Below, piece by piece: positions 1 through 64,000 of a DNA stretch of 64,000 bases (position 1 is the stretch's first letter; each line of letters starts with the position of its first letter). The notes under the pieces were generated by a model, which was given only the letters and a program-made list of their open reading frames with translations, was not told the origin of the DNA and did no database searches. The stretch covers positions 248,001 through 312,000 of the forward strand of contig NZ_MJEJ02000053.1 in NCBI RefSeq assembly GCF_002095435.2. Reading direction: 5' to 3'. The position numbers and the translations under genes are program-made. Origin of the DNA: Williamsia sp. 1138. GTDB taxonomy: Bacteria; Actinomycetota; Actinomycetes; Mycobacteriales; Mycobacteriaceae.

Positions 1-1211
1 CGGTAGTAGCCGCGAATCGTGTACGGGCCGCGGACCAGTAGCTCGCCGTCGGATCCGTCGGGTACGTCGGCGCCGTTGTCGTCGACGATCCGGAGCTCGT
101 CGAGGTCGCTCATCGGTGTCCCCTGGGTGCGGGTGACCACAGCCTCGTCATCGTCGGCCCGGGTGTAGCAGATGAGCCCTTCGGCCATGCCGAACACCTG
201 CTGTACCGCACCGTCGAACACGGCGTTCGCGGCGATCGCGTCCGGTCCGGCGAGTTTGGCCCCGCCCACCTGCATCAAGCGCAGGGACGAGATGTCCGCG
301 GGCTCCCACTCGGTGGCAGCGGTCCAGACCTGGGCCAGCGCCGGCACGAGTGCGACGACGGTGACGCGATGCTTCTCGATCAGGTCGAATGTGTTGTCAG
401 GAGACGGGTTGTCGGTGAAGACGGTGTGCCCGCCCACCGACAGGACGCCCAGCAGACCTGGGCAGGCGAGTGGGAAGTTGTGGGCGGCGGGGAGGGCGAC
501 GAGGTAGGTGTCGCCCGAGGTCAACGCGGCGATCTCGGCGCTGCGCTGTGCATTGAACCGGTAGTCGTTGTGGGTGCGCGCGATCAGTTTGGGTAGACCG
601 GTGGTGCCGCCCGAGACGAGGAACAGAGCAGGCGCGTCGGGGTCGGGTGCGGGTACCTCCTGCAGTGATTCGGTGTCACCATCGGGCAGCGGGGAGAACT
701 CGCCGGGGTCGCCCGTCACGAAGATGCTCCGCACCGCGGGCCGGCGGGCGACCAACTCCCGCGCGAGGCCGCGGTAGTCGAAGTCCTTGCTCTCGTCGTG
801 GCAGATGTATCCGACCGCCCCGGCTGTCTGCGCGAGGTGGGCGATCTCGTTGATCCGGTGTGCGGGCAGCGCCATCACGGGGGCGATGCCGGCACGCAGC
901 AATCCGAACAGGTTGATCGCGAACTCCACCGAGTTCTGGTTCTGCAGGATCACGCGGTCGCCCGGGCGGAGTCCGGTGTCGAGGAAACCCGCGGCGCGGG
1001 ACCGGGCCGCTGCGACGAACTCCTCGTAGGTGAGGGCCCGGTCGGTATCGGAGATTGCAGCCGCCTGTGGACGAACATCGGCCTGGTCCCACAACACCCG
1101 CCACAGCGGCAGGTCCGACCACAGACCGAGGTCGCGGTAGCGGGCGGCGGTGGGACCGGGGTGATCGGCGAAACCGCTGGTGAGATCGCCGAAAGTGGTG
1201 GAATCAGGCAT
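1..1211 (-). CDS. mbtA: Salicylate-AMP ligase (MbtA-like), 3' end cut by window edge
   Basis: Adenylates an aryl acid (salicylate, given the neighbouring salicylate synthase) and loads it on the aryl carrier domain of MbtB. About 403 residues are visible, from the ATG at 1211 (MPDSTTFGDLTSGF) to the window edge. The ANL-family core motif SGGTTGLPKLI lies near residue 200, followed by HNDYRFN and the A5-type motif FGMAEGLICYTR near residue 340. SGG-TTG is typical of the DhbE/EntE/MbtA aryl-acid branch rather than amino-acid A domains. The C-terminal subdomain is outside the window. It diverges from mbtI across an iron box. The family assignment is firm; salicylate rather than 2,3-dihydroxybenzoate is inferred from mbtI. 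Confidence 0.93.
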   Translation of the reverse strand, partial: MPDSTTFGDLTSGFADHPGPTAARYRDLGLWSDLPLWRVLWDQADVRPQAAAISDTDRALTYEEFVAAARSRAAGFLDTGLRPGDRVILQNQNSVEFAINLFGLLRAGIAPVMALPAHRINEIAHLAQTAGAVGYICHDESKDFDYRGLARELVARRPAVRSIFVTGDPGEFSPLPDGDTESLQEVPAPDPDAPALFLVSGGTTGLPKLIARTHNDYRFNAQRSAEIAALTSGDTYLVALPAAHNFPLACPGLLGVLSVGGHTVFTDNPSPDNTFDLIEKHRVTVVALVPALAQVWTAATEWEPADISSLRLMQVGGAKLAGPDAIAANAVFDGAVQQVFGMAEGLICYTRADDDEAVVTRTQGTPMSDLDELRIVDDNGADVPDGSDGELLVRGPYTIRGYY

Positions 1212-1306
1212 GCGTTGAGTCCTCGTTGGGTGGCCTACGGGGGTGCCGGGGACCGAGTTCTATACCGGACCGGCGTCACCTCGTCACAAGAGACTTGGCG
1301 CCCCGC

Positions 1307-1325
1307 TTTGCTTAGGCTAACCTTC
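1307..1325. promoter_or_regulatory. IdeR/DmdR iron box between mbtA and mbtI
   Basis: The 19-mer TTTGCTTAGGCTAACCTTC matches the IdeR consensus TTAGGTTAGGCTAACCTAA at 15 of 19 positions, including an unbroken TTAGGCTAACCT. It lies about 95 bases from each divergent start (1211 and 1420), so one repressor site could control both mbtA and the mbtI operon. The match was counted by eye; binding is inferred. Confidence 0.8.
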
Positions 1326-1329
1326 AAGC

Positions 1330-1348
1330 GGAACTTAGCCAAGCCTAA
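1330..1348. promoter_or_regulatory. Second, weaker iron-box-like site
   Basis: TTAGCCAAGCCTAA (1335-1348) matches 11 of 14 bases of the right-hand part of the IdeR consensus and has TTAG/CTAA dyad ends, but the left five bases do not match. It sits 4 bases from the stronger box, an arrangement seen at IdeR promoters with tandem sites. It may be a co-operative half site or chance. Confidence 0.4.
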
Positions 1349-1419
1349 GTGGAGCACGGTCGCGTGATGCGGTGAGCAGAGGATGTCATGAGCAAAGCAT
1401 GTGCCGCAGGAGTGTCGCG

Positions 1420-2778
1420 ATGACAGCGACCATCGACACGGCGAGCGACGACCACGCCCATTCCGGCGGCATCGGCACCGTGGATGCCGCGGAGATCTGT
1501 GCTGCGTGGGCCGCAGCGGGCATCACGTCCGATTACGTGGTCTACGAGCGCGAGAACCGATGGGTCTTCGCCGGAGGCCACCGCGCCGAGCTGCGACTCA
1601 CCACCGAGACGATCACCACCGTCGCAGGCGATCTGGAGACTGTCGGCGAATGGACCGGATCGCCGGCGGCCGCGATCTCGAAGACGTTGTCGGAGTTGCC
1701 GTTCCCGCATTGGCGCGTCTACGGCTGGGTGGGATTCGACTTCTGTGCCCCGGGGCTCGGCGCCGCCCATCATCTCGCTCCGGGCAGTGTCCTCGCGCAC
1801 CTCATCGTGCCGGAGTTCGAGGCCTGGATCGACAACGACGGGATTCGCATCGAGGGCGCCGACGCGGCCACCGACGCGCGGCTGCGCGAGATCGCAGCGG
1901 ACACCGACCGCAGCGATCCGGTTGTGCCGCGGCCTCTCCCGGTCCACGACGACACCTCCGACTACCGCGCGCGGGTGGCGACCGCCGTCGCCGAGATCCA
2001 CCGCGGCGACTACGAGAAGGTGATCATCTCGCGGGCGGTAGAGGTCCCGTTCGACGTCGACGTCGCGGCCACCTACGCCGAAGGTCGCCGGAACAACAAC
2101 CCGGCGAGGTCGTTCCTGTTGAGACTCGGTGGTCTCGAGGCCGCCGGGTTCAGTCCCGAGCTCGTCGGCGCCGTCGATGCTGCGGGGACACTGGTCACCG
2201 AACCGCTTGCGGGTACCCGTGCGTTCGGCCGGTCGGAGGAGATGGACCGCTCGGCTCGTGCCGAGCTGATCTCCGATGCCAAAGAGATCGTCGAACACGC
2301 GGTGTCGGTGCGTACCTCCTTCGCTGAGGTCCAGTCCGTGGCCGTCCCCGGCACCACCGCGGTCACTGAGTTCATGGTCGTGCGCGAACGCGGAAGCGTT
2401 CAGCACCTGGCGTCGACCGTCGAAGGCACCCTGGCCCCGCAGTTCGGACCCTGGGACGGACTCGAGGTGCTGTTCCCGGCGGTCACGGCGTCCGGTATCC
2501 CGAAAGCCGCGGCGGTCGACGCGATCTACCGCCTCGAGGCCAGCCGCCGTGGCCTCTATTCGGGGGCGGTGCTGACCGCATCGTCGGAAGGCGAACTCGA
2601 GGCCACCCTGGCGCTGCGCACCGTGTTCCGCGAGGACGGGCGTTCGTGGATTCGGGCAGGCGCGGGGATCGTGGGGCAGTCGTCGCCGGACCGCGAGTTC
2701 GAGGAGACCTGCGAGAAACTCGGCAGTGTCGCGCCGTATCTGGTCGAGCGCGAGAGCGTCCCGGGAATTCCTAGGTGA
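1420..2778 (+). CDS. mbtI: Salicylate synthase (MbtI-like)
   Basis: Converts chorismate through isochorismate to salicylate, the aromatic cap of the siderophore. The chorismate-binding fold is clear: TEPLAGTRAFGR, ISDAKEIVEHAVSVR, GIPKAAAVDAIYRLE, RGLYSGAV and RAGAGIVGQSSPDREFEETCEKL. From the ATG at 1420 it is 452 residues, the length of M. tuberculosis MbtI (450). I chose this start because AGGAG lies 7 bases upstream; a GTG at 1372 would add 16 non-conserved residues. It is the first gene of a plus-strand run with exporter genes, mbtB and mbtG. The iron box upstream suggests repression when iron is plentiful. Confidence 0.93.
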   Translation: MTATIDTASDDHAHSGGIGTVDAAEICAAWAAAGITSDYVVYERENRWVFAGGHRAELRLTTETITTVAGDLETVGEWTGSPAAAISKTLSELPFPHWRVYGWVGFDFCAPGLGAAHHLAPGSVLAHLIVPEFEAWIDNDGIRIEGADAATDARLREIAADTDRSDPVVPRPLPVHDDTSDYRARVATAVAEIHRGDYEKVIISRAVEVPFDVDVAATYAEGRRNNNPARSFLLRLGGLEAAGFSPELVGAVDAAGTLVTEPLAGTRAFGRSEEMDRSARAELISDAKEIVEHAVSVRTSFAEVQSVAVPGTTAVTEFMVVRERGSVQHLASTVEGTLAPQFGPWDGLEVLFPAVTASGIPKAAAVDAIYRLEASRRGLYSGAVLTASSEGELEATLALRTVFREDGRSWIRAGAGIVGQSSPDREFEETCEKLGSVAPYLVERESVPGIPR

Positions 2779-2786
2779 GGTGAACC

Positions 2787-3776
2787 ATGTCGGCAATCGT
2801 CATCGACGAACTGGTCAAGGACTACGGGCAGATCCGTGCGCTCGACCAGGTGAGTTTTGCGGTTCCGGAAGGCGCCGTGCTCGGATTGCTGGGTCCGAAC
2901 GGCAGTGGCAAGACCACCGCGCTGTCGATCCTGGCGACGCTTGCGCGACCGACGGGTGGTCGCGCGACGGTCGGTGGATTCGACGTTGTCGGCGATCCCG
3001 CCCGGGTGCGGGAACTGATCTCGCTGACCGGCCAATACGCGTCATTGGACGAATCGCTCACGGCCAGGGAGAACCTCACGATGTTCGGCCGGCTGACGGG
3101 GTTGAGCAGGCGTGGGGCGCGCGAACGGATCGGCGAGGTGGCCCGCGACTTCGGTCTCGAGGAGTTCATCGACCGACGGATCGGCACCCTCTCCGGAGGC
3201 ATGCGTCGCCGGGTCGACATCGCTTGTGCGCTGGTGACCAGGCCGCAGGTGCTGTTCTTGGACGAACCGACCACCGGACTCGATCCCCGCAGCAGGCAGT
3301 CGGTGTGGGAGACGGTCTCCACCTTGCGTGCCCAGGGCATCACGGTGCTGCTCACCACCCAGTATCTCGAAGAGGCCGACCGCCTCGCCGATCAGATCGT
3401 CATGCTCGATCACGGGCGCGTGGTGGCCGAGGGCACCTCCGAAACGTTGAAGGCCCGAGCGGGCGGCGCCATCTGTGAGATCAACCTGCAGGAATCGGTC
3501 GACCTGGATGGCGCGCGAACGGCCCTCGCGGGGTTCGCGCTGATCGAGAACGGCGACAGTACCGCCGCCACGCCGCACCCACGGCTGGGGGTGGCGGCAC
3601 CGGATGGGATGGCCACCGTCGCCCACGTCATAGCCCGCCTCCAGGACCACTCGATCGAGGTGTTCGACATCGGCCTGCGCCGGCCCTCGCTCGACGAGGT
3701 GTTCTTCCGGCTGACCGGGATCGGCACCGGGCCCGTCGACAGCGCCACCGACGACATCGGGTCGGCGGTGCCGTGA
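2787..3776 (+). CDS. ABC transporter ATP-binding protein, DrrA type
   Basis: ATPase subunit of an ABC-2 (daunorubicin-resistance-like) exporter. Walker A GPNGSGKTT lies near residue 37, the ABC signature LSGGMRRR near 135, Walker B VLFLDEP near 156 and the H-loop region LLTTQYLEEADRLADQ near 190. A C-terminal extension of about 100 residues follows, as in DrrA proteins. It lies 8 bases after mbtI and overlaps the permease that follows by 4 bases. Its place inside the biosynthetic operon suggests export of the siderophore or an intermediate. That role is inferred; the domain assignment is direct. Confidence 0.88.
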   Translation: MSAIVIDELVKDYGQIRALDQVSFAVPEGAVLGLLGPNGSGKTTALSILATLARPTGGRATVGGFDVVGDPARVRELISLTGQYASLDESLTARENLTMFGRLTGLSRRGARERIGEVARDFGLEEFIDRRIGTLSGGMRRRVDIACALVTRPQVLFLDEPTTGLDPRSRQSVWETVSTLRAQGITVLLTTQYLEEADRLADQIVMLDHGRVVAEGTSETLKARAGGAICEINLQESVDLDGARTALAGFALIENGDSTAATPHPRLGVAAPDGMATVAHVIARLQDHSIEVFDIGLRRPSLDEVFFRLTGIGTGPVDSATDDIGSAVP

Positions 3777-4585
3777 GCCTCGCCGCCCAGATCGATCGCG
3801 CGCAAACGAGCAACCCGGCGGTTCGGACCAGCGTTCGCTTCGGGCCTGCACTGCAGGTTCTTTCGGTTCGTTCGATCAATTCGGCCTGGCGCGACGGCGA
3901 CCTGATCTCCGGGGCACTCACCCCGGTCATCTTCTTCGTGTGCTTCTACGTTCCGCTGCACGGACAGTTCGATCGGTCCGGCATCGACTACGCGCAATAC
4001 CTGGCGCCCGTGATCCTGCTGCAGACAGGGCTGTTCACCGCGATCATGGCCGCGCAGAACGCCGGCATCGACGCCGCAGCGGGGGTGCGCGACCGGCTCA
4101 CGTCGTTGCCCATCTCTCGATCGGTACCCACCTTCGCCCGGATGTCGGTGGTGATCGTCATGTCGCTGATCTCGACATCCGGCGGGCTCGTCATCGGTTC
4201 TGTCTTCGGCTTCCGTTTCGATACGACGCCCGTCGAGATCGCAGCGTTCGTACTCCTGGTCGTCGTCTTCGCCCTGGCGCTGAGCCTGCTCACCGACGCG
4301 CTCGGATCCGTGATCACCAACGCCGAGAGCGTCGGACAGGCCCTGATGATCCCGCAGCTGATCCTGGTGATGCTCTCCACCGGCATCGTTCCGGCAGGGG
4401 CGTTCCCGGAGTGGGTGCAACCGGTGGTCCGCAACTCGCCGGTCTCGCAGTTCGCCGACGCGCTGCGGGCACTGTCGACCGGGTCGGACTTCGACGCCAC
4501 CGCTCCGATCCTCTGGGCGATCGGCCTGCTGGTCGCCGGAGGCGCGGCCGCGGGCGTGGTCGGTCGCCGGACGGCGAGTCGATGA
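3773..4585 (+). CDS. ABC-2 type permease (DrrB-like)
   Basis: Integral membrane subunit of the exporter, 270 residues with about six hydrophobic segments (for example ALTPVIFFVCFYVPL and a run around PVEIAAFVLLVVVFALALSL). The C-terminal motif of the ABC-2 permease family, PEWVQPVVRNSPVSQFADALR, is clear. It starts at a GTG that overlaps the stop of the ATPase gene by 4 bases (GTGA) and ends overlapping the next permease start, so the three subunits look translationally coupled. Confidence 0.87.
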   Translation: MSLAAQIDRAQTSNPAVRTSVRFGPALQVLSVRSINSAWRDGDLISGALTPVIFFVCFYVPLHGQFDRSGIDYAQYLAPVILLQTGLFTAIMAAQNAGIDAAAGVRDRLTSLPISRSVPTFARMSVVIVMSLISTSGGLVIGSVFGFRFDTTPVEIAAFVLLVVVFALALSLLTDALGSVITNAESVGQALMIPQLILVMLSTGIVPAGAFPEWVQPVVRNSPVSQFADALRALSTGSDFDATAPILWAIGLLVAGGAAAGVVGRRTASR

Positions 4586-5404
4586 GCCAGACGCAGGCGG
4601 AACCAGACACCGCCACCACGAGTTCGGTGAGCCGGCGCCGTGTCGGTCTCGGCACCCAGACCACGGTGCACGCCGCCGCGTTACTGCGAGCCTGGTCTCG
4701 TGATCCTGCGGTCGTGGTGCAGGCCATCGTCTTCCCCGCGTTCCTGCTGGTCATGTTCCAGCTCGTCCTCGGTGAGACCGTCACGGCGATGGGCGGGGGC
4801 GACAGCGTGTACGGCAACGTCGGACTCGTCGCCCTGGTCGGGACGATGTTCGGCACCATCTCGACCGGTCTGAGTCTGACCGCCGAGCGCGAGAGCGGTT
4901 TGCTCGGACGGCTGTGGACGCTGCCGGTGCCGCGGATCGGTTTCATCACCGGAGCTGGTGGCGGAGATCGTTCGTACCGGGGTCGGCACCATCGTGCTGT
5001 TCGTGGTGGCCATCCCCATGGGATTCCGGTTCGAGCAGGGAATCGCCTTCGGGGCAGGGGCCATCGGCGTTGCGATGCTGTGTTCGCTCGGCTGGGCGGT
5101 GCTGGTGATCGCACTGGCCACGGTCTCCTCGGGCAAACAGATCGTCACCCACCTCGGCGCGCTGTTCCTGTTGATGCTGTTCTTCAACAGCGGATTCGTT
5201 CCGGTCACCGAATATCCGGGCTGGCTGCAACCGATCGTCCGATACCAGCCGACGAGTCCGGCCATCGACACCATGTCCGGCCTCACCGAGGGTGGCGCCG
5301 TCGCTGCGCCCCTGACCTTGACGCTGTTGTGGGTCGCCGGTATGACCGCCGTGCTCGGGGGACTGGCAGTCAAGGGCTATCGCAATGCAGCGGAGAACAG
5401 CTGA
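4582..5404 (+). pseudogene. Second ABC-2 permease, apparent frameshift
   Basis: The ATG at 4582 opens a DrrB/DrrC-like permease (MSQTQAEPDTATT...) that reads normally to FITG near 4952. The frame then becomes nonsense, while the +1 frame continues the protein as ELVAEIVRTGVGTIVLF, GKQIVTHLGALFLLMLFFNSGF and YPGWLQPIVRYQPTSPAIDT to the stop at 5404. One base is extra, or two are missing, around 4950-4958 (GGAGCTGGTG). Both halves keep family-like sequence and hydrophobic segments, so the change is recent or a sequencing error. No typical slippery heptamer is visible. If real, it would leave a half-exporter with one intact permease. Confidence 0.75.
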
Positions 5405-5405
5405 G

Positions 5406-8400
5406 ATGAGGGATACCGTCGTGAGTGGACACCAGGCATCGGATGCATTGGGAATGAATCAGATTCGCGAGCAGGTCGCCGCACAGCTCGGCGTCGCGGT
5501 CGATGACGTCGAGGTGAACGCCGACCTGATCGGGCTGGGCCTGGACTCGATCCGGATGATGAAGATCGCCGGCTCGTGGCGCAAACGCGGCCACGACGTG
5601 AACTTCGCCCAGTTGGCCGCGGCTCCCACTGTCTCTGCCTGGGCCGAACTGATCGGGGTGACAACAGAACCCACCGTCGCGGACACCCTTGCGCCCGTGA
5701 TCGATTCGGCACCGACCGAGGCATTCGGGTTGGCGCCGATGCAGCACGCCTACTGGATCGGGCGGTCGGAGGGACAAGACCTGGGCGGGGTCGCGGCCCA
5801 TCTCTATGTGGAATTCGACGGCGCGGGCGTCGATCCCGGGGTGCTGCGCGCAGCCGTCGGTGGTTTGGCGGCGGCGCACCCGATGCTGCGTGCGCAGATC
5901 TTGCCCGACGGCACCCAGCGGATCCTTCCCGCCCCTGGGCGGGAGGTGTTCTCCGTCGTCGACCTGCGCGATCTCGCCGACGATGAGCTCGACCAGCAGC
6001 TGCGTTCGATCCGGGACACGAAATCTAGTCAAGTGCTGCCCATCTCGGACGGCCAGGTCTTCGACATCACCTTGTCGCTGCTGCCGCAGGACCGGACCCG
6101 GCTGCACGTGGACGTCGACATGATCGCAGGCGATGCGATGAGCTATCGCACGATGCTCGCCGACCTCGCCTCGCTGTATCACGGCGCCCGGCTCTCGGCG
6201 GTCGACTTCACCTACCGCGACTATCTGGCGTGGCGGAGCGCCAACCCCGACCCAGCCCGTGATCGCGACCGGGACTGGTGGACCGAGCGTCTACCGGAAC
6301 TACCGGCCGCACCGGCACTTCCCCTGGTGCCCCAGTCGCAGCGATCGGACTCCGGCCACGTCGTCCGCCATCACCACTGGATCGACGCGGAGGCCAAGGC
6401 CGCGCTCGCAGCCGCCGCCCGAGAACGCGGTGTGACGATGGCGATGGCGCTTGCCTCGGTGTTCGCGGAGTCGATCGCCCGCTGGTCCAGCGCCCCGCGG
6501 TTCCTGTTGAACCTGCCACTGTTCCATCGCGAGCCGGCGCACCCCGATGTCGACCGCCTCGTCGGCGACTTCACCACGTCGGTCCTGCTCGACGTCGACG
6601 CCTCCGTCCCGACCACCATCGTCGATCGCGCGCGACAGATCCAGAAGACCATGCACGCCAATGGCTCCCATGCGTCGTACAGCGGACTGGAGGTGCTCCG
6701 GGACCTCGGTAGGCTGCGCGGAGAACAGGTCCTTGCACCGGTCGTGTACACCAGTGCCATCAACCTCGGAGAGCTCTTCTCCGGCGAGGTCATCTCCACC
6801 TTCGGCGAACCCGAATGGATCGTGTCCCAGGGCCCCCAAGTATTGCTCGACGCGCAGGTCACCGAATTGCGTGGCGGCTTGCTGCTGAACTGGGATGTCC
6901 GGGAGTCAGCCTTCTACCCCGGTGTTGTCGACGCGATGTTCGCGCAATACCGAGGCGCGGTCGACCGGTTGACCATGTCGGATGCCGCGTGGGAGGCCGA
7001 CACCACCGGACACCTACCGCTCGACCAGCGGGCGGTACGGGACAGCGTCAACGCCACCGACTTCCCGACCAGCAATGATGTTCTGCACGAAGGCTTCTTC
7101 CGGTGGGCACAGACAACCCCGGATGCGCCCGCAATCCGTTCCGGTGCCGACGGACTGTTGACCTATCGCGAGGTGTGCGCGCGAGCCCTGGCGGTGGCGG
7201 GGGCGTTGCGCGACGCAGGGGTACGGCAGGGACAGGCCGTCGCCGTCCAGCTACCCAAGGGGCCCGACCAGATCATCGCGACCCTCGGGATCCTGGCCGC
7301 CGGCGCCACGTACGTCCCGGTCGGACACGACCAGCCTGCGGCCCGGCGTGCGCACATCCTCACCGCCGGTGACGTCGTGGCCTGGCTCGGTGTGGACGCG
7401 ACGTCGGGGCAGCAACCGGAGGCGATGGTGTCGCTGACGTATGCGGATGCCGCCGGCCATCGGAATCCGCTCGCGCAAGCGGTGATCCCGGACCCGGAGA
7501 CGCCGGCCTACGTTCTGTTCACCTCCGGTTCCACCGGGGTCCCGAAAGGCGTGGAGGTACCGCATCGCGCGGTGATGAACACCATCGAGGACCTCCATCA
7601 TCGTTTCGGGGTCACGGCCGCCGACAGCGCGCTGCTCGTATCGAATCTCGAGTTCGACCTGTCGATCTACGACATCTTCGGACTGTGGGGTGTCGGAGGC
7701 GCCGTCGTCACCCTCACCGATGCCGAACGTGCCGATCCCGACACCTGGGTCGACCTGATCGATCGGCACGCGATCACCCTGCTCGCCTGCGTCCCGAGCC
7801 TGCTCGACATGTTGCTCAACGCGACGCCGACAGGCAGTACCGCCCTGACGTCGGTGCGGGCGGTGTTCCTCGGTGGGGACTGGGTGGGCGTGGACCTGCC
7901 CAGGCGGATGGCAGCGCACTCCCCGGCTGTCCGGGTCGCCGGACTGGGCGGCACGACGGAAACCGCCATCCACGCCACGATCTGTGAAACCGTCGATCCC
8001 CCTGCCCAGTGGGCGGCCGTCCCCTACGGAGTGCCGCTGCACAACGTCCAGTGCCGGGTCGTCGACGCGGCGGGCAACGACTGTCCGGACTGGGTTGCCG
8101 GGGAACTGTGGATCGGTGGCGCCGGTGTCGCTCTCGGCTACCGAAATGATCTCGAACGCACGGCCGACCGGTTCGTCCGCAGATCCGGGCAGAACTGGTA
8201 CCGCACGGGTGATCTGGCCAGGTACTGGCCCGACGGTTGCCTCGAATTCCTCGGCCGCGCAGACCATCAGGTCAAGATCCGCGGCTATCGCGTCGAACTC
8301 GGCGAGGTCGAGGGTGCCCTGCGGCTGTTGCCGGGGGTGCACCGCGCTGTCGCGTCGGTGATCACGTCGGCCGCACCGAAACTGGTCGCCGCGGTCTCGC

Positions 8401-8909
8401 CCGAGGCGGGTGTCGAACTAGATCACGACGAGGTCCTCGAAGGCCTGCGGGAGTTGCTGCCCGGCTACATGATCCCCGGGCACCTGTTGATCATCGAGGC
8501 CTTCCCGATCACGAGCAACGGCAAACTCGACCGGCGGGCAGTGCAGACACTGCTCGAGACCGGCGAGGACGAGCTCACGTTCGAAGCGCCCCGGACGGCG
8601 CTCGAGCGGGCGCTCGCCCAGATCGTCGGGGAGTTGCTGGACCTCGACGAGGTGGGACGAGGCGACGACTTCTTCTCTCTCGGCGGAGATTCGGTACTGG
8701 CAACCACCTTGATCGCCCGCATCCGAGAGTGGCTGGACGCGCCCAGGGCCGGAGTCGCCGACGTGTTCTCCGGACGGACCATCGCGGCAATCGCCGATCG
8801 CCTGATGCTGTCGGACAACTCGCACGATCGGCTCGAACAGGTCGCGGAAATGTACCTCGATGTCCTCGCGCTCGACGATGACGACCTCTCGCACTTGGTT
8901 CCGGAGTAG
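5406..8909 (+). CDS. mbtB: NRPS ArCP-Cy-A-PCP, phenyloxazoline synthase (MbtB-like)
   Basis: Carries salicylate, condenses it with a beta-hydroxy (or thiol) amino acid and cyclises the product to an aryl-oxazoline. From the ATG at 5406 (1167 residues) the order is aryl carrier domain with LGLDSIRMM (Ser48), cyclisation domain with the diagnostic DxxxxDxxS motif DMIAGDAMS (D238, D243, S246) in place of HHxxxDG, adenylation domain with LFTSGSTGVPKG near 700, EFDLSIYDIFG, YRTGDLARYWPDG and GKLDRRAV, then a PCP with LGGDSVLAT near 1094. It ends soon after the PCP with no thioesterase domain; a separate thioesterase gene follows mbtG and mbtK. Ser or Thr is the expected substrate, not proven. Confidence 0.93.
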   Translation: MRDTVVSGHQASDALGMNQIREQVAAQLGVAVDDVEVNADLIGLGLDSIRMMKIAGSWRKRGHDVNFAQLAAAPTVSAWAELIGVTTEPTVADTLAPVIDSAPTEAFGLAPMQHAYWIGRSEGQDLGGVAAHLYVEFDGAGVDPGVLRAAVGGLAAAHPMLRAQILPDGTQRILPAPGREVFSVVDLRDLADDELDQQLRSIRDTKSSQVLPISDGQVFDITLSLLPQDRTRLHVDVDMIAGDAMSYRTMLADLASLYHGARLSAVDFTYRDYLAWRSANPDPARDRDRDWWTERLPELPAAPALPLVPQSQRSDSGHVVRHHHWIDAEAKAALAAAARERGVTMAMALASVFAESIARWSSAPRFLLNLPLFHREPAHPDVDRLVGDFTTSVLLDVDASVPTTIVDRARQIQKTMHANGSHASYSGLEVLRDLGRLRGEQVLAPVVYTSAINLGELFSGEVISTFGEPEWIVSQGPQVLLDAQVTELRGGLLLNWDVRESAFYPGVVDAMFAQYRGAVDRLTMSDAAWEADTTGHLPLDQRAVRDSVNATDFPTSNDVLHEGFFRWAQTTPDAPAIRSGADGLLTYREVCARALAVAGALRDAGVRQGQAVAVQLPKGPDQIIATLGILAAGATYVPVGHDQPAARRAHILTAGDVVAWLGVDATSGQQPEAMVSLTYADAAGHRNPLAQAVIPDPETPAYVLFTSGSTGVPKGVEVPHRAVMNTIEDLHHRFGVTAADSALLVSNLEFDLSIYDIFGLWGVGGAVVTLTDAERADPDTWVDLIDRHAITLLACVPSLLDMLLNATPTGSTALTSVRAVFLGGDWVGVDLPRRMAAHSPAVRVAGLGGTTETAIHATICETVDPPAQWAAVPYGVPLHNVQCRVVDAAGNDCPDWVAGELWIGGAGVALGYRNDLERTADRFVRRSGQNWYRTGDLARYWPDGCLEFLGRADHQVKIRGYRVELGEVEGALRLLPGVHRAVASVITSAAPKLVAAVSPEAGVELDHDEVLEGLRELLPGYMIPGHLLIIEAFPITSNGKLDRRAVQTLLETGEDELTFEAPRTALERALAQIVGELLDLDEVGRGDDFFSLGGDSVLATTLIARIREWLDAPRAGVADVFSGRTIAAIADRLMLSDNSHDRLEQVAEMYLDVLALDDDDLSHLVPE

Positions 8910-10229
8910 ATGATGACCGAAGACTCGACGACCCCGAACACGGTGGAAACGCTTCTTGTTGTCGGCGCCGGCCCCAAGGCGCTGGCGGTCGCGGCGAAGG
9001 CCGCGGTGATGCGCGACCTGGGCCTGCCCGCACCACGTGTCATCGCCGTCGATTCGCATGCGGTCGGTGGTAATTGGGAGGCGGGTGGCGGTTGGACGGA
9101 TGGACGGCACCGCCTCGGGACCAGTCCGGAGAAAGACATCGGGTTCCCCTACCGCTCCAACATCGCGCCTGGCCACAATCACGAGATCAACGCCGCGATG
9201 ATGGCGTACAGCTGGTCGTCTTTCCTGGTGGACCGCGGCACCTATGCGGAGTGGATCGACCGCGGCAGGCCCAACCCCCCACACCACAACTGGGCGAAGT
9301 ATCTCCAGTGGGTTGCTCAGAAGATCAACCTCGAATTGGTGGTGGGCACGGTCACGACCGTGTCGTCGGACGGTGCCGGGTGGACAGTGCAGGTGTCATC
9401 GACAGACGGCACGTCGCGCACCCTGCAGGCCGACGGGCTGATGATGTCGGGTCCCGGCCGCAGCGACCGGGCACTGGCCTCTCACCCGAAGGTCCTGAGC
9501 ATTGCCGAGTTCTGGAACCTGGCCGGACGCAGAGAGATCCCGCCCTCCTCGCGGGCCGCGGTGATCGGCGGCGGCGAGACGGCAGGGTCCGCCCTCGACG
9601 AGCTGATCCGTCATGATGCGATGACGATCTCGGTGATCTCGCCGACGGCGACGATCTACACCCGGGGTGAGAGTTTCTTCGAGAACGCACTGTTCAGCGA
9701 CCCGTCGAAATGGGCCGCGCTCAGCACTGTCGAACGGCGCGACGTCATCCGCCGAACGGACCGTGGGGTGTTCTCGGTCCGGGTGCAGGAGACCCTGATC
9801 GGCGACGCCCGGGTGCACCATCTGCAGGGCCGGGTTGTTCGGGTGGCCGACCAGAACGGATCGGTCGCTCTGACCCTGCACAACGAGCTGCGAACGGCAC
9901 AGGCACACAGCTTCGACCTGGTGGTCGATGCAACCGGTGGCCAGCCCCTGTGGTTCATGGACCTGTTCGATTCGGCCACAACCGATCTGCTGGAACTGGC
10001 GATCGGCTGGCCACTGGACTCCGAACGTCTCGAGCTGTCCATCGGATACGACCTGGCGGTGACGGGTCTCGAGCCCAAGTTGTATCTGCCGAACCTTGCC
10101 GGGTTCGCCCAAGGGCCCGGTTTCCCGAACCTGAGCTGCCTCGGTGAGCTCTCCAACCGTGTGCTGCGGTCAGAGGACGCAAAAGCCAAGGACACCAGGC
10201 GTTCACAGGCCCGATCGGGGCGGCGATGA
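8910..10229 (+). CDS. mbtG: L-lysine N6-monooxygenase (MbtG-like)
   Basis: FAD/NADPH-dependent N-hydroxylase that makes the hydroxamate oxygen donors on the lysine side chains. The N-terminal FAD-binding motif LLVVGAGPKALAVAAKA is followed by GGNWEAGGGWTDGRHRLGTS, PEKDIGFPYRS, YAEWIDRGRPNPPHHNWAKY and a second Rossmann motif AAVIGGGETAGSALDEL, a pattern specific to MbtG. It is 439 residues, the family length. The start follows the mbtB stop directly (TAGATGATG), so an ATG three bases later is equally possible. It ends convergent with mbtK. Confidence 0.92.
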   Translation: MMTEDSTTPNTVETLLVVGAGPKALAVAAKAAVMRDLGLPAPRVIAVDSHAVGGNWEAGGGWTDGRHRLGTSPEKDIGFPYRSNIAPGHNHEINAAMMAYSWSSFLVDRGTYAEWIDRGRPNPPHHNWAKYLQWVAQKINLELVVGTVTTVSSDGAGWTVQVSSTDGTSRTLQADGLMMSGPGRSDRALASHPKVLSIAEFWNLAGRREIPPSSRAAVIGGGETAGSALDELIRHDAMTISVISPTATIYTRGESFFENALFSDPSKWAALSTVERRDVIRRTDRGVFSVRVQETLIGDARVHHLQGRVVRVADQNGSVALTLHNELRTAQAHSFDLVVDATGGQPLWFMDLFDSATTDLLELAIGWPLDSERLELSIGYDLAVTGLEPKLYLPNLAGFAQGPGFPNLSCLGELSNRVLRSEDAKAKDTRRSQARSGRR

Positions 10230-10246
10230 ACGGCCGGGGCCTCGGG

Positions 10247-10912
10247 TCAGGAACGCCTCATGGTGTGCAGCGCGATACGACGGCCCGGCCGTACATCGAA
10301 CTCGCCGAGTTCGGTGAAACCCCGCTTCTGCAGCGCCCGCCGCATCCTGGTGTTGCGGTGGTCGGGGTCGACGATGATGGTGTCGCACCGCATCTCTGCC
10401 GCGAAAATGGCGTCGGCGAGCTGCGCCATCGCGGCCGAGATGACTCCACGATCGAGGAATTCTGTTGGCCCGGTCGCGATGTGGAATCCCATGTCGCACG
10501 GAGCGGCGTCGTACACGCGGGCGTTCTCGTCTCGGGCGGCACGGTACAGCTCCACGTAGGCGACCTCGATGATCGCGGTGGAACCCGCGGCCGTGAGGTC
10601 TCCGCCGGCCGGCGTCGCGTCGAATCCGTCGAGCTCGGAGACGTCGACACCGAGGATGCACGGTCGCGAGTAGTCCCCGGCCAACCTGGCCGCGGAATCG
10701 GCACGCCACTCCTCACGCGTCCACGGTTGCTCCCACGATTCGACCAGATGCGGCAACGACATCCACGTCGCGATGATGTCGGGATCCGCGCTGTCCGGGT
10801 CGACCAGCCGCAGAGAATACGGAGTGGTGAGCGTCGGGACCACGGGCGGGCCGGCGGCCAGGATGTCGTCGCCGACATCGACGATTTCACGTTTGAGGAC
10901 GTGCGATGTCAT
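10247..10912 (-). CDS. mbtK: Lysine N6-acyltransferase (MbtK-like GNAT)
   Basis: GNAT/IucB-fold enzyme expected to acylate the N6-hydroxylysine amine from acyl-CoA or acyl-ACP, giving the lipid tail or short acyl group. It has 221 residues. The family hallmark HLVESWEQPW follows WMSLP near residue 50, and the acyl-donor region has MGFHIATGPTEFLDRG and a C-terminal IIVDPDHRNTRMRRALQKRGF. It stands alone on the minus strand between mbtG and the thioesterase, so it needs its own promoter in the 100-base gap at 10913-11013, where I see only a poor iron-box match. Confidence 0.87.
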   Translation of the reverse strand: MTSHVLKREIVDVGDDILAAGPPVVPTLTTPYSLRLVDPDSADPDIIATWMSLPHLVESWEQPWTREEWRADSAARLAGDYSRPCILGVDVSELDGFDATPAGGDLTAAGSTAIIEVAYVELYRAARDENARVYDAAPCDMGFHIATGPTEFLDRGVISAAMAQLADAIFAAEMRCDTIIVDPDHRNTRMRRALQKRGFTELGEFDVRPGRRIALHTMRRS

Positions 10913-11013
10913 GGCGGTGGTGCTCCGTTCACGTGCCTGCGGTCAATGAAGCAAAGCCTACGTCAAGGCCTCGCGGCCTCCGCACAACCGCCGAAGATGA
11001 GGAGTACCACCCA

Positions 11014-11799
11014 ATGTCACGTGATCTCGGATGGATCAGGCAATTCCACAAACCCGTCTCGGCTGACAACCCACCGCTGCTGATCTTCCCGCACGCGGGA
11101 AGCGGCGCATCGACCTACCGGACGTTCTCCAAGCAGCTCGGCGCGATCTTCGACGTCGCGGTGCTCCAGTATCCCGGTCGCCAGGACCGCGTCCGCGAGG
11201 AACCGGCGCAGACCCTGCCAGAACTCGCCCGTGGGGCGTTCGACGAGTTCGTGTCGTCCCGCTGGAACCGGCAGGTCCCTGTTACCGTCTTCGGCCACAG
11301 CATGGGTGCGATTGTCGCGTTCGAGTTCGTCCGGCTTGCCGAGGCCGCCGGTATCGACGTTCGGCTGCTCGGGGTGTCGGCTGCGGTGGCGCCGTCGCAG
11401 GTCGAGAATCTGCCTCCGCACCCCAAGGAAGACCAGGAGTTGCTCGCCCATCTCTCGGCGCTGAACGGTACCGGTGGTGACGTGCTGGCCAGTGCCGATC
11501 TGATGAGGATGGCGCTGCCGGTGATGAAGATGGACTACCGCGCATTCGACGCGTACTCCTGCCCGGCCGACGTCACCGTCGCCGCCGAGATCCAGGCGAT
11601 GGGCGGGGCCGAGGATCCGTTCATCAAACCTCGTGAACTGTACGGCTGGTCCGCGCACACCACGGGGGAGAGCGGGGTGAGCGTTTTCGATGGCGGCCAC
11701 TTCTACCTGGACGGCAACCGTGATCCGATCGCTGAACTCCTGGCGCCCCAGCCGCCGATGACACCCACCTCGGTGACGCAGACCTCGATGTACCGATAG
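11014..11799 (+). CDS. Type II thioesterase
   Basis: Alpha/beta-hydrolase of the GrsT/TesA type that clears misloaded carrier domains or releases product. It is 261 residues from the ATG at 11014, chosen for GAGGAG 9 bases upstream; an open frame reaches back to 10906 but is not conserved-looking. Motifs are FPHAGSGASTYRTFSKQL, YPGRQDR, nucleophile GHSMG (Ser96) and FDGGHFYL (His229). It lies 10 bases before mbtC. Since MbtB here has no C-terminal thioesterase and MbtF ends in an E domain, this is the only thioesterase seen in the locus. Confidence 0.88.
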   Translation: MSRDLGWIRQFHKPVSADNPPLLIFPHAGSGASTYRTFSKQLGAIFDVAVLQYPGRQDRVREEPAQTLPELARGAFDEFVSSRWNRQVPVTVFGHSMGAIVAFEFVRLAEAAGIDVRLLGVSAAVAPSQVENLPPHPKEDQELLAHLSALNGTGGDVLASADLMRMALPVMKMDYRAFDAYSCPADVTVAAEIQAMGGAEDPFIKPRELYGWSAHTTGESGVSVFDGGHFYLDGNRDPIAELLAPQPPMTPTSVTQTSMYR

Positions 11800-11809
11800 G
11801 ACCCGTGAC

Positions 11810-13171
11810 ATGACCGATGACACAACCGATCCCATCGTCATCTCCGGGATGGCCGTGGAGGCGCCCGGTGGTATCGACGACCTCGGGTCGTTCTGGGATG
11901 CGTTGAGCGGTGGACACGAGCTGATCGGTGCCTTCCCCCGCAACCGGGACTGGGACATCGAGGAGGTGCTGGCCCTCGATCGGATCGACGGCTGGGCGCC
12001 TGTCGCCGATGCCGGGGGATTCCTGGACGCTGCAACCGAATTCGATCCGCTGTTCTTCGGCATCAGCCCGCGTGAGGCGGCCGCGATGGATCCGCAACAA
12101 CGCGTCGCATTGCGGGTCGCGTGGCGGGCGCTCGAACACGCGGGCATCAATCCCGGAGCACTCGACGGCGAGGAGGTCGGCTGCTACATGGGGGTCTCGA
12201 TCAGCGAGTACGGTCCTCGCGCCGCAGCGGTCAACGAGTTCAGCGGACACCGTATCGCCGGTACCGCCCTCGGCGCAGCGAGCGGCCGGATCTCACACAG
12301 CCTCGGGCTCATCGGCCCGTCCGTCAGCGTGGACACCGCGTGTGCATCGTCGCTGACGGCCCTGCACCTGGCCGCGGGCGCGGTCCGCGGTGACGAATGC
12401 GACTGGGCGATCGCCGGCGGTGTCTGCGTGATGGGTTCCCCGGCAGCCTTTTACGAGTTCTCAAAGAACAACGGTCTCGCCGCCGACGGGCACTGCCGTT
12501 CCTACGCCGCGAACGCCACCGGCACGCTGTGGGGCGAAGGCGCCGGTGTTGTCATCGTCGAGCGAGAATCCCGGGCCCGGGCCATGGGGCACCGGGTGTA
12601 CGGCAGGGTCGAGGCGACCCGCATCAACCACAACGGCAAAGGCATGCCCATCGTGGTGCCCAGTGCCTCCGCGCAGGAGAAACTCATCCGAAAGACGTTG
12701 CTGGCAGCCCAGATCGATCCCTCCGATGTCGGTCTGATCGAAGGGCACGGGACTGGTACCCCACTCGGTGATCCGATGGAACTGACCGCCCTGCAGAACA
12801 CCTACGGCAAGTCCGGCACGTCCGAGGTGAAGCTCGGATCGGTGAAGTCGAACGCCGGGCACGCCCAGGCGGCATCCGGCATGTTGGGCCTGATCAAGGT
12901 GCTGCTGTGCGGCGAGCACGGTCAGACGGCGCCGAGTCTTTTCGCGGACGACCCCACCGACAAGATCGACTGGGACGCCTCGGCCTTGCGTCTGGCCGAT
13001 GATCTCGACCACTGGGAACCCACGAACGGCGTTCGATACGGCGCCATCTCGTCCTTCGGTGTCTCCGGCACCAATGCCCACGCGATCATCGGCATGCCTG
13101 AGCCGACCGACGTCGGGCTGCGTAGCCCCACCCGTCCAGCGAACACTGCCGCGGAGGTTTCACATGCCTAG
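11810..13171 (+). CDS. mbtC: Beta-ketoacyl synthase (MbtC-like)
   Basis: Free-standing KS that condenses the polyketide unit giving the beta-hydroxy acid of the siderophore. It has 453 residues and an intact triad: DTACASS (Cys178), EGHGTGT (His313) and NAGHAQAASG (His351). The N terminus PIVISGMAVEAPGG and DPQQRVALRVAWRALEHAG are standard modular PKS features. It overlaps mbtD by 8 bases, which suggests that KS and AT-KR-ACP are made together and act as one split module, as with MbtC/MbtD. Confidence 0.92.
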   Translation: MTDDTTDPIVISGMAVEAPGGIDDLGSFWDALSGGHELIGAFPRNRDWDIEEVLALDRIDGWAPVADAGGFLDAATEFDPLFFGISPREAAAMDPQQRVALRVAWRALEHAGINPGALDGEEVGCYMGVSISEYGPRAAAVNEFSGHRIAGTALGAASGRISHSLGLIGPSVSVDTACASSLTALHLAAGAVRGDECDWAIAGGVCVMGSPAAFYEFSKNNGLAADGHCRSYAANATGTLWGEGAGVVIVERESRARAMGHRVYGRVEATRINHNGKGMPIVVPSASAQEKLIRKTLLAAQIDPSDVGLIEGHGTGTPLGDPMELTALQNTYGKSGTSEVKLGSVKSNAGHAQAASGMLGLIKVLLCGEHGQTAPSLFADDPTDKIDWDASALRLADDLDHWEPTNGVRYGAISSFGVSGTNAHAIIGMPEPTDVGLRSPTRPANTAAEVSHA

Positions 13172-16100
13172 TTACCGATTGCCCGACGGCCGTGTCCCGG
13201 TGATCGTGTCTTCCGACTCGGCGGAGCTGTTGCGGACCGAAGCGGCGGCCTTGGCCGACTACCTGCATAGGCACCCGGAGGTGACGATCGGGGACGTCTC
13301 CTCGATGCTGATGCGCACCAGGGTTGTCCGGCGTCACCGGGCGATGGTCCTGGCCACCGATTCCGCGCAGCTGACCGAAGCTCTCGAAGCCCTGGCCGAG
13401 GGGGTCGACCACGCGGATGTGATCGCCGGGCGCGGCGCAGCTGCCAAGCGCACCACCGGCTTCATCTTCCCGGGCCAGGGCAGCCAGAGGCGGGGGATGG
13501 GCAGGCTCTTCTACGACCTCTCACCGGTGTTCCGCGAATCCGTTGAGGGCAGTAACGCACTCTTCCAGGAGCTGTACGACATCTCGCCGCTGGATTACCT
13601 GCTCGGGGAAGAATCCGACGAGCGTGAGGACATCCGGATCGTCCAGCCGGCGCTGCTGATGCAGATGGTCGCGCTCGCGCAGATGTGGCGATCGGTGGGG
13701 GTCGAACCGGCGACCACGGTCGGCCACAGCCAGGGCGAGATCGCCGCGGCATACATCTCCGGGGCGATGTCGCTGGCCGATGCCATCCACGTCGTGACGA
13801 GCCGGGCGAACCTGGTGGTCGAGTTCTCGCCGACCGGCTATTCGATGGCTGTCGTCGCGATCGACCGCGACGAATGCGAGGCGATGCTGGCAGCGAACTC
13901 CGGATGGGCCGAGCTCTCCGTCGTGAACTCACCCCACATCCTGTGCATCTCGGGTGACCGCGGCACGGTGATCGAGATGGTCGAAGCCCTGACAGCGGGG
14001 GGCAAGTTCGCCAAGGAGATCCGGGTCGACTATCCGGCGCACACGTCTATAGTCGCCCAGTTCCGTACGAAGCTCGGGGAAGCGATCGGCGACAAGCTCG
14101 AGAACCAGGCGTTCCTCGAGACGGACATCGGTTGTGTCGGTGGCACGCTCGGCAAGCAGGTCACGACCGACTATCTGCTCTCGGACTACTGGTTCTGGAA
14201 TCTGCGCAATCCGGTCCGGTTCGACCTCGCGGTCGGGGCCGCCGTCGCCGGTGGCGCCGACACCTTCATCGAGGTCGCCGAACATCCGACCCTGATGCTG
14301 GCCATCGGCGAGAACATCAGCGTCACCGCACCCGATGCGACGATCCCGGTGATCGGCACCTCGCGCCGCAGCTCCGTCGATCTCGCAGAGTTCACGAAGA
14401 ACCTCGCCACGGTCGCGGTCAACGACACCGGATACCGCTGGGAGGCACTCGCGGTCGCCGATGACGGGGCGCCGCCGTTGCCCCTGCGGGATTTTCCGGC
14501 AGTGCAGATGAAGGCGACGTCGCTGTGGGCATCTCACCTCGCTCCCGGCGAGAAGCCACGTGGTGCGGCGGTGTCGCCCGAGACTGCGCGGGAGTACCCG
14601 CGTCGTGTCGTCGAGACCTGGACGCGACTGCAGCGGCGCAAGCTGGGTCCACCGCGGTCGTTTCTCGTCGTCGAACACGGCGGCGGCAGTGGTGATGTCG
14701 CCGCGGGCCTGGTGGCTGCGGCTGCAGACCACGGCGCGAGCGCCACCGTGTACGAATCGGGGGTCACCCAGGGGGCGTTCGATTCGGTGGTCGTCGTGCT
14801 ACCTGCACTGCCTAGCGTTGATCTACCGACCGCGGTGGCCGAATTGGCGCGGCTCTTCGGAGACCCGCAGTGGCTGCCCGACGTCGCGAGGGGGGCCGCC
14901 GAGTGCTGGCTCGTCACGGTGGGCGGCGAGTCCGTCCTGCCCGACGACGAGCTGCCGCAGCTGTTCGGCGCAGGCGCGGCGGCAGGATTTCGCTGTCTTG
15001 CTGCGGAATTCCCGACCACGGTGTTCCGGCACCTCGATCTCCCGGCGGATGCGCCCGCGAGCACAGTCGTCGGTGCGCTGCACACGGCAGTGGAATCGGA
15101 CCTCGCGCTGCGTGGGGGCAAGATCTACGCCAAACGACTGGTCTACGCGGAGCCCGATGCGTCTGCAGCCGACTCACGGCCCGCAACAGAGAATCTGGGT
15201 CACGTCGTGATCGTGGGCGGAACCGGCAAACTCGGACTCGAGTTCTGCGAGCACTACGTGCGGGCGGGTGCCGACCGAATCACGCTGTTGAGCCGCACCG
15301 GCGCGAGTGCGGCCATCGAACCGCGACTGAGGGCGATCCGGGCGCTCGGAGATACCGACATCGTCGTCGCCTCCTGCGACGTCGGAGAAGAATCGTCCGT
15401 TCTCCAGTTCGCTGCGGCACACGAGAACATTCCCGCGGGGGTGCTCGTCCACGCCGCCGTCAACTACGTCGACGCGGGTCTGGACGACATCACGCCGGAG
15501 ATGGTCACGGAAGCCGCCTCGTCGAAGGTGCTGGGCATCGCCAACGTGCTGCGATCGTTCCCGCTCACTCCCGATTGCCGGGTGCTGCTGTGCTCGTCGA
15601 TCGCGGCGTCACTGGGCGGTCGCGGTCAGATCCTGTACGCGGTCACCAACCGACTGCTCGACATCCTGGCCCGCACGCTGCGGGTCCAGGGCATCGATGC
15701 CCACGCGCTGCAGTGGGGCCTGTGGAGTGTGCAAGGACCGCTCGATCAGGCGGCCGTCGCCCGGGTCGAGGGCGCGGGCGTCGTCCCGATGAGGCCGGCA
15801 GATGCGCTCGCGGTCGCCTTCGAGGGGAGGCAGCGTGACTCGATCATCGCTGCGGCGGATTGGGTGCAGTTGCATGCCCTGGTATCGGTGTTCGGGCATG
15901 GATCGCTGATCGCGGGGCTGGTCCCGCCATCGCCGGCCCCACAAACCCCTGCTGCCGCGACCCCGGTCGTCCCCACGGGTCCGACGACTCCGGTCATCGC
16001 GTCGCGGGAGCTCACGTTCTCGGAACTCGTTGTCGCCGAACTCAATCAAGTGATGGGTATCGAGGGAGGCGACATCGACCGCTCGATGCCGCTGGTGGCG

Positions 16101-16253
16101 CTCGGACTGGACTCCCTGCAGGCCCTCGACTTCCGGAAGCGGGTGAAAGCAGAGTTGGACCGGGATCTGCCGATCGAAGCGATCCTCGGCGGCGCATCGC
16201 TGGACGAGGTCGTGGCCCTGATGGACGAACAGTCCCGGAGCCGGGTGGGCTGA
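13164..16253 (+). CDS. mbtD: Polyketide synthase AT-KR-ACP (MbtD-like)
   Basis: Supplies and reduces the two-carbon extension to a beta-hydroxyacyl unit. It is 1029 residues from the ATG at 13164 (GGAGG 6 bases upstream), near MbtD length. Order: AT with FIFPGQGSQRRGMG and GHSQGEIAAAY (Ser189), then KR with NADPH site VIVGGTGKLGLEF near 680 and SSIAASLGGRG followed by YAVTN, then ACP with LGLDSLQAL (Ser984). The AT specificity loop reads YPAH rather than the usual HAFH or YASH, so malonyl-CoA is likely but not certain. An Ala/Pro linker separates KR and ACP. Confidence 0.92.
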   Translation: MPSYRLPDGRVPVIVSSDSAELLRTEAAALADYLHRHPEVTIGDVSSMLMRTRVVRRHRAMVLATDSAQLTEALEALAEGVDHADVIAGRGAAAKRTTGFIFPGQGSQRRGMGRLFYDLSPVFRESVEGSNALFQELYDISPLDYLLGEESDEREDIRIVQPALLMQMVALAQMWRSVGVEPATTVGHSQGEIAAAYISGAMSLADAIHVVTSRANLVVEFSPTGYSMAVVAIDRDECEAMLAANSGWAELSVVNSPHILCISGDRGTVIEMVEALTAGGKFAKEIRVDYPAHTSIVAQFRTKLGEAIGDKLENQAFLETDIGCVGGTLGKQVTTDYLLSDYWFWNLRNPVRFDLAVGAAVAGGADTFIEVAEHPTLMLAIGENISVTAPDATIPVIGTSRRSSVDLAEFTKNLATVAVNDTGYRWEALAVADDGAPPLPLRDFPAVQMKATSLWASHLAPGEKPRGAAVSPETAREYPRRVVETWTRLQRRKLGPPRSFLVVEHGGGSGDVAAGLVAAAADHGASATVYESGVTQGAFDSVVVVLPALPSVDLPTAVAELARLFGDPQWLPDVARGAAECWLVTVGGESVLPDDELPQLFGAGAAAGFRCLAAEFPTTVFRHLDLPADAPASTVVGALHTAVESDLALRGGKIYAKRLVYAEPDASAADSRPATENLGHVVIVGGTGKLGLEFCEHYVRAGADRITLLSRTGASAAIEPRLRAIRALGDTDIVVASCDVGEESSVLQFAAAHENIPAGVLVHAAVNYVDAGLDDITPEMVTEAASSKVLGIANVLRSFPLTPDCRVLLCSSIAASLGGRGQILYAVTNRLLDILARTLRVQGIDAHALQWGLWSVQGPLDQAAVARVEGAGVVPMRPADALAVAFEGRQRDSIIAAADWVQLHALVSVFGHGSLIAGLVPPSPAPQTPAAATPVVPTGPTTPVIASRELTFSELVVAELNQVMGIEGGDIDRSMPLVALGLDSLQALDFRKRVKAELDRDLPIEAILGGASLDEVVALMDEQSRSRVG

Positions 16254-16280
16254 CTGGGGACCGGCACAGGTCAGGTCGAG

Positions 16281-16299
16281 TAAGGACAGGCTTACCATT
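16281..16299 (+). promoter_or_regulatory. IdeR-type iron box before the Mtb12-like gene
   Basis: TAAGGACAGGCTTACCATT matches the IdeR consensus at 12 of 19 positions, with the central AGGCT and both GG/CC arms kept. It lies 72 bases before the GTG at 16371 and probably also serves the NRPS genes mbtE and mbtF, which have no other obvious promoter. Confidence 0.6.
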
Positions 16300-16370
16300 A
16301 CGACGACCACCGTGGTTGAATGAGCCGGTCCACAGTTGCGGATCAGATCATTGAGTAGAAGGCAGATGCA

Positions 16371-17108
16371 GTGACCGGGAAACCAAGTTCAGGTGTCAAC
16401 GTGCCGACGGTGTTCGTTGCCGCAGGCGTGTCGGCGATCATCTCGGCACTGATCGTCTCGATCGGGGTGGTCGGAGTCCTCTTCGCCGTCGACTCCGACA
16501 ACTCCGGTGCGACCGCCGCGCAACCGACCGTCGTCAATCTCGGTTCCGCCGCCAACCCCCAGGGGACCGCACCGGTCGCCGGAAACGCGCAGGCCACCTC
16601 ACCGGCGCCCGCGGCGCCGACAACGACGACACAGGCTCCCGCAGCTGCTCCGGCTCCCGTCGTGGGTGGCGGAACATCGGGAGGCGGCGGCTACGCGGCG
16701 CCGCAGTCGCAGGCCCCGGCAGCCACACAGGCCCCGGCGGCGCAGCAGCAAGTCGAAGCCCCTGCCGCGCTGTCGACGGACGAACTGAACAGCAAGCTCA
16801 AGACCGTCCTGAACGGGTCCAGTGGTCAGAAGGCGGACGAGCTCGAGGGCGGCGCCAAGGCCGCCACGGTCGGCGAAGGTATCGGCAACACCCTGCGCGC
16901 GTTCGAGCCGGTTGGACTCAAGTGGTGGATCGCGGGCCCCGTGAACGTCAGCGGCAACACCATGACCGCCAACCTGGTGCTTCGCTCACCCGGATTCAAC
17001 GACGCGACCATGGGTCTGACCTGGGTCTGGAAAGACGGCAAGTGGAAGTTGTCGAACACCAGCGCCTGCGAGATCGCGGGCTACGCGCAGGTCCCCTGCT
17101 CCCTGTAA
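16371..17108 (+). CDS. Mtb12/CFP2-like membrane-anchored or secreted protein
   Basis: It has 245 residues. A short cytoplasmic start leads to one hydrophobic segment (about 10-40, VFVAAGVSAIISALIVSIGV), then an Ala/Pro/Thr/Gln-rich linker (about 45-135), then a compact domain with LNSKLKTVLNGSSGQKADELEGG, a central WWIAGPVNV and a C-terminal pair of cysteines. The domain resembles the mycobacterial low-molecular-weight antigen Mtb12 (Rv2376c), which also sits beside the mbt genes. Its role is unknown; the position behind an iron box and before mbtE suggests a cell-envelope part in siderophore traffic. The start is a GTG; no in-frame ATG is near. Confidence 0.75.
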   Translation: MTGKPSSGVNVPTVFVAAGVSAIISALIVSIGVVGVLFAVDSDNSGATAAQPTVVNLGSAANPQGTAPVAGNAQATSPAPAAPTTTTQAPAAAPAPVVGGGTSGGGGYAAPQSQAPAATQAPAAQQQVEAPAALSTDELNSKLKTVLNGSSGQKADELEGGAKAATVGEGIGNTLRAFEPVGLKWWIAGPVNVSGNTMTANLVLRSPGFNDATMGLTWVWKDGKWKLSNTSACEIAGYAQVPCSL

Positions 17109-17184
17109 CACCCGGCAGATCGGTTGATCTTCCGTGGCGGCCCGACCTGCCCACACCAGCTGAAAGACAAGTGAAGGCCGTCAG

Positions 17185-20100
17185 ATGCCAGAAGATGTGA
17201 TTGCGCGCCGAAAAGAACTGCTACGCAGGCGGTTGCGTGAACGCGGACTGAGCGCGGATGAGTCCGCGCCGGTGCCGGTCCGGGTGCCGGGCGAACGCTC
17301 TCCGTTGTCTCCCGGCCAGCAGCGGCTGTGGTTCGTCCAGCACCGCGATCCCGCCGATACCACCCTCAATGTCTGTGTGGCATACCGCCTCACGGGTGCG
17401 CTGGACCCGGACAGGCTGCGCGCGGCGGTGAGTGCGGTCGTCGACCGACACGAGATCCTGCGCACCTCCTACGGCGTCGACGACTCGGGAAGCCCCTATC
17501 AGGTCGCCGCTGCGCACGTGGACGTGCCGTGGAGCGAACACGATGTGTCCGACCTTCCCGAGCAGGGCAGGGCCCGCCGCCTCGAGGTGCTCGCGCGACG
17601 ACAGTTCTCCCGCTCATTCGACCTGAGCTCTGACCCGCTCCTCCGGATCAGCCTGGTGCGCACAGATGTCGACGAGTGGGCGCTCATCCTCGTGGTGCAT
17701 CACATCTGCTGGGACGACGATTCCTGGGAGGTGTTCTTCGGTGAGGTGAATGCCGCCTACAACGCCGGACCGGTGCCGCAGGGCCTGGCTGCCCAGTTCG
17801 TGGACGTAGCGGTACTCGGTCCGCGCCAGGGCGGAGTCGAAGACACGCAGGGCATCGACTACTGGCGCTCGAAGTTGCGGCCACCGCCGGAGTGGCTCGA
17901 ACTCCCGGCCGAGAATCAGGGTCCCGCAGCGAAGACCGCAGGGCACGGAAGGCGCGCCATCCCGTCCGAGGTGATCGACGCCGTCGCCCGTCATGCGAGA
18001 GAGCAATCGAGCACGCCGTTCGCGGTGCTGCTGGCGGCGTTCAGCGCCTTGATCAACCGATACACCGGCAGCGACGACTTCCTCGTCGCCGTACCCGTCG
18101 TGGATCGCTCGGCGCCTGCGCAGTCGCTGATCGGTTACTTCGGCAACAGCCTGCTGTTGCGGTCGAGTGTGGATCCGGACTCGACCTTCGCCGATCTGGT
18201 CGCCGCCACCCGTGACGAGGCACTCGGCGGGTTCGCGCACCAGCACATCGGGGTCGATCGCGTGGTCCGGGAGATCAACCCCGACCGTGTCGGCGGCGGC
18301 GACGGCCTCGAACAAATTGTGCGCTTGAGCTTTTCCACCCGCAAGAGTGCGGTCGGTTTCGCGCTCGACAACGTGCGTGCTGAGCAACTGGAGCTGAGCA
18401 GTTCGGTGACCCAACTGCCGCTGGGGCTGACAGTGGTGCTGGGCGACGACCACGCGTATGTGGAGGCGGAATATTTCGCCGACGTACTCGACGGACGGAT
18501 CGTCGACCGGATGCTCGCCGGTTACGTGGACCTGCTCCGCGGCGCCCTGGCCGAGCCGGACCGGCAGCTCGCGCAGCTGGACGTTCTCGGTACCGAACGG
18601 GCCGAGGTGATCGAACGATCGCTGGGCGAGCAGGTCCCTGCGGCTGCGACGACGTTGGCCGCGATGTTCGAGGCCAGGGTCGCCGCGCATCCGGACCATC
18701 CGGCGCTCACCGACGACCACGTCGTGCTGACCTATCGTGACCTCAACGTTCGCGCGAACCGACTGGCGCACTGGTTGATCGGTGAGCACCGCATCGGTCC
18801 CGAAGACATCGTCGCCCTCGAGATCGCGGCCTCGGTGGAGTTCGTCGTCGCCGCAACGGCGGTCCTCAAGGCAGGTGCGGCCTACCTGCCGATCGATCCG
18901 TCCTACCCGGGTGACCGCATCGACTTCATGATCGAGGATGCGGAGCCCAAACTCATACTGGGCGCGGCAGAACTCGCAGCAGCAGAGCGCGCCGCGAGCG
19001 TCCTCTCGATCACCGATCCGGTGGACGCGGACAGGGTGACGCCCCTGCTGCCGCAGTCGCTCGCGTACGTCATCTACACGTCGGGGTCGACCGGTAGGCC
19101 GAAGGGCGTCTCCGTGCCGCACCTGGCCATCGCAGACCACCTGGCAGGCTTTCATGCTCAGTTCGGGATGACCGCGGACGACCGGCTCGTGCAGACGTCG
19201 TCGGTGAGTTTCGATGCGTCGTTGTTCGAGGTCTTCTGCACCCTGACCCTCGGCGCCACCCTGGTTGTTCCGAAACCGGATGCTCTGCAGGACATTCCGT
19301 ACATGGCTGATCTGCTGGTGCGCCAGCGGGTGACGGTCATGCACATGGTCCCGTCGATGCTGAGCATGTTCCTGCTGCTGCCGGGTGTCAACGAGTGGAC
19401 CACATTGCGGCAGATCCCGGTCGGCGGAGAGGCATTGCCCGGAGAGGTCGCGGACAAGTTCGGGACGGTGTTCGACGCGCAACTGCGCAACAACTACGGT
19501 CCCACCGAAGCCGTGGTGGCCGCGACGCATTACCCGGTCGACGGACCGCAGGGTGTGCGGGTGGTCCCCATCGGGGTGCCCAACCGCAACGTGGCGGTCT
19601 ACCTGCTCGATCGGACCCTGCAACTCGTCCCGGCCGGCGTCGTCGGTGAGATCTATATCGGCGGTGACCAACTCGCGCGCAGCTACCACGGCCGTCCGGC
19701 GCTGACCGCGGAACGGTTCGTCGCCGATCCGTTTCGACCCGGTGGCAGGCTGTACCGCACAGGAGATCTCGCCCGGCACAACGTCGACGGCGACATCGAG
19801 TTCGTCGGCCGAGCGGACGAGCAGGTCAAGATTCGCGGATTCCGGATCGAACTCGGTGAGGTCGAGGCCGCGTTGTCGACCCACCCGGCGGTCGCCCGCG
19901 CACTCGTGATCGTCACCGGGGATCCCAACGTGGGACCCGCGCTGGCCGGCTACCTCGTGGGGGAGCGGGGCGCGGAAGTGGACATCGACTCGGTGCGAGA
20001 ACACGCAACCGCGGTCCTGCCGGACTACATGGTGCCCAGCGCATTCGCCGTGATCGATGAGGTGCCGCTGACCGCGCACGGCAAACTCGACAGGGACGCG

Positions 20101-23100
20101 CTCCCGGACCCGGCCGGCGCGGCCCCGCGAGTCTTCCGGGCGCCGGCAACGGCCACCGAGATCCGGGTTGCGGCGCTGTTCACGCAGCTGTTCGGCCGCG
20201 ACAGCATCGGTGCCGACGATTCGTTCTTCGAACTCGGTGGGCACTCGCTGCTCGCCGCCCGCCTGGTGACGCAGATCCGTACCGAGTTCGGGGTGGACAT
20301 CGACGTACGCGCGCCCTTCGACACCCCCACGGTCGCCGGTCTGGCCTCCTGGCTCGTCGCACAGGTACAGGAGGAGTTCGGTATCGACCTCGATGCCGAC
20401 GACGACTACGACGACTACGAATCAACGGGCGGCGCAACGACACCGCAACGACCACCATTGGTGAAGCGAGAACGCCCCGAACGTGTTCCCCTGTCCTACT
20501 CGCAGCTCGCGATGTGGTTCGCGCGGCGTTTCGAGGGCCCGAGTGCGATGGGGAACATCCCCATGGCCGTGCGGATCGACGGTCCGTTGGACGCCGCTGC
20601 GCTCGCTGCCGCCGTGGGCGATGTGGTGGCGCACCACGAGGCCCTGCGCACCACGTTCCCCGAACACCAGGGCATTCCGTATCAACTGATCGGTCCGATC
20701 GGCTCCGTGCCGCTACCGATCACGGTGCTCGGCGGTGAGTCGATCGCGGAATCAGAGATGTTGCTGACCGCGCAGCTCGAGGCCATCGCGCACTACAACT
20801 TCGCAGTCGAATCCGAACCACTGCTCCGAGCGCACCTCTTCGTGCTCGGTCACGACGTCCACGTGTTGTCGATCCTGGTGCACCACATGGTCATCGATCA
20901 CTGGTCGTTCGGTGTGCTGCTGGCAGATCTCGGTACCGCCTACCGGCATCGACTCGCGCATGGGGCCGGGCCGGCCTGGCCGCAGCACCCGATCGAGTAC
21001 GCCGACTACGCATTGTGGCAGCGTGACCTGTTCGATGGAGACGCAGCGCAGCGGAGCTCGACCATTGGCACCGATGGATCGTCGGTCGAGGTGGGTGCAG
21101 GGCAGATCGACTACTGGCGAACGACCTTGGCGGGGGCACCCGACGAGATCACCGTGGCAGCAGATCACCCCCGGCCGCCGGTCCTCGGCAAAACGGGTGA
21201 AGTGGTGTCGTTCACGGTGCCGGTGGAACTGCGTACCCGCGTACGGGAGATGGCCGACACGATCGGCGTCAGCGAGTTCATGGTGCTGCAGTCGGCGGTC
21301 GCCACCTTGCTGCACAAGCTCGGTGGCGGCGACGACATCGCGATCGGTACGCCCATCGCCGGCCGGACCGACGAGGTGACCACGGACCTCGTGGGACTCT
21401 TCGCGAACATGGTCGTGTTGCGCAACATCCTCGGTGGTGAGCTCACGCTCCGCGAGGTCCTGCTGCGGGGGCGCGACGTCGCCCTCGGTGCCTACAGCAA
21501 TCAGGATGTGCCCATCGAGCGCCTGGTCGAAGCGCTCAACCCGCGGCGCTCCCGTTCCCGCAACCCGCTGTTCCAGGTCATGATGCACTTCCGGGATGAG
21601 TACAGTGCCCCGGACAGTCAGGCCTTCAACGAATCCGGTGCCACGACGCTCTCGTTGTTGCCGGTCGAGTTCGAGACCTCGTTCCTGGATCTGAACATCA
21701 TCTTCGCCTCGCGTACCGATGGTGAACTCGCTGCACGGCTGGTCGCCGCCGACGACCTGTACACCCGCGAAGGTGCGGAACTGATCGCCGACCGGTTGGT
21801 GCGTGTGCTGGCCGCATTCGCCGACGACGTCGATCAGCCGGTCCGGCGCGTGGATGTACAGTCGCCGGCCGAACGGGAGCGGGTGCTCGGCACCTTCAGT
21901 CGCGGCGCAGACGTCGCGGCGGGTGCGCTTGGTGCGCGACTGGGCGCTGCGGGACTGCAGAATCCGGATTCGGTTGCCGTCGTCCGTGGTTCGGACTCCT
22001 TGACCTACGGGGAACTGCGATCCGGTGACGCCGCCGGATTCGCTGATGTCCGAGAGGCGTTCATGCGCGCGGCCGGAGGCGGCGGGCGCGACTCCGCCGG
22101 CTTGCCGGAGGCAGGCGACGGGTCTGTGGGCGTGCGCCTGATCGCGACGCCGCCGGCGTCGCCTGCGGGCACGTCCGAACTGCTCGCCGGGCTTGCCCGG
22201 TCGGCCACAGTGGTTCTGGCAACAGATTCCGAGCGCGATGATCCGGCTGCGCTGGCACGACTCATCGCTCGGCATTCGGTCGAGCGAGTCGTCGCGGAAC
22301 CGAAGGTGTTGGCACTCCTCGCCCATTCCGGTACCTCCGTGATGCCGTCGGTACGCAGTTGGGTGGCGTCATCACCGGACGGCCCGGCTTCCCTGGCCGA
22401 GGTGCTCTCGGCACTGTCAGCGGGATCGACCAGTCATTACTACTATGCGCCTGCAGATTTCGAATCTGTTGCCGTGGTGGGACAGATGGGTGGGAGGCGT
22501 TCGGGACGTCCTGCGCCTGGGACGTCGGTGTTGATCCTCGACCAGTCGATGATGCCGGCACCGATCGGTGTCTTCGGCGACGTGTACCTGGCGGGAGCGC
22601 AGACAGCAGTCGGCGAGTGGGTGTCGAATCCCTACTCATCCGGTTCCCGGTTGCTGCGTAGCGGTGATCGGGCCAAGTGGGACCACGACGGCGGCCTGAT
22701 ATTCGAGATCACCGCCGCCGACGTGGCGGTCGTCGGTGTCGGAAGCGGCGGAGAAGCTCCCCAGACCGCCACTGAAAAGGCACTTTCCGACCTGTTGGGG
22801 GAACTTCTCGAGATCGACGACGTGGGCCGCGACGACAACTTCTTCGCGCTCGGCGGCGACAGCGTGATCTCGATCCAGATGGCCGGGCGTGCGGCGGCCG
22901 ACGGCCTCCCACTGACCCCGCAGATGATCTTCGATCATCACTCGATCGCCGAACTCGCGGCTGCCGTGGACGATGCGCTCGCCAACCCGCCGGTCGAGGT
23001 GGAGACCCCCGCGGAGACGGTGGCCCGCACCCATGCGCCGATGAGCACATCAGGACTCAGCGATGACGCGCTGGCTGCTCTCACGGCCACCTGGAAACCC

Positions 23101-23109
23101 GGGTCATGA
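17185..23109 (+). CDS. mbtE: NRPS C-A-PCP-C-A(vestigial)-PCP (MbtE-like)
   Basis: Adds the first lysine and probably forms the following ester link. It has 1974 residues. Module 1: C domain with HHICWDD (H172, H173), A domain with YTSGSTGRPKG near 630, NNYGPTEAVVAA, YRTGDLARHNVDG, GKLDRDAL, and PCP with LGGHSLLAAR (Ser1021). Module 2: C domain with HHMVIDH (H1233, D1238; the usual final Gly is His), then about 300 residues that keep only A-domain fragments (DSLTYGELRSGD, LLRSGDRAKWDHDG) and lack the SGSTG loop, the FD and YGPTE motifs and the catalytic lysine region. An intact PCP follows with LGGDSVISI (Ser1893). It overlaps mbtF by 4 bases. Confidence 0.88.
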   Translation: MPEDVIARRKELLRRRLRERGLSADESAPVPVRVPGERSPLSPGQQRLWFVQHRDPADTTLNVCVAYRLTGALDPDRLRAAVSAVVDRHEILRTSYGVDDSGSPYQVAAAHVDVPWSEHDVSDLPEQGRARRLEVLARRQFSRSFDLSSDPLLRISLVRTDVDEWALILVVHHICWDDDSWEVFFGEVNAAYNAGPVPQGLAAQFVDVAVLGPRQGGVEDTQGIDYWRSKLRPPPEWLELPAENQGPAAKTAGHGRRAIPSEVIDAVARHAREQSSTPFAVLLAAFSALINRYTGSDDFLVAVPVVDRSAPAQSLIGYFGNSLLLRSSVDPDSTFADLVAATRDEALGGFAHQHIGVDRVVREINPDRVGGGDGLEQIVRLSFSTRKSAVGFALDNVRAEQLELSSSVTQLPLGLTVVLGDDHAYVEAEYFADVLDGRIVDRMLAGYVDLLRGALAEPDRQLAQLDVLGTERAEVIERSLGEQVPAAATTLAAMFEARVAAHPDHPALTDDHVVLTYRDLNVRANRLAHWLIGEHRIGPEDIVALEIAASVEFVVAATAVLKAGAAYLPIDPSYPGDRIDFMIEDAEPKLILGAAELAAAERAASVLSITDPVDADRVTPLLPQSLAYVIYTSGSTGRPKGVSVPHLAIADHLAGFHAQFGMTADDRLVQTSSVSFDASLFEVFCTLTLGATLVVPKPDALQDIPYMADLLVRQRVTVMHMVPSMLSMFLLLPGVNEWTTLRQIPVGGEALPGEVADKFGTVFDAQLRNNYGPTEAVVAATHYPVDGPQGVRVVPIGVPNRNVAVYLLDRTLQLVPAGVVGEIYIGGDQLARSYHGRPALTAERFVADPFRPGGRLYRTGDLARHNVDGDIEFVGRADEQVKIRGFRIELGEVEAALSTHPAVARALVIVTGDPNVGPALAGYLVGERGAEVDIDSVREHATAVLPDYMVPSAFAVIDEVPLTAHGKLDRDALPDPAGAAPRVFRAPATATEIRVAALFTQLFGRDSIGADDSFFELGGHSLLAARLVTQIRTEFGVDIDVRAPFDTPTVAGLASWLVAQVQEEFGIDLDADDDYDDYESTGGATTPQRPPLVKRERPERVPLSYSQLAMWFARRFEGPSAMGNIPMAVRIDGPLDAAALAAAVGDVVAHHEALRTTFPEHQGIPYQLIGPIGSVPLPITVLGGESIAESEMLLTAQLEAIAHYNFAVESEPLLRAHLFVLGHDVHVLSILVHHMVIDHWSFGVLLADLGTAYRHRLAHGAGPAWPQHPIEYADYALWQRDLFDGDAAQRSSTIGTDGSSVEVGAGQIDYWRTTLAGAPDEITVAADHPRPPVLGKTGEVVSFTVPVELRTRVREMADTIGVSEFMVLQSAVATLLHKLGGGDDIAIGTPIAGRTDEVTTDLVGLFANMVVLRNILGGELTLREVLLRGRDVALGAYSNQDVPIERLVEALNPRRSRSRNPLFQVMMHFRDEYSAPDSQAFNESGATTLSLLPVEFETSFLDLNIIFASRTDGELAARLVAADDLYTREGAELIADRLVRVLAAFADDVDQPVRRVDVQSPAERERVLGTFSRGADVAAGALGARLGAAGLQNPDSVAVVRGSDSLTYGELRSGDAAGFADVREAFMRAAGGGGRDSAGLPEAGDGSVGVRLIATPPASPAGTSELLAGLARSATVVLATDSERDDPAALARLIARHSVERVVAEPKVLALLAHSGTSVMPSVRSWVASSPDGPASLAEVLSALSAGSTSHYYYAPADFESVAVVGQMGGRRSGRPAPGTSVLILDQSMMPAPIGVFGDVYLAGAQTAVGEWVSNPYSSGSRLLRSGDRAKWDHDGGLIFEITAADVAVVGVGSGGEAPQTATEKALSDLLGELLEIDDVGRDDNFFALGGDSVISIQMAGRAAADGLPLTPQMIFDHHSIAELAAAVDDALANPPVEVETPAETVARTHAPMSTSGLSDDALAALTATWKPGS

Positions 23110-26100
23110 CCGGAGGCGTGGTCGATCGGTCGGCGCCGCCTGCCATCGAGGATGTGCTCGCGCTCAGCCCTTTGCAGGAAGGGCTGTTCTCGCTGTCGAA
23201 GATCGCAGGCGACGACCTGGACCTGTACTCGATGCAGTTCATCGTCGAGATCAACGGTCCGGTGGATGTGGCGTTGCTACGCCGCAGCGTCGAGGCGATC
23301 TTCGAGCGGCATCCGAACCTGCGGGTGTCGTTCTACGACCGCGACATCCCCACCCCCGTGCAGATCGTGCCGAGTTGGGTGGACGTCCCATGGTCTGAGC
23401 GAGACGCCGACCCCGCCGAATTCGATGCGATCGCAGAGTCGGAGCGGCGCAGGAATTTCGATCTCTCGTCGGGTCCGGCTCTGCGGGTCGTGCTGGTCAA
23501 GTTCACCGGTGGACGCAGGCGGTTGCTGATCACGGCGCATCACATCTTGATGGACGGCTGGGCTGTCGCGATCTTTTTCCAAGAGCTGCTCGCGGTGTAC
23601 GAGGCCGGCGGCGAATCCACGTCGTTGCCGGCTCCGCGGCCGTACCGGGACTACATCGGCTGGCTCGCTGCGCAGGACTCGGTGGCGGCGACCGAGGCGT
23701 GGGCGACGTACCTCCGCCGGTTGAGTGCTCCTCTGATGCTTGCCGAAGGGGCGGTGACACCGGCCGATGCGGTACCGAGACGCACTCGTGTACAACTGGA
23801 TCCGGACGACACCGCTCGGCTGACCACCTGGGCGCGCACCAACGGGATCACCATCAACACCGCGGTACAGTTTGCCTGGGCAGTGGTGCTGGGCCGTCTC
23901 ACCGACCGCCGCGATGTGGTCTTCGGGACCACGATCTCGGGTCGCCCGGATTCGTTGCCCGGTGCCGAGACGATGATCGGGTTGTTCATCAACACCGTGC
24001 CGTCGGTCGTCGACATCGACCCGGCCGGAACTGTTCTCGGCCTGTGTCGAGGTCTGCAACGCGAGTCGGCGACCATGCGTGAGCTCGGCTTCCTCAGTCT
24101 GTCCGCAGTGCAGCGGGCAGGCGGCCGGGGCAGCCTCTTCGACACCCTGTTCGTGTTCGAGAACGCCCCGATCGGGGCGGTGACCGAACCCATCAGCACC
24201 GGCGACGGCGCCCGATTCCTGCCGGTGGCCATGGAAAGCCTCGCCCACTACCCGCTCACCATTGCCGCATACCTGCTCGGTGAGCACCTCGTGGTGATGA
24301 CGGAGGCCATCGACGGCGCGTTGCCCCACCTGCCACCGGACGAGATAGCGGAACGAATCCTACTGGTGCTCCGGCAATTACCGGACGCGGCGAACTCCGG
24401 TCCCGATCACCTGGAGGTCCGGCTGGCGGACGAGGTCATCGCCGACGAACCTCCGGCGTCGGCAACGGATGCGGTCCCCAGCGGCACCATCGCGGACATC
24501 TTCGCCCGCCAGGTGGCTGCGACACCCGAGGCGCCGGCGTTGACCAGCACGCACCGCGACTACACCTATGCCGAGTTGCACGACGACGTCATGCGGCTGG
24601 CCAATGAGATGGCGGACCGCGGTGCCGGCCCGGAGTCGGTGGTGGCGGTGGCCCTCGACAGGTCTGCCGATTCGATCGTGGCGATCTTCGCGGCGCTGTC
24701 CGCCGGCGTCGCCTACGTGCCGATCGATGTGTCGCTCCCCGAATCCCGGATCGGTTCGATTCTGCGACAATCGAATCCGAGACTCATCATCAGCTCCGCC
24801 GCACACGTCGAGCTGCTCGAGGCGGCCGGTGCGGGCCGCAGTCAGTGCCTGGTCCTGGACGACCCGGCGACGTCTGCGGCTCTCGGTGTGCAGTCGACAT
24901 CACGTCCGGACCTCGCCGCGACGTCCGACCTTGCCGCATATCTCATCTTCACATCCGGCTCGACGGGTGAGCCGAAGGGTGTCATCGGTACGCATGGCGC
25001 CCTCGCAAGCTATTTCGCAGACCACCGCGATCATGTCTACGCACCGGCCACGGCAAGACTCGGCCGCAGACTCCGGATCGCCCATGCCTGGTCTCTGAGT
25101 TTCGATGCGTCGTGGCAGCCGATGATCGGATTGCTCGACGGGCACTGCGTGCACCTGTTCGACGGTTCGCAGATGCGTGATGCGCAGCAGCTGGTGTCCG
25201 GGCTCATCGACCACCGGATAGACATGATCGACACGTCGCCGTCGATGTTCGGCCAACTCGCTGCCGCAGGCATCGTCGGTGAGCCGCAGGCGGGAACCGA
25301 GCGGACGACGGGTTCCGACAGCTCGAGTGGTACGCAGTTGTCGGTGCTCGCGCTCGGTGGAGAAGCCATCAGTCAGGCTCTGTGGCAACAACTGCAGGAC
25401 GTCGAGGGTGTCGACGTCTACAACTGTTACGGCCCCACAGAGGCGACCGTGGAGGCACTGGTCGCCCCGATCAACAGCTCCGACGTCCCGACGGTCGGTA
25501 CGCCGGCCGATCGGATGACCGCCCACGTCCTCGACTCCCGGTTGCGTCCGGTGCCGCGGGGTGTCGTCGGCGAGCTGTACCTCGCCGGGGCCCAGGTCAC
25601 CAGAGGCTATGTGGGACAACCGGGAGTGACCGCGGGCCGCTACGTCGCCGACCCCTATGCGCGCGGCGGCCGCATGTACCGGACCGGGGACCTGGTGCGA
25701 CGGCTCCCGGACGGAAACCTCACGTTCCTGGGACGTGCCGACAGCCAGGTGAAGATCCGCGGATTCCGGATCGAGATCGGTGAGATCGAGACGGCCATGC
25801 GGCAACTGCCCGGAGTCGATACCGCGGCGGTGGTGGTCGTGCGGCGTCCGACGGGTGCGACCCTGGTGGGGTTCGTGGTCGGAGTGGACCTGCCCGCTGC
25901 GCAGGTACGCGCGGCACTGGCCGACAAGCTGCCGACCCATATGCTGCCCGCCCGGGTGCTGACCGTGCCTGTGCTACCGATGACGTCCAACGGCAAATTG
26001 GACGAGACGGTGCTGATCGAACTGGCGCGGGAGGCTCTGGCCGGCTCGTCGGGACCGCAAGCGCAACCGGCCACGGATACGGAACGTCTGCTGTGCACGG

Positions 26101-27719
26101 TGTTCGGTGAGCTGGTGGACGGTCCGGCTCCTGGTGTCGACGAAGACTTCTTCGACCTCGGTATGGACAGCATCGTGGCGATGTCGCTGGTCAACTTGTT
26201 GCGGCGGAGCGACATTCAGGTGAATCCGCGTCTCGTGCTGGCCAATCCGTCGGTGCGGACGCTGGCTGCCGCGATCGACAGCGGGGAGTCGGTCGGAGCC
26301 GACGACGAAGGCGAACAGGGCGGCCCGGGTGAGGTCGTCTCGTTGCCCGTGGTTCGCTGGATGTACGACTTCGGGCGGTTCCGGCGCTTCACGCAGACGA
26401 CCCTCATCGCCCTGCCGAAGGGGTTGTCCGGCGCCGAGCTCGAAGCGACACTCCAGGCGATCCTGGATTCGCACGCGATGCTGCGATCGCAGTTGCAGGA
26501 CAACGAGAATGGATATCAGCTGATCACCCGGAGTGTCGGGTCGGTACGTGCGTCCGACGTCCTGGTCACGGTGTCGGTCGGTGATGATCTCGGGGCGGGC
26601 GTCCAGCGTGAGGCACCGATTGCCATGGACCGCGTCGATCCGGTGACCGGGAACATGGTCGCCGCTGTGCGGTTGGTGCAAGACTCTCCCGACGAGGGGG
26701 ATGTGCTCCTTCTCGCGATTCACCACCTCGCCACCGATGCGGTGTCGTGGCATGTGCTGTTCGGAGACCTTGCCGAGTGCGGTCGACAGGTGGCCTCGGG
26801 GATCACGCCGACGCTGGGGCCGGAGTACACCTCGTACCGGCGGTTCTCGCACCTGCTGGCTGAGCGAAGTGGCACGGCGGATGTTCTCGGACAACGTTCG
26901 TACTGGGCCGCACAGGTGGCCGGGCAGGATCCGACCATCGGTGCGCGACCGGTCGATCCGGACAACGACACCTGGACGTCGTTGCGCACCACGGATGCGC
27001 ACACCTCCGTGGAGCAGACGGCGTCGGTTCTCGCGAATCTCGGCGGACCGATCGGTATGCGAGAGTTCTTGCTCGCGGCACTCACCCTGACGATCAACAC
27101 CTGGCGCACCGTCACCGGTCAGGACAAGTCGGCGGGCGCCCTCATCGCCTTGGAAGGTCATGGGCGCGAGGACGAGACCGTCGGTGCGGGTGTCGACACG
27201 TCGCAGACAGTGGGTTGGTTCACCAGTGTCTTCCCGGTTCGCCTCGGCGCCGGAGCCGATGCCGTCGATCTCGACGCCGCGGCCGAACGGCCGGATGCGG
27301 TGCGCGCTCTTGTCGATTCGGTGGCCGAGCACGTCGGCTCCATCCCCAACCGAGGACTCGACTACGGTCTGTTGCGGCATTTCGAGCGCGTGCCGGAACT
27401 GGTGGCGTCGGCCGACCCGCAGGTGGAGTTCAACTATCTCGGCCGGTTCGACCTCAGTGCGGCCGGTGCATCCGACACCCCCGAGCCATGGTCACCGATC
27501 ACCGATCTCGAACTCAACAGCCGGCTTCCGACCGCGCCGGAGCCCGACCTGCCGCTGCGCTACGCGCTGGACGTGGTGTCGGTCGTACGCGGCACACCCG
27601 AAGGGCCGCAACTCGTCACGAGCTGGCGGTGGAGTGAGGCGCTCATGGTCGAGGCGGACGCCGACCGGCTGGCCGAGATCTGGCAGCACGCGGTGTCGGC
27701 CGTGGCCGCAGCGCTCTAG
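23106..27719 (+). CDS. mbtF: NRPS C-A-PCP-E (MbtF-like)
   Basis: Expected to add the terminal lysine, whose hydroxylated, cyclised form is the cobactin ring. It has 1537 residues. C domain with HHILMDG (H145, H146, D150), A domain with FTSGSTGEPKG near 615, SLSFDASWQP, YNCYGPTEATVEA, YRTGDLVRRLPDG and NGKLDETVL, PCP with LGMDSIVAM (Ser1022), then an epimerisation-type domain with HHLATDAVSW (H1206, H1207), ALEGHGRED, TVGWFTSVFPVRL and PQVEFNYLGRFD. There is no thioesterase. The start ATG overlaps the mbtE stop (ATGA). Whether the E domain epimerises or aids release is unknown. Confidence 0.9.
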   Translation: MTGGVVDRSAPPAIEDVLALSPLQEGLFSLSKIAGDDLDLYSMQFIVEINGPVDVALLRRSVEAIFERHPNLRVSFYDRDIPTPVQIVPSWVDVPWSERDADPAEFDAIAESERRRNFDLSSGPALRVVLVKFTGGRRRLLITAHHILMDGWAVAIFFQELLAVYEAGGESTSLPAPRPYRDYIGWLAAQDSVAATEAWATYLRRLSAPLMLAEGAVTPADAVPRRTRVQLDPDDTARLTTWARTNGITINTAVQFAWAVVLGRLTDRRDVVFGTTISGRPDSLPGAETMIGLFINTVPSVVDIDPAGTVLGLCRGLQRESATMRELGFLSLSAVQRAGGRGSLFDTLFVFENAPIGAVTEPISTGDGARFLPVAMESLAHYPLTIAAYLLGEHLVVMTEAIDGALPHLPPDEIAERILLVLRQLPDAANSGPDHLEVRLADEVIADEPPASATDAVPSGTIADIFARQVAATPEAPALTSTHRDYTYAELHDDVMRLANEMADRGAGPESVVAVALDRSADSIVAIFAALSAGVAYVPIDVSLPESRIGSILRQSNPRLIISSAAHVELLEAAGAGRSQCLVLDDPATSAALGVQSTSRPDLAATSDLAAYLIFTSGSTGEPKGVIGTHGALASYFADHRDHVYAPATARLGRRLRIAHAWSLSFDASWQPMIGLLDGHCVHLFDGSQMRDAQQLVSGLIDHRIDMIDTSPSMFGQLAAAGIVGEPQAGTERTTGSDSSSGTQLSVLALGGEAISQALWQQLQDVEGVDVYNCYGPTEATVEALVAPINSSDVPTVGTPADRMTAHVLDSRLRPVPRGVVGELYLAGAQVTRGYVGQPGVTAGRYVADPYARGGRMYRTGDLVRRLPDGNLTFLGRADSQVKIRGFRIEIGEIETAMRQLPGVDTAAVVVVRRPTGATLVGFVVGVDLPAAQVRAALADKLPTHMLPARVLTVPVLPMTSNGKLDETVLIELAREALAGSSGPQAQPATDTERLLCTVFGELVDGPAPGVDEDFFDLGMDSIVAMSLVNLLRRSDIQVNPRLVLANPSVRTLAAAIDSGESVGADDEGEQGGPGEVVSLPVVRWMYDFGRFRRFTQTTLIALPKGLSGAELEATLQAILDSHAMLRSQLQDNENGYQLITRSVGSVRASDVLVTVSVGDDLGAGVQREAPIAMDRVDPVTGNMVAAVRLVQDSPDEGDVLLLAIHHLATDAVSWHVLFGDLAECGRQVASGITPTLGPEYTSYRRFSHLLAERSGTADVLGQRSYWAAQVAGQDPTIGARPVDPDNDTWTSLRTTDAHTSVEQTASVLANLGGPIGMREFLLAALTLTINTWRTVTGQDKSAGALIALEGHGREDETVGAGVDTSQTVGWFTSVFPVRLGAGADAVDLDAAAERPDAVRALVDSVAEHVGSIPNRGLDYGLLRHFERVPELVASADPQVEFNYLGRFDLSAAGASDTPEPWSPITDLELNSRLPTAPEPDLPLRYALDVVSVVRGTPEGPQLVTSWRWSEALMVEADADRLAEIWQHAVSAVAAAL

Positions 27720-27733
27720 CTCTTCGCTGAAAT

Positions 27734-27756
27734 CGGAGGAGCTGGTTCTTCCTCCG
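27734..27756. terminator. Hairpin after mbtF
   Basis: CGGAGGA (27734-27740) pairs with TCCTCCG (27750-27756) around a 9-base loop, 15 bases after the mbtF stop. No T-run follows. The same GGAGGA/TCCTCC theme recurs just downstream and at 32207-32281. Confidence 0.5.
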
Positions 27757-27799
27757 GCTTCGGCTACTTCCTCCGTCCGCAACGGGAGGACCTGAGTGG

Positions 27800-27828
27800 A
27801 GTCGGAGGAGATATCACGTCCTCCGACT
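27800..27828. repeat. Second GGAGGA/TCCTCC hairpin
   Basis: A 10-bp stem, AGTCGGAGGA (27800-27809) with TCCTCCGACT (27819-27828), encloses the loop GATATCACG. It lies 24 bases before the DMT gene and could attenuate or end transcription from mbtF. Confidence 0.5.
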
Positions 27829-27851
27829 TCGGGATCGGTCATACTCAACCC

Positions 27852-28763
27852 ATGGTTTACGGCGTTCTGGCAGCACTTTTCGCGTGTATCGCATATGGCA
27901 CGTCATCGGTGCTGCAGGCCTACGGTGCCCGCAAGTCCAAAGACGACGCCCTCTCGCGCGGGGAGACCGCAGGCCTGGAAACCGCGACGGGTGGGCCGAC
28001 GATGCGCTCGACGCTGGCTGCGGTCCTCACCACGGCCTTCATCGCCGGAACATGCCTCGACGTCGTCGGATTCGCGGGCAACGCCGTGGGCTCGCGCCTG
28101 GCGCCGCTGTTCTTGTCGCAGACCATCGTCAGCGCGTATCTGGTGGTCACGGCGATCCTCGGGATCTTCGTCCTCGGCATCAAGTTGCTGCCACGCGACT
28201 GGATCGCCATCGGCGCGGTGGTCGCAGCCCTGTGCGCGATCGGGCTGTCCGCCGATCAGGACGGTCATGGACACGACGGCACCTGGTTCCACTGGGGTGT
28301 GCTCATCGCGGCGGTCGTGTTGTTCGCGACCTCGTCGGCACTTGTCCGGTGGCTCGGATCCCGCGTCGCCATCGCCGCCGGACTGTGCGCCGGAGCGATG
28401 TTCGGTGTGGTCGCGGTGTCTGTGCGGATCCTGCACGGCATCTCGGACTTCGACCTGGTCGAGATCATCAGCGACCCTGCGGCCTACGCGATCGCGCTTG
28501 CCGGAGTCGGTGGCTACTACCTCAACACCGTCGCCCTGCAACTCGGTTCGGTGAACTCGGCGACGGCCGCGGTCGTGGTCGGTGAGACCGTCATCCCGTC
28601 GGTCATCGGCATCATCTGGCTCGGCGACGACGCGGTACCCGGCCGAACCTGGCTGGCCGTGCTGGGTTTTGTCGTCGCGGTGGCCGGTGCGATGGTCATC
28701 GCCTGGTCGGGGGCCGCGCAGGCGGCCAACGAGGCAGAAGCCGGTGCAGACGCGAAGACCTGA
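27852..28763 (+). CDS. DMT/EamA-like multispan membrane protein
   Basis: It has 303 residues with about nine to ten hydrophobic segments, starting MVYGVLAALFACIAYGTSSVLQAYGAR and ending GRTWLAVLGFVVAVAGAMVIAWSG. Two similar halves and the C-terminal GETVIPSVIGIIWLGD resemble drug/metabolite-type transporters found across actinobacteria. A charged loop (HGHDG) is in the middle. It follows mbtF by 133 bases that hold two hairpins, so it may be expressed separately. No substrate can be named from sequence. Confidence 0.72.
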   Translation: MVYGVLAALFACIAYGTSSVLQAYGARKSKDDALSRGETAGLETATGGPTMRSTLAAVLTTAFIAGTCLDVVGFAGNAVGSRLAPLFLSQTIVSAYLVVTAILGIFVLGIKLLPRDWIAIGAVVAALCAIGLSADQDGHGHDGTWFHWGVLIAAVVLFATSSALVRWLGSRVAIAAGLCAGAMFGVVAVSVRILHGISDFDLVEIISDPAAYAIALAGVGGYYLNTVALQLGSVNSATAAVVVGETVIPSVIGIIWLGDDAVPGRTWLAVLGFVVAVAGAMVIAWSGAAQAANEAEAGADAKT

Positions 28764-28776
28764 TATCGGCTGCGTC

Positions 28777-28840
28777 CACCCACCCGTTTTCGGGCCGGCC
28801 CGTTGGAGTTTCCGGTGGGTGACGCTGAAACGGGTGGGTG
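28777..28840. terminator. Long-armed inverted repeat between convergent genes
   Basis: CACCCACCCGTTT (28777-28789) pairs perfectly with AAACGGGTGGGTG (28828-28840), 13 bp with a 38-base loop. It lies between the DMT gene and the convergent SagB-like gene, where a bidirectional terminator would be expected. The ACCCACCCG core recurs at 62679-62687. Confidence 0.55.
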
Positions 28841-28853
28841 AAAGCAGGCGAGC

Positions 28854-30227
28854 TCAGGGTTTCGGGGTGCCGAGCACGAGGCTGCCCAGTGCGCATTCGG
28901 TGAGTTCGTCCACCCCGGCCAGCTCGGCGAAAGCGGCGGTGTCGCAGTAACCCTGGGCGACGGTGCCCAGTCCCATGTCGGTGGCGACCAAGGACATCGT
29001 CTGGGTGAGCACTCCCACGTGTTTGAGCATCACCGCGTAGGGGATCTGCTCGTAGGTCCACATCACCCGCCCGACGCGCGCTGCGAAGACGAAGAGGATC
29101 TGCGGTAGCTGCCCGCCGGAGAGGGTGAGTGACGACGGCGTCAGCAACCGGGCGATCGCGGGATTCTCGATGTCGGTCACCGGGCGCAGGACGTGGTCGA
29201 ACGAGTCGTAGTGGTACATGCCCGGAGTCACTCCCTGGCATTCGCGCACAACGGGATACACCTCGAGTTCATACAGTCCACCGCCAGATGGATAGGGCCG
29301 GGAACCGAATTCCTCGTCGCCGATCACCCGCAACTTTCGGTTGCGGTGGGTGCGAAAGAGAAACTCGCCGAGCTGCTCGAGGGTCGGAGCCGACGTGGTG
29401 TCGAAGTCGCGGCAGGATGCGCGATCCTCGATGGCGCTGGTGAGGGCGTCGCCGGTGACGCGCAGTTCGTCGAGGTCTGCGTCCTTCAGTGCGACGGCCG
29501 GCCCCGGATACGCAGGCTTGCGCGCCGGCAGGGGTGGATACGCACCTGCCGCCCATTTTGTCGGGCCGAACCGTCCCCAATCCTTGGCGCGCACACCGAA
29601 GGTGCTGTTGCGGTGAAACCACAACTCGTGTGCGCCCCAGCTACGGGTGGCGAACTCGGACTCCTCGACACCGGCCTGCGCGGTGAAACCCGCCCACGTC
29701 AGGTCCCGCGCGAGCTCGGCCATGACGTGGGGCGCGGGCGGATCGGCCTCGGGCAGACCGGCCAGTACCGCCAGCACGCCCGCGTCGTGGATCTCGACGT
29801 CGCACCATGACAACGGATGCTCGGCCACGCACCGACCATCGACTCGATGGATCACCGCGAACTTCGAGAGCTGCCCCACCACAGTGCTGTCGGGCGACAC
29901 CGGCGGCCGGGGCGGGGGAGTGTCGAAGGGCCGCAAGGTGTACAGGTCGCGGCCTGCCCAGCGCACCGTGACCGACAGAAGTCCTCGGCCGACCAGGTCG
30001 TCCAGTAGCCGCGTCACCGTGGGATCGGCCCCGGCGCCCGGTAGATCGCCCAGGGCCACCCGTCCCCGGCCCAGTACCTTGAGTGTCTGCACCTGCGCCG
30101 GCGTGAGGGCGGTGAGTCGTTCCTTCGCTGGTAGCAGCACCGCAACGCCTCCCGGTGCGGTCATCGCGGACGCCCCCGCACGGAAGGCGTATGCCAACTC
30201 GCGGCCGGTCGCGGGTGGAGCCGTCAC
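28854..30227 (-). CDS. SagB/ThcOx-type flavin-dependent dehydrogenase
   Basis: It has 457 residues. The N-terminal 110 resemble a winged-helix or peptide-recognition domain (LTPAQVQTLKVLGRGRV, VTRLLDDLVGRGLLSV). The C-terminal 200 form a nitroreductase-like FMN domain with RASCRDFD, RPYPSGGGLYELEVYPVV, MWTYEQIPYAVMLKHVG and MGLGTVAQGYCD. The PSGGGLYELE block is the SagB/ThcOx signature; known members oxidise azolines to azoles. The start overlaps the stop of the siderophore-binding protein gene by 4 bases, so it is coupled to siderophore uptake. The likely job is oxidation of the phenyloxazoline to phenyloxazole, as nocobactin-type products require. That role is inference. Confidence 0.82.
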   Translation of the reverse strand: MTAPPATGRELAYAFRAGASAMTAPGGVAVLLPAKERLTALTPAQVQTLKVLGRGRVALGDLPGAGADPTVTRLLDDLVGRGLLSVTVRWAGRDLYTLRPFDTPPPRPPVSPDSTVVGQLSKFAVIHRVDGRCVAEHPLSWCDVEIHDAGVLAVLAGLPEADPPAPHVMAELARDLTWAGFTAQAGVEESEFATRSWGAHELWFHRNSTFGVRAKDWGRFGPTKWAAGAYPPLPARKPAYPGPAVALKDADLDELRVTGDALTSAIEDRASCRDFDTTSAPTLEQLGEFLFRTHRNRKLRVIGDEEFGSRPYPSGGGLYELEVYPVVRECQGVTPGMYHYDSFDHVLRPVTDIENPAIARLLTPSSLTLSGGQLPQILFVFAARVGRVMWTYEQIPYAVMLKHVGVLTQTMSLVATDMGLGTVAQGYCDTAAFAELAGVDELTECALGSLVLGTPKP

Positions 30228-31198
30228 TTCGCGGCGTTCTCGAATGCCGGGGTCATCTTCTCGAGTACGAACGGAAGCGATAGCGGTGATGGCTGGTTGA
30301 TGGCGCTGACCTCGGCGACACTGAGTTCGGCGACGGCGTTCTTCTTCACAGACGTGAGAGCCGAGTAGCCGGGCAATGTCTTCATTTTTTCGTTCAGCGC
30401 CGGTGAGTTGGCAGCCAGGATCATCATGTCCGACTGTAGTTCTGGCACGTTCTCGGTGGAGATCGGGAACCGCGGCTGTCCGTCGCGCTCGAAGATCTTC
30501 TGCAGTTCTGGTGCCATGGTCATGCCCATCGAGGTGAACACCTCGGCCGCACCGTCGGCGGGATCACCGAACACCTGGATCTGATCGTTGGTGAGGATCC
30601 AGGCAAGCGCGAAGCTCTTGCCGGCCAATCCCGGATTGGCTTGTTTGATCCCGTCGATCTTGCTGTTGACGCCATCGATGATCTGCTGCGCCTTCTCGGG
30701 CTCCCGGAGCACGGTGCCCATGAAGACGACCATCTCTTCCCACGGGTCCACCTGCTTGCCGGTGATGGAAGGGATTGTGGGGGCCAGCTTGCTCAGCTTG
30801 GCGAATGTCTCTGTCTGGTCGCCGAAATCCGTCGAGACGATGAGGTCGGGATCGACGGCCGCGACCTGGCTGGCGACGTCGCGGGAGGGGTCGATGGCCT
30901 CCGAGGATTCGAGCCGGTCACCGACCCAGGGCGTCGGGGCCTTGGTCAGCAGTTCGACGTTGTCGAGGTACGCGACAGGGGTGACGCCGAAAGCCAGTGC
31001 CACGTCGGTCCATTGGGTGCCGATGGTGACGATGTTCTTGGGGACGCCGTTGATCGTGACCGGGCCCATCGGAGTGTTCACCTGGATGGGTGCCCCGTTG
31101 CCGGAGTCCTCCTCCGGTGAACTGCAGGCGGTGACGGTGAGAGTCAGTGCCGCAAAGAGTGCGAGCAGGGCGGTCAGGCGGTTCGAGCGGGCTCGCAT
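30224..31198 (-). CDS. Ferric-siderophore-binding lipoprotein
   Basis: Class III periplasmic-binding protein of a siderophore ABC importer. From the ATG at 31198 it has 324 residues, with a signal peptide and lipobox VTAC (Cys25) followed by a Ser/Glu-rich tether. The fold is shown by TINGVPKNIVTIGTQWTDVALAFG, VAAVDPDLIVSTDFGDQTETFAKLSKLAPTI (split here) and the C-terminal LPFVLEKMTPAFENAAK. An ATG at 31219 that overlaps the SIP stop (ATGA) would add seven residues; I prefer 31198 for the better signal peptide and AGAGAG upstream. It is the middle gene of the SIP-SBP-SagB operon. Its permease and ATPase partners are not in the window. Confidence 0.88.
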   Translation of the reverse strand: MRARSNRLTALLALFAALTLTVTACSSPEEDSGNGAPIQVNTPMGPVTINGVPKNIVTIGTQWTDVALAFGVTPVAYLDNVELLTKAPTPWVGDRLESSEAIDPSRDVASQVAAVDPDLIVSTDFGDQTETFAKLSKLAPTIPSITGKQVDPWEEMVVFMGTVLREPEKAQQIIDGVNSKIDGIKQANPGLAGKSFALAWILTNDQIQVFGDPADGAAEVFTSMGMTMAPELQKIFERDGQPRFPISTENVPELQSDMMILAANSPALNEKMKTLPGYSALTSVKKNAVAELSVAEVSAINQPSPLSLPFVLEKMTPAFENAAK

Positions 31199-31215
31199 GG
31201 ATTCATCTCTCTTGA

Positions 31216-31911
31216 TCATTTCCAGTAGGCCTGGGACTTGACCGATGTCTTGGGCAATTTGCTCTTGAGCGACTTGGTGATGTCCCTGGTGGTGTAGAAC
31301 TCGCAGGCCACCCATCCGAACGCGTCGGGGGTGACCGACAGTCGTGCGGCAGTGTCGCGGAGGGCCTGTCCTTTGGTGCCGCGCTCGACCCACTCCACGG
31401 TGGTCGCGGACGTCGCTTTCAGAGGCAGGTTCTTGTCCGATTCGTGCTGCCACTCCAGCCACACCCGGGCGGGGACGTCGCCGATCGCGTCGAGCAGGGA
31501 GTTGATCGCGGGTACGGCGGCAGGATCACCGAAGATCAGATACTCCGACGGCGCTGGGTCGGGGATCGCGAACTTCGAGCCCATGACAGTGGCGCCGATG
31601 GTCTCGCCGACCTCTGCGGCCACTGCCCAATTCGCGGCCGGCCCGTCGTGGAGCGCGAACTCGATGTCGAAGGTGTCGGCGGCTTCGTCTGGGTCGACCA
31701 GGGTGTATCCGCGCTGCTGTTGCTTGTCGCCGTTCGGTATCCACAACCGGATCCACTGGGTCGGGTGGCGATCGTGGTGACCGAGCAGACCACCGGCCTT
31801 GAAGCTGATCCGGACGTAACTGTCCGTGACCTGCTGCTTGCCGGTCACGGTCAGTTCGTAGTCATCAGCGCCGAGTGCCTTGAGTACCAGCCCTTGTAGT
31901 CCCCTGCTCAT
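31216..31911 (-). CDS. Siderophore-interacting protein (FAD ferric-siderophore reductase)
   Basis: ViuB/SIP family, 231 residues, expected to reduce imported ferric siderophore in the cytoplasm and free the iron. The FAD-binding motif QQRGYTLVD (RxYT) lies near residue 67, with HPTQWIRLWIPNGD before it, the NAD(P)H-domain core PSEYLIFGDPAAVPAINSLLD near 130 and ARVWLEWQHESD. The first gene of its operon. No Shine-Dalgarno is visible before the ATG at 31911; a TAAGCT hexamer lies at -13 to -8 and an iron box just upstream, which fits leaderless transcription. Confidence 0.9.
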   Translation of the reverse strand: MSRGLQGLVLKALGADDYELTVTGKQQVTDSYVRISFKAGGLLGHHDRHPTQWIRLWIPNGDKQQQRGYTLVDPDEAADTFDIEFALHDGPAANWAVAAEVGETIGATVMGSKFAIPDPAPSEYLIFGDPAAVPAINSLLDAIGDVPARVWLEWQHESDKNLPLKATSATTVEWVERGTKGQALRDTAARLSVTPDAFGWVACEFYTTRDITKSLKSKLPKTSVKSQAYWK

Positions 31912-31916
31912 GACGG

Positions 31917-31935
31917 TGAGCTTAGCCTAAGCTCT
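31917..31935 (-). promoter_or_regulatory. Iron box over the SIP start
   Basis: Read on the minus strand, the 19-mer holds TTAGGCTAA exactly and matches the IdeR consensus at 14 of 19 positions. It ends only 5 bases before the SIP ATG, where it would cover the -10 element of a leaderless promoter and block it when iron is bound. Confidence 0.75.
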
Positions 31936-32011
31936 ACGGCTCGAGAATCATCGGAGAGGCCTGAGTTAGGGTTCACTCACTCCGAGGGACGCGACATGCT
32001 CTAATTGCCCG

Positions 32012-32206
32012 ATGCAGCAGTCGGACGAAGACGATGTCACCCAGGAGATCGCTCCCTGGGAATCGGGCGAACCGCAGGACGAGGACGCCGCGTCCGCCGG
32101 CATCAACTCTGCAACGGTGCTGGTCGCCGTCGGTGTATCGGCGATCATCGCCGCCTTTGTCGTCACCATCGGGCTCGTCGTGATCCTCTGGTTGCACACC
32201 CACTGA
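32012..32206 (+). CDS. Small single-span membrane protein
   Basis: It has 64 residues: an acidic N terminus (DEDDVTQEI, GEPQDEDAASAG) and one C-terminal hydrophobic segment, ATVLVAVGVSAIIAAFVVTI, ending LWLHTH. The segment is strikingly like that of the Mtb12-like protein at 16371 (VFVAAGVSAIISALIVSIGV). It diverges from SIP with about 100 bases between, so it may share the iron-box region. Unknown function; coding is supported by the TM pattern and the shared motif, but the size leaves some doubt. Confidence 0.65.
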   Translation: MQQSDEDDVTQEIAPWESGEPQDEDAASAGINSATVLVAVGVSAIIAAFVVTIGLVVILWLHTH

Positions 32207-32239
32207 CCTCCGGACTTTGCCAGGCCCTCCCGTTGCAGC

Positions 32240-32281
32240 CGGAGGATGTGGCCACAGTCGGAGGATGTGGCAGATCCTCCG
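32240..32281. repeat. Direct repeat plus hairpin of the GGAGGAT family
   Basis: CGGAGGATGTGGC occurs at 32240-32252 and again at 32259-32271. The second copy also starts a hairpin, CGGAGGAT (32259-32266) with ATCCTCCG (32274-32281), 7-base loop. It may terminate the small upstream gene. Confidence 0.55.
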
Positions 32282-32324
32282 GTAGGTTCTCGCCGGCTTG
32301 CGTGAGCAGTGCCTGGGCCGTAAT

Positions 32325-32346
32325 TTAGTTGTAGTCGTACAACTAA
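32325..32346. promoter_or_regulatory. MarR-type operator before the MFS-marR operon
   Basis: A perfect palindrome, TTAGTTGTA (32325-32333), spacer GTCG, TACAACTAA (32338-32346), lies 24 bases before the MFS start. TAGTTG/CAACTA arms are typical of MarR-family operators, and the MarR gene is the second gene of this operon, so autorepression is likely. Confidence 0.75.
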
Positions 32347-32370
32347 CCACCAGTGCCCGGGGGCGCCTTC

Positions 32371-34125
32371 ATGACGGCAGACATCACCACAGGTCGGATG
32401 AGCAGCGAGCACCCCGGCTACAAGTGGGTGGCACTGACCAACACCACGCTCGGGATGTTGCTGGTGACGGTCAACAGTTCGATCGTCATCATCTCTCTGC
32501 CTGCCATCTTCCGCGGGATCGGTCTGAACCCCCTCGAACCCGCCAACGTCAGCTATCTGCTCTGGCTGTTGATGGGGTTCCTGCTCGCATCGGCGGTGCT
32601 GGTCGTCACCTTCGGCCGCCTCGGCGACATGTACGGCCGCGTCAAGATCTACAACCTCGGGTTCGTCGTCTTCAGTGTCTGTGCGGTGCTGCTGTCCATC
32701 GACCCCTTCGTCGGCGACCTCGGAGCCATCTGGCTCATAGCCTTCCGGGTGATCCAGGGTGTGGGCGGTGCGATGCTGATGGCGACCTCGGCAGCCATCG
32801 TCACCGATGCATTTCCCTCGCGGCAGCGGGGAATGGCGTTGGGAATCAACATGGTTGCCGCCGTCGCCGGATCGTTCATCGGGCTGATCGTCGGTGGGCT
32901 GCTCTCGGAGTGGCACTGGCGCGCGGTCTTCTGGGTGAGCGTTCCGCTGGGTATCGCCGGAACGCTGTGGAGTATCCGGTCGCTGCGTGAGGTGGGAAGC
33001 CGCAACGCGGGGAAACTGGACTGGCCGGGCACGATCCTCTTCGGAATCGGACTGACCGTGCTGCTGACCGCCATCACGTACGGCATCCAGCCCTACGGAG
33101 AGAAGGCCACCGGATGGACGAGCCCGTGGATACTCGGTGGTGTCGCTGTCGGAGTGCTCCTTCTCGTCGCCTTCTGCGTGGTCGAGACGAGGGTCACCGA
33201 CCCGATCTTCGACGTCAAGCTGTTCAAGGTCCCGGCCTTCGGCCTGGGCAATCTCGCGGGTTTCATGAACGCGATCGGTCGCGGTGGACTGCAGTTCATG
33301 CTGATCATCTGGTTGCAGGGCATCTGGCTCCCGTTGCGCGGCTACGATTTCGAGTCGACACCGTTGTGGTCGGCGATCTACCTGCTGCCCTTGACGGTCG
33401 GCTTTCTGGTGAGTGGTCCGGTCGCGGGGTGGTTGTCCGACCGATACGGCGCCCGATGGTTCTCCGCCGGCGGATCGTTGGTCGTGGCGGCGACGTTCAT
33501 TGCGCTGCTGGAGATCCCGGTCGATTTCGACTACTGGCTGTTCGCCCTGCTCATCTTCCTCAACGGCGTCGGGTCCGGGCTGTTCGCGTCCCCGAACACC
33601 GCAGTGATCATGTCGAGTGTCCCGGCCCGGCAGCGCGGGGCCGCATCGGGCGTGCGAGCGACCTTCATGAACTCGGGCAACGCGTTGTCGATCGGTGTCT
33701 TCTTCTCTCTGATGGTGGTGGGGCTCGCCCAGCATCTGCCGTCCGCGCTGCGTGACGGGCTGATGACGCACGGCGTCTCGGCCGGGGCCGCCGGCCAGGC
33801 CGCGGACCTGCCACCTGTCGGGAGCCTGTTCGCGGCGTTCCTCGGATACAACCCGATCGAAGAACTGCTCGCCGACAGCGGCGAATTGTCCACACCCGCG
33901 GTCGACGCCGACACCCTCACCGGCCAGAGCTTCTTCCCGAATCTGATCTCCGAGCCGTTCCACGACGGCCTGGTCGTGGTGTTCGTCGCGGCCGCGGTGA
34001 TGATGGTGATCGCGGCGGTCGCCTCGGCGGTGGCGCCGGTAACCTATGTGGACGACGACTTGTCGCAGGCGCGGACCGATGAGGACGGCGCCGTCGCGGC
34101 TGCGCAACTGACGGGAAAACGGTGA
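32371..34125 (+). CDS. MFS exporter, EmrB/QacA (DHA2, 14-span) family
   Basis: It has 584 residues from the ATG at 32371 (a GTG at 32353 would add six). MFS motif A GRLGDMYGRVKIYNLGF lies after the second span, motif C-like VIQGVGGAMLMATSAAIV after, with NMVAAVAGSFIGLIVGG in the fifth span, and hydrophobic segments fit 14 spans. It ends with a charged cytoplasmic tail. The gene overlaps marR by one base and sits behind a MarR-type palindrome, the standard arrangement for an inducible drug or metabolite efflux pump. The substrate is unknown; siderophore export cannot be excluded given the neighbouring cluster. Confidence 0.9.
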   Translation: MTADITTGRMSSEHPGYKWVALTNTTLGMLLVTVNSSIVIISLPAIFRGIGLNPLEPANVSYLLWLLMGFLLASAVLVVTFGRLGDMYGRVKIYNLGFVVFSVCAVLLSIDPFVGDLGAIWLIAFRVIQGVGGAMLMATSAAIVTDAFPSRQRGMALGINMVAAVAGSFIGLIVGGLLSEWHWRAVFWVSVPLGIAGTLWSIRSLREVGSRNAGKLDWPGTILFGIGLTVLLTAITYGIQPYGEKATGWTSPWILGGVAVGVLLLVAFCVVETRVTDPIFDVKLFKVPAFGLGNLAGFMNAIGRGGLQFMLIIWLQGIWLPLRGYDFESTPLWSAIYLLPLTVGFLVSGPVAGWLSDRYGARWFSAGGSLVVAATFIALLEIPVDFDYWLFALLIFLNGVGSGLFASPNTAVIMSSVPARQRGAASGVRATFMNSGNALSIGVFFSLMVVGLAQHLPSALRDGLMTHGVSAGAAGQAADLPPVGSLFAAFLGYNPIEELLADSGELSTPAVDADTLTGQSFFPNLISEPFHDGLVVVFVAAAVMMVIAAVASAVAPVTYVDDDLSQARTDEDGAVAAAQLTGKR

Positions 34126-34565
34126 TGGATCTGCAGGGTGCTTCGGCCGCTTCGGTGTACCGCGACCTGGCGCGTGTCGTTCGATCGCTGCGGTCGCGGA
34201 CCGGCCAGAACTCCCAGCCGCTCAGCTCGCTGTCGGCGCTGTGGGTCCTGATCGACGCCGGCCGGCCGATCCGGTTGTCGGAACTCGCCGAACGCGAAAA
34301 CGTGACAGTGCCGACGATGTCGCGCATCGTGACAGGACTCGAACGGGACGGGCTCATCGCGCGGACCGCGGACCCGGACGACGGCCGGGCCAGTCTCCTG
34401 GCGGTGACCGAGGCAGGTGCCGACCTGATCAAGGGCAGCAGGTCCCGCCGGGTGCAAGCACTGGAGACCGCGCTCGAGGGTCTCGACGAGGCCGAACGCG
34501 AAGTGCTGGGACGCACCCTGCGCAAAGTGGCCGACGAACTGGCCGAGCGGCCCGAGAACGCCTAG
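34125..34565 (+). CDS. MarR-family transcriptional regulator
   Basis: It has 146 residues. A winged helix-turn-helix is clear: LSALWVLIDAGRPIRLSELAERENV, recognition helix VPTMSRIVTGLERDGLI and the wing ADPDDGRASLLAVTEAG. Helices at both ends form the usual dimer region. The ATG at 34125 shares its first base with the MFS stop codon; a GTG directly before is also possible. It most likely represses its own operon through the palindrome at 32325-32346 and is released by a small ligand. Confidence 0.9.
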   Translation: MDLQGASAASVYRDLARVVRSLRSRTGQNSQPLSSLSALWVLIDAGRPIRLSELAERENVTVPTMSRIVTGLERDGLIARTADPDDGRASLLAVTEAGADLIKGSRSRRVQALETALEGLDEAEREVLGRTLRKVADELAERPENA

Positions 34566-34581
34566 ACCCAGCAGCCCAGCT

Positions 34582-35385
34582 CTACGCCACGTCGATGATG
34601 ACCGGCGCGTGATCGCTGGCGCCCTTGCCTTTTCGTTCCTGTCGGTCGATCTCGGCGCCGCTGACGCGGGCCGCGAGCGCCGGTGAACACAGGCTGAAGT
34701 CGATGCGCATGCCTTCTTTGCGAGGAAAACGCAGCTGCGTGTAGTCCCAGTAGGTGTACACCCCGGGTCCGGGAGTGAAGGGCCGTACGACGTCCGTGAA
34801 GCCCACCTCGGTCATCGCGCTGAACGCCGCGCGCTCGGGCTCGGACGTGTGTGTCTTGTCGGCGAACAGGGCCGGATCCCACACGTCGTCGTCGGTGGGA
34901 GCGATGTTCCAGTCGCCGCTGAGGACGATCTGCGCGGTGGGGTCGTCGGCGAGCCACTTCGCGGAGGTATCACGCAGTGCAGCAAGCCATTCGAGCTTGT
35001 AAGTGTAGTGGGGGTCGGTGAGCGTGCGGCCATTCGGGACATACAGGCTCCAGACCCGCACTCCGCCGCAGGTGGCACCGATCGCGCGGGCCTCGATTGC
35101 GGGGTCCGCCTCGGCGTCCTTGCTGAAACCGGGCTGGTTCTCGAAGCTGGACTCGACGTCCTCGAGGCCGACGCGGGATGCGATGGCGACGCCGTTCCAT
35201 TGGCTGAAACCGACCGTGGCGAGCTCGTAGCCGGCGGCGGCGAACCCCATCTCGGGGAACTGCTCGTTCTTGCACTTGGTTTCCTGCATGGCGAGGACGT
35301 CGATGTTTGCCCTCTCGAGCCAATCGACGACCCTCTCGCTACGGGCGCGGATGGAGTTGACGTTCCAGGTGGCGATGCGAAGCAT
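34582..35385 (-). CDS. xthA: Exodeoxyribonuclease III
   Basis: AP endonuclease and 3'-5' exonuclease in base-excision repair, 267 residues. The EEP fold is shown by MLRIATWNVNSIRAR, DVLAMQETKCKNEQFP (metal-binding Glu), WSLYVPNG, LSGDWNIAPTDDD and the terminal GASDHAPVIID with the catalytic Asp-His pair. It is convergent with marR. In M. tuberculosis xthA (Rv0427c) is next to the GNAT gene Rv0428c; here about 6.4 kb separate them. Confidence 0.93.
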   Translation of the reverse strand: MLRIATWNVNSIRARSERVVDWLERANIDVLAMQETKCKNEQFPEMGFAAAGYELATVGFSQWNGVAIASRVGLEDVESSFENQPGFSKDAEADPAIEARAIGATCGGVRVWSLYVPNGRTLTDPHYTYKLEWLAALRDTSAKWLADDPTAQIVLSGDWNIAPTDDDVWDPALFADKTHTSEPERAAFSAMTEVGFTDVVRPFTPGPGVYTYWDYTQLRFPRKEGMRIDFSLCSPALAARVSGAEIDRQERKGKGASDHAPVIIDVA

Positions 35386-35502
35386 GTCCCCGAGTTTTCC
35401 ACACGGCCCTGCACCGGTGGGCCGCGCCCGGAGGCGGCAGGTGCCAGGGGCGTACCCTGGGGAGATCGGAACCTATCAGGTTCTCAAATAAGGGATCGCC
35501 AC

Positions 35503-35637
35503 ATGGCCGACAAGTCGCCACGTCAAGGTATGACCAAGAAATCCGGCAAGTCCCTGAAGGAAAAGCGTGCGATCAAGAAGGGGAAGGCAGACGCCGCCCC
35601 GGGCGAGACCATCTTCACCGGCAACAAAAAGCGCTGA
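35503..35637 (+). CDS. Small basic conserved protein
   Basis: It has 44 residues, MADKSPRQGMTKKSGKSLKEKRAIKKGKA... ending FTGNKKR (written in part), with 14 Lys or Arg residues. Short Lys-rich proteins of this type with SLKEKRA are common in actinobacteria; the function is unknown and nucleic-acid binding is only a guess from charge. AGGGA lies about 8 bases before the ATG. A small palindrome, GAACCT-ATC-AGGTTC (35469-35483), precedes it. The stop is one base before the TTG of the next gene, so the two are probably coupled. Confidence 0.65.
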   Translation: MADKSPRQGMTKKSGKSLKEKRAIKKGKADAAPGETIFTGNKKR

Positions 35638-35638
35638 A

Positions 35639-36817
35639 TTGCCGAAAGTTGCTGAAATCCCCACCCTTTCGATCGGAATACTGGCTCACTCCGCGAAGGA
35701 GAACGAACGGCGCCTGCCCATCCATCCGCGGCACTTCGAGAAGATCAAGCCCGCACTGCGCTCTTTGATCCGCCTCGAGCACGGCTACGGCGAGCATTTC
35801 GGCGTCACCGACGACGATCTGCGGCCACTCGTGGCCGGTATCGGCACGCGCGAGGAGCTCATCGCCGAGTGCGACGTGATCCTGCTGCCGAAGGTGCAGG
35901 CCGAAGACCTCCTCGAAATGCGCGTGGGCCAGACCATTTGGGGCTGGCCGCACTGCGTTCAGGACACAGAGCTGACCCAGATCGCCATCGACCGGCGCCA
36001 GACTCTCATCGCCTTCGAGGCCATGAACCACTGGACCGACGAGGGCGGATTCGCGCTCCACGTGTTCCACAAGAACAATGAGCTCGCCGGATACTGTTCG
36101 GTGCTGCACGCCCTCGAGTTGGCAGGCAAGACCGGAGATTACGGCCGCCGGTTGCGGGCCACCGTCATCGGATTCGGTGCCACCGCGCGCGGCGCGGTGA
36201 CCGCGCTCAACGCACACGGGGTAGACGATGTGCACGTGCTGACGAACCGCGACGTGGCAGCGGTCGGTTCACCCATCCACTCGACGCAGATCGTGCAACT
36301 CGAGTACGGCGATCCGCGTGACCCGCACAGCATGTGGGCCGAGACACCGTCGGGGCGACTCCCGGTCGCCGAGTTCCTGGCGGGTAACGACATCATCGTG
36401 AACTGCGTTCTGCAGAACACCGATACGCCCCTGACATTCCTCGACGAGACGGACCTGCCGGCGTTCCCAGCGGGAACCCTGATCATCGATGTCTCGTGCG
36501 ACGAAGGCATGGGCTTCAGCTGGGCCCTGCCGACGACGTTCGAAGAGCCGGCGTTCACCGTGGGCAAGGGTGTGCTCTACTACGCGGTCGATCACAGTCC
36601 CTCGTACCTGTGGGACTCGGCGACGTGGGAGATCAGCGAGGCCCTGCTGCCGCATCTGCCGTCGGTTCTGGGCGGTCCGGACCAGTGGGATCAGACGCCG
36701 ACGATCTTGCGAGCGATCGAGATCCGGGAGGGTGTGGTCCAGAACCCGAGCATCCTGTCGTTCCAGGACCGATCCGTGGAGTTCCCTCACTCGATGGCGG
36801 TACCGGCCCCGACCTGA
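35639..36817 (+). CDS. N5-(carboxyethyl)ornithine synthase / alanine dehydrogenase-like enzyme
   Basis: It has 392 residues from the TTG at 35639, the only plausible start after the upstream stop. The N-terminal AlaDH/PNT half has LSIGILAHSAKENERRLPIH and VILLPKVQAEDL, the NAD-binding half has the Rossmann motif VIGFGATARGAVTAL and later VNCVLQNTDTPLTFL, IIDVSCDEGMGFSW and the YYAVDHSPSYLWDSATWEIS block typical of carboxyethylornithine synthases. Such enzymes reductively couple pyruvate to the ornithine side chain. The exact substrate is not certain. It is out of the mycobacterial xthA-GNAT gene order and looks like inserted material. Confidence 0.75.
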   Translation: MPKVAEIPTLSIGILAHSAKENERRLPIHPRHFEKIKPALRSLIRLEHGYGEHFGVTDDDLRPLVAGIGTREELIAECDVILLPKVQAEDLLEMRVGQTIWGWPHCVQDTELTQIAIDRRQTLIAFEAMNHWTDEGGFALHVFHKNNELAGYCSVLHALELAGKTGDYGRRLRATVIGFGATARGAVTALNAHGVDDVHVLTNRDVAAVGSPIHSTQIVQLEYGDPRDPHSMWAETPSGRLPVAEFLAGNDIIVNCVLQNTDTPLTFLDETDLPAFPAGTLIIDVSCDEGMGFSWALPTTFEEPAFTVGKGVLYYAVDHSPSYLWDSATWEISEALLPHLPSVLGGPDQWDQTPTILRAIEIREGVVQNPSILSFQDRSVEFPHSMAVPAPT

Positions 36818-36857
36818 CCCACCAACGTTTGCGCCATCCGTCGAGAATTCGGGTGTT

Positions 36858-36876
36858 TGGCGCGAATACGGGTGGA
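36858..36876 (+). repeat. Short repeat upstream of the ethanolamine operon
   Basis: TGGCGCGAATACGGGTGGA, in the same orientation and nearly identical to TGGCGCGAATTTCGGGTGGA at 40573-40592 just after eutC. A related GAATTCGGGTG lies at 36845-36855. Confidence 0.5.
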
Positions 36877-36953
36877 TTGTCGAACAAAAAGTACGAAACA
36901 CGTAGGAAAAGTCGATATAACACGACGGTTTCAGTTGCTGGCTATCGTTGCGT

Positions 36954-38354
36954 ATGACTGAAACCGCTGCCTCCAGCGAGTACTTGGAGAAACGACAACT
37001 CCGCAAAGGCACCGCCGGCTGGGTGTTGCTCGCCGGACTCGGTGTGAGTTATGTGATCTCGGGCGATTACGCAGGCTGGAACGCGGGACTGCTCGAAGGT
37101 GGCTTCGGTGGTCTGCTCATCGCCGCGATCATCATCGCGGCGATGTATCTGGCGATGGTCCTGGGTATGGCGGAGATGTCGTCGGCCCTGCCGGCCGCGG
37201 GCGGCGGTTACACGTTCGCCCGACGAGCACTCGGTCCGTGGGGTGGTTTTGCCACCGGAACGGCCATTCTCATCGAGTACGCGATCGCCCCGGCCGCCAT
37301 CGCGACCTTCATCGGCGGCTATGTCGAATCGCTCGATCTGTTCGGGATATCCGATGGCTGGTGGGTGTACCTCGCCGTCTACATCATCTTCATCGGCATC
37401 CACCTCGTCGGCGCCGGCGAAGCGCTGAAGGCCATGTTCGTCATCACCGCCATCGCCCTCGTCGGTCTGGTGATCTTCGGCATCGCGGCGATCAGCCATT
37501 TCGACGCCTCGTTGCTCACCGATATCGCACCCGATCCTGATGCTGCGGGTTCGTCGGACTTCCTGCCGTTCGGCTACCTCGGCGTCTGGTCGGCCATCCC
37601 GTTCGCCATCTGGTTCTTCCTCGCCATCGAGGGTGTACCGCTGGCGGCCGAGGAAGCAGAAAATCCAGAGAAGAACGTGCCGCGCGGCATCATCGCGGCC
37701 ATGGGCGTCCTGTTGCTCACCGGTGCGCTGGTGCTGTTCATGGCGACCGGCGCACTCGGTGCGCAGGGCGTCGGCGAATCGGTGAACCCGCTGGTAGACG
37801 CCATCGACGGCACGGCAGCCACCGTCGTCAACTACGTCGGCCTGGCCGGATTGATCGCGAGCTTCTTCTCCATCATGTACGCGTACTCGCGCCAACTGTT
37901 CGCGCTGTCGCGGGCCGGGTACCTGCCGCGTGCGCTGTCGGTGACCAACAGCCGCAAGGCGCCGACCTGGGCCTTGATCATCCCGGGCATCATCGGGTTC
38001 GCGCTGACGTTCACCGGCGAAGGCGCAATCCTGCTGAACATGGCGGTCTTCGGCGCGGCATTGAGCTATGTGCTCATGATGGTCAGCCACATCGTGCTGC
38101 GGGTTCGCGAACCCGACATGCATCGCCCGTACCGGACGCCGGGCGGCATCGCGACCACCGGTTTCGCCCTGGTCATCGCGATCATCTCGGTCATCGCCAC
38201 CTTCCTCGTCGACACCACTGCAGCTCTCTGGTGTCTGGTCGCGTTTGTGGCCTTCATGGCGTACTTCGGCCTCTACAGTCGTAAGCACCTGGTCGCGAAC
38301 TCGCCGGACGAAGAGTTCGCGATGCTCGCCGCAGCCGAAAGCGATGTGGGATGA
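36954..38354 (+). CDS. Ethanolamine permease (APC superfamily)
   Basis: It has 466 residues from the ATG at 36954, with about 12 hydrophobic segments. Family features include LRKGTAGWVLLAGLGVSYVI, SGDYAGWNAGLLEGGFGGL, EMSSALPAAGGGYTFARRALG and FFLAIEGVPLAAEEAENPEK, all typical of the Eat/EutP ethanolamine transporter. It leads an apparent operon, 7 bases before eutB, with eutC after. The 130-base upstream gap is locally AT-rich (AAAAAGTACGAAACACG) and should hold the promoter. Confidence 0.87.
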   Translation: MTETAASSEYLEKRQLRKGTAGWVLLAGLGVSYVISGDYAGWNAGLLEGGFGGLLIAAIIIAAMYLAMVLGMAEMSSALPAAGGGYTFARRALGPWGGFATGTAILIEYAIAPAAIATFIGGYVESLDLFGISDGWWVYLAVYIIFIGIHLVGAGEALKAMFVITAIALVGLVIFGIAAISHFDASLLTDIAPDPDAAGSSDFLPFGYLGVWSAIPFAIWFFLAIEGVPLAAEEAENPEKNVPRGIIAAMGVLLLTGALVLFMATGALGAQGVGESVNPLVDAIDGTAATVVNYVGLAGLIASFFSIMYAYSRQLFALSRAGYLPRALSVTNSRKAPTWALIIPGIIGFALTFTGEGAILLNMAVFGAALSYVLMMVSHIVLRVREPDMHRPYRTPGGIATTGFALVIAIISVIATFLVDTTAALWCLVAFVAFMAYFGLYSRKHLVANSPDEEFAMLAAAESDVG

Positions 38355-38361
38355 ACCGACC

Positions 38362-39783
38362 ATGAGTCGTTACCAGCACACCCTGGCCGGAACCACCTAC
38401 GTCTTCGACGGGCTCGTCGAGCTGATGGCGAAAGCGACACCCGCCCGCAGTGGAGATGAGTTGGCAGGCTGCGCGGCCGAGTCCGACACCGAGCGAGCCG
38501 CGGCGCAGTGGGCGCTGGCGGATGTGCCGCTGACGGTGTTCTTGAATGAAGCAGTGGTTCCGTACGAGACCGACGAGATCACCCGGCTGATCATGGACAC
38601 CCATGACACGCACGCCTTTTCGCCGGTCAAGTCGATGACGGTCGGTGGTTTGCGGGACTGGCTTCTCGAGGTGGCGTCAGGCCCGGCGGACGTCGCTGCG
38701 GCGACATTCGCGGCGGTCTCGCGTGGCTTGACGCCCGAGATGGTGGCCGCGGTCTGCAAGCTGATGCGTAATCAGGATCTGATCGCGGTGTCGCGGGCGG
38801 TGAGCGTGGTGTCGGCGTTTCGGACGACGATCGGGCTACCGGGGACACTCACCACCCGGCTGCAACCGAACCATCCGACCGATGACCCGACCGGGATCGC
38901 TGCCGCGACACTCGATGGATTGTTGCTCGGTTGCGGTGATGCGGTGATCGGGATCAACCCGGCGACCGACTCGCCACATGCGACCTCGGAACTGCTGCAT
39001 CTGCTCGACGACATCCGGCAGCGATACGAGATCCCGGTGCAGTCGTGTGTGCTCTCGCATGTGACGACGACGATCGGGTTGATCGAGGCGGGTGCCCCCG
39101 TGGATCTGGTGTTCCAGTCGATTGCCGGGACCGAGGGTGCGAACAAGGGCTTCGGGGTCGACATGGCTGTCCTCCGGGAGGGCAACGAGGCGGGGAAGTC
39201 GCTGCAACGCGGCACGGTCGGCAACAACGTCATGTACCTCGAGACCGGTCAGGGTTCGGCGTTGTCCGCCGGTGCCCACTTCGGCACCGGCGACAAACCG
39301 GTGGACCAGCACACCCTCGAGACCCGGGCGTATGCCGTTGCGCGTGAACTGGATCCGTTGCTCATCAACACTGTTGTCGGGTTCATCGGGCCGGAGTACC
39401 TGTACGACGGCAAGCAGATTCTGCGTGCCGGGCTCGAAGACCACTTCTGCGGCAAGCTGCTCGGTCTGCCGATGGGCGTCGACGTCTGCTACACCAACCA
39501 CGCCGAGGCCGACCAGGACGACATGGACAACTTGCTGACCCTGCTCGGCGTCGCCGGGGTGCCGTTCGTGATCACCGTTCCTGGCGCCGACGACGTGATG
39601 CTCGGCTATCAGAGCCTGTCCTTTCACGACGCGCTGTATGCCCGTCGCACACTGGGTTTGAAGCCGGCGCCGGAGTTCGAGGCGTGGCTCGACCGGGTGG
39701 GGATGCTCGGTGCCGACGGCCGGGTCCTGGATCTGCAACCTGAAGCGTCTCCGCTTCGGGCCCTCACCGGGCCGGTGGCCTGA
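38362..39783 (+). CDS. eutB: Ethanolamine ammonia-lyase large subunit
   Basis: It has 473 residues, the usual EutB length. With EutC and adenosylcobalamin it converts ethanolamine to acetaldehyde and ammonia. Typical blocks are FLNEAVVPYETDEITRLIMD, LMRNQDLIAVSRAVSVVSAFR, TRLQPNHPTDDP, SIAGTEGANKGFGVDM, YLETGQGSALSAGAHFG and CYTNHAEADQDDMDNLLTLL. It lies between permease and eutC, overlapping eutC by one base. Neither microcompartment shell genes nor a reactivase (eutA) is nearby, so this is a minimal catabolic set. Confidence 0.95.
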   Translation: MSRYQHTLAGTTYVFDGLVELMAKATPARSGDELAGCAAESDTERAAAQWALADVPLTVFLNEAVVPYETDEITRLIMDTHDTHAFSPVKSMTVGGLRDWLLEVASGPADVAAATFAAVSRGLTPEMVAAVCKLMRNQDLIAVSRAVSVVSAFRTTIGLPGTLTTRLQPNHPTDDPTGIAAATLDGLLLGCGDAVIGINPATDSPHATSELLHLLDDIRQRYEIPVQSCVLSHVTTTIGLIEAGAPVDLVFQSIAGTEGANKGFGVDMAVLREGNEAGKSLQRGTVGNNVMYLETGQGSALSAGAHFGTGDKPVDQHTLETRAYAVARELDPLLINTVVGFIGPEYLYDGKQILRAGLEDHFCGKLLGLPMGVDVCYTNHAEADQDDMDNLLTLLGVAGVPFVITVPGADDVMLGYQSLSFHDALYARRTLGLKPAPEFEAWLDRVGMLGADGRVLDLQPEASPLRALTGPVA

Positions 39784-40514
39784 TGAGTGAATTGTGGGAT
39801 GCCCTGCGGCTGCGAACCGCAGCACGAATCGGCTTGGGACGCACCGGGGATTCGTTACCGACCACCCGGGTTCTGGAGTTCGCCGCTGCCCATGCTGCGG
39901 CGCGCGATGCGGTGCATCAGCCTCTTGACGCCGAAGCGCTCGCCGCAGACGTGGCGAAGTTGGAGCTGGGGTCGCCGATCGTCGTGACGAGCCAAGCCTC
40001 CGACCGCAGCGAGTATCTGCGCAGACCCGATCTGGGCCGGACCCCGGCCGATCTGGGTGAGCTCTCCGAGGTCGACGCCGATGTGGGTTTTGTTCTCGCC
40101 GACGGGCTCTCGCCCATTGCGTTGGCCGAACATGCGACCGGGTTGCTATCGGCCCTCAAAGACGTGCTGGCGCACAAGTATTCGATCGCACCACCGGTGA
40201 TAGCCACGCAGGCCCGGGTCGCGCTCGGTGACCACATCGGAGCCGCGCAGAAGGTCGGCACGTTGATCGTGATCATCGGGGAGCGCCCGGGTCTGTCGGT
40301 CGCCGACAGCGTGGGTATCTATCTCACACACCTGCCGCGCCCAGGGCGTGCTGATTCGGAACGTAACTGCATCTCCAACATCCATCCACCCGGCGGGCTC
40401 GGCTACGCCGACGCCGCCCGGGTGTGCGCTGCCCTCATCGAAGGTGCGCGCCAGTTGGGGCGCAGCGGAGTCGATCTCAAAGACAACAGCCGCGCCATCA
40501 CCGACCATGCTTGA
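39783..40514 (+). CDS. eutC: Ethanolamine ammonia-lyase small subunit
   Basis: It has 243 residues and forms the cobalamin-binding enzyme with EutB. Features are ARIGLGRTGDSLPTTRVLEFAAAHAAARDAVH, DADVGFVLADGLSPIALAEHA, LIVIIGERPGLSVADSVGIYLTH and DSERNCISNIHPPGGLGYADAA, diagnostic for EutC. The ATG overlaps the eutB stop (TGATG). About 80 bases with short inverted GCGCCA/TGGCGC elements follow before the convergent gene at 40594. Confidence 0.95.
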   Translation: MSELWDALRLRTAARIGLGRTGDSLPTTRVLEFAAAHAAARDAVHQPLDAEALAADVAKLELGSPIVVTSQASDRSEYLRRPDLGRTPADLGELSEVDADVGFVLADGLSPIALAEHATGLLSALKDVLAHKYSIAPPVIATQARVALGDHIGAAQKVGTLIVIIGERPGLSVADSVGIYLTHLPRPGRADSERNCISNIHPPGGLGYADAARVCAALIEGARQLGRSGVDLKDNSRAITDHA

Positions 40515-40572
40515 GAATACGCGCCACGTCCCTGCGTCCGCGCCAGGTGCAACTGACGCGAATGCGCGCAGG

Positions 40573-40592
40573 TGGCGCGAATTTCGGGTGGA
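40573..40592 (+). repeat. Short repeat downstream of eutC
   Basis: TGGCGCGAATTTCGGGTGGA, the partner of the copy at 36858-36876; together they bracket the ethanolamine operon. GCGCCA in inverse orientation at 40521-40526 could pair with it as a terminator stem. Confidence 0.5.
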
Positions 40593-40593
40593 C

Positions 40594-41154
40594 CTAGAGC
40601 CCCGGGCCCTCGGCGCGCAAGGTGTCGACGTCGTCCATCGCTGAGCGCAGTTTGCTCAGCCACTCTTCGGTGTGTTCGCCGACGAGCTTGACCGACCAGG
40701 CCAGCGCATCGGCGCGTGAGCGGGCGACGCCGGCGTCGACGAGGGTGTCGAGTACCTGGCGTTCGGGCTGCCGTAGCCGGGTCATGACCGGAACGGCGAT
40801 GTGGGTGAACAAGATTCGCTGACCGCCTACGCGGACGCCCCAGGAGACCTTACGTGCGTACCGAGCCTGCGCTTCGTCGGCGATGGTCATGCGTTCGCTG
40901 CGGGTGTCTTCGCGGAAGCGCGACGCGCGACCTTCTGCGGCCGCCGATGCCGTGCTCTCCTCGGACTCCGGCGCAGTCAGGGTGCCGATGACCGTGATCT
41001 CGTCGCGGTCGACGGTGACCTCGGCTGTGCCCTCGAACCAGTCGTCGGGCAGGCGTCCGGCGAACCAGCCGGACGCATCGGATGCGTCGGGTAGTTCTGC
41101 CTGCTGCCAGCCGCCGCGCCGTCCGCCGCCGGGTCCGCGTGATGTGTTCTTCAT
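40594..41154 (-). CDS. Conserved hypothetical protein, possible DNA-binding C terminus
   Basis: It has 186 residues. A basic Gly/Arg start (SRGPGGGRRGGW) leads to a small beta-rich part (WFEGTAEVTVDRDEITVIGTL), a charged linker, a segment RYARKVSWGVRVGG, and a helical C terminus with LVDAGVARSRADALAWSVKLV and HTEEWLSKLRSAM. The SRADALAW stretch looks like the second half of a ribbon-helix-helix motif, but I do not recognise the family well enough to name it. Upstream lies a tandem TGATTACA repeat that could be its operator. Function unknown. Confidence 0.7.
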   Translation of the reverse strand: MKNTSRGPGGGRRGGWQQAELPDASDASGWFAGRLPDDWFEGTAEVTVDRDEITVIGTLTAPESEESTASAAAEGRASRFREDTRSERMTIADEAQARYARKVSWGVRVGGQRILFTHIAVPVMTRLRQPERQVLDTLVDAGVARSRADALAWSVKLVGEHTEEWLSKLRSAMDDVDTLRAEGPGL

Positions 41155-41172
41155 GGTGACTCCTTCTCGTAG

Positions 41173-41188
41173 TGATTACATGATTACA
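41173..41188. promoter_or_regulatory. Tandem 8-bp repeat, possible operator
   Basis: TGATTACA occurs twice without a gap, 19 bases upstream of the start at 41154 (TGTAATCA repeated on that strand). The flanks TAGTGA (41170-41175) and TCACTA (41205-41210) form a wider dyad. Tandem short sites of this kind suit ribbon-helix-helix repressors. Confidence 0.45.
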
Positions 41189-41269
41189 CCGTTGCAATGA
41201 TTCGTCACTAGAGTTCGCTGTGGGCGGAGCCCCGGCCTCGTGGCTCCAGCCGTCACCTAGGGTGAAAAG

Positions 41270-41698
41270 GTGGCCACTACCTGGGACAACTGCACCGGAG
41301 GTCTGCTGCGTCTGCCGTCGGGGCGGACTGTGCGTGGTCGAGGATTACGTGATGGATCGCCGGCTGGACCCACCCCTGATTTCGGGCTGTACCTCCTCGG
41401 TAAAGAACCGCCGACTGTGGAATGGGACAGCCGTTGGGTGAGGTGGCGGGATTTCTGGCTGCCGGCCGATCGAGCCGACGCGGCCGACGCCTTTCGGGAG
41501 GTGTGGACGCGGGCGCAGACTCAGCGGGTGGAGGTGGCGTGTGGTGGCGGCAAGGGCCGAACCGGAACAGCGCTCGCCTGCCTCGCGGTGATGGATGGGG
41601 TGCCTGCGGGTGAGGCTGTGGCCTACGTCCGGGCTCACTATTCGCCGAAGGCCGTCGAGATGCCGTGGCAGCGCCGCTACGTCGAACGGTTCACGTAA
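41270..41698 (+). CDS. Protein-tyrosine-phosphatase-like protein (CX5R)
   Basis: It has 142 residues. VEVACGGGKGRTGTALACLAVM contains the phosphatase P-loop CX5R (CGGGKGR followed by Thr) ahead of a helix, as in dual-specificity phosphatases. A possible general-acid Asp lies in PADRADAADAF. The C terminus VRAHYSPKAVEMPWQRRYVERF resembles that of small bacterial PTP-like proteins. It starts at a GTG; AAAGG lies directly before. The substrate is unknown. It is convergent with the GNAT gene across a 44-bp palindrome. Confidence 0.72.
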   Translation: MATTWDNCTGGLLRLPSGRTVRGRGLRDGSPAGPTPDFGLYLLGKEPPTVEWDSRWVRWRDFWLPADRADAADAFREVWTRAQTQRVEVACGGGKGRTGTALACLAVMDGVPAGEAVAYVRAHYSPKAVEMPWQRRYVERFT

Positions 41699-41707
41699 AA
41701 GCACATC

Positions 41708-41751
41708 GTTGAGTCATATGCACACGTTGCAACGTGTGCATATGACTCAAC
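41708..41751. terminator. Perfect 44-bp palindrome between convergent genes
   Basis: GTTGAGTCATATGCACACGT (first 20 bases of the left arm) through 41729 is exactly mirrored from 41730 to 41751, 22 bp per arm with no spacer. It lies 9 bases after one stop codon and 16 before the other, so a bidirectional terminator is the simplest reading. It is AT-richer than the surroundings. Confidence 0.65.
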
Positions 41752-41767
41752 CGTGTGCATCTGTGGG

Positions 41768-42727
41768 TCAGGGGTACTCGACGTACCCGTAGCTGTGATG
41801 GAGGCCGAAACCCATGCGTCGGTACCACTCTCGCGCGTGGGTGTTGCCGGTCTCCACCTGTAGATAGGTCTGCGCGGCACCTTGGTCGGCGCCCCAGCGC
41901 TCCAGCGCCGACGTGACGGCGCGACCCAGCCCTTCACCGCGGCGATCCGGTGCGGTCCACAACGCTGAAAGACCCAGCCAGACGTCGTTGCCGAGTCCGG
42001 TCGTGACGGCGCCACGTCCGATCGCCAGCAGCGAACCATCGATGTCGCGGACGGTCGCGAAACCAAGTCGGCCGTCGTCGACGGCGCAGACAACGGCTCC
42101 GGCAACCGAGTGGTCGGCACCTCCGCGCTGACCGACGTACGCGGCGACCCACTCGGCCGACGCCGTCTCGTCGATCGTCACCTCGGCGCCCATGTTCGAC
42201 GCGGCCGCCCCGACCGGTGCCACGAGGACGTCGACGTCGATCACATAGTCGGCGGGGGAGACGTGCGACCCGGGCAGCAGCCGGGTGACCGCTGCGATTC
42301 TCATCGGAAGATCCCGAACCCGGTACCACTCGCGCAGCCGGTCCATGGTCTGCGAATCGAGTCGCGCGCCCATCTCCAACGGCACCGCTGAGTTCGCCCG
42401 GCGAGTGAATCCGCCACCCGCGCGAGCCAGCCAGCCGTCGATCATCTCCGATTCGACCCCGGGCCACCCGCGTGCGGCAGCGACCTCGAGTGACCTGATC
42501 CCCGAGTTGCGTACCGGTTTGTCGGAGAGCACCTTCACTGCGACGACGAGTTCTGCGGGCACGACGACGCGTTCGTCGCCGCGAAGAATCACCAGGTCAG
42601 GAGTGTCGCCGTCGAGCACGCCGGTGACGTCGCTCAGCGTCGCCGAGGGGTCGCCGCGCCAGTCGGCGGGTGCTCCGGGCCCTTTGCGGAACCGGACCAC
42701 CACCCGATCACCCCGTGACGGAGTCAC
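41768..42727 (-). CDS. GNAT-family N-acetyltransferase (Rv0428c-like)
   Basis: It has 319 residues. The N-terminal 75 are a beta-rich SH3-like part (RGDRVVVRFRKGPG, TPDLVILRGDERVVV), followed by WPGVESEMIDGWLARAGGGFTRR and a C-terminal GNAT domain with LSALWTAPDRRGEGLGRAVTSAL and QVETGNTHAREWYRRMGF. The layout and the def gene upstream match mycobacterial Rv0428c, of unknown substrate. It starts at a GTG at 42727, inside a 13-bp dyad (GTGACTCCGTCAC) that also occurs at the def stop. Confidence 0.85.
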   Translation of the reverse strand: MTPSRGDRVVVRFRKGPGAPADWRGDPSATLSDVTGVLDGDTPDLVILRGDERVVVPAELVVAVKVLSDKPVRNSGIRSLEVAAARGWPGVESEMIDGWLARAGGGFTRRANSAVPLEMGARLDSQTMDRLREWYRVRDLPMRIAAVTRLLPGSHVSPADYVIDVDVLVAPVGAAASNMGAEVTIDETASAEWVAAYVGQRGGADHSVAGAVVCAVDDGRLGFATVRDIDGSLLAIGRGAVTTGLGNDVWLGLSALWTAPDRRGEGLGRAVTSALERWGADQGAAQTYLQVETGNTHAREWYRRMGFGLHHSYGYVEYP

Positions 42728-42774
42728 TTCGAATGTTTCCGCACGGGGTCACTCGTCATCCGTGACGGAGTCAC
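42713..42774. repeat. Duplicated GTGACTCCGTCACGG element at the def-GNAT junction
   Basis: On the minus strand GTGACTCCGTCACGG occurs at 42774-42760, carrying the def stop codon, and again at 42727-42713, where its first GTG is the GNAT start. Each copy is a dyad GTGAC-TCC-GTCAC. The two are 47 bases apart, start to start. Confidence 0.6.
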
Positions 42775-43382
42775 TCTTCATCATCATCGTGACCGAAGGG
42801 GTCTTCGTCCTCACCTGGGAGCCACGTCAGGCCGGGCACGCCCCAGCCGTTGCGTTTGATGGCCTTCTTCGCGGCGCGGGCGTTGCGGCCCATGAGTACG
42901 TCCACGTACAAGAAACCGTCGAGGTGCCCTGTCTCGTGCTGCAGCATCCGGGCGAAGAAGTCTTTGCCCTCGATCTCGACCTTGTCGCCGTTGCGGTCGA
43001 CGCCGGTGACCTTCGCCCAGTCGGCGCGGCCGGTCGGGAACTGTTCACCCGGCACCGACAGGCAGCCTTCGTCGTTGTCGTCGGGGTCGGGCATCGTCTC
43101 CGGGATCTCGGAGGTCTCCAGCACCGGGTTGATGACCTCGCCGCGACGACGCGCTCCGCCGCGGCCGTTGCCTTCTGGGCAGTCGTAGACGAAGAATCGG
43201 CGGCCGACACCGACCTGGTTCGCGGCCAGTCCGACGCCGTTGGCGGCGTCCATGGTTTCGTACATGTCGTCGAGGAGCGCCACCACGTCGGCGGGGGGCT
43301 TGCCGGCCTCGTCCAGTGCGACGGATTCAGTGGGATTGTGCAGCACCGGATCACCGACGATGCGGATGGGAAGAATTGCCAT
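42771..43382 (-). CDS. def: Peptide deformylase
   Basis: Removes the formyl group from nascent proteins. It has 203 residues from the ATG at 43382 ([15 protein letters not shown]); a start at 43403 would add seven non-conserved residues. All three metal-site motifs are intact: [19 protein letters not shown] and the zinc motif QHETGHLDG (HExxH). It carries the short insert ([12 protein letters not shown]) and acidic tail ([13 protein letters not shown]) seen in mycobacterial enzymes. Orthologue of Rv0429c by motif and neighbours. Confidence 0.95.
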
Positions 43383-43534
43383 GAGGGTCAGATTACTCGG
43401 CAAGCCATCGCGCGAATTCCTTTGGCGGCGTGGTTAGATGTACTGCGAACCACACTGTTGTAATTCACGCCGTTGATATCGACAAGCGACGTGTGGCGAT
43501 GGGGTGGAGTAGGACCGATTCTCAAGGGAGCGAG

Positions 43535-43885
43535 ATGGACGGCGCAACCGCGCGAGACCAGAAGCAATCCGGGCAGGCGGACAACGCGAACCACGACCAC
43601 GCAGAGCTCGGTCCAGGCGAGGTTGGGGCCGACGGGTTGACCCGGCGTGAGCATGACATCTTGGCCTTCGAGCGGCAATGGTGGAAGTACGCCGGGGCGA
43701 AAGAAGAAGCAATCAAGGAACTGTTCGGTCTGTCTGCGACGCGGTACTACCAGGTTCTCAATGCTCTGGTCGATCGTCCCGAATCGCTCGCGGCCGATCC
43801 GATGCTCGTGAAGCGCCTCCGTCGTCTGCGGGCCAGCAGGCAGAAGGCCCGGGCTGCCCGGCGTCTCGGATTCGACGTCACCTGA
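43535..43885 (+). CDS. DUF3263 protein (Rv0430-like)
   Basis: It has 116 residues from the ATG at 43535, with GGGAG about 6 bases upstream. The conserved core ILAFERQWWKYAGAKEEAIKELF, LSATRYYQVLNALVDRPE and ADPMLVKRLRRLR is helix-turn-helix-like and basic at the C terminus, so DNA binding is possible. It diverges from def; the 150-base gap at 43383-43534 must hold both promoters. Function unknown in mycobacteria. Confidence 0.88.
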   Translation: MDGATARDQKQSGQADNANHDHAELGPGEVGADGLTRREHDILAFERQWWKYAGAKEEAIKELFGLSATRYYQVLNALVDRPESLAADPMLVKRLRRLRASRQKARAARRLGFDVT

Positions 43886-43934
43886 CCAGTCCGGGAATTG
43901 TCGTGCGGTCGTCATGTTTCGTAAGGTGGGCGCA

Positions 43935-44441
43935 ATGACCAAGTCCGAGCCCCCACACCTGCCGTTTCGCGCCGGCGCCATGTTGCTGCTCGCGATCGCG
44001 GTGGTCTTCATCGGGCTGGGCTGGCACTCGGCGGCCACCGGCGATTCAGATCCGGAGGCAGGTCTCGAGGCGGCGCAGAGTCGCCAGGCGACATCCTCAT
44101 CCTCCGAGGCGCCGACACAATCCAGTACGACAACAAGTGCCTCGACCAGCAGGTCGGTGGATCCGGATCGCCCCCAGGTGTGTGTGTTCAACGCCGGGGC
44201 GATCGGCGGCCTCGGCCAAACGTATGCGCGGCAGGTCGAGGACCTGGGCTGGGACACTGCGACCCCGGCCAACCTGCAGTCGGCCAGCATCACCGAGAAC
44301 ACGGTCTTCTACAGCGCCGGCCAACAGGACGCCGCCGAGCAGCTCGCCGAAGACCTCGGCGGGGATGTCTCCGTGGACCCCCGGCCATCCGCCTTCGACC
44401 AATGCCCACGGGGACTGCCGCTGATCGTGGTCACCCGGTAG
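43935..44441 (+). CDS. virR: LytR_C-domain membrane protein (VirR-like)
   Basis: It has 168 residues. A cytoplasmic start (MTKSEPPHLPFR) leads to one hydrophobic segment (about 13-32, AGAMLLLAIAVVFIGLGW), a Ser/Thr-rich linker (SSSSEAPTQSSTTTSASTSR) and a LytR_C domain (VCVFNAGAIGGLGQTYARQVEDLGW). Rv0431/VirR, its apparent orthologue, is linked to vesicle formation and cell-wall integrity in M. tuberculosis. The start at 43935 has AAGG 9 bases upstream; 43914 is possible. It lies between DUF3263 and sodC exactly as in mycobacteria. Confidence 0.85.
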   Translation: MTKSEPPHLPFRAGAMLLLAIAVVFIGLGWHSAATGDSDPEAGLEAAQSRQATSSSSEAPTQSSTTTSASTSRSVDPDRPQVCVFNAGAIGGLGQTYARQVEDLGWDTATPANLQSASITENTVFYSAGQQDAAEQLAEDLGGDVSVDPRPSAFDQCPRGLPLIVVTR

Positions 44442-44480
44442 GTGGGCCATGCGGTCGGCCAGGCCCCGAGAACAACCAGT

Positions 44481-44486
44481 TATGAT
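44481..44486 (+). promoter_or_regulatory. Putative -10 element of sodC
   Basis: TATGAT lies 62 bases before the sodC ATG in a GC-rich background. A 13-bp dyad CTACCG-A-CGGTAG (44499-44511) follows and could be an operator or leader hairpin. No convincing -35 is seen. Confidence 0.4.
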
Positions 44487-44547
44487 TTCGCTGACCTACT
44501 ACCGACGGTAGAACCGGCGACACGCCCGACCACAAGGGAGCCCAACC

Positions 44548-45228
44548 ATGGCGCAGCGCTCGCTCAAGAACTTCACCACCGTGCGGCGGACTGCCGCGTT
44601 GTTGACACCGGTCGCGGTGGCCGCGTTCCTGTTGGCAGGCTGCAGTCCTGACGAGAATCCGACCGATGCCAAGGGCACGCAGCCCAGCGTCGTCACCGGC
44701 GACCGGGCACCTGTCGACGTCGGCGGCGTCGGACAGCCGAGCGAGGGCGGCGAGGCCACTGCGACGCTGCGGCAGCCGAACGGGCAGCCGGCCGGCGAGG
44801 CGAGCTTCGAGAGCAGCGAGGGCTCGGTGATCGTGACCGTGAAGGCCGAGAACCTCGCGCCCGGCTTCCACGCGATGCACCTGCACGCCGTGGGTAAATG
44901 TGAGCCCAACTCGACGGCACCCTCGGGCGGTGCTCCGGGTGACTTCCTGTCCGCGGGCAGCCACCTCCAGGTCGACGGCAACACCAGCCACCCCGCCAGC
45001 GGTGATCTCGTGTCGATCTACATCAACGAAGAGGGCAAAGGCGAAACCGTCACCGCCACCGATGGTTTCGACATCCAGCAGATCCTCGAGACCGCGATCG
45101 TGATCCACGAGAAGCCCGACAACTTCGGTAACATCCCGACCAAGTACGCGCCGGCACCGGACGAAGAGACGCTGATGACCGGCGACGCCGGCAAGCGGAT
45201 CGCCTGCGGTGTGATCGAAGAGAGCTGA
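44548..45228 (+). CDS. sodC: Cu/Zn superoxide dismutase lipoprotein
   Basis: It has 226 residues. The signal peptide ends in lipobox LLAGC (Cys32), so the enzyme is anchored outside the membrane, as in mycobacteria. Copper and zinc ligands are in FHAMHLHAVGKCEP, SAGSHLQVDGNTSHPASGDL and TAIVIHEKPDNFG; the Cys of GKCEP and the late RIACGVI probably form the disulfide. Orthologue of Rv0432 by order. AGGGAG precedes the ATG. The stop is inside a tandem duplication and the same frame stays open into the next gene. Confidence 0.94.
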   Translation: MAQRSLKNFTTVRRTAALLTPVAVAAFLLAGCSPDENPTDAKGTQPSVVTGDRAPVDVGGVGQPSEGGEATATLRQPNGQPAGEASFESSEGSVIVTVKAENLAPGFHAMHLHAVGKCEPNSTAPSGGAPGDFLSAGSHLQVDGNTSHPASGDLVSIYINEEGKGETVTATDGFDIQQILETAIVIHEKPDNFGNIPTKYAPAPDEETLMTGDAGKRIACGVIEES

Positions 45229-45260
45229 GATAAACCGCGATCGAAGAGAGCTGAAATAAA
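45213..45260 (+). repeat. Tandem 22-bp duplication at the end of sodC
   Basis: GATCGAAGAGAGCTGAGATA plus AA (45213-45234) is repeated at 45239-45260 with one G-to-A change, period 26. The first copy holds the sodC stop codon. The second supplies GAAGAGAG upstream of the next gene. Confidence 0.85.
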
Positions 45261-45309
45261 TAACGTCCGGCCGATCGAGTTCAACTCCTCACCGAAGCCG
45301 ACCATCGGT

Positions 45310-46392
45310 GTGGAGTGGGAGTTCGCGCTCGTCGACAAGGAGTCGCGCGATCTGTCGAACTCGGCAGCTCGACTCTTCGAGCGGGTCAGTGAACTCGACA
45401 ACCCCAGTTCTGGTGATCGCATCCACAAGGAGTTGCTCCGGAACACGGTGGAATTGGTCACGGGCATCTGCCGGAACACCGGCGAGGCGATCGCCGACCT
45501 GTCCGAGTCGCTCGCGGTGGTTCGTGGGATCGCGGACGACATCGGCGTCGATCTCTTCGGGGCCGGCACTCATCCCTTCGCGCAGTGGTCCACCCAGCAG
45601 CTCACGCCCGGGCACCGGTATGCCGAGCTGATCGAGCGGACCCAATGGTGGGGTCGACAGATGCTGATCTGGGGTGTGCACGTCCATGTCGGGATCAACC
45701 ACCGCGACAAGGTGTTACCGATCGTCTCGTCGCTGCTGAACCAGTACCCGCATCTCCTCGCGCTGTCCGCGTCGTCGCCGATGTGGTCCGGCCAGGACAC
45801 CGGGTACGCCAGCAATCGCGCGATGATGTTCCAGCAGTTGCCCACGGCCGGGTTGCCGTTCCAGTTCCAGCAGTGGAGTGAGTTCGAGGCGTTCGTCGGC
45901 GATCAGATGCACACGGGCATCATCGAGCACCTGAACGAGATCCGCTGGGACATCCGCCCTTCTCCGAATCTCGGCACCGTGGAGATCAGGGTGTGCGACG
46001 GGGTGTCCACGATCGCCGAGCTCGCCGGGCTGGTGGGGTTGATCCACTGTCTCGTCGTCGATCTGGACCGGCGCCTGGATGCCGGGGAACAACTGCCGGT
46101 GATGGCTCCCTGGCTGGTGCAGGAAAACAAGTGGCGCGCAGCTCGTTACGGACTCGACGCGATCATCATCACCGACAGTGACTGCAACGAGCGTCTGGTC
46201 ACCGACGATCTGACCGACATGTTGACCCGGCTCGCGCCGATCGCGAAGGACCTCGACTGTGTCGACGAACTGGCGTCCGTGGCGCAGATCCCGGTTCGAG
46301 GTGGGTCGTACCAGCGGCAGCGTCAGAAGTTCGCCGAGACGGGTGACATGGTCGCCGTGGTCGATTCGATCGTCACCGAACTCGACCGCTGA
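45310..46392 (+). CDS. Carboxylate-amine ligase, GCS2/YbdK family (Rv0433-like)
   Basis: Glutamate-cysteine-ligase-fold enzyme; weak gamma-glutamyl ligase activity is known for relatives. The GTG at 45310 is the first standard start and gives 360 residues. However, family members begin before the GVEWEFALVD motif, and here codons for EFNSSPKPTIGVEWEF run upstream without ATG, GTG or TTG. An ATA at 45256, with GAAGAGAG 5 bases before it, is the best-placed true start. Other motifs: HKELLRNTVELVTG, GAGTHPFAQW, VHVHVGINHRDK and GTVEIRVCDGVST. The frame is continuous with sodC apart from its TGA. Confidence 0.82.
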   Translation: MEWEFALVDKESRDLSNSAARLFERVSELDNPSSGDRIHKELLRNTVELVTGICRNTGEAIADLSESLAVVRGIADDIGVDLFGAGTHPFAQWSTQQLTPGHRYAELIERTQWWGRQMLIWGVHVHVGINHRDKVLPIVSSLLNQYPHLLALSASSPMWSGQDTGYASNRAMMFQQLPTAGLPFQFQQWSEFEAFVGDQMHTGIIEHLNEIRWDIRPSPNLGTVEIRVCDGVSTIAELAGLVGLIHCLVVDLDRRLDAGEQLPVMAPWLVQENKWRAARYGLDAIIITDSDCNERLVTDDLTDMLTRLAPIAKDLDCVDELASVAQIPVRGGSYQRQRQKFAETGDMVAVVDSIVTELDR

Positions 46393-46464
46393 CCCGATCT
46401 TGGTGGGTCCTGGCGACCGCCACCTGGGGAAACGCTCGCCGAAAGGCACCAAAATCGGGGTTTG

Positions 46465-47847
46465 TCAGTCGCTGAACGTTCGCCTGCGCCACCACTGATC
46501 GATCTGTCCCAGTTCGGTCTCCGGCTCGGCGGCGGTCAGCCACTCACCTTCGATGCGATACCAGTTCGCGGTTGCGCCCAGTTGGCCGAGCATCGCGCAG
46601 GTGTAGAACTCCACGCGCCGGGCCATCAGGTGTTCCTCCGGGAACCGTTGTTCGCGAGCGTGTCCGCCGTAGTCGGTGGCCGGGTGGACGGCGGCGATCA
46701 TCGCGGTGTTCGCTATCTGCGGAGTGATGGTCAGTGGCTCGTCGTTCATGTGCCACCAGGTGGAGTCCCGGACGTAATCGAGCACGTCCTCGTCGGTGAT
46801 CGATTCCTCGTTGACCAGGACACCGCCGCGGCGCAGAACGCTCGCGACCGCGGTCGCATCACCCGCCCTGGCGGCGATCAGCGACTGCTGCTCGAGCTTC
46901 AATGAACCCTTCGACATGGTCTTGCTCGAACCGAAGTCGAGGAACGCGACGCGGCCGTCGTCGGCGAGGATGACATTGCCGGGATGGGGGTCGCCGCAGA
47001 ACGTGGCGTCGGTGTGGATGCTGCCGCAATAGAAGCGGTAGATCACCTCGCCGACCTGGTCCCTCGTCTCGGCATCGAGCCCGGCGACCTCGGAGAGCCC
47101 GATGCCGGTGATGAGCTCGGTGGTCAGCACCTTGGTGGTGCAGAGGCCTTCGATCACCTCCGGGATCTGGATGAATGGATGCCCTGCATATCGAATCGAC
47201 AGCCGGCGTTGATTGTCGGCCTCGGCCTCGTAGTCCAGTTCGGCAAGGATGTTGCCCGTGATCTCCCGGACGAACGACTGCGGGTCGACCGTCGGGAGCA
47301 GCTTCTTGTACAGGCGCAGCGCGATCGCCAGATTCTTGAGATCGGCGCGGACCACCCGGTCGATGCCCGGGTATTGCACCTTCACTGCCACCGCGCGGCC
47401 ATCGGTCAACGTGGCGCGATAGACCTGTCCGATCGAGGCCGCGGCGATGGGCTCGGGATCGATGTCGGTGAACTCGGACATCTTGGGGCCCAGTTCTTCT
47501 TCGAGCACCCCGAGCATCGTCTCGTTCGGAACGTGAGGTGCGTTGTCGCGCAGGATGGCCAGCTTCTGGTTGAACGCACCGCGCGCCGACCTCGGCACCA
47601 TGTCCAGGTCGAGTAGGGACAGGAACTGTCCCACCTTCATCGCCGCGCCCTTCATCGACCCGAGCACGGTGATCAGTTCTTCGGCGGCGGCCAGCGCGTC
47701 CTGCTCCGCGCGCAGGCGCCGCTCATCATGGGATCCGCCGAGCGTCGCCGCCCGCGAACGGACTCGCCTCATCGCGGAGTGCGCGGCGACCTTGCCCAGT
47801 TCTCCGCCTCGGCGGAGTTGCGAGGCGGGCAACTCGTCGGCACTCAC
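46465..47847 (-). CDS. ABC1/UbiB-family atypical kinase
   Basis: It has 460 residues from a GTG at 47847. Family motifs are MKGAAMKVGQFLS (KxGQ), the Ala-rich nucleotide loop AAASIGQVYRA, AVKVQYPG (ATP lysine), ELDYEAEADNQRR, CGDPHPGNVILADDG and FLDFGSSK (metal-binding DFG). Bacterial members support lipid or quinone metabolism with unusual ATPase activity; the target here is unknown. It lies 33 bases downstream of mnhG on the same strand and may be part of that transcript; it is convergent with the carboxylate-amine ligase. Confidence 0.88.
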   Translation of the reverse strand: MSADELPASQLRRGGELGKVAAHSAMRRVRSRAATLGGSHDERRLRAEQDALAAAEELITVLGSMKGAAMKVGQFLSLLDLDMVPRSARGAFNQKLAILRDNAPHVPNETMLGVLEEELGPKMSEFTDIDPEPIAAASIGQVYRATLTDGRAVAVKVQYPGIDRVVRADLKNLAIALRLYKKLLPTVDPQSFVREITGNILAELDYEAEADNQRRLSIRYAGHPFIQIPEVIEGLCTTKVLTTELITGIGLSEVAGLDAETRDQVGEVIYRFYCGSIHTDATFCGDPHPGNVILADDGRVAFLDFGSSKTMSKGSLKLEQQSLIAARAGDATAVASVLRRGGVLVNEESITDEDVLDYVRDSTWWHMNDEPLTITPQIANTAMIAAVHPATDYGGHAREQRFPEEHLMARRVEFYTCAMLGQLGATANWYRIEGEWLTAAEPETELGQIDQWWRRRTFSD

Positions 47848-47880
47848 TGCGGGTCGACCTTCATGGGCGGGCAGGTGTCA

Positions 47881-48213
47881 TCAGTCGGTGCGCGGCGATT
47901 CGACGTCGTCGGAATCGATGAGGTCGTCGCGGATGCGTTGCTCCTGATACGCCAGCTTGCCGACCCGGTGCGCGATGACCGGTGCGGTGATCAACGCGAA
48001 GATGCCCGACAGCACGAGCATCCCGAAATCGATGGTGTCCCACAGGCGTACGCCGGCGCCGAGGAGGACCAGTATCAGCCCGAGGGTCTGCGGTTTGGTG
48101 GCGGCGTGCATCCGCGTCATGGTGTCGGGGAACCGCAGGATACCGATCGACGCGGTGAACGCCATGGTGGATCCGGTCAGCATGAGCACCGCGACCACGA
48201 TGTCAGCGATCAT
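47881..48213 (-). CDS. mnhG: Mrp cation/proton antiporter subunit G
   Basis: It has 110 residues from the ATG at 48213. Three hydrophobic segments and the family core STMAFTASIGILRFPDTMTRMHAATKPQTLG are clear, with a charged C-terminal tail (DDLIDSDDVESPRTD). It is the last antiporter gene and overlaps mnhF by 11 bases. Confidence 0.9.
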   Translation of the reverse strand: MIADIVVAVLMLTGSTMAFTASIGILRFPDTMTRMHAATKPQTLGLILVLLGAGVRLWDTIDFGMLVLSGIFALITAPVIAHRVGKLAYQEQRIRDDLIDSDDVESPRTD

Positions 48214-48484
48214 GGTCGGCCACACCTTCGTTGTCCCGGACCCGGAATCGGGCGACCGCCACGGATCCGACAAAACTCAACAGCGCCAGCGCGACGATTC
48301 CGGACACCACCGTCGAGTCCTCTGAGTAGGCGGCCCAGACAGCGAGCGAACACATCGCCACGGCCACTGCGGTGTCGAGTGCGACGAGGCGATCCAGGGT
48401 GTTGGGCCCGATCAGCATGCGAGCGGTGGTGAGGACCGACGCCGCCAGCAACAGACCCGCCGCGATCATCCATACATAGGTCAT
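48203..48484 (-). CDS. mnhF: Mrp cation/proton antiporter subunit F
   Basis: It has 93 residues from the ATG at 48484, with three hydrophobic segments and the family motif RMLIGPNTLDRLVALDT. The start shares one base with the mnhE stop (TGATG), and the 3' end overlaps mnhG. Confidence 0.9.
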   Translation of the reverse strand: MTYVWMIAAGLLLAASVLTTARMLIGPNTLDRLVALDTAVAVAMCSLAVWAAYSEDSTVVSGIVALALLSFVGSVAVARFRVRDNEGVADHDR

Positions 48485-49233
48485 CAGATTCCTCCCCGTG
48501 GATAGTCGCCGGCGCTGAGGTCGTCGTCGATGCCGTGGTACGGGCTGGCCCGCCACTCATGGTCTCGCTCGAAGCCCCGGATGAACAGCCGCTCGATGGT
48601 TTCGATCTGTCTGTAGAAGGCCTTGACCTTCTCCGGCGAACTGGCATCGAACAGGTGCACGTACAGCAGTCGACGGCTGTGATCGATCTCGACGACCATG
48701 GTGCCGGGGACGAGGTTGAGGTAGTCGACCGCGAGCGTCAGGACCATGTCCGACTTGATGGCGAGCCGGGCACGCAGCACGGCGCTCAGCGGCGGCTTGG
48801 CCGGCCGGATCGCGGCCCAGGCGACCTGTGCACTCGAGATGAAGAACGCCGCGATGAGCCGGCCCACCAGCTCGAGGAGCGTGAGTGGGTGGATGCGGCC
48901 TTCGACCGGTACCCGGGGCAGCGGCAAGGCGATCAGGACCAGCAGTGCCACCCCGATCCCGGTGAAGACGTTCGCGAGATCATAGGTCCCCCAGAGCAGT
49001 ACCCACACGAAAGTCAGCCAGGTCACGTTCCACAGCCGGACGGCGACCTCGCGCCGGTTTCCGCCGAACCACCGCTTGATCTGGATCTTGGCACGGAACC
49101 AGAAGATGGTCCGGGCGATGTACCAGGCCAGGAAGATGACCGTGAAGCGCCAGGCGTTGACCAGCGCTGCCCGGATCGGGCCACGCGGTGGGGGAGGCTT
49201 CGGCCGCGGGTGGGTCGTGGGCTCGCTGCTCAT
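48484..49233 (-). CDS. mnhE: Mrp cation/proton antiporter subunit E
   Basis: It has 249 residues from the ATG at 49233, one base after the mnhD stop; a GTG at 49245 is possible. A Pro-rich N terminus precedes the membrane segments. Typical MnhE features are the helical core LLELVGRLIAAFFISSAQVAW and AVDYLNLVPGTMVVEID. It is longer than the common 160-170 residues because of an N-terminal extension with extra hydrophobic segments. Confidence 0.88.
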   Translation of the reverse strand: MSSEPTTHPRPKPPPPRGPIRAALVNAWRFTVIFLAWYIARTIFWFRAKIQIKRWFGGNRREVAVRLWNVTWLTFVWVLLWGTYDLANVFTGIGVALLVLIALPLPRVPVEGRIHPLTLLELVGRLIAAFFISSAQVAWAAIRPAKPPLSAVLRARLAIKSDMVLTLAVDYLNLVPGTMVVEIDHSRRLLYVHLFDASSPEKVKAFYRQIETIERLFIRGFERDHEWRASPYHGIDDDLSAGDYPRGGI

Positions 49234-49234
49234 G

Positions 49235-50845
49235 TCACCGACCACCTCCCAGCACGGCGTCGAGGTAGATGCTGGAGTCCGTCAGGTCGGCCGCGGCCTG
49301 GTCGGTGAACTCGAAGATCGGGCCCGCCCACAGGGTCAGGATGATGCCGGCGCCGACCATCGCGATGGTCGGGATCACCATCCCGATCGGCATCCGGCCG
49401 ACGTCGGCACGGTCGTCGTACGCCACATCGTCGTCGTCACCCTCGAGGAGTGCGGCCGGCCCGGCGTCGGCGAGATCGCCCTCGGGGGCGTCGGCGCGGG
49501 GACGCCAGAACGCCTTGGTCCAGACGCGGGCGACCACGTACAGGGTCAGCAGACTGGTCACGACGGACCCGGCGACGAGGGTCCAGGCCAGCACGCTGCC
49601 GTCCTGGACACCGGCCTCGATCAGCGCTACCTTGCCGATGAAACCCGAGAACGGCGGGATGCCACCGAGGTTGAGTGCCGGGATGAGGAACAGCGCGGCG
49701 AGCAGCGGACTGGCTGCCAGCCCGCCGAGCCGGCGCAGCGAGGCAGACCCCGCCTGCCGTTCGATCAGACCCACCACCAGGAACAGGGTCGTCTGCACGA
49801 GAATGTGGTGGGCCACGTAATAGATGGCGCTCGAGAGCCCGAACTCCGTGGACAGGGCGATCCCGAAGATCATGTAGCCGATATGGCTGACCAGCGTGAA
49901 CGACAGCAATCGTTTGATGTCGGACTGGGCGATGGCACCGAAGATGCCCACCAGCATGGTCAGCAGTCCGGCAACCAGCAGCACCCGGTCCATCGAGCCA
50001 CCGGGGAACAGCAGGGTGTGCGCCCGGATGATCGCGTAGACGCCGACCTTGGTCAGCAACCCCGCGAAGACGGCGGTGACCGGCGCCGGTGCGGTCGGAT
50101 AGGAGTCGGGCAGCCACGTCGACAGGGGGAACACCGCAGCCTTGATGCCGAACGCCACCAGGAGCACGGCGTACAGCGCACCCTTCGTCCCATCAGGTAC
50201 GTCTTCCAGCCGCACCGCCATCTCGGCGAGGTTCAGGGTCCCGGTTGCCGCGTAGGCGAAGGCGATGCCCGCGAGGAACACCAGCGACGACACCATCGAC
50301 ACCATCACGTAGGAGACACCTGCGCGCACTCGATCGGCGCTGGCACCGAGGGTGAGCAGCACGAAACTCGCGGCGAGCAGCACCTCGAACGAGACGAACA
50401 GATTGAACATGTCGCCGGCGAGGAACGCGTTGCAGACGCCGGTGCACAGCAGAAGATAGGTCGGCAGGAAGATCGACACCGGCTGTTCGGTGGTGCCGTC
50501 ACGGATACCCTGTCCGACCGCGTAGAGCATGACGCAGAGCAGGACAGCTGTCGAGACGACCAGCATCAGGGCCGAGAGCTGGTCGGCCACGAGGGTCACA
50601 CCGAGCGGACCGAGATCGCCGCCCTTGGAGTCCCAGCCTCCGATGTGCAGGGCGTACGTGCCGTCGCGATTGGTGAGGTACAGCAGTAGGCAGGCCGCGA
50701 CGAAGGCGACGGTGATGGCACTGATGGTGACCATGCGCTGAAAGCGGGGATAGCGCCCCATGATCAGCGTCAGGACGGTCCCGATCATCGGCACCAGCAC
50801 CGGGGTGACGATGAGGGTGGGGAACCACGCGTTCGACAAAGTCAT
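49235..50845 (-). CDS. mnhD: Mrp cation/proton antiporter subunit D
   Basis: It has 536 residues, a complex-I NuoM/N-like proton-translocating subunit with about 14 spans. Key segments are LFVSFEVLLAASFVLLTLGA (conserved Glu), the transmembrane lysine region around FGIKAAVFPLSTWLPDSYPTAP (in two parts) and FSGFIGKVALIEAG. The ATG overlaps the mnhC stop (ATGA). Confidence 0.93.
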   Translation of the reverse strand: MTLSNAWFPTLIVTPVLVPMIGTVLTLIMGRYPRFQRMVTISAITVAFVAACLLLYLTNRDGTYALHIGGWDSKGGDLGPLGVTLVADQLSALMLVVSTAVLLCVMLYAVGQGIRDGTTEQPVSIFLPTYLLLCTGVCNAFLAGDMFNLFVSFEVLLAASFVLLTLGASADRVRAGVSYVMVSMVSSLVFLAGIAFAYAATGTLNLAEMAVRLEDVPDGTKGALYAVLLVAFGIKAAVFPLSTWLPDSYPTAPAPVTAVFAGLLTKVGVYAIIRAHTLLFPGGSMDRVLLVAGLLTMLVGIFGAIAQSDIKRLLSFTLVSHIGYMIFGIALSTEFGLSSAIYYVAHHILVQTTLFLVVGLIERQAGSASLRRLGGLAASPLLAALFLIPALNLGGIPPFSGFIGKVALIEAGVQDGSVLAWTLVAGSVVTSLLTLYVVARVWTKAFWRPRADAPEGDLADAGPAALLEGDDDDVAYDDRADVGRMPIGMVIPTIAMVGAGIILTLWAGPIFEFTDQAAADLTDSSIYLDAVLGGGR

Positions 50846-51471
50846 CGCGTCGTACCCCCTTCGGTGTCCTCATCGAGCCCAGGTTGCTCGTCGGTGTCGG
50901 TTTCGTTGACGTCACCGAGTTCGTGGCGATCCTCGATGTCGTCGGGTTCGTCAGGATCGGGCAGGACGTCGGTTTCGTGGATCTGCGCCCGCCTGGCCCG
51001 GATCTCCTCTTGCGTCACGGGGTTTCCGTCGTCATCGAACAGATCGCCGCGGATGGTGTCCGACCCGGTGACCGGATCGTCACTGCGGTCCCGGTCGGGG
51101 GCGTCGAAACTGCGTTGCCGCTTGACCTTCAGGTCCTCGGGGTCGTCGTCCACCTCGTCGTCGGTGTTGATCATGAAGCTGCGGTAGGCGAGTGAGAGCA
51201 CGAAGGCAGCCACACCCATGGTGATGACGATCGCGGTCAGGACCATGCCCTGCGCCAGAGGGTCGGCGTCGGCGCTGCGCTCGTCAGCGGTCCGGCCGAT
51301 GATCGGCGGGTTCCCCATTGCGCCCGAGACTGTGACGATGAGCAGGTTGATCGCGTTGCCCACCAACAACAATCCGAGCAGCATCCGGATGAGGCTGCGT
51401 TCGAGGAGCAGGTAGACGCCGCAGGCGGCCATGAGGCCGACCACGATCAGCAGGCCGAGGTTGATGCTCAC
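50842..51471 (-). CDS. mnhC: Mrp cation/proton antiporter subunit C with long acidic tail
   Basis: It has 209 residues. The first 110 are a normal NuoK-like subunit with three spans (LGLLIVVGLMAACGVYLLLE, IRMLLGLLLVGNAINLLIV, QGMVLTAIVITMGVAAFVL). The remaining 100 or so form a hydrophilic tail rich in Asp/Glu (DDEVDDDPEDL, PDPDEPDDIED, TDTDEQPGLDEDTEGG) not seen in the common 110-120 residue form. ATGA overlaps link it to both mnhA and mnhD. Confidence 0.92.
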   Translation of the reverse strand: MSINLGLLIVVGLMAACGVYLLLERSLIRMLLGLLLVGNAINLLIVTVSGAMGNPPIIGRTADERSADADPLAQGMVLTAIVITMGVAAFVLSLAYRSFMINTDDEVDDDPEDLKVKRQRSFDAPDRDRSDDPVTGSDTIRGDLFDDDGNPVTQEEIRARRAQIHETDVLPDPDEPDDIEDRHELGDVNETDTDEQPGLDEDTEGGTTR

Positions 51472-54356
51472 GACGCCGCCTCCTGCGGCTCACGGCGACG
51501 GCGGGGAGGGTCCTCGTCGAGCCGGGCGCCGAGGCTGCGTAGCACGTCGAGCACGAGGCCGACGACGATCAGGTACACGCCGAGGTCGAAGAAGATGGCG
51601 GTGACGAGCTTGACGTCACCGAAGATCGGCAGGGTGAACTCGAAGGTGGCCGACGACAATGCGGGCGCTCCGAGCAGGACGGACGCCACCGCTGTACCCA
51701 CCGAGAAGCCCAGGCCCACCCCGAGAATGCGTCCTGCGTCGATCGGCAGCGCCTCGCCGAGCTCGTATCGTCCGCCGGCAAGGTAACGCAGGACCAGCGC
51801 CAGGCCCATCGTCAACCCGCCCGCGAAGCCGCCGCCGGGTGCGTTGTGGCCTGCATAGAAGAAATACAGCGACAGCACGATCATGGTCGGGAAGATGATC
51901 CGGGTGGTTGCCTCGAGCACCATCGAGCGATGTCGGGGGTCGCGGAAGTTGCTGCCGCGCAACCAGGTCGTCCGTTCGCCGAACTGTTCTTTGCCGTCGG
52001 ATTCGGGCCGGGGGGTGCGGGCGCGGGTGGCGTCGGCGACTCGCGGCGCCGCACCGAAACGGCGGTGCCGGAAGACCATCGACGCCACGCCGGTTGCCGC
52101 GACCAGCAGGACCGACACCTCGCCGAGGGTGTCCCAGGCGCGGATGTCGACGAGCAGGACGTTGACCGCGTTGGAGCCGTCACCGTACTTGTATGCCGCG
52201 TTGGGCAGTTCGGATGCCATCGGCACAGTGGTGCGAGCCGCGGCGGCGAACAGGCCGACCAGCACGAGCAACGCGCCGAACGCGAGACCGAGCAGGGCGC
52301 GCAGCGGCTTGAACCCGGTCGCATGCCGCGACTCGGCCTCTGCCGGCAACTTGCGCAGGACGAGCACGAAGATGACGAGGGTCAGTGTCTCGACGAGGAA
52401 CTGGGTCAGGGCCAGGTCGGGCGCACCGTGCAGGGCGAACAAGACGCCACAGCTGTAGCCCGTGACACCGACCACCAGGACGGCCGCGAGGCGATTGCGG
52501 AGCACCGCGGCCGCTATCGCGGACGCGATCATGATGCCGCCGATGACTAGCTGCACCGGCGACTCGAACCCATTGAGCTCCAGGCGATTGCGCGCGCCGG
52601 TGAACAGCACGATCGTCGGCAGCAGCACCAGGGTCACGATGATGATGCCCTGGGTCAGCGGCAGCGAACCGCGCTGGGTGTTGCGGGTCAGGTTGATCGA
52701 GATGGTGTCGGCGCCGCGCAGGACGGCGTCGTAGATCCGGTCGGCGTTACCGAGTGCCGGCTTGACGAATCCGAGGCGACCCAGTTCGCGGACCAGTGCG
52801 AACAACGCGGTGCCGAACACGATCGCGATGGCGCTGAGCAGTAGTGGCAGGTTGAAGCCGTGCCACAGCGCGAGGTGGACGAGTTCGTCGGAGCCGTAGC
52901 TGGTGACGGTGTCGGCGTAGGGCTCGAACCGTGCACCGAGCAGACCCGACAACGGTCCGAAGGCGACGCCCGCCACGGCGAGGAAGAGGGCGGGCAGCTG
53001 GAACGCGAGGTTCGGCTTGTGCATCTTGGCGACGGCGGGGCTGGGCTCTGCCTTGCGCTTGCGGCCGAACGCACCCCAGATGAATCGGAGCGAGTAGGCG
53101 ACGGTGAGGATCGACCCGAGCACCAGGACGATCACCACGACTGGTCCCTGCCAGGCACTGAGCGCACCGGTGTCCCAGATCTCGGCGAAGGCGGTCTCTT
53201 TGCCGACGAATCCGAGGGTGAGCGGTATCCCTGCCATGCTGGCTGCGGCCAGGGCGGCGATGACCGCGAGCAGCGGGGTCTCTTTGCCGAGGCGGGCGAG
53301 CTTGCGCAGGTCCCGCGTACCGGTCGAGTGGTCGATGATGCCGACCACCATGAACAGCGCTGCCTTGAAGAATGCGTGGGCCACGAGCATCGCGAGTGCG
53401 GCCATCGCCACATCGGCGTCACCGATGCCCACCAGCACCATCAGGAACCCGAGCTGCGAGACGGTGCCGAAGGCCAGGACCAGCTTGAGGTCGTACTCGC
53501 GCAGCGAACGGAATCCGCCGAGCAACATCGTCACCATTCCCAGCCCGACGACCAGGACGTGCCACGACACCAGGTCCGAGAACGCAGGTGCGAGCCGCGC
53601 GACCAGGAAGATGCCGGCCTTCACCATCGCGGCGGCGTGCAGGTATGCGCTGACCGGGGTCGGTGCTGCCATGGCGCCGGGCAACCAGAAGTGGAACGGG
53701 AAGATCGCGGACTTGCTCAGTGCGCCGACGAGGATCAGCACGATCGCAACCGTCACCGACCATCCGACGGGTGGGTTCGCGACGATCTCCGACAATGAGT
53801 ACGCCCCGGCGGTCTCGCCGAGCATGATGATGCCGACCAGCATCGCCAGGCCACCGGCGGTGGTGACGAGCAGGGCCTGGGTTGCGGCGCGGCGACTGGT
53901 CGCACGGACCGCGTAGAAGCCGACGAGCAGGAATGACAGGACGGTCGTCAATTCCCAGAAGATGTAGAGCACGAGCATGTTGTCGCTGCAGACGAGTCCG
54001 AACATGGCGCCCGCGAAGGCGACCATCTCCCCGCCGAAACCGGCCACCCGGCGTCGCGTCTCGCTGAAGTACTCGGCGCAGTAACAGAGAACCAGCGCAC
54101 CCACACCGAGGACGAGGACGGACATGATCGCAGCCAGGGTGTCGAACCGCAGGTCGATGTTCATCTGGAGTTCGGGGACCCAGGTGATGGACTCGGTCCG
54201 GATGCCGTCGGCCTCGTCGGGCCAGTTGGCAAACACCCAGACGAGTCCGCCGAACGGCGCGAGGGCGAGCACGTAGAAACCGCGTCGGCCGAGCCACGTG
54301 ATGATCCCAGGCGCCAGCGCAGCCGTGATGGCCAAGGCGGCCAGTACTGCGATCAA
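51468..54356 (-). CDS. mnhA: Mrp cation/proton antiporter subunit A fused to B
   Basis: It has 962 residues. The NuoL-like N-terminal part has VFWEL-type membrane segments (LYIFWELTTVLSFLLVGFYA), FHFWLPGAMAAPTPVSAYLH and GKETAFAEIW; the C-terminal part after about residue 800 holds MnhB-like sequence (ATTRIIFPTMIVLSLYFFYA, NAPGGGFAGGLTMGLALVL). No separate mnhB follows, so A and B are one protein. It starts at TTG 54356 with GGAG 6 bases upstream. It is the first gene of the operon and probably exports Na+ or other cations in exchange for protons. Confidence 0.92.
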   Translation of the reverse strand: MIAVLAALAITAALAPGIITWLGRRGFYVLALAPFGGLVWVFANWPDEADGIRTESITWVPELQMNIDLRFDTLAAIMSVLVLGVGALVLCYCAEYFSETRRRVAGFGGEMVAFAGAMFGLVCSDNMLVLYIFWELTTVLSFLLVGFYAVRATSRRAATQALLVTTAGGLAMLVGIIMLGETAGAYSLSEIVANPPVGWSVTVAIVLILVGALSKSAIFPFHFWLPGAMAAPTPVSAYLHAAAMVKAGIFLVARLAPAFSDLVSWHVLVVGLGMVTMLLGGFRSLREYDLKLVLAFGTVSQLGFLMVLVGIGDADVAMAALAMLVAHAFFKAALFMVVGIIDHSTGTRDLRKLARLGKETPLLAVIAALAAASMAGIPLTLGFVGKETAFAEIWDTGALSAWQGPVVVIVLVLGSILTVAYSLRFIWGAFGRKRKAEPSPAVAKMHKPNLAFQLPALFLAVAGVAFGPLSGLLGARFEPYADTVTSYGSDELVHLALWHGFNLPLLLSAIAIVFGTALFALVRELGRLGFVKPALGNADRIYDAVLRGADTISINLTRNTQRGSLPLTQGIIIVTLVLLPTIVLFTGARNRLELNGFESPVQLVIGGIMIASAIAAAVLRNRLAAVLVVGVTGYSCGVLFALHGAPDLALTQFLVETLTLVIFVLVLRKLPAEAESRHATGFKPLRALLGLAFGALLVLVGLFAAAARTTVPMASELPNAAYKYGDGSNAVNVLLVDIRAWDTLGEVSVLLVAATGVASMVFRHRRFGAAPRVADATRARTPRPESDGKEQFGERTTWLRGSNFRDPRHRSMVLEATTRIIFPTMIVLSLYFFYAGHNAPGGGFAGGLTMGLALVLRYLAGGRYELGEALPIDAGRILGVGLGFSVGTAVASVLLGAPALSSATFEFTLPIFGDVKLVTAIFFDLGVYLIVVGLVLDVLRSLGARLDEDPPRRRREPQEAAS

Positions 54357-54647
54357 GGGGCACTCCGTCGATCAGGTGGGCGGGGTGTCGGGCGCGGAGA
54401 GAGGTGGCGGCGAACTACCCATCGACCGTTGGCCGCGAGAAGTCGCACTGAGTGGTTTCGCCTCACTCTCCAGGTCTTCAGTCTACCGTTAGCGCTGCTA
54501 GGTGCCGTATTCGGGTGAGGACGGCCTCGCGAGCGCAACGGGCCGACGCCCGTCCGATGCCCGCGAGTCGAGCCCCTTGCACCAGGTCACATGAAGAACC
54601 GGCAGGTGTTCCACGCGAGCTGCGAGGGCACCACTTAGGCTGTGCTC
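54357..54647. other. 291-base divergent gap
   Basis: Lies between the starts of mnhA and the lipoprotein gene, so both promoters must be here. I see no recognisable operator, riboswitch or repeat; the composition is GC-rich except AT-poorer patches around 54480-54495 (TCTACCGTTAGC). Confidence 0.6.
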
Positions 54648-55070
54648 ATGAATCGGGTGCGGGTCTTGGTGATCCTCTTCTTCGCGGGTGCGATGTTGTT
54701 GACGGGTGCGTGTGGTGGCGACGACGCGAAGTCACCCACCGAGAGTCCCGGATCGGTGGCGCTGCCCGACGATTTTCCCGAGCAGGTGCCGCTGATCGAG
54801 GGCTCGGTACTCGCTGCCGGGGGAACCGCGCAAGAAGGTTGGAACCTCACGGTGGCCGGTGCCGTCGATGCCGGCAACCCGTTCGACAACGCATCCACCC
54901 GACTCACCGACGGAGGCTTCACCGAAGAGTTCGCGCGGGAGGAGGGGGGCCAGACGGTGAAGGGCTACTCCGCCGACAAGGACGGGAAGACCTACACCGT
55001 GGTGATCGGCACCACCGCCGGGTCGGCGGTCGGACCGAACTCCATCACGTACCTGGTCTCGGTGCGCTGA
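54648..55070 (+). CDS. Small secreted lipoprotein
   Basis: It has 140 residues from the ATG at 54648. A signal peptide (MNRVRVLVILFFAGAMLL) ends at TGAC (Cys22), a slightly unusual lipobox with Thr at -3. The mature part has LPDDFPEQVPLIEGSVLAAG, GWNLTVAGAVDAGNPFD and YTVVIGTTAG, a beta-rich domain common in actinobacterial lipoproteins of unknown role. It diverges from mnhA and is convergent with the AAA ATPase. Confidence 0.78.
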   Translation: MNRVRVLVILFFAGAMLLTGACGGDDAKSPTESPGSVALPDDFPEQVPLIEGSVLAAGGTAQEGWNLTVAGAVDAGNPFDNASTRLTDGGFTEEFAREEGGQTVKGYSADKDGKTYTVVIGTTAGSAVGPNSITYLVSVR

Positions 55071-55098
55071 CCTCTCAATCCTGGGTCTGTGTCGCGAC

Positions 55099-57327
55099 TC
55101 AGCCGCCGCGCTTGTCCGCGTACTGACGCAGGTTCTCCACCTGCGCCGGATCCAGGGACGGGCGGACCTTGTCCCGGGCGACGGCCACGTCGTCGGCCGT
55201 GACGGTGGCGGCATCGATGTTGCGACGCATGGCCGCGAGCGCGGCTTCACGCAACAGCGCCGCGCAGTCAGCGGCGGAGTAGCCGTCGAGGGTCTGTGCG
55301 AGCTCGTCGAGACTGATCCCTTCGGCCAGCGGCACCGACTTGCTCGAGGTCCGCAGGATGTCACCTCTGGCCGCGGCGTCGGGCGGCGGGACGAATACGA
55401 GACGTTCGAGCCTGCCCGGGCGCAGCAGCGCGGGGTCGATGAGATCGGGCCGGTTGGTCGCCCCGAGCACCACCACATCGCGCAGCGGCTCGACGCCGTC
55501 GAGTTCGGTGAGCAGGGCGGCGACCACGCGGTCGCCGACGCCGGAGTCCGACGACTGGCCGCGACGCGGTGCCAGCGCGTCGATCTCGTCGAGGAAGATC
55601 AGGGACGGCGCGGACTCGCGGGCGCGGTCGAACAGATCGCGCACCGCCTTCTCCGACGACCCGACCCATTTGTCCATCAGCTCTGCGCCCTTCACGCTGT
55701 GCACGCTGAGCTGTCCGGACGCGGCCAGGGCGCGGACCACGAACGTCTTGCCGCAGCCCGGGGGGCCGTACAGCAACACCCCACGCGGCGGGTCGACGCC
55801 GAGGCGGGTGAACGTGTCGGGATGGCGCAGTGGCCACAGGACGGCCTCGGTGAGTGCCTGTTTGGTCTCCACCATGTCGCCGACGTCCTCGAGGGTGAGG
55901 CTGCCCACCGCCACTTCTGGTGAGGCCGAACGGGAGACCGGCCGGATCACTTCGAGTGCGCCCATCAGGTCGGACGCGATGAGTTTGGGCGGTTCGCCGT
56001 CCCTGGCGCTGCGGGCTGCCGCTCTCAATGCCGCCTCGCGGGTCAGGGCCGCGAGGTCGGCGGCCACGAAACCCGGTGTCCGCGAGGCGATCTCGCCGAG
56101 GTCGATCGTGTCGGTCGGGACCTTGTCGAGCAACGCTGCCAGCAGGCCTCGGCGTATCTTGTTGTCGGGCAGCCCGATCGAGAGTTCGCGATCGCAGAGG
56201 TCTGGATCGCGAAGGCGCCGATCGAGGTTCTCCGGGGCGGAGCTGGTGCAGATCAGTGCCACCCGGGGTGCGGTGATCGCCACCCGCAGGGCGTCGAGGA
56301 TCAGCGCCGAGACGGGATCGGCCTCCGCCGGCAGGAGTGCTTCGACGTCGCTGATCAGCAATACGGCGCCGTTCTCGGTCGGACGCGAGACCAACTGCGC
56401 TGCCGCGGCTTTGACGGCACCGAGGCGACCCGATGCCTCGACCGCACCGACGACCGGACCGTCGAGGTAGATGAGCTCACGACCTGCGCAGACCGCCCTG
56501 GCGACGGTGGCCTTGCCGACGCCGGGCGGGCCGGTGAGGACGACACCCAGGCGGGCCTGGGCGCCGAGGGTGGTGAGCAGCTCCGGATTGTCCAGGGCGA
56601 GCCCGAGCCATTCGGTGAGTTTGCCGACCTGCACATCGACGCCGACGAGTTCGTCGACCGTCCGGGGTGGCGGAGGGGGTGCTGTCGCAACCGGGGCGGC
56701 CGGGGAGGCAGGGGCCGAGGCGGACGGGCTCGCCGCCGACGGCACCGGCAGCGTGCCGTTCTTGTCGGCCCAGAGCACCGCGGTGTTGGGTTGCACACTC
56801 ACCGGACCTGCAGGTTCGCTGCTGACCACCGTCAGCAGTTCGTTTGTCCAAGTGATGCCGACAGAGCGGGCCAGGGTGCGCGTCGCGTCCGACGTGGCGA
56901 AGTCGGGGCCGAGGTCTCGGGGTAACAGTGAGACCACGTCCGCGGCGGAGACCACCTTGCCGAGCAGCGCGCGGCGCAGGGTCGGCTCGTCGACGGATTC
57001 GGAGGTCAGCGACGACCCGCGGACGACCACACGGCTGGCGCCGTGCACGACCGTGGGCGAAAGGACCACGGGAGCATCGGCTTTGAGCCCGGCGTTCGAC
57101 AGCGTCAGCTCGTCGAGCAGGGCGATGCCTGTCGGAGCCGAGTCGCTGGTGGCGGCGATGACTGCGGCCGTGGTGCGAGATCCTATGACGGCGACGCCGT
57201 CCCACTCGCGCAACGCCAGCGCCGCCAGGACCTCCGGATGCACCCGGACGATCCCGCGGCGGGCCTCGGCTGCGGCGAGGTTGAGACGGGCGGTCAGCGT
57301 CAGTTGCGGCGATGCGGCGGTCACCAC
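55099..57327 (-). CDS. Tandem-AAA ATPase, Cdc48/VAT-like (Rv0435c-like)
   Basis: It has 742 residues. An N-terminal double-psi-barrel-like domain (about 1-210) and a Pro/Ala linker precede two AAA domains. D2 is canonical: GPPGCGKT near 518, SLIFLDEIDALAP near 578, ATNRPDLIDPALLRPGR near 625. D1 looks weakened: its Walker A reads GPPGVGKAT (Ala for Ser/Thr) near 262 and its Walker B reads LLISDVEALLP (no Glu). A protein-unfolding or extraction role is likely from the family. The same order ATPase-pssA-psd-moeA is found in M. tuberculosis Rv0435c-Rv0438c. Confidence 0.92.
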   Translation of the reverse strand: MVTAASPQLTLTARLNLAAAEARRGIVRVHPEVLAALALREWDGVAVIGSRTTAAVIAATSDSAPTGIALLDELTLSNAGLKADAPVVLSPTVVHGASRVVVRGSSLTSESVDEPTLRRALLGKVVSAADVVSLLPRDLGPDFATSDATRTLARSVGITWTNELLTVVSSEPAGPVSVQPNTAVLWADKNGTLPVPSAASPSASAPASPAAPVATAPPPPPRTVDELVGVDVQVGKLTEWLGLALDNPELLTTLGAQARLGVVLTGPPGVGKATVARAVCAGRELIYLDGPVVGAVEASGRLGAVKAAAAQLVSRPTENGAVLLISDVEALLPAEADPVSALILDALRVAITAPRVALICTSSAPENLDRRLRDPDLCDRELSIGLPDNKIRRGLLAALLDKVPTDTIDLGEIASRTPGFVAADLAALTREAALRAAARSARDGEPPKLIASDLMGALEVIRPVSRSASPEVAVGSLTLEDVGDMVETKQALTEAVLWPLRHPDTFTRLGVDPPRGVLLYGPPGCGKTFVVRALAASGQLSVHSVKGAELMDKWVGSSEKAVRDLFDRARESAPSLIFLDEIDALAPRRGQSSDSGVGDRVVAALLTELDGVEPLRDVVVLGATNRPDLIDPALLRPGRLERLVFVPPPDAAARGDILRTSSKSVPLAEGISLDELAQTLDGYSAADCAALLREAALAAMRRNIDAATVTADDVAVARDKVRPSLDPAQVENLRQYADKRGG

Positions 57328-57372
57328 AGCAAAACTACCGGTACACCCGGGACTGGCGGTGCAACGTCAGAA

Positions 57373-58305
57373 CTACCCACCCGGTCGGCGCAACCCGAGA
57401 CGTGCCGCCGACTTGGTCGGCCGCCCGCGACGGACCTGGCGGATCGCCCGGCGCTCCGCGCGCCGCTCCCTCGGATGGAAGTCCCAGGTTTCGGGCCGGC
57501 TCGCCACCCAGCGCTTGGTGCGCCAGGCGAACGGGATGTGGGCGAGATAGATCCCGATGGCCACGACCATCAGCAGGTACGGATAGGTGAGCAGCGCGGC
57601 GGCGAACAGCGCGACCCCGATCAGTACGAGTACGAGCGCGTTCGGCGGTACCGCGTAGGACTTCAACGATGCGGTCGGCAGACGGCTCACGGCGAGCAGC
57701 GCCACGAACGTCATCCACCCACCGACGAAGGCGTCGGACGTCCACCAGCCGGTTCCGAACTGCTGGTCGAGGGCGATCGGCAGGATCGCGATGAGGGCGG
57801 CCGCTGGTGCGGGCACCCCGACGAAGAAGTCCTTGGTGTACTGGGGCGAATCGTCGTCGTCGATCAGGGTGTTGAACCGTGCCAGTCGCAAAACGATTGC
57901 ACAGCAATAGATCAGCGACAGCAACCAGCCGACGTCGTTGCCCTGCAGCATCAGCACATACAGCGTCAGCGCAGGCGCGACGCCAAAGTTGATCGCATCG
58001 GCGAGTGAGTCGAGTTCGGCACCGATCTTGGTGGTGGCACCGAGAAGCCGGGCCACACGGCCGTCGATGCCGTCGAGCAGGGCTGCGGCCGCGATCATCG
58101 CAACGCACAGATGGATCCGGCCGTCGAGGGCGAACTTGGCTGCCGACAGGCCGGCGCAGATGGCGAGCACGGTCAGCGCCGAGGGCACGAGTAGCTTGCC
58201 GGTGTTCAGGGTGCCGGCACGACTGGGTCTCGACCGGCGCGGTAGCGCCTGCGGTACCCGATGTGCGGTGCGGCGAGCAGGTTCTCTTCGGACGGACTCT
58301 TTCAT
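57373..58305 (-). CDS. pssA: CDP-diacylglycerol-serine O-phosphatidyltransferase
   Basis: Makes phosphatidylserine in the membrane. It has 310 residues, several hydrophobic segments and the intact CDP-alcohol transferase motif DGRVAR-x8-G-x3-D-x3-D (within LLDGIDGRVARLLGATTK onward). A basic N terminus and a basic C-terminal tail (RERRAERRAIRQVRRGR) flank the membrane part. It overlaps psd by 4 bases, so the next two steps of phosphatidylethanolamine synthesis are coupled. Confidence 0.93.
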   Translation of the reverse strand: MKESVRREPARRTAHRVPQALPRRSRPSRAGTLNTGKLLVPSALTVLAICAGLSAAKFALDGRIHLCVAMIAAAALLDGIDGRVARLLGATTKIGAELDSLADAINFGVAPALTLYVLMLQGNDVGWLLSLIYCCAIVLRLARFNTLIDDDDSPQYTKDFFVGVPAPAAALIAILPIALDQQFGTGWWTSDAFVGGWMTFVALLAVSRLPTASLKSYAVPPNALVLVLIGVALFAAALLTYPYLLMVVAIGIYLAHIPFAWRTKRWVASRPETWDFHPRERRAERRAIRQVRRGRPTKSAARLGLRRPGG

Positions 58306-59015
58306 GTCAGATGGGCCAACACTGTTTCCGCCCCGACGGCCCGCTGACCGACGGCGACAAGGGGGGTGGTGCCCTCGGGAAAGTAGACGTCGACGCGGGA
58401 GCCGAACCGGATCAGGCCGTACGTGTCGCCGAGGGTGACGGCGTCACCGGTCCGGGCGTCGCAGACGATCCGGCGCGCGATCAGGCCCGCTATTTGGACG
58501 ACCGCGATCTCGGCGCCGTCCTCGGCCCGGATCAGCATCGAGTTGCGCTCATTGGCCTCGCTCGCCTCGGGCAGGTCGGCGCTGACGAAGGTGCCGGGCC
58601 GGTACTCGACGGCCTCGATCGTTCCTGCGGCGGGAATGCGCTGGACGTGGACGTCGAAGATCGACAGGAAGATCGACACGCGTGGGCGGGGGGTGGCGGG
58701 CAAACCCAGTTCGGCGGGTGGCGCGGCGTGATCGACCAAGGCGACCTGGCCGTCGGCCGGGGCCACCACCACACCCTGGGCATTGGGTGGCACCCGATGG
58801 GGGTGCCGGAAGAATGCTGCGGTCGCCAGTGCCGCAACGGTCGCCGGGGTGCGGATCCACCCGTGTTTGCGGCCCAGGACCGCCACGGCCGCCGGTGCGG
58901 CGACGAAGGGGATTCCGCCTCGGTGTAGGGGCGGCACGGTTTCGCGGACCAGGTCGGCAAAGTGTGCCAGGCGGGTCGTCGGCTCGGATTCGGTCGGCTT
59001 GGGGCGTCTGGCCAT
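58302..59015 (-). CDS. psd: Phosphatidylserine decarboxylase
   Basis: Pyruvoyl enzyme that turns phosphatidylserine into phosphatidylethanolamine. It has 237 residues from the ATG at 59015 (a start at 59024 would add three). Typical sequence is FFRHPHRVPPNAQGVVVAPADG, IFLSIFDVHVQRIPAAG, RNSMLIRAEDG and the processing site IRFGSRVDVYFPEG, whose Ser should become the pyruvoyl group. It is the short, psd-A type without extra domains. Confidence 0.93.
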   Translation of the reverse strand: MARRPKPTESEPTTRLAHFADLVRETVPPLHRGGIPFVAAPAAVAVLGRKHGWIRTPATVAALATAAFFRHPHRVPPNAQGVVVAPADGQVALVDHAAPPAELGLPATPRPRVSIFLSIFDVHVQRIPAAGTIEAVEYRPGTFVSADLPEASEANERNSMLIRAEDGAEIAVVQIAGLIARRIVCDARTGDAVTLGDTYGLIRFGSRVDVYFPEGTTPLVAVGQRAVGAETVLAHLT

Positions 59016-59169
59016 GGGTCCCATTGTCGCAGGCGGTGTGCTCGCGTCGACCGTTGCGATCATGTCTTGTCCGAATTCGGCCCCGTGAGCTGCCACGAAG
59101 GTCAGATTTCCCTCGGCCGATGCTCTCGGGGACGAACGCGGCGGGTGTCCGCCCGACCCTCGAGCGGGC

Positions 59170-60396
59170 TCAGTCCTCGAGCAGGAGGACTTCGATGGTG
59201 CTCCCGGCCTCGACGTGCTCGACGTCGGCCGCGATGTCGAGCAGCGCATTGGCCGACGCCATGAAAGCCAGGTGATGCGAGCCCGGCGGGCCGATGGGTC
59301 TGACGATCGCGCCGGTGCCGGCCATCTCGAGTTCCCCACGCCGGAACTGCCGTTTGCCCCGAGGGGACGTGAAGGATTCGGTGACCTGGGCGTGCGCCGT
59401 CCGGCGACCCCGAGGCAGACCCATCGCGGCGCGCAACGGGGGCCGCACGAAGACCTCGAACGACACCTGGGCGCTCACCGGGTTACCGGGCAAGGTGACG
59501 ATGGGGACCGCGGTACCTGCCGCGCTGGTGTAGTGCCCGCAACCCTGCGGCATACCGGGTTGCATCGCGACTTTCGTGAACTCGACACCGTGGCCGGTGA
59601 GTGCGTCCTTGACCACCTCGTAGGCGCCGGCGCTGACGCCGCCGGAGGTGATGATCAGGTCGGCGCCCTGCTCGCGGTCGACGTACTCGTCGAGTCTGGC
59701 GCGGAACTCGTCGACGCTGTCGGGGACGAAGTGCACCTGCTCGGCGAACGCTCCCGCCTCGGTGGCGGCAGCGGTCAGCATCGCCCCGTTGGATTCGTAG
59801 ATCTGCCCGTAGTCGAGCGGGGTGCCGGCCGGGACGAGCTCGCTGCCGGTGGAGAGGACCAGGACCCGCAGCGGTGCGTAGACCCGGATATGCGAGAGTC
59901 CCAGCGCTGCCAGCAGGCCCAGTTGAGGTGCGTGCAGCACCCGGCCGGCGGTCAGTGCGAGGTGGCCGGGGGAGATGTCGGAGCCTGCGGACCGGATCGC
60001 AGCCCCGGTGTCGACTGCGGCGTAGATCCGGACCTCGTCGACTCCACCGTCGGTCTTCTCGACCTGGACCACCGCGTCGGCGCCGCCAGGCAGGGGCGCC
60101 CCGGTCATGATGCGGTGCGCCGTACCGGCGGACAGGGTCAGGTGATCGGTGCGACCGGCGGGGATGTCCTGAGCCACCGCCAGGGTCACCGGGTCACCGT
60201 CCGTCGCCCCGGCGATGTCCTCGGCCCGCACGGCGTAGCCGTCCATCGCGGAATTGTCGAAACCCGGCAGGGACAGCGTCGCGGTGACGTCCTCGGCGAG
60301 CACCCGCCCCAGGGCCTCGCTCGCGGGCAGGGTCACGGTTCGGGGCGCTGCGAACAGTGCGTTCACATGTTGCTGGTGTTCGGGAACGCTTCGCAT
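59170..60396 (-). CDS. moeA: Molybdopterin molybdenumtransferase
   Basis: Inserts molybdate into adenylylated molybdopterin. It has 408 residues from the ATG at 60396 (MRSVPEHQQHVNALF); the open frame continues upstream but is not family-like. Motifs: LPGFDNSAMDGYAVRAEDI, RIMTGAPLPGGADAVVQVE, LSTGSELVPAGTPLDYGQIY and TLPGNPVSAQVSFEVFVRP. In the place of mycobacterial moeA2 (Rv0438c). It shares one base with the stop of the M20 peptidase gene before it. Confidence 0.93.
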   Translation of the reverse strand: MRSVPEHQQHVNALFAAPRTVTLPASEALGRVLAEDVTATLSLPGFDNSAMDGYAVRAEDIAGATDGDPVTLAVAQDIPAGRTDHLTLSAGTAHRIMTGAPLPGGADAVVQVEKTDGGVDEVRIYAAVDTGAAIRSAGSDISPGHLALTAGRVLHAPQLGLLAALGLSHIRVYAPLRVLVLSTGSELVPAGTPLDYGQIYESNGAMLTAAATEAGAFAEQVHFVPDSVDEFRARLDEYVDREQGADLIITSGGVSAGAYEVVKDALTGHGVEFTKVAMQPGMPQGCGHYTSAAGTAVPIVTLPGNPVSAQVSFEVFVRPPLRAAMGLPRGRRTAHAQVTESFTSPRGKRQFRRGELEMAGTGAIVRPIGPPGSHHLAFMASANALLDIAADVEHVEAGSTIEVLLLED

Positions 60397-61745
60397 CAGG
60401 CCTTCAATGAGTAGGTCGAGAGGAACAACGCCAGGGACAGCGCGGTCTTGGAGATCTCGTCGGGGTCCACACTCTCGTTCGGTGCGTGGATCCGGCAATT
60501 CGGCTCTTCGACCCCGAGCAGTGCGATCTCGGCACGGGGGCTGATCTCGGACAGGACGGTGCACAGCGGAATCGAGCCACCCTGTCCCGAGAACACCACC
60601 TGCGAACCGTAGGCCTTGCCCATCGCAGCAGTCAGGGCGGTGTAACCCGGACCGTCGGTGGTTGCCGAGAACGGCGCGCCCGTTGCCAGCACCTCGACCT
60701 CGACCCGGGCGTGCCACGGGATGTGCCGGTGCAGGTGGGCTTCGAGGGCTGCGGCACCGGCTTTCGGATCTGTTCCCGGTGGCACCCGCAGGTTCAGCAG
60801 AGCCGCTGCGCGCGGATTGATGGCGGCAGGGGCGTCGGAGGTCGGGGGCGCGTCGAGACCGATCACCGTCACCGCAGGCCGGGCCCACACCATCTCTGCG
60901 GGGGTACCCGAGCCGAGCAGGTCCACACCGTCGAGTGTCGTCGAGTCCGAGCGGAACTCGCCTGGTTCGTAGGACGCTCCGGGCCAGGCCTGGTCGCTGC
61001 GCAGACCGTCGATGGTGGTGTTGCCGTCGGCGTCGCGCAGGGTGGCCAGACCTGCGATGAGCGCTGCGAGTGCGTCTGGCGCGGCTCCGCCGAACTGGCC
61101 CGAATGTACTTCGGAGCCAAGGGTTTGCACAGATACCCGCACTGCAGCCATCCCACGCAGACTGGTGGTGAGGGTGGGGACGCCCGGGGCGACGTTGCCG
61201 GTGTCGCAGATGAGGATCATGTCCGCGTCGAACAGTTCGGGACGCGAGCGGGCCAGCCGGTCGAGGCCTTCTCCGCCGGCCTCTTCAGAGCCCTCGATCA
61301 CCACCCTGATGCCGACGGGTGGCAGCGGGGACAGCGAACGCAGAGCGGTCAGCAGCGCCACCACGTTGCCCTTGCAGTCTGCGGCGCCGCGGCCGTACCA
61401 CCGCCCGTCTCGTTCGGTGAGGGCGAACGGGGAGGTCTCCCAGAGCTCGTCCGGACCGGCCGGCTGCACGTCGTGGTGCGAGTACAACAGCACGGTGGGC
61501 GAGCCGGGTGGACCAGGCTGGTAGCCGAGGATGGTCTGGCTGCCGTCGGAGGTGTCCATCACCAGCGAATCGATCCCGGCATCGGAGAAGGCGCCGCGAA
61601 CCCAGGCGGCGCTGGCCCGGCAATCGTCCCGTTTGCCGGGATCGTCATGCACCGAGGACAGGGCCACGAGATCCGCGAGATCTGAATGCGCGCGGGACAT
61701 CAAACCGTTCACGCGTTTGGACAGGGTCGAGAGCTGGTCTGCCAT
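60396..61745 (-). CDS. M20-family metallopeptidase / dipeptidase
   Basis: It has 449 residues from the ATG at 61745; upstream sequence in frame is not conserved. Zinc-site motifs are LLYSHHDVQPAGP (His-x-Asp), WYGRGAADCKGNV (Asp), VIEGSEEAGGEGL (Glu-Glu) and a C-terminal IHAPNESVDPDEI (His). The dimerisation domain with RVSVQTLGSEVHSGQFGG is in the middle. This is the M20 dipeptidase/ArgE-like set; substrate unknown. First gene of a short run with moeA. Confidence 0.88.
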   Translation of the reverse strand: MADQLSTLSKRVNGLMSRAHSDLADLVALSSVHDDPGKRDDCRASAAWVRGAFSDAGIDSLVMDTSDGSQTILGYQPGPPGSPTVLLYSHHDVQPAGPDELWETSPFALTERDGRWYGRGAADCKGNVVALLTALRSLSPLPPVGIRVVIEGSEEAGGEGLDRLARSRPELFDADMILICDTGNVAPGVPTLTTSLRGMAAVRVSVQTLGSEVHSGQFGGAAPDALAALIAGLATLRDADGNTTIDGLRSDQAWPGASYEPGEFRSDSTTLDGVDLLGSGTPAEMVWARPAVTVIGLDAPPTSDAPAAINPRAAALLNLRVPPGTDPKAGAAALEAHLHRHIPWHARVEVEVLATGAPFSATTDGPGYTALTAAMGKAYGSQVVFSGQGGSIPLCTVLSEISPRAEIALLGVEEPNCRIHAPNESVDPDEISKTALSLALFLSTYSLKA

Positions 61746-61881
61746 GGCCCCAAGCATGCCGCAGCGACTCGGAGACGACCAGCCTTCGGCGCGGTGTTTC
61801 GGGCCCTGCGCCGGTGTTCGGGCCTGTGAGACCGGCAGCCCGTCGTGCGATGGTCCCGCGGCAGGACTAGGTTTCTGAGGT

Positions 61882-62670
61882 ATGGCTGAAGGGTTGCTAC
61901 TCGACATCGACGGGGTGATCGTCACCTCGTGGAAGCCGCTGCCCGGTGCGGTCGAGGCCCTCGAGGCCATCTCCGATTCCGGCATCCCGCGGATGTTCCT
62001 CACGAACACGTCGTCGCGGTCGCGCGGCCAGATCGCCGACACCCTCAACGATGTGGGATTCACGGTGCGCGCGGACGAGATCCTCACCGCGGCCGTACTG
62101 ACCGCCGAGTACCTGCGGTCGCGTCATGCGGGCAAACGGGTCGTCGTCCTGAACGAAGGCCCGGTGACCGAGGACATGGACGGCGTGGATCTGGTCGACG
62201 ACGATCCGCAGGTGCTCGTCTTCGGAGGTGCAGGGCCCTCGTTCACCCACGAGGTGCTCTCACGCGCTCTCGCCTGGATGCTCGACGGCGTCCCGGCCAT
62301 CTCGATGCATCGCTCGTTGACCTGGGCGACCGCAGGCGGGCCCAAGATCGATACCGGGGTCTACTTGGAGGGACTGCAGAAGGCGACGGGCAAGAAGATC
62401 CCGGCGATCGGGAAACCGTCGCCGCTGGGCTTCCGGTCGGCGGTCGAGATGCTCGGCGTCGGGGATCCGTCCGGGGTGGTCATGGTCGGTGACGACATGT
62501 ACAGCGATGTGCTGGGCGCCCAGAAGACCGCGATGACGGGCGTGCTGGTGCGTACCGGCAAGTTCGTCCCGGAACAGCTCGAAGCGCTGCACAAAGACGA
62601 GTTCGGGCAGGTCCCCGATCACGTCATCGACTCGATCGCTGACCTGCCCGATCTGTTGAAAAAGCTCTGA
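61882..62670 (+). CDS. HAD-superfamily hydrolase, subclass IIA (NagD/LHPP-like)
   Basis: It has 262 residues. Motif I LLLDIDGVIV (DxDG), motif II FLTNTSSRSR, the motif III lysine in PAIGKPSPLGF and motif IV VMVGDDMYSDVLGAQ are all intact, with a C2 cap between. A phosphatase; the physiological substrate cannot be told. It diverges from the M20 peptidase and is convergent with the SRPBCC gene. Confidence 0.9.
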   Translation: MAEGLLLDIDGVIVTSWKPLPGAVEALEAISDSGIPRMFLTNTSSRSRGQIADTLNDVGFTVRADEILTAAVLTAEYLRSRHAGKRVVVLNEGPVTEDMDGVDLVDDDPQVLVFGGAGPSFTHEVLSRALAWMLDGVPAISMHRSLTWATAGGPKIDTGVYLEGLQKATGKKIPAIGKPSPLGFRSAVEMLGVGDPSGVVMVGDDMYSDVLGAQKTAMTGVLVRTGKFVPEQLEALHKDEFGQVPDHVIDSIADLPDLLKKL

Positions 62671-62672
62671 CA

Positions 62673-62747
62673 GCACAAACCCACCCGAAGTGGTCAAACC
62701 CACGTGTCTTCGACTCGTGGGTTTGACCGTAACGGGTGGGTTTGTGC
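62673..62747. terminator. Nested double hairpin between convergent genes
   Basis: Outer arms GCACAAACCCACCCG (62673-62687) and CGGGTGGGTTTGTGC (62733-62747) are perfect over 15 bp. Inner arms GGTCAAACCCACG (62692-62704) and CGTGGGTTTGACC (62716-62728) are perfect over 13 bp. It fills the gap between the HAD stop and the SRPBCC stop and should terminate both directions. Confidence 0.75.
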
Positions 62748-62757
62748 GGGGCGCGGT

Positions 62758-63213
62758 CTAGTGGACCGCCGCCTTGATCTTGCTCAACGTCTGGTTCATC
62801 CCGTCGACGAGTTCGGCGTCGAACGGCTTCTCGCCGCCCATCGCCACGTTGATGAGCACCTGCGACACCTTCTTGGTGTTGTTGGGCGCCTCGCGACGTT
62901 CGGTCAGCTTCACACCGGCGTCGGTGGGTGTGATGGTGAAGCTCCAGATGCTGCCGTTCTCGGTGATCCGGTAGGCGATCTCTTTGTTCGGCTCGAACCG
63001 CACGACCTTGGCGGTGGTGGGCCAGACGAGCAGGCCGCGCTTGTTCACGTTGACCGTCTTGGTGCCGAGGGTCACCGGACCGCCGCCGCGCACGACCACC
63101 TTGCGGCACTGCGGGCTCCATTCACCCATCCGCTTGAGGTCGGAGACCAGCTCCCAAACCTTCTCGGGGGACGCCTTGATCTCGGTGGACGCTTCTAGCA
63201 GTGGTGCAGCCAT
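62758..63213 (-). CDS. SRPBCC (START-like) ligand-binding protein
   Basis: It has 151 residues. The polyketide-cyclase/START fold is suggested by ASTEIKASPEKVWELVSDLKRMGEWSP, VVRFEPNKEIAYRI and the long C-terminal helix DAELVDGMNQTLSKIKAAV. Such proteins bind hydrophobic ligands; none can be named. It lies 41 bases downstream of the acyl-CoA dehydrogenase on the same strand, with a 12-bp palindrome CAACGTACGTTG (63240-63251) between, and may share its transcript. Confidence 0.8.
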   Translation of the reverse strand: MAAPLLEASTEIKASPEKVWELVSDLKRMGEWSPQCRKVVVRGGGPVTLGTKTVNVNKRGLLVWPTTAKVVRFEPNKEIAYRITENGSIWSFTITPTDAGVKLTERREAPNNTKKVSQVLINVAMGGEKPFDAELVDGMNQTLSKIKAAVH

Positions 63214-63254
63214 GGGTCTCCTGTCGGGTACTTACTCGTCAACGTACGTTGTCA

Positions 63255-64000
63255 CTATCCGATCAGGATCTTGTCATAGTCGCCCACCTGATCCGCGAGG
63301 GTGCGCAGATGTTCGGCTGCGCCGCCGAGCGTGTGCTCGATCGCCAGCAGCCGACTGGCGTAATGCCCGACCGGGTATTCGGCGGTGATACCGATACCGC
63401 CGTGCATCTGGATCGCTTCTTGCGCGACCTTGCGGGCCGACCGGCAGATCTGCAGCTTCGCCCGAGAAGCGACGATCGGGTCGACGTCACCTTCGGCGAG
63501 GGTGACCGTCGCGTACAGGCTCATGCTGCGGGCCAACTCGACCAGTACGTACATGTCTGCCGCGCGCTGGGTCAGCGTCTGGAACTTGGCCAGAGGTACA
63601 CCGAATTGCTTGCGCTGCTTGAGGTATTCGGTGGTCAGGCGCAGCGCCTCCTCCATCGCGCCGACGGCTTCGGCGCAGAGGGCGACCTGCGCCACCACCT
63701 CGGCCTTGACGATCGCGGCGGCGGCGTCACTCGACTCGAGCAACGTCGCCGGGGCGTCGGTGAGGTCCACCTGAGCCCCACGCCGCGAATCATGTGTTCG
63801 GAAATTGGTGCGCTGCACGCCGGCCCCGTCGGTCTCCACCAGGAACAGGCGGATCTCCCCGTCGAGGCGAGCGGTGACGACGAGTACGTCCGCGCAATCA
63901 CCGTGCAGGACAGGGTTCTTGCGACCGGTCAGGGTGTAACCGTCGCCTGACTTCGCCGCGCTGGTGGCGACGGCGGCGTGCGGCCAACGGTCGCCGGGCT
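63255..64000 (-). CDS. Acyl-CoA dehydrogenase, 5' end cut by window edge
   Basis: About 248 C-terminal residues are visible, reading in from the edge as PGDRWPHAAVATSAAKSGDG. Mid-domain sequence GYTLTGRKNPVLHGDCADVLVV and the C-terminal flavin domain (LRLTTEYLKQRKQFGVPLAKFQ, AQEAIQMHGGIGITAEYPVG, HYASRLLAIEHTLGG) are diagnostic; the usual Glu base region and helices are present. Substrate chain length or steroid CoA cannot be told from this part. Confidence 0.9.
   Translation of the reverse strand, partial: PGDRWPHAAVATSAAKSGDGYTLTGRKNPVLHGDCADVLVVTARLDGEIRLFLVETDGAGVQRTNFRTHDSRRGAQVDLTDAPATLLESSDAAAAIVKAEVVAQVALCAEAVGAMEEALRLTTEYLKQRKQFGVPLAKFQTLTQRAADMYVLVELARSMSLYATVTLAEGDVDPIVASRAKLQICRSARKVAQEAIQMHGGIGITAEYPVGHYASRLLAIEHTLGGAAEHLRTLADQVGDYDKILIG

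Follow-up and report, generated by a model that had tools for sequence, protein, structure and literature searches.

What would a SagB/ThcOx-type oxidase be doing in an operon of siderophore uptake genes? In Williamsia sp. 1138 such a gene lies within the window analysed here, a stretch of 64,000 nucleotides, behind the genes for a siderophore-interacting protein (SIP) and a siderophore-binding lipoprotein, and a nocobactin-like cluster stands tail to tail with this operon, with one DMT-like transporter gene in between. From the sequence and its relatives, we conclude that SagB is very probably an aryl-oxazoline dehydrogenase of a nocobactin-type siderophore pathway. This idea is already in print for Nocardia (PMC7413640); the comparison across genera is what we add. 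The operon and the parts of SagB discussed below are:

28854..30227, minus strand: SagB/ThcOx-type FMN dehydrogenase, 457 aa, GTG start, proposed aryl-oxazoline dehydrogenase (TIGR03605 and Pfam)
29883..30227, minus strand: SagB N-terminal region up to about residue 115, which corresponds to the peptide-clamp/RRE-like region of ThcOx (profile match to CyaGox)
29052..29054, minus strand: codon of Tyr392, aligned with the catalytic Tyr260 of BmdC, motif WTY (invariant in 52 of 52 rows; numbering by hand)
30224..31198, minus strand: siderophore-binding lipoprotein, Peripla_BP_2 (domain match; lipobox-like LTVTACSS by eye)
31216..31911, minus strand: siderophore-interacting protein, FAD-binding, first gene of the operon (Pfam)
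31917..31935, no strand assigned: iron-box-like palindrome of IdeR/DtxR type before the SIP-lipoprotein-SagB operon (14/19)

The first-pass annotation had described a 4-base overlap of SagB with the lipoprotein gene, in an operon behind an iron box, and both features are borne out. The gene order is SIP-lipoprotein-SagB, with the lipoprotein gene beginning 17 bases past the SIP gene; the overlap is exact, since the letters GTGA hold both the start codon of SagB (GTG, from 30227) and the stop codon of the lipoprotein gene (TGA, 30224-30226). Just ahead of the SIP start, the palindrome AGAGCTTAGGCTAAGCTCA (31917-31935, minus-strand reading) agrees at 14 of 19 bases with the IdeR/DtxR consensus, against which 1307-1325 was scored as well. 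Thirty block shuffles gave a mean of 0.3 matches of that quality per 64 kb. The palindrome ranks second among the window's iron-box matches, behind 1307-1325, and a stricter pattern (at most 3 mismatches) found the 1307 site only and missed 31917-31935. Its 17-base core, AGCTTAGGCTAAGCTCA, is identical in all six Williamsia-group loci examined (L069-L074). The window's sagB is probably iron-regulated.

The identity of the enzyme, also proposed in the first pass, is agreed upon by TIGR03605, the Pfam ThcOx model and the FMN-binding and catalytic residues. TIGR03605 (SagB-family dehydrogenase) matches residues 282-454 with 138.6 bits against a cut-off of 78.4, and the Pfam nitroreductase (62.9 bits) and ThcOx (PF22767, 36.4 bits) matches each exceed their cut-offs. 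By sequence, the nearest solved structures are those of CyaGox/ThcOx (5lq4, 8pz5; E 2.4e-49), followed by BmdC (E 8e-9 to 2.5e-8) and McbC (E 2e-7). Among the other nitroreductases of the genome, for which there were nine Pfam matches, eight loci were compared, two of them from one place; besides the window's own SagB, none of the compared loci (8/9) aligned with SagB (best E 0.03). In a profile built from 52 SagB relatives, positions 31-445 of 446 match residues 33-464 of CyaGox (E 1.8e-82), so most of the N-terminal region is also homologous to CyaGox. As a single sequence, this region gave no significant Pfam match; for a winged-helix N-terminus, 3 of the 10 proteins scanned gave Pfam matches, all of them insignificant (E 0.02 to 0.26) and one of them to the ThcOx helix-turn-helix model. 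In passages of the cited papers, the N-terminal region of ThcOx is described as two peptide-clamp domains (PMC5108345), and the RRE-like domain of BmdC is, in its authors' judgement, a likely relic (PMC8795117). This qualifies the first-pass suggestion that the N-terminal domain of SagB could dock the carrier domain or the free siderophore.

SagB residues R269, S271, R273, Y392 and G426 align with R145, S147, R149, Y260 and G294 of BmdC, whose FMN-binding and catalytic residues are as named in passages of PMC8795117. Across an alignment of 52 sequences, R269, R273, Y392 and G426 are invariant and S271 is nearly so; by alignment, then, the FMN-binding Arg/Ser/Arg/Gly positions and the catalytic Tyr of azoline dehydrogenases are present in SagB. 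The residue before this Tyr is Thr in SagB and Lys in CyaGox and BmdC. A Lys directly before the catalytic Tyr is important in azoline oxidases, although we do not treat it as a defining trait. In 115 SagB matches, a count that includes duplicate genomes, the position holds T 92 times, S 13, G 4, A 4, another residue twice and K never.

The neighbouring cluster contains the following features:

1307..1325, no strand assigned: iron-box-like site before the siderophore synthesis genes, ahead of the salicylate synthase (15/19)
1372..2778, plus strand: chorismate-binding enzyme, salicylate synthase of MbtI/NbtS type (Pfam level)
5385..8909, plus strand: MbtB/NbtF-type NRPS with carrier, condensation/cyclisation (DMIAGDAMS), adenylation and carrier domains, proposed maker of the hydroxyphenyl-oxazoline (domains)
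8910..10229, plus strand: lysine N6-monooxygenase, MbtG/NbtG type (Pfam level)
10247..10912, minus strand: GNAT acyltransferase (Acetyltransf_8), MbtK/NbtH type (domain match)
10906..11799, plus strand: type II thioesterase (domain match)
11810..13171, plus strand: ketosynthase, MbtC/NbtB type (domain match)
12999..16253, plus strand: AT-KR-carrier PKS, MbtD/NbtC type, its true start probably further downstream (domain match)
17185..23109, plus strand: MbtE/NbtD-type NRPS that has two condensation domains and two carrier domains (Pfam)
23106..27719, plus strand: MbtF/NbtE-type NRPS whose second condensation domain is probably of the epimerisation type (Pfam; E-type motif HHLATDAVSW by eye)

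At the Pfam level, most parts of a nocobactin assembly line are present: salicylate synthase, aryl-loading NRPS, ketosynthase, AT-KR-carrier protein, two further NRPSs, lysine N-oxygenase and acyltransferase. The cyclisation motif DxxxxDxxS occurs once in the window's MbtB. The epimerisation domain, the cyclisation activity and the lysine specificity of these enzymes are read from sequence and remain putative. The window proteins scanned, a subset of the ORFs, included no stand-alone salicylate ligase (MbtA/NbtT); in Nocardia, according to passages of PMC7413640, the NbtT/MbtA-type salicylate-activating enzyme can sit in a second cluster. Between the salicylate synthase and MbtB genes, 2787-4585 on the plus strand encodes an ABC ATPase and an ABC-2 type membrane protein, which are candidates for the siderophore exporter. 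Between the PKS and MbtE genes, 16371-17108 on the plus strand encodes a protein that resembles the model for 'WKL family' lipoproteins (E 2.4e-13), with a score under the model's cut-off. We dropped the ORF at 10226-11083 (plus strand) as a gene; it overlaps the opposite-strand acyltransferase gene.

The pathway that these genes suggest would run as follows. MbtB would join salicylate to serine (or threonine) and cyclise the product to a hydroxyphenyl-oxazoline. With its FMN, SagB would then, by homology, remove two hydrogens, Tyr392 acting as the base and the hydride passing to FMN, to give the aromatic hydroxyphenyl-oxazole; by analogy with BmdC, this oxidation would most likely take place on the ring while it is still tethered to a carrier domain of MbtB. 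The finished siderophore would be exported, and its ferric complex would be retrieved by the lipoprotein and handled by the SIP flavoprotein. The predicted product is an N-acylated, nocobactin/nocardimicin-like aryl-oxazole. At the positions that we presume to be those of the MbtB binding pocket, the letters are DLYAFGLIH in the window, DLYNIGLIH in N. alba and DAYNTGLIH in N. gamkensis. Passages of PMC7413640 describe the N. alba product as serine-derived (by feeding) and that of N. gamkensis as a methyloxazole; the pocket letters weakly and slightly favour serine over threonine as the probable substrate of the window's MbtB.

We searched samples of genomes drawn from the larger family and order. 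Among 301 family genomes, SagB was found in 30, from 7 of 31 genera, and the N-terminal half of MbtB (E up to 1e-50) in 117: 29 genomes had both, one had SagB only (G016), 88 had MbtB only and 183 had neither (Fisher p 2.4e-12, uncorrected for kinship). The distance between the two genes in the 29 genomes was at most 40 kb in 21 and 212 kb in 2, and in 6 they lay on different contigs. In the genus Williamsia, 8 of 9 genomes, our own counted, have SagB, and the spacing of about 21-22 kb is alike in 8 genomes of the genus. A second set, of named loci, comprised the best 80 of 108 relatives; it overlaps with the sampled family genomes, and counts from the two sets are thus not independent. These 80 loci come from Williamsia, Antrihabitans, Gordonia, Nocardia, Skermania, Aldersonia, Mycobacterium, Mycolicibacterium and Mycobacteroides, plus one Mycobacteriaceae bacterium and one record titled Kitasatospora. 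In 72 of them, SagB has an MbtB-, MbtE- or MbtF-like NRPS no more than 10 kb away; of the other eight, seven have MbtB elsewhere in the genome and the eighth, the metagenome-assembled genome L110, gave no MbtB match. The earlier proposal to look for SagB homologues beside mbt-type NRPS genes thus met with co-occurrence in Williamsia, Gordonia, Nocardia and mycobacteria.

Some individual records deserve mention. The orphan SagB of G016 (L034, L167) sits beside IS110-type and Mutator-type transposase genes, in a genome with no MbtB match and with a SIP-like stretch about 4 kb from SagB; it looks like a remnant. The Kitasatospora record (L072, K. arboriphila NRRL B-24581) has a SagB of 70% identity, and its SagB and operon group with Williamsia, so the record is probably mislabelled or from the wrong culture. 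G163 and G193 (L036, L037, L168) carry divergent SagBs of about 41% identity, in which WTY has become DSY or DSH; that of G163 adjoins a lipoprotein gene, and the 20 kb examined there contain no relative of the siderophore NRPSs. These proteins read as either decaying or doing something else.

The association follows the history of MbtB. A tree of 69 MbtB N-terminal halves, from all 29 SagB-positive and 40 of the 88 SagB-negative genomes (the latter mostly top-scoring and chosen by hand), contains one clade of 31 (SH-aLRT 91) that holds 27 of the 29 SagB-positive rows and 4 of the 40 SagB-negative ones. The SagB label changes 5 times on this tree, compared with 22 times on average when it was shuffled 500 times. 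G163 and G193, the genomes with divergent SagBs, supply the two SagB-positive rows that fall outside the clade.

The immediate neighbours of SagB differ between groups. With the upstream neighbour taken as an automatically chosen ORF, a Peripla_BP_2 relative of the window's lipoprotein lies directly upstream of SagB in 46 of the best 80 of 108 loci, and in none of the 27 mycobacterial loci among them. There, SagB is instead tail to tail with MbtB in 19 of 27 (48-68 bp apart) or with MbtF in 6, or follows an MbtF-like NRPS in 2. The latter arrangement, on the same strand, is that of L115 and L145; in L085 SagB directly follows MbtB, again on the same strand, and L077 has MbtB, lipoprotein and SagB in that order. 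The 27 mycobacterial records with SagB and an MbtB/MbtF-like NRPS (L098, L103, L106-L108, L112, L113, L115, L116, L118, L119, L123, L125, L129, L130, L132, L136, L138-L142, L144-L148) include M. szulgai, M. simiae, M. gordonae and M. celatum. A receptor specific to SagB is not supported as stated: the lipoprotein family also lies near MbtB in SagB-negative genomes such as G014 and G171 (by eye, from the coordinates), and is far more widespread than SagB.

These arrangements bear directly on where in the life of the siderophore SagB would act. Its place in one operon with SIP and the lipoprotein suggests a role after uptake, namely that it oxidises free or re-imported siderophore as part of uptake or recycling; the frequency of the lipoprotein upstream neighbour fits this, as does G016, with its SagB and SIP-like stretch and no MbtB match. 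However, mycobacterial SagBs adjoin NRPS genes instead of the lipoprotein, the lipoprotein family accompanies MbtB in SagB-negative genomes such as G014 and G171 too, and BmdC, according to passages of PMC8795117, failed to oxidise the released product. The receptor pairing is thus common yet dispensable, which favours a biosynthetic role, and we regard an uptake-coupled one as unlikely. The nitroreductase fold and the nearby SIP could also suggest that SagB is a flavin reductase, a second SIP that frees iron from the ferric siderophore. This is very improbable given that its nearest solved relatives are azoline oxidases, that the base Tyr is conserved, that SagB tracks one MbtB lineage whereas the lipoprotein family is far wider, and that in Nocardia its presence tracks the oxidation state of the ring (passages of PMC7413640).

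The remaining alternative is that SagB serves a RiPP pathway, or some other azoline, and stands here by chance. Its homologues outside the family give this idea some footing: an order-wide search of 298 genomes, some of them from the family, found SagB homologues in 11 further genomes outside it, and 11 of the 12 outside-family loci have a YcaO gene at a distance of 0.4-5 kb, the twelfth being confined to a contig of 5.3 kb. Within the family the picture is the reverse. The first-pass annotation had seen no RiPP cyclodehydratase beside SagB, and this extends to the genome: its 6.08 Mb, listed as 100% complete, gave no YcaO match in a search that did find matches in 5 of 14 control genomes. Among 31 SagB-bearing family genomes tested, none has YcaO within 5 kb of SagB; 22 have no YcaO match at all, and the other 9 carry it either no nearer than 0.9 Mb (3) or on a different contig (6). 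The constant SagB-MbtB spacing in eight genomes of the genus also argues against chance. Since the genome gave no YcaO match, we reject the RiPP reading and consider it extremely unlikely.

The contrast between YcaO and NRPS neighbourhoods does, though, say something about origins. We built a SagB tree from the window protein, L010-L034 and L218-L229, without L035-L038, which are fragmentary or divergent; rows from the family were labelled 'NRPS', the G016 orphan included, and outside rows 'YcaO', L218 included. All 26 family SagBs fall into a single clade (SH-aLRT 100), which groups with the nearest outside rows, L218 and L219, at SH-aLRT 97; some outside rows, L219 among them, are on long branches, and the SagB and MbtB trees were both quick searches without bootstraps. 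One family clade together with the difference in neighbourhoods leads to the reading that siderophore synthesis recruited a RiPP azoline oxidase a single time in the ancestry of these family genomes, which seems to be supported by tree and gene context alike; the rooting, and the direction from RiPP to NRPS, are suggested by the context. We had considered the change from Lys to Thr before the catalytic Tyr as a mark of the siderophore clade, but this is weakened by the outside rows: Lys is present in 10 of 12, and the two nearest have Asn (L218) and Thr (the YcaO-linked L219). The Lys is therefore not universal there either, and its loss would either predate the switch of pathway or be separate from it.

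Three known systems resemble this one. The first is the sagB-like dehydrogenase of Nocardia nocobactin-type clusters (PMC7413640): the gene is homologous (50% identity in N. alba, L117; 54% in N. gamkensis, L089), the pathway is of the same type and the lipoprotein neighbour is the same in both strains, whereas the Williamsia gene, in another genus, is in an operon with SIP and overlaps the lipoprotein gene by 4 bases. BmdC of the bacillamide NRPS (7ly4-7ly7) is, in passages of PMC8795117, likewise a separately encoded FMN oxidase with an RRE-like N-terminal domain that serves an NRPS, and its FMN-binding residues and catalytic Tyr align with those of SagB. Unlike SagB, it acts on a thiazoline, is distant in sequence and has Lys before the Tyr; its RRE-like copies are fewer than those of ThcOx, and it has a wrapping loop in addition (PMC8795117, in part). 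ThcOx/CyaGox, the cyanobactin oxidase (PMC5108345), provides the closest solved structures and the same layout over nearly the full length, but has a RiPP substrate and WKY in place of WTY. By title and abstract opening, open-licence papers yielded none on a SagB-type siderophore enzyme outside Nocardia; PMC5719810, in its relevant passages, deals with a RiPP cluster, and SagB is not named in those of PMC10920908.

For Nocardia, passages of PMC7413640 report that clusters with sagB give phenoxazoles and those without it phenoxazolines, the products being mostly predicted from mass spectra. Two productive strains of that study are in our SagB set (N. alba NBRC 108234, L117; N. gamkensis NBRC 108242, L089). 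In the same passages, N. araoensis NBRC 100135, of subfamily III, for which a sagB-type gene is characteristic, yielded a compound of mycobactin type in which NMR showed an oxazoline, which counts against a simple rule that SagB means oxazole. Nocobactin was not found there in N. araoensis or in N. takedensis NBRC 100417 (subfamily VII), and the SagB of the latter strain is in our set (L090). N. cyriacigeorgica GUH-2 is placed by PMC7413640, in the part cited, in a subfamily that lacks sagB and makes oxazolines; our L085, N. cyriacigeorgica EML 446, has SagB behind MbtB, and this record may belong to another species. Further evidence against our proposal comes from the 88 of 117 MbtB-bearing family genomes that lack SagB, and from the 8 of 29 genomes in which the two genes are more than 40 kb apart or on other contigs. 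The Thr in place of Lys beside the catalytic Tyr, the lost motif in the divergent SagBs of G163 and G193, the SagB of G016 with no MbtB match, and the lack of a stand-alone salicylate ligase among the window proteins scanned also weigh against it. Nevertheless, the first-pass suggestion of an oxazoline oxidase that works on an NRPS product to give an aryl-oxazole siderophore is supported by the co-occurrence, the missing YcaO, the cluster parts and the Nocardia metabolomics. A more elaborate version, which we offer tentatively and think rather unlikely as a whole, is that a RiPP azoline oxidase was captured once, that its leader-binding domain was reused for the NRPS or the free siderophore, and that the receptor co-evolved with the state of the ring, to give a private oxazole siderophore; as part of it, the captured oxidase would now track a single MbtB lineage across Williamsia, Gordonia, Nocardia, Antrihabitans, Skermania and non-tuberculous mycobacteria. 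Were this true, co-transcription of SagB with the receptor would let the oxidation state of the ring and the receptor evolve together.

Our comparison turns a correlation within Nocardia into a prediction for several genera: SagB together with its MbtB lineage would mean an aryl-oxazole siderophore, and MbtB without SagB an aryl-oxazoline. In mycobacteria, the loci with SagB and an MbtB/MbtF-like NRPS would predict aryl-oxazole siderophores there as well. The NRPS neighbourhoods within the family, against the YcaO neighbourhoods outside it, would also be an example of a RiPP tailoring enzyme entering an NRPS pathway; the authors of BmdC proposed a similar move for bacillamide (PMC8795117, in the passages cited). 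Whether the variation between oxazole and oxazoline matters for iron sequestration or uptake is not clear, in the words of the part of PMC8978914 used here, and Williamsia, with a single and probably iron-regulated sagB, would be a clean setting for that question.
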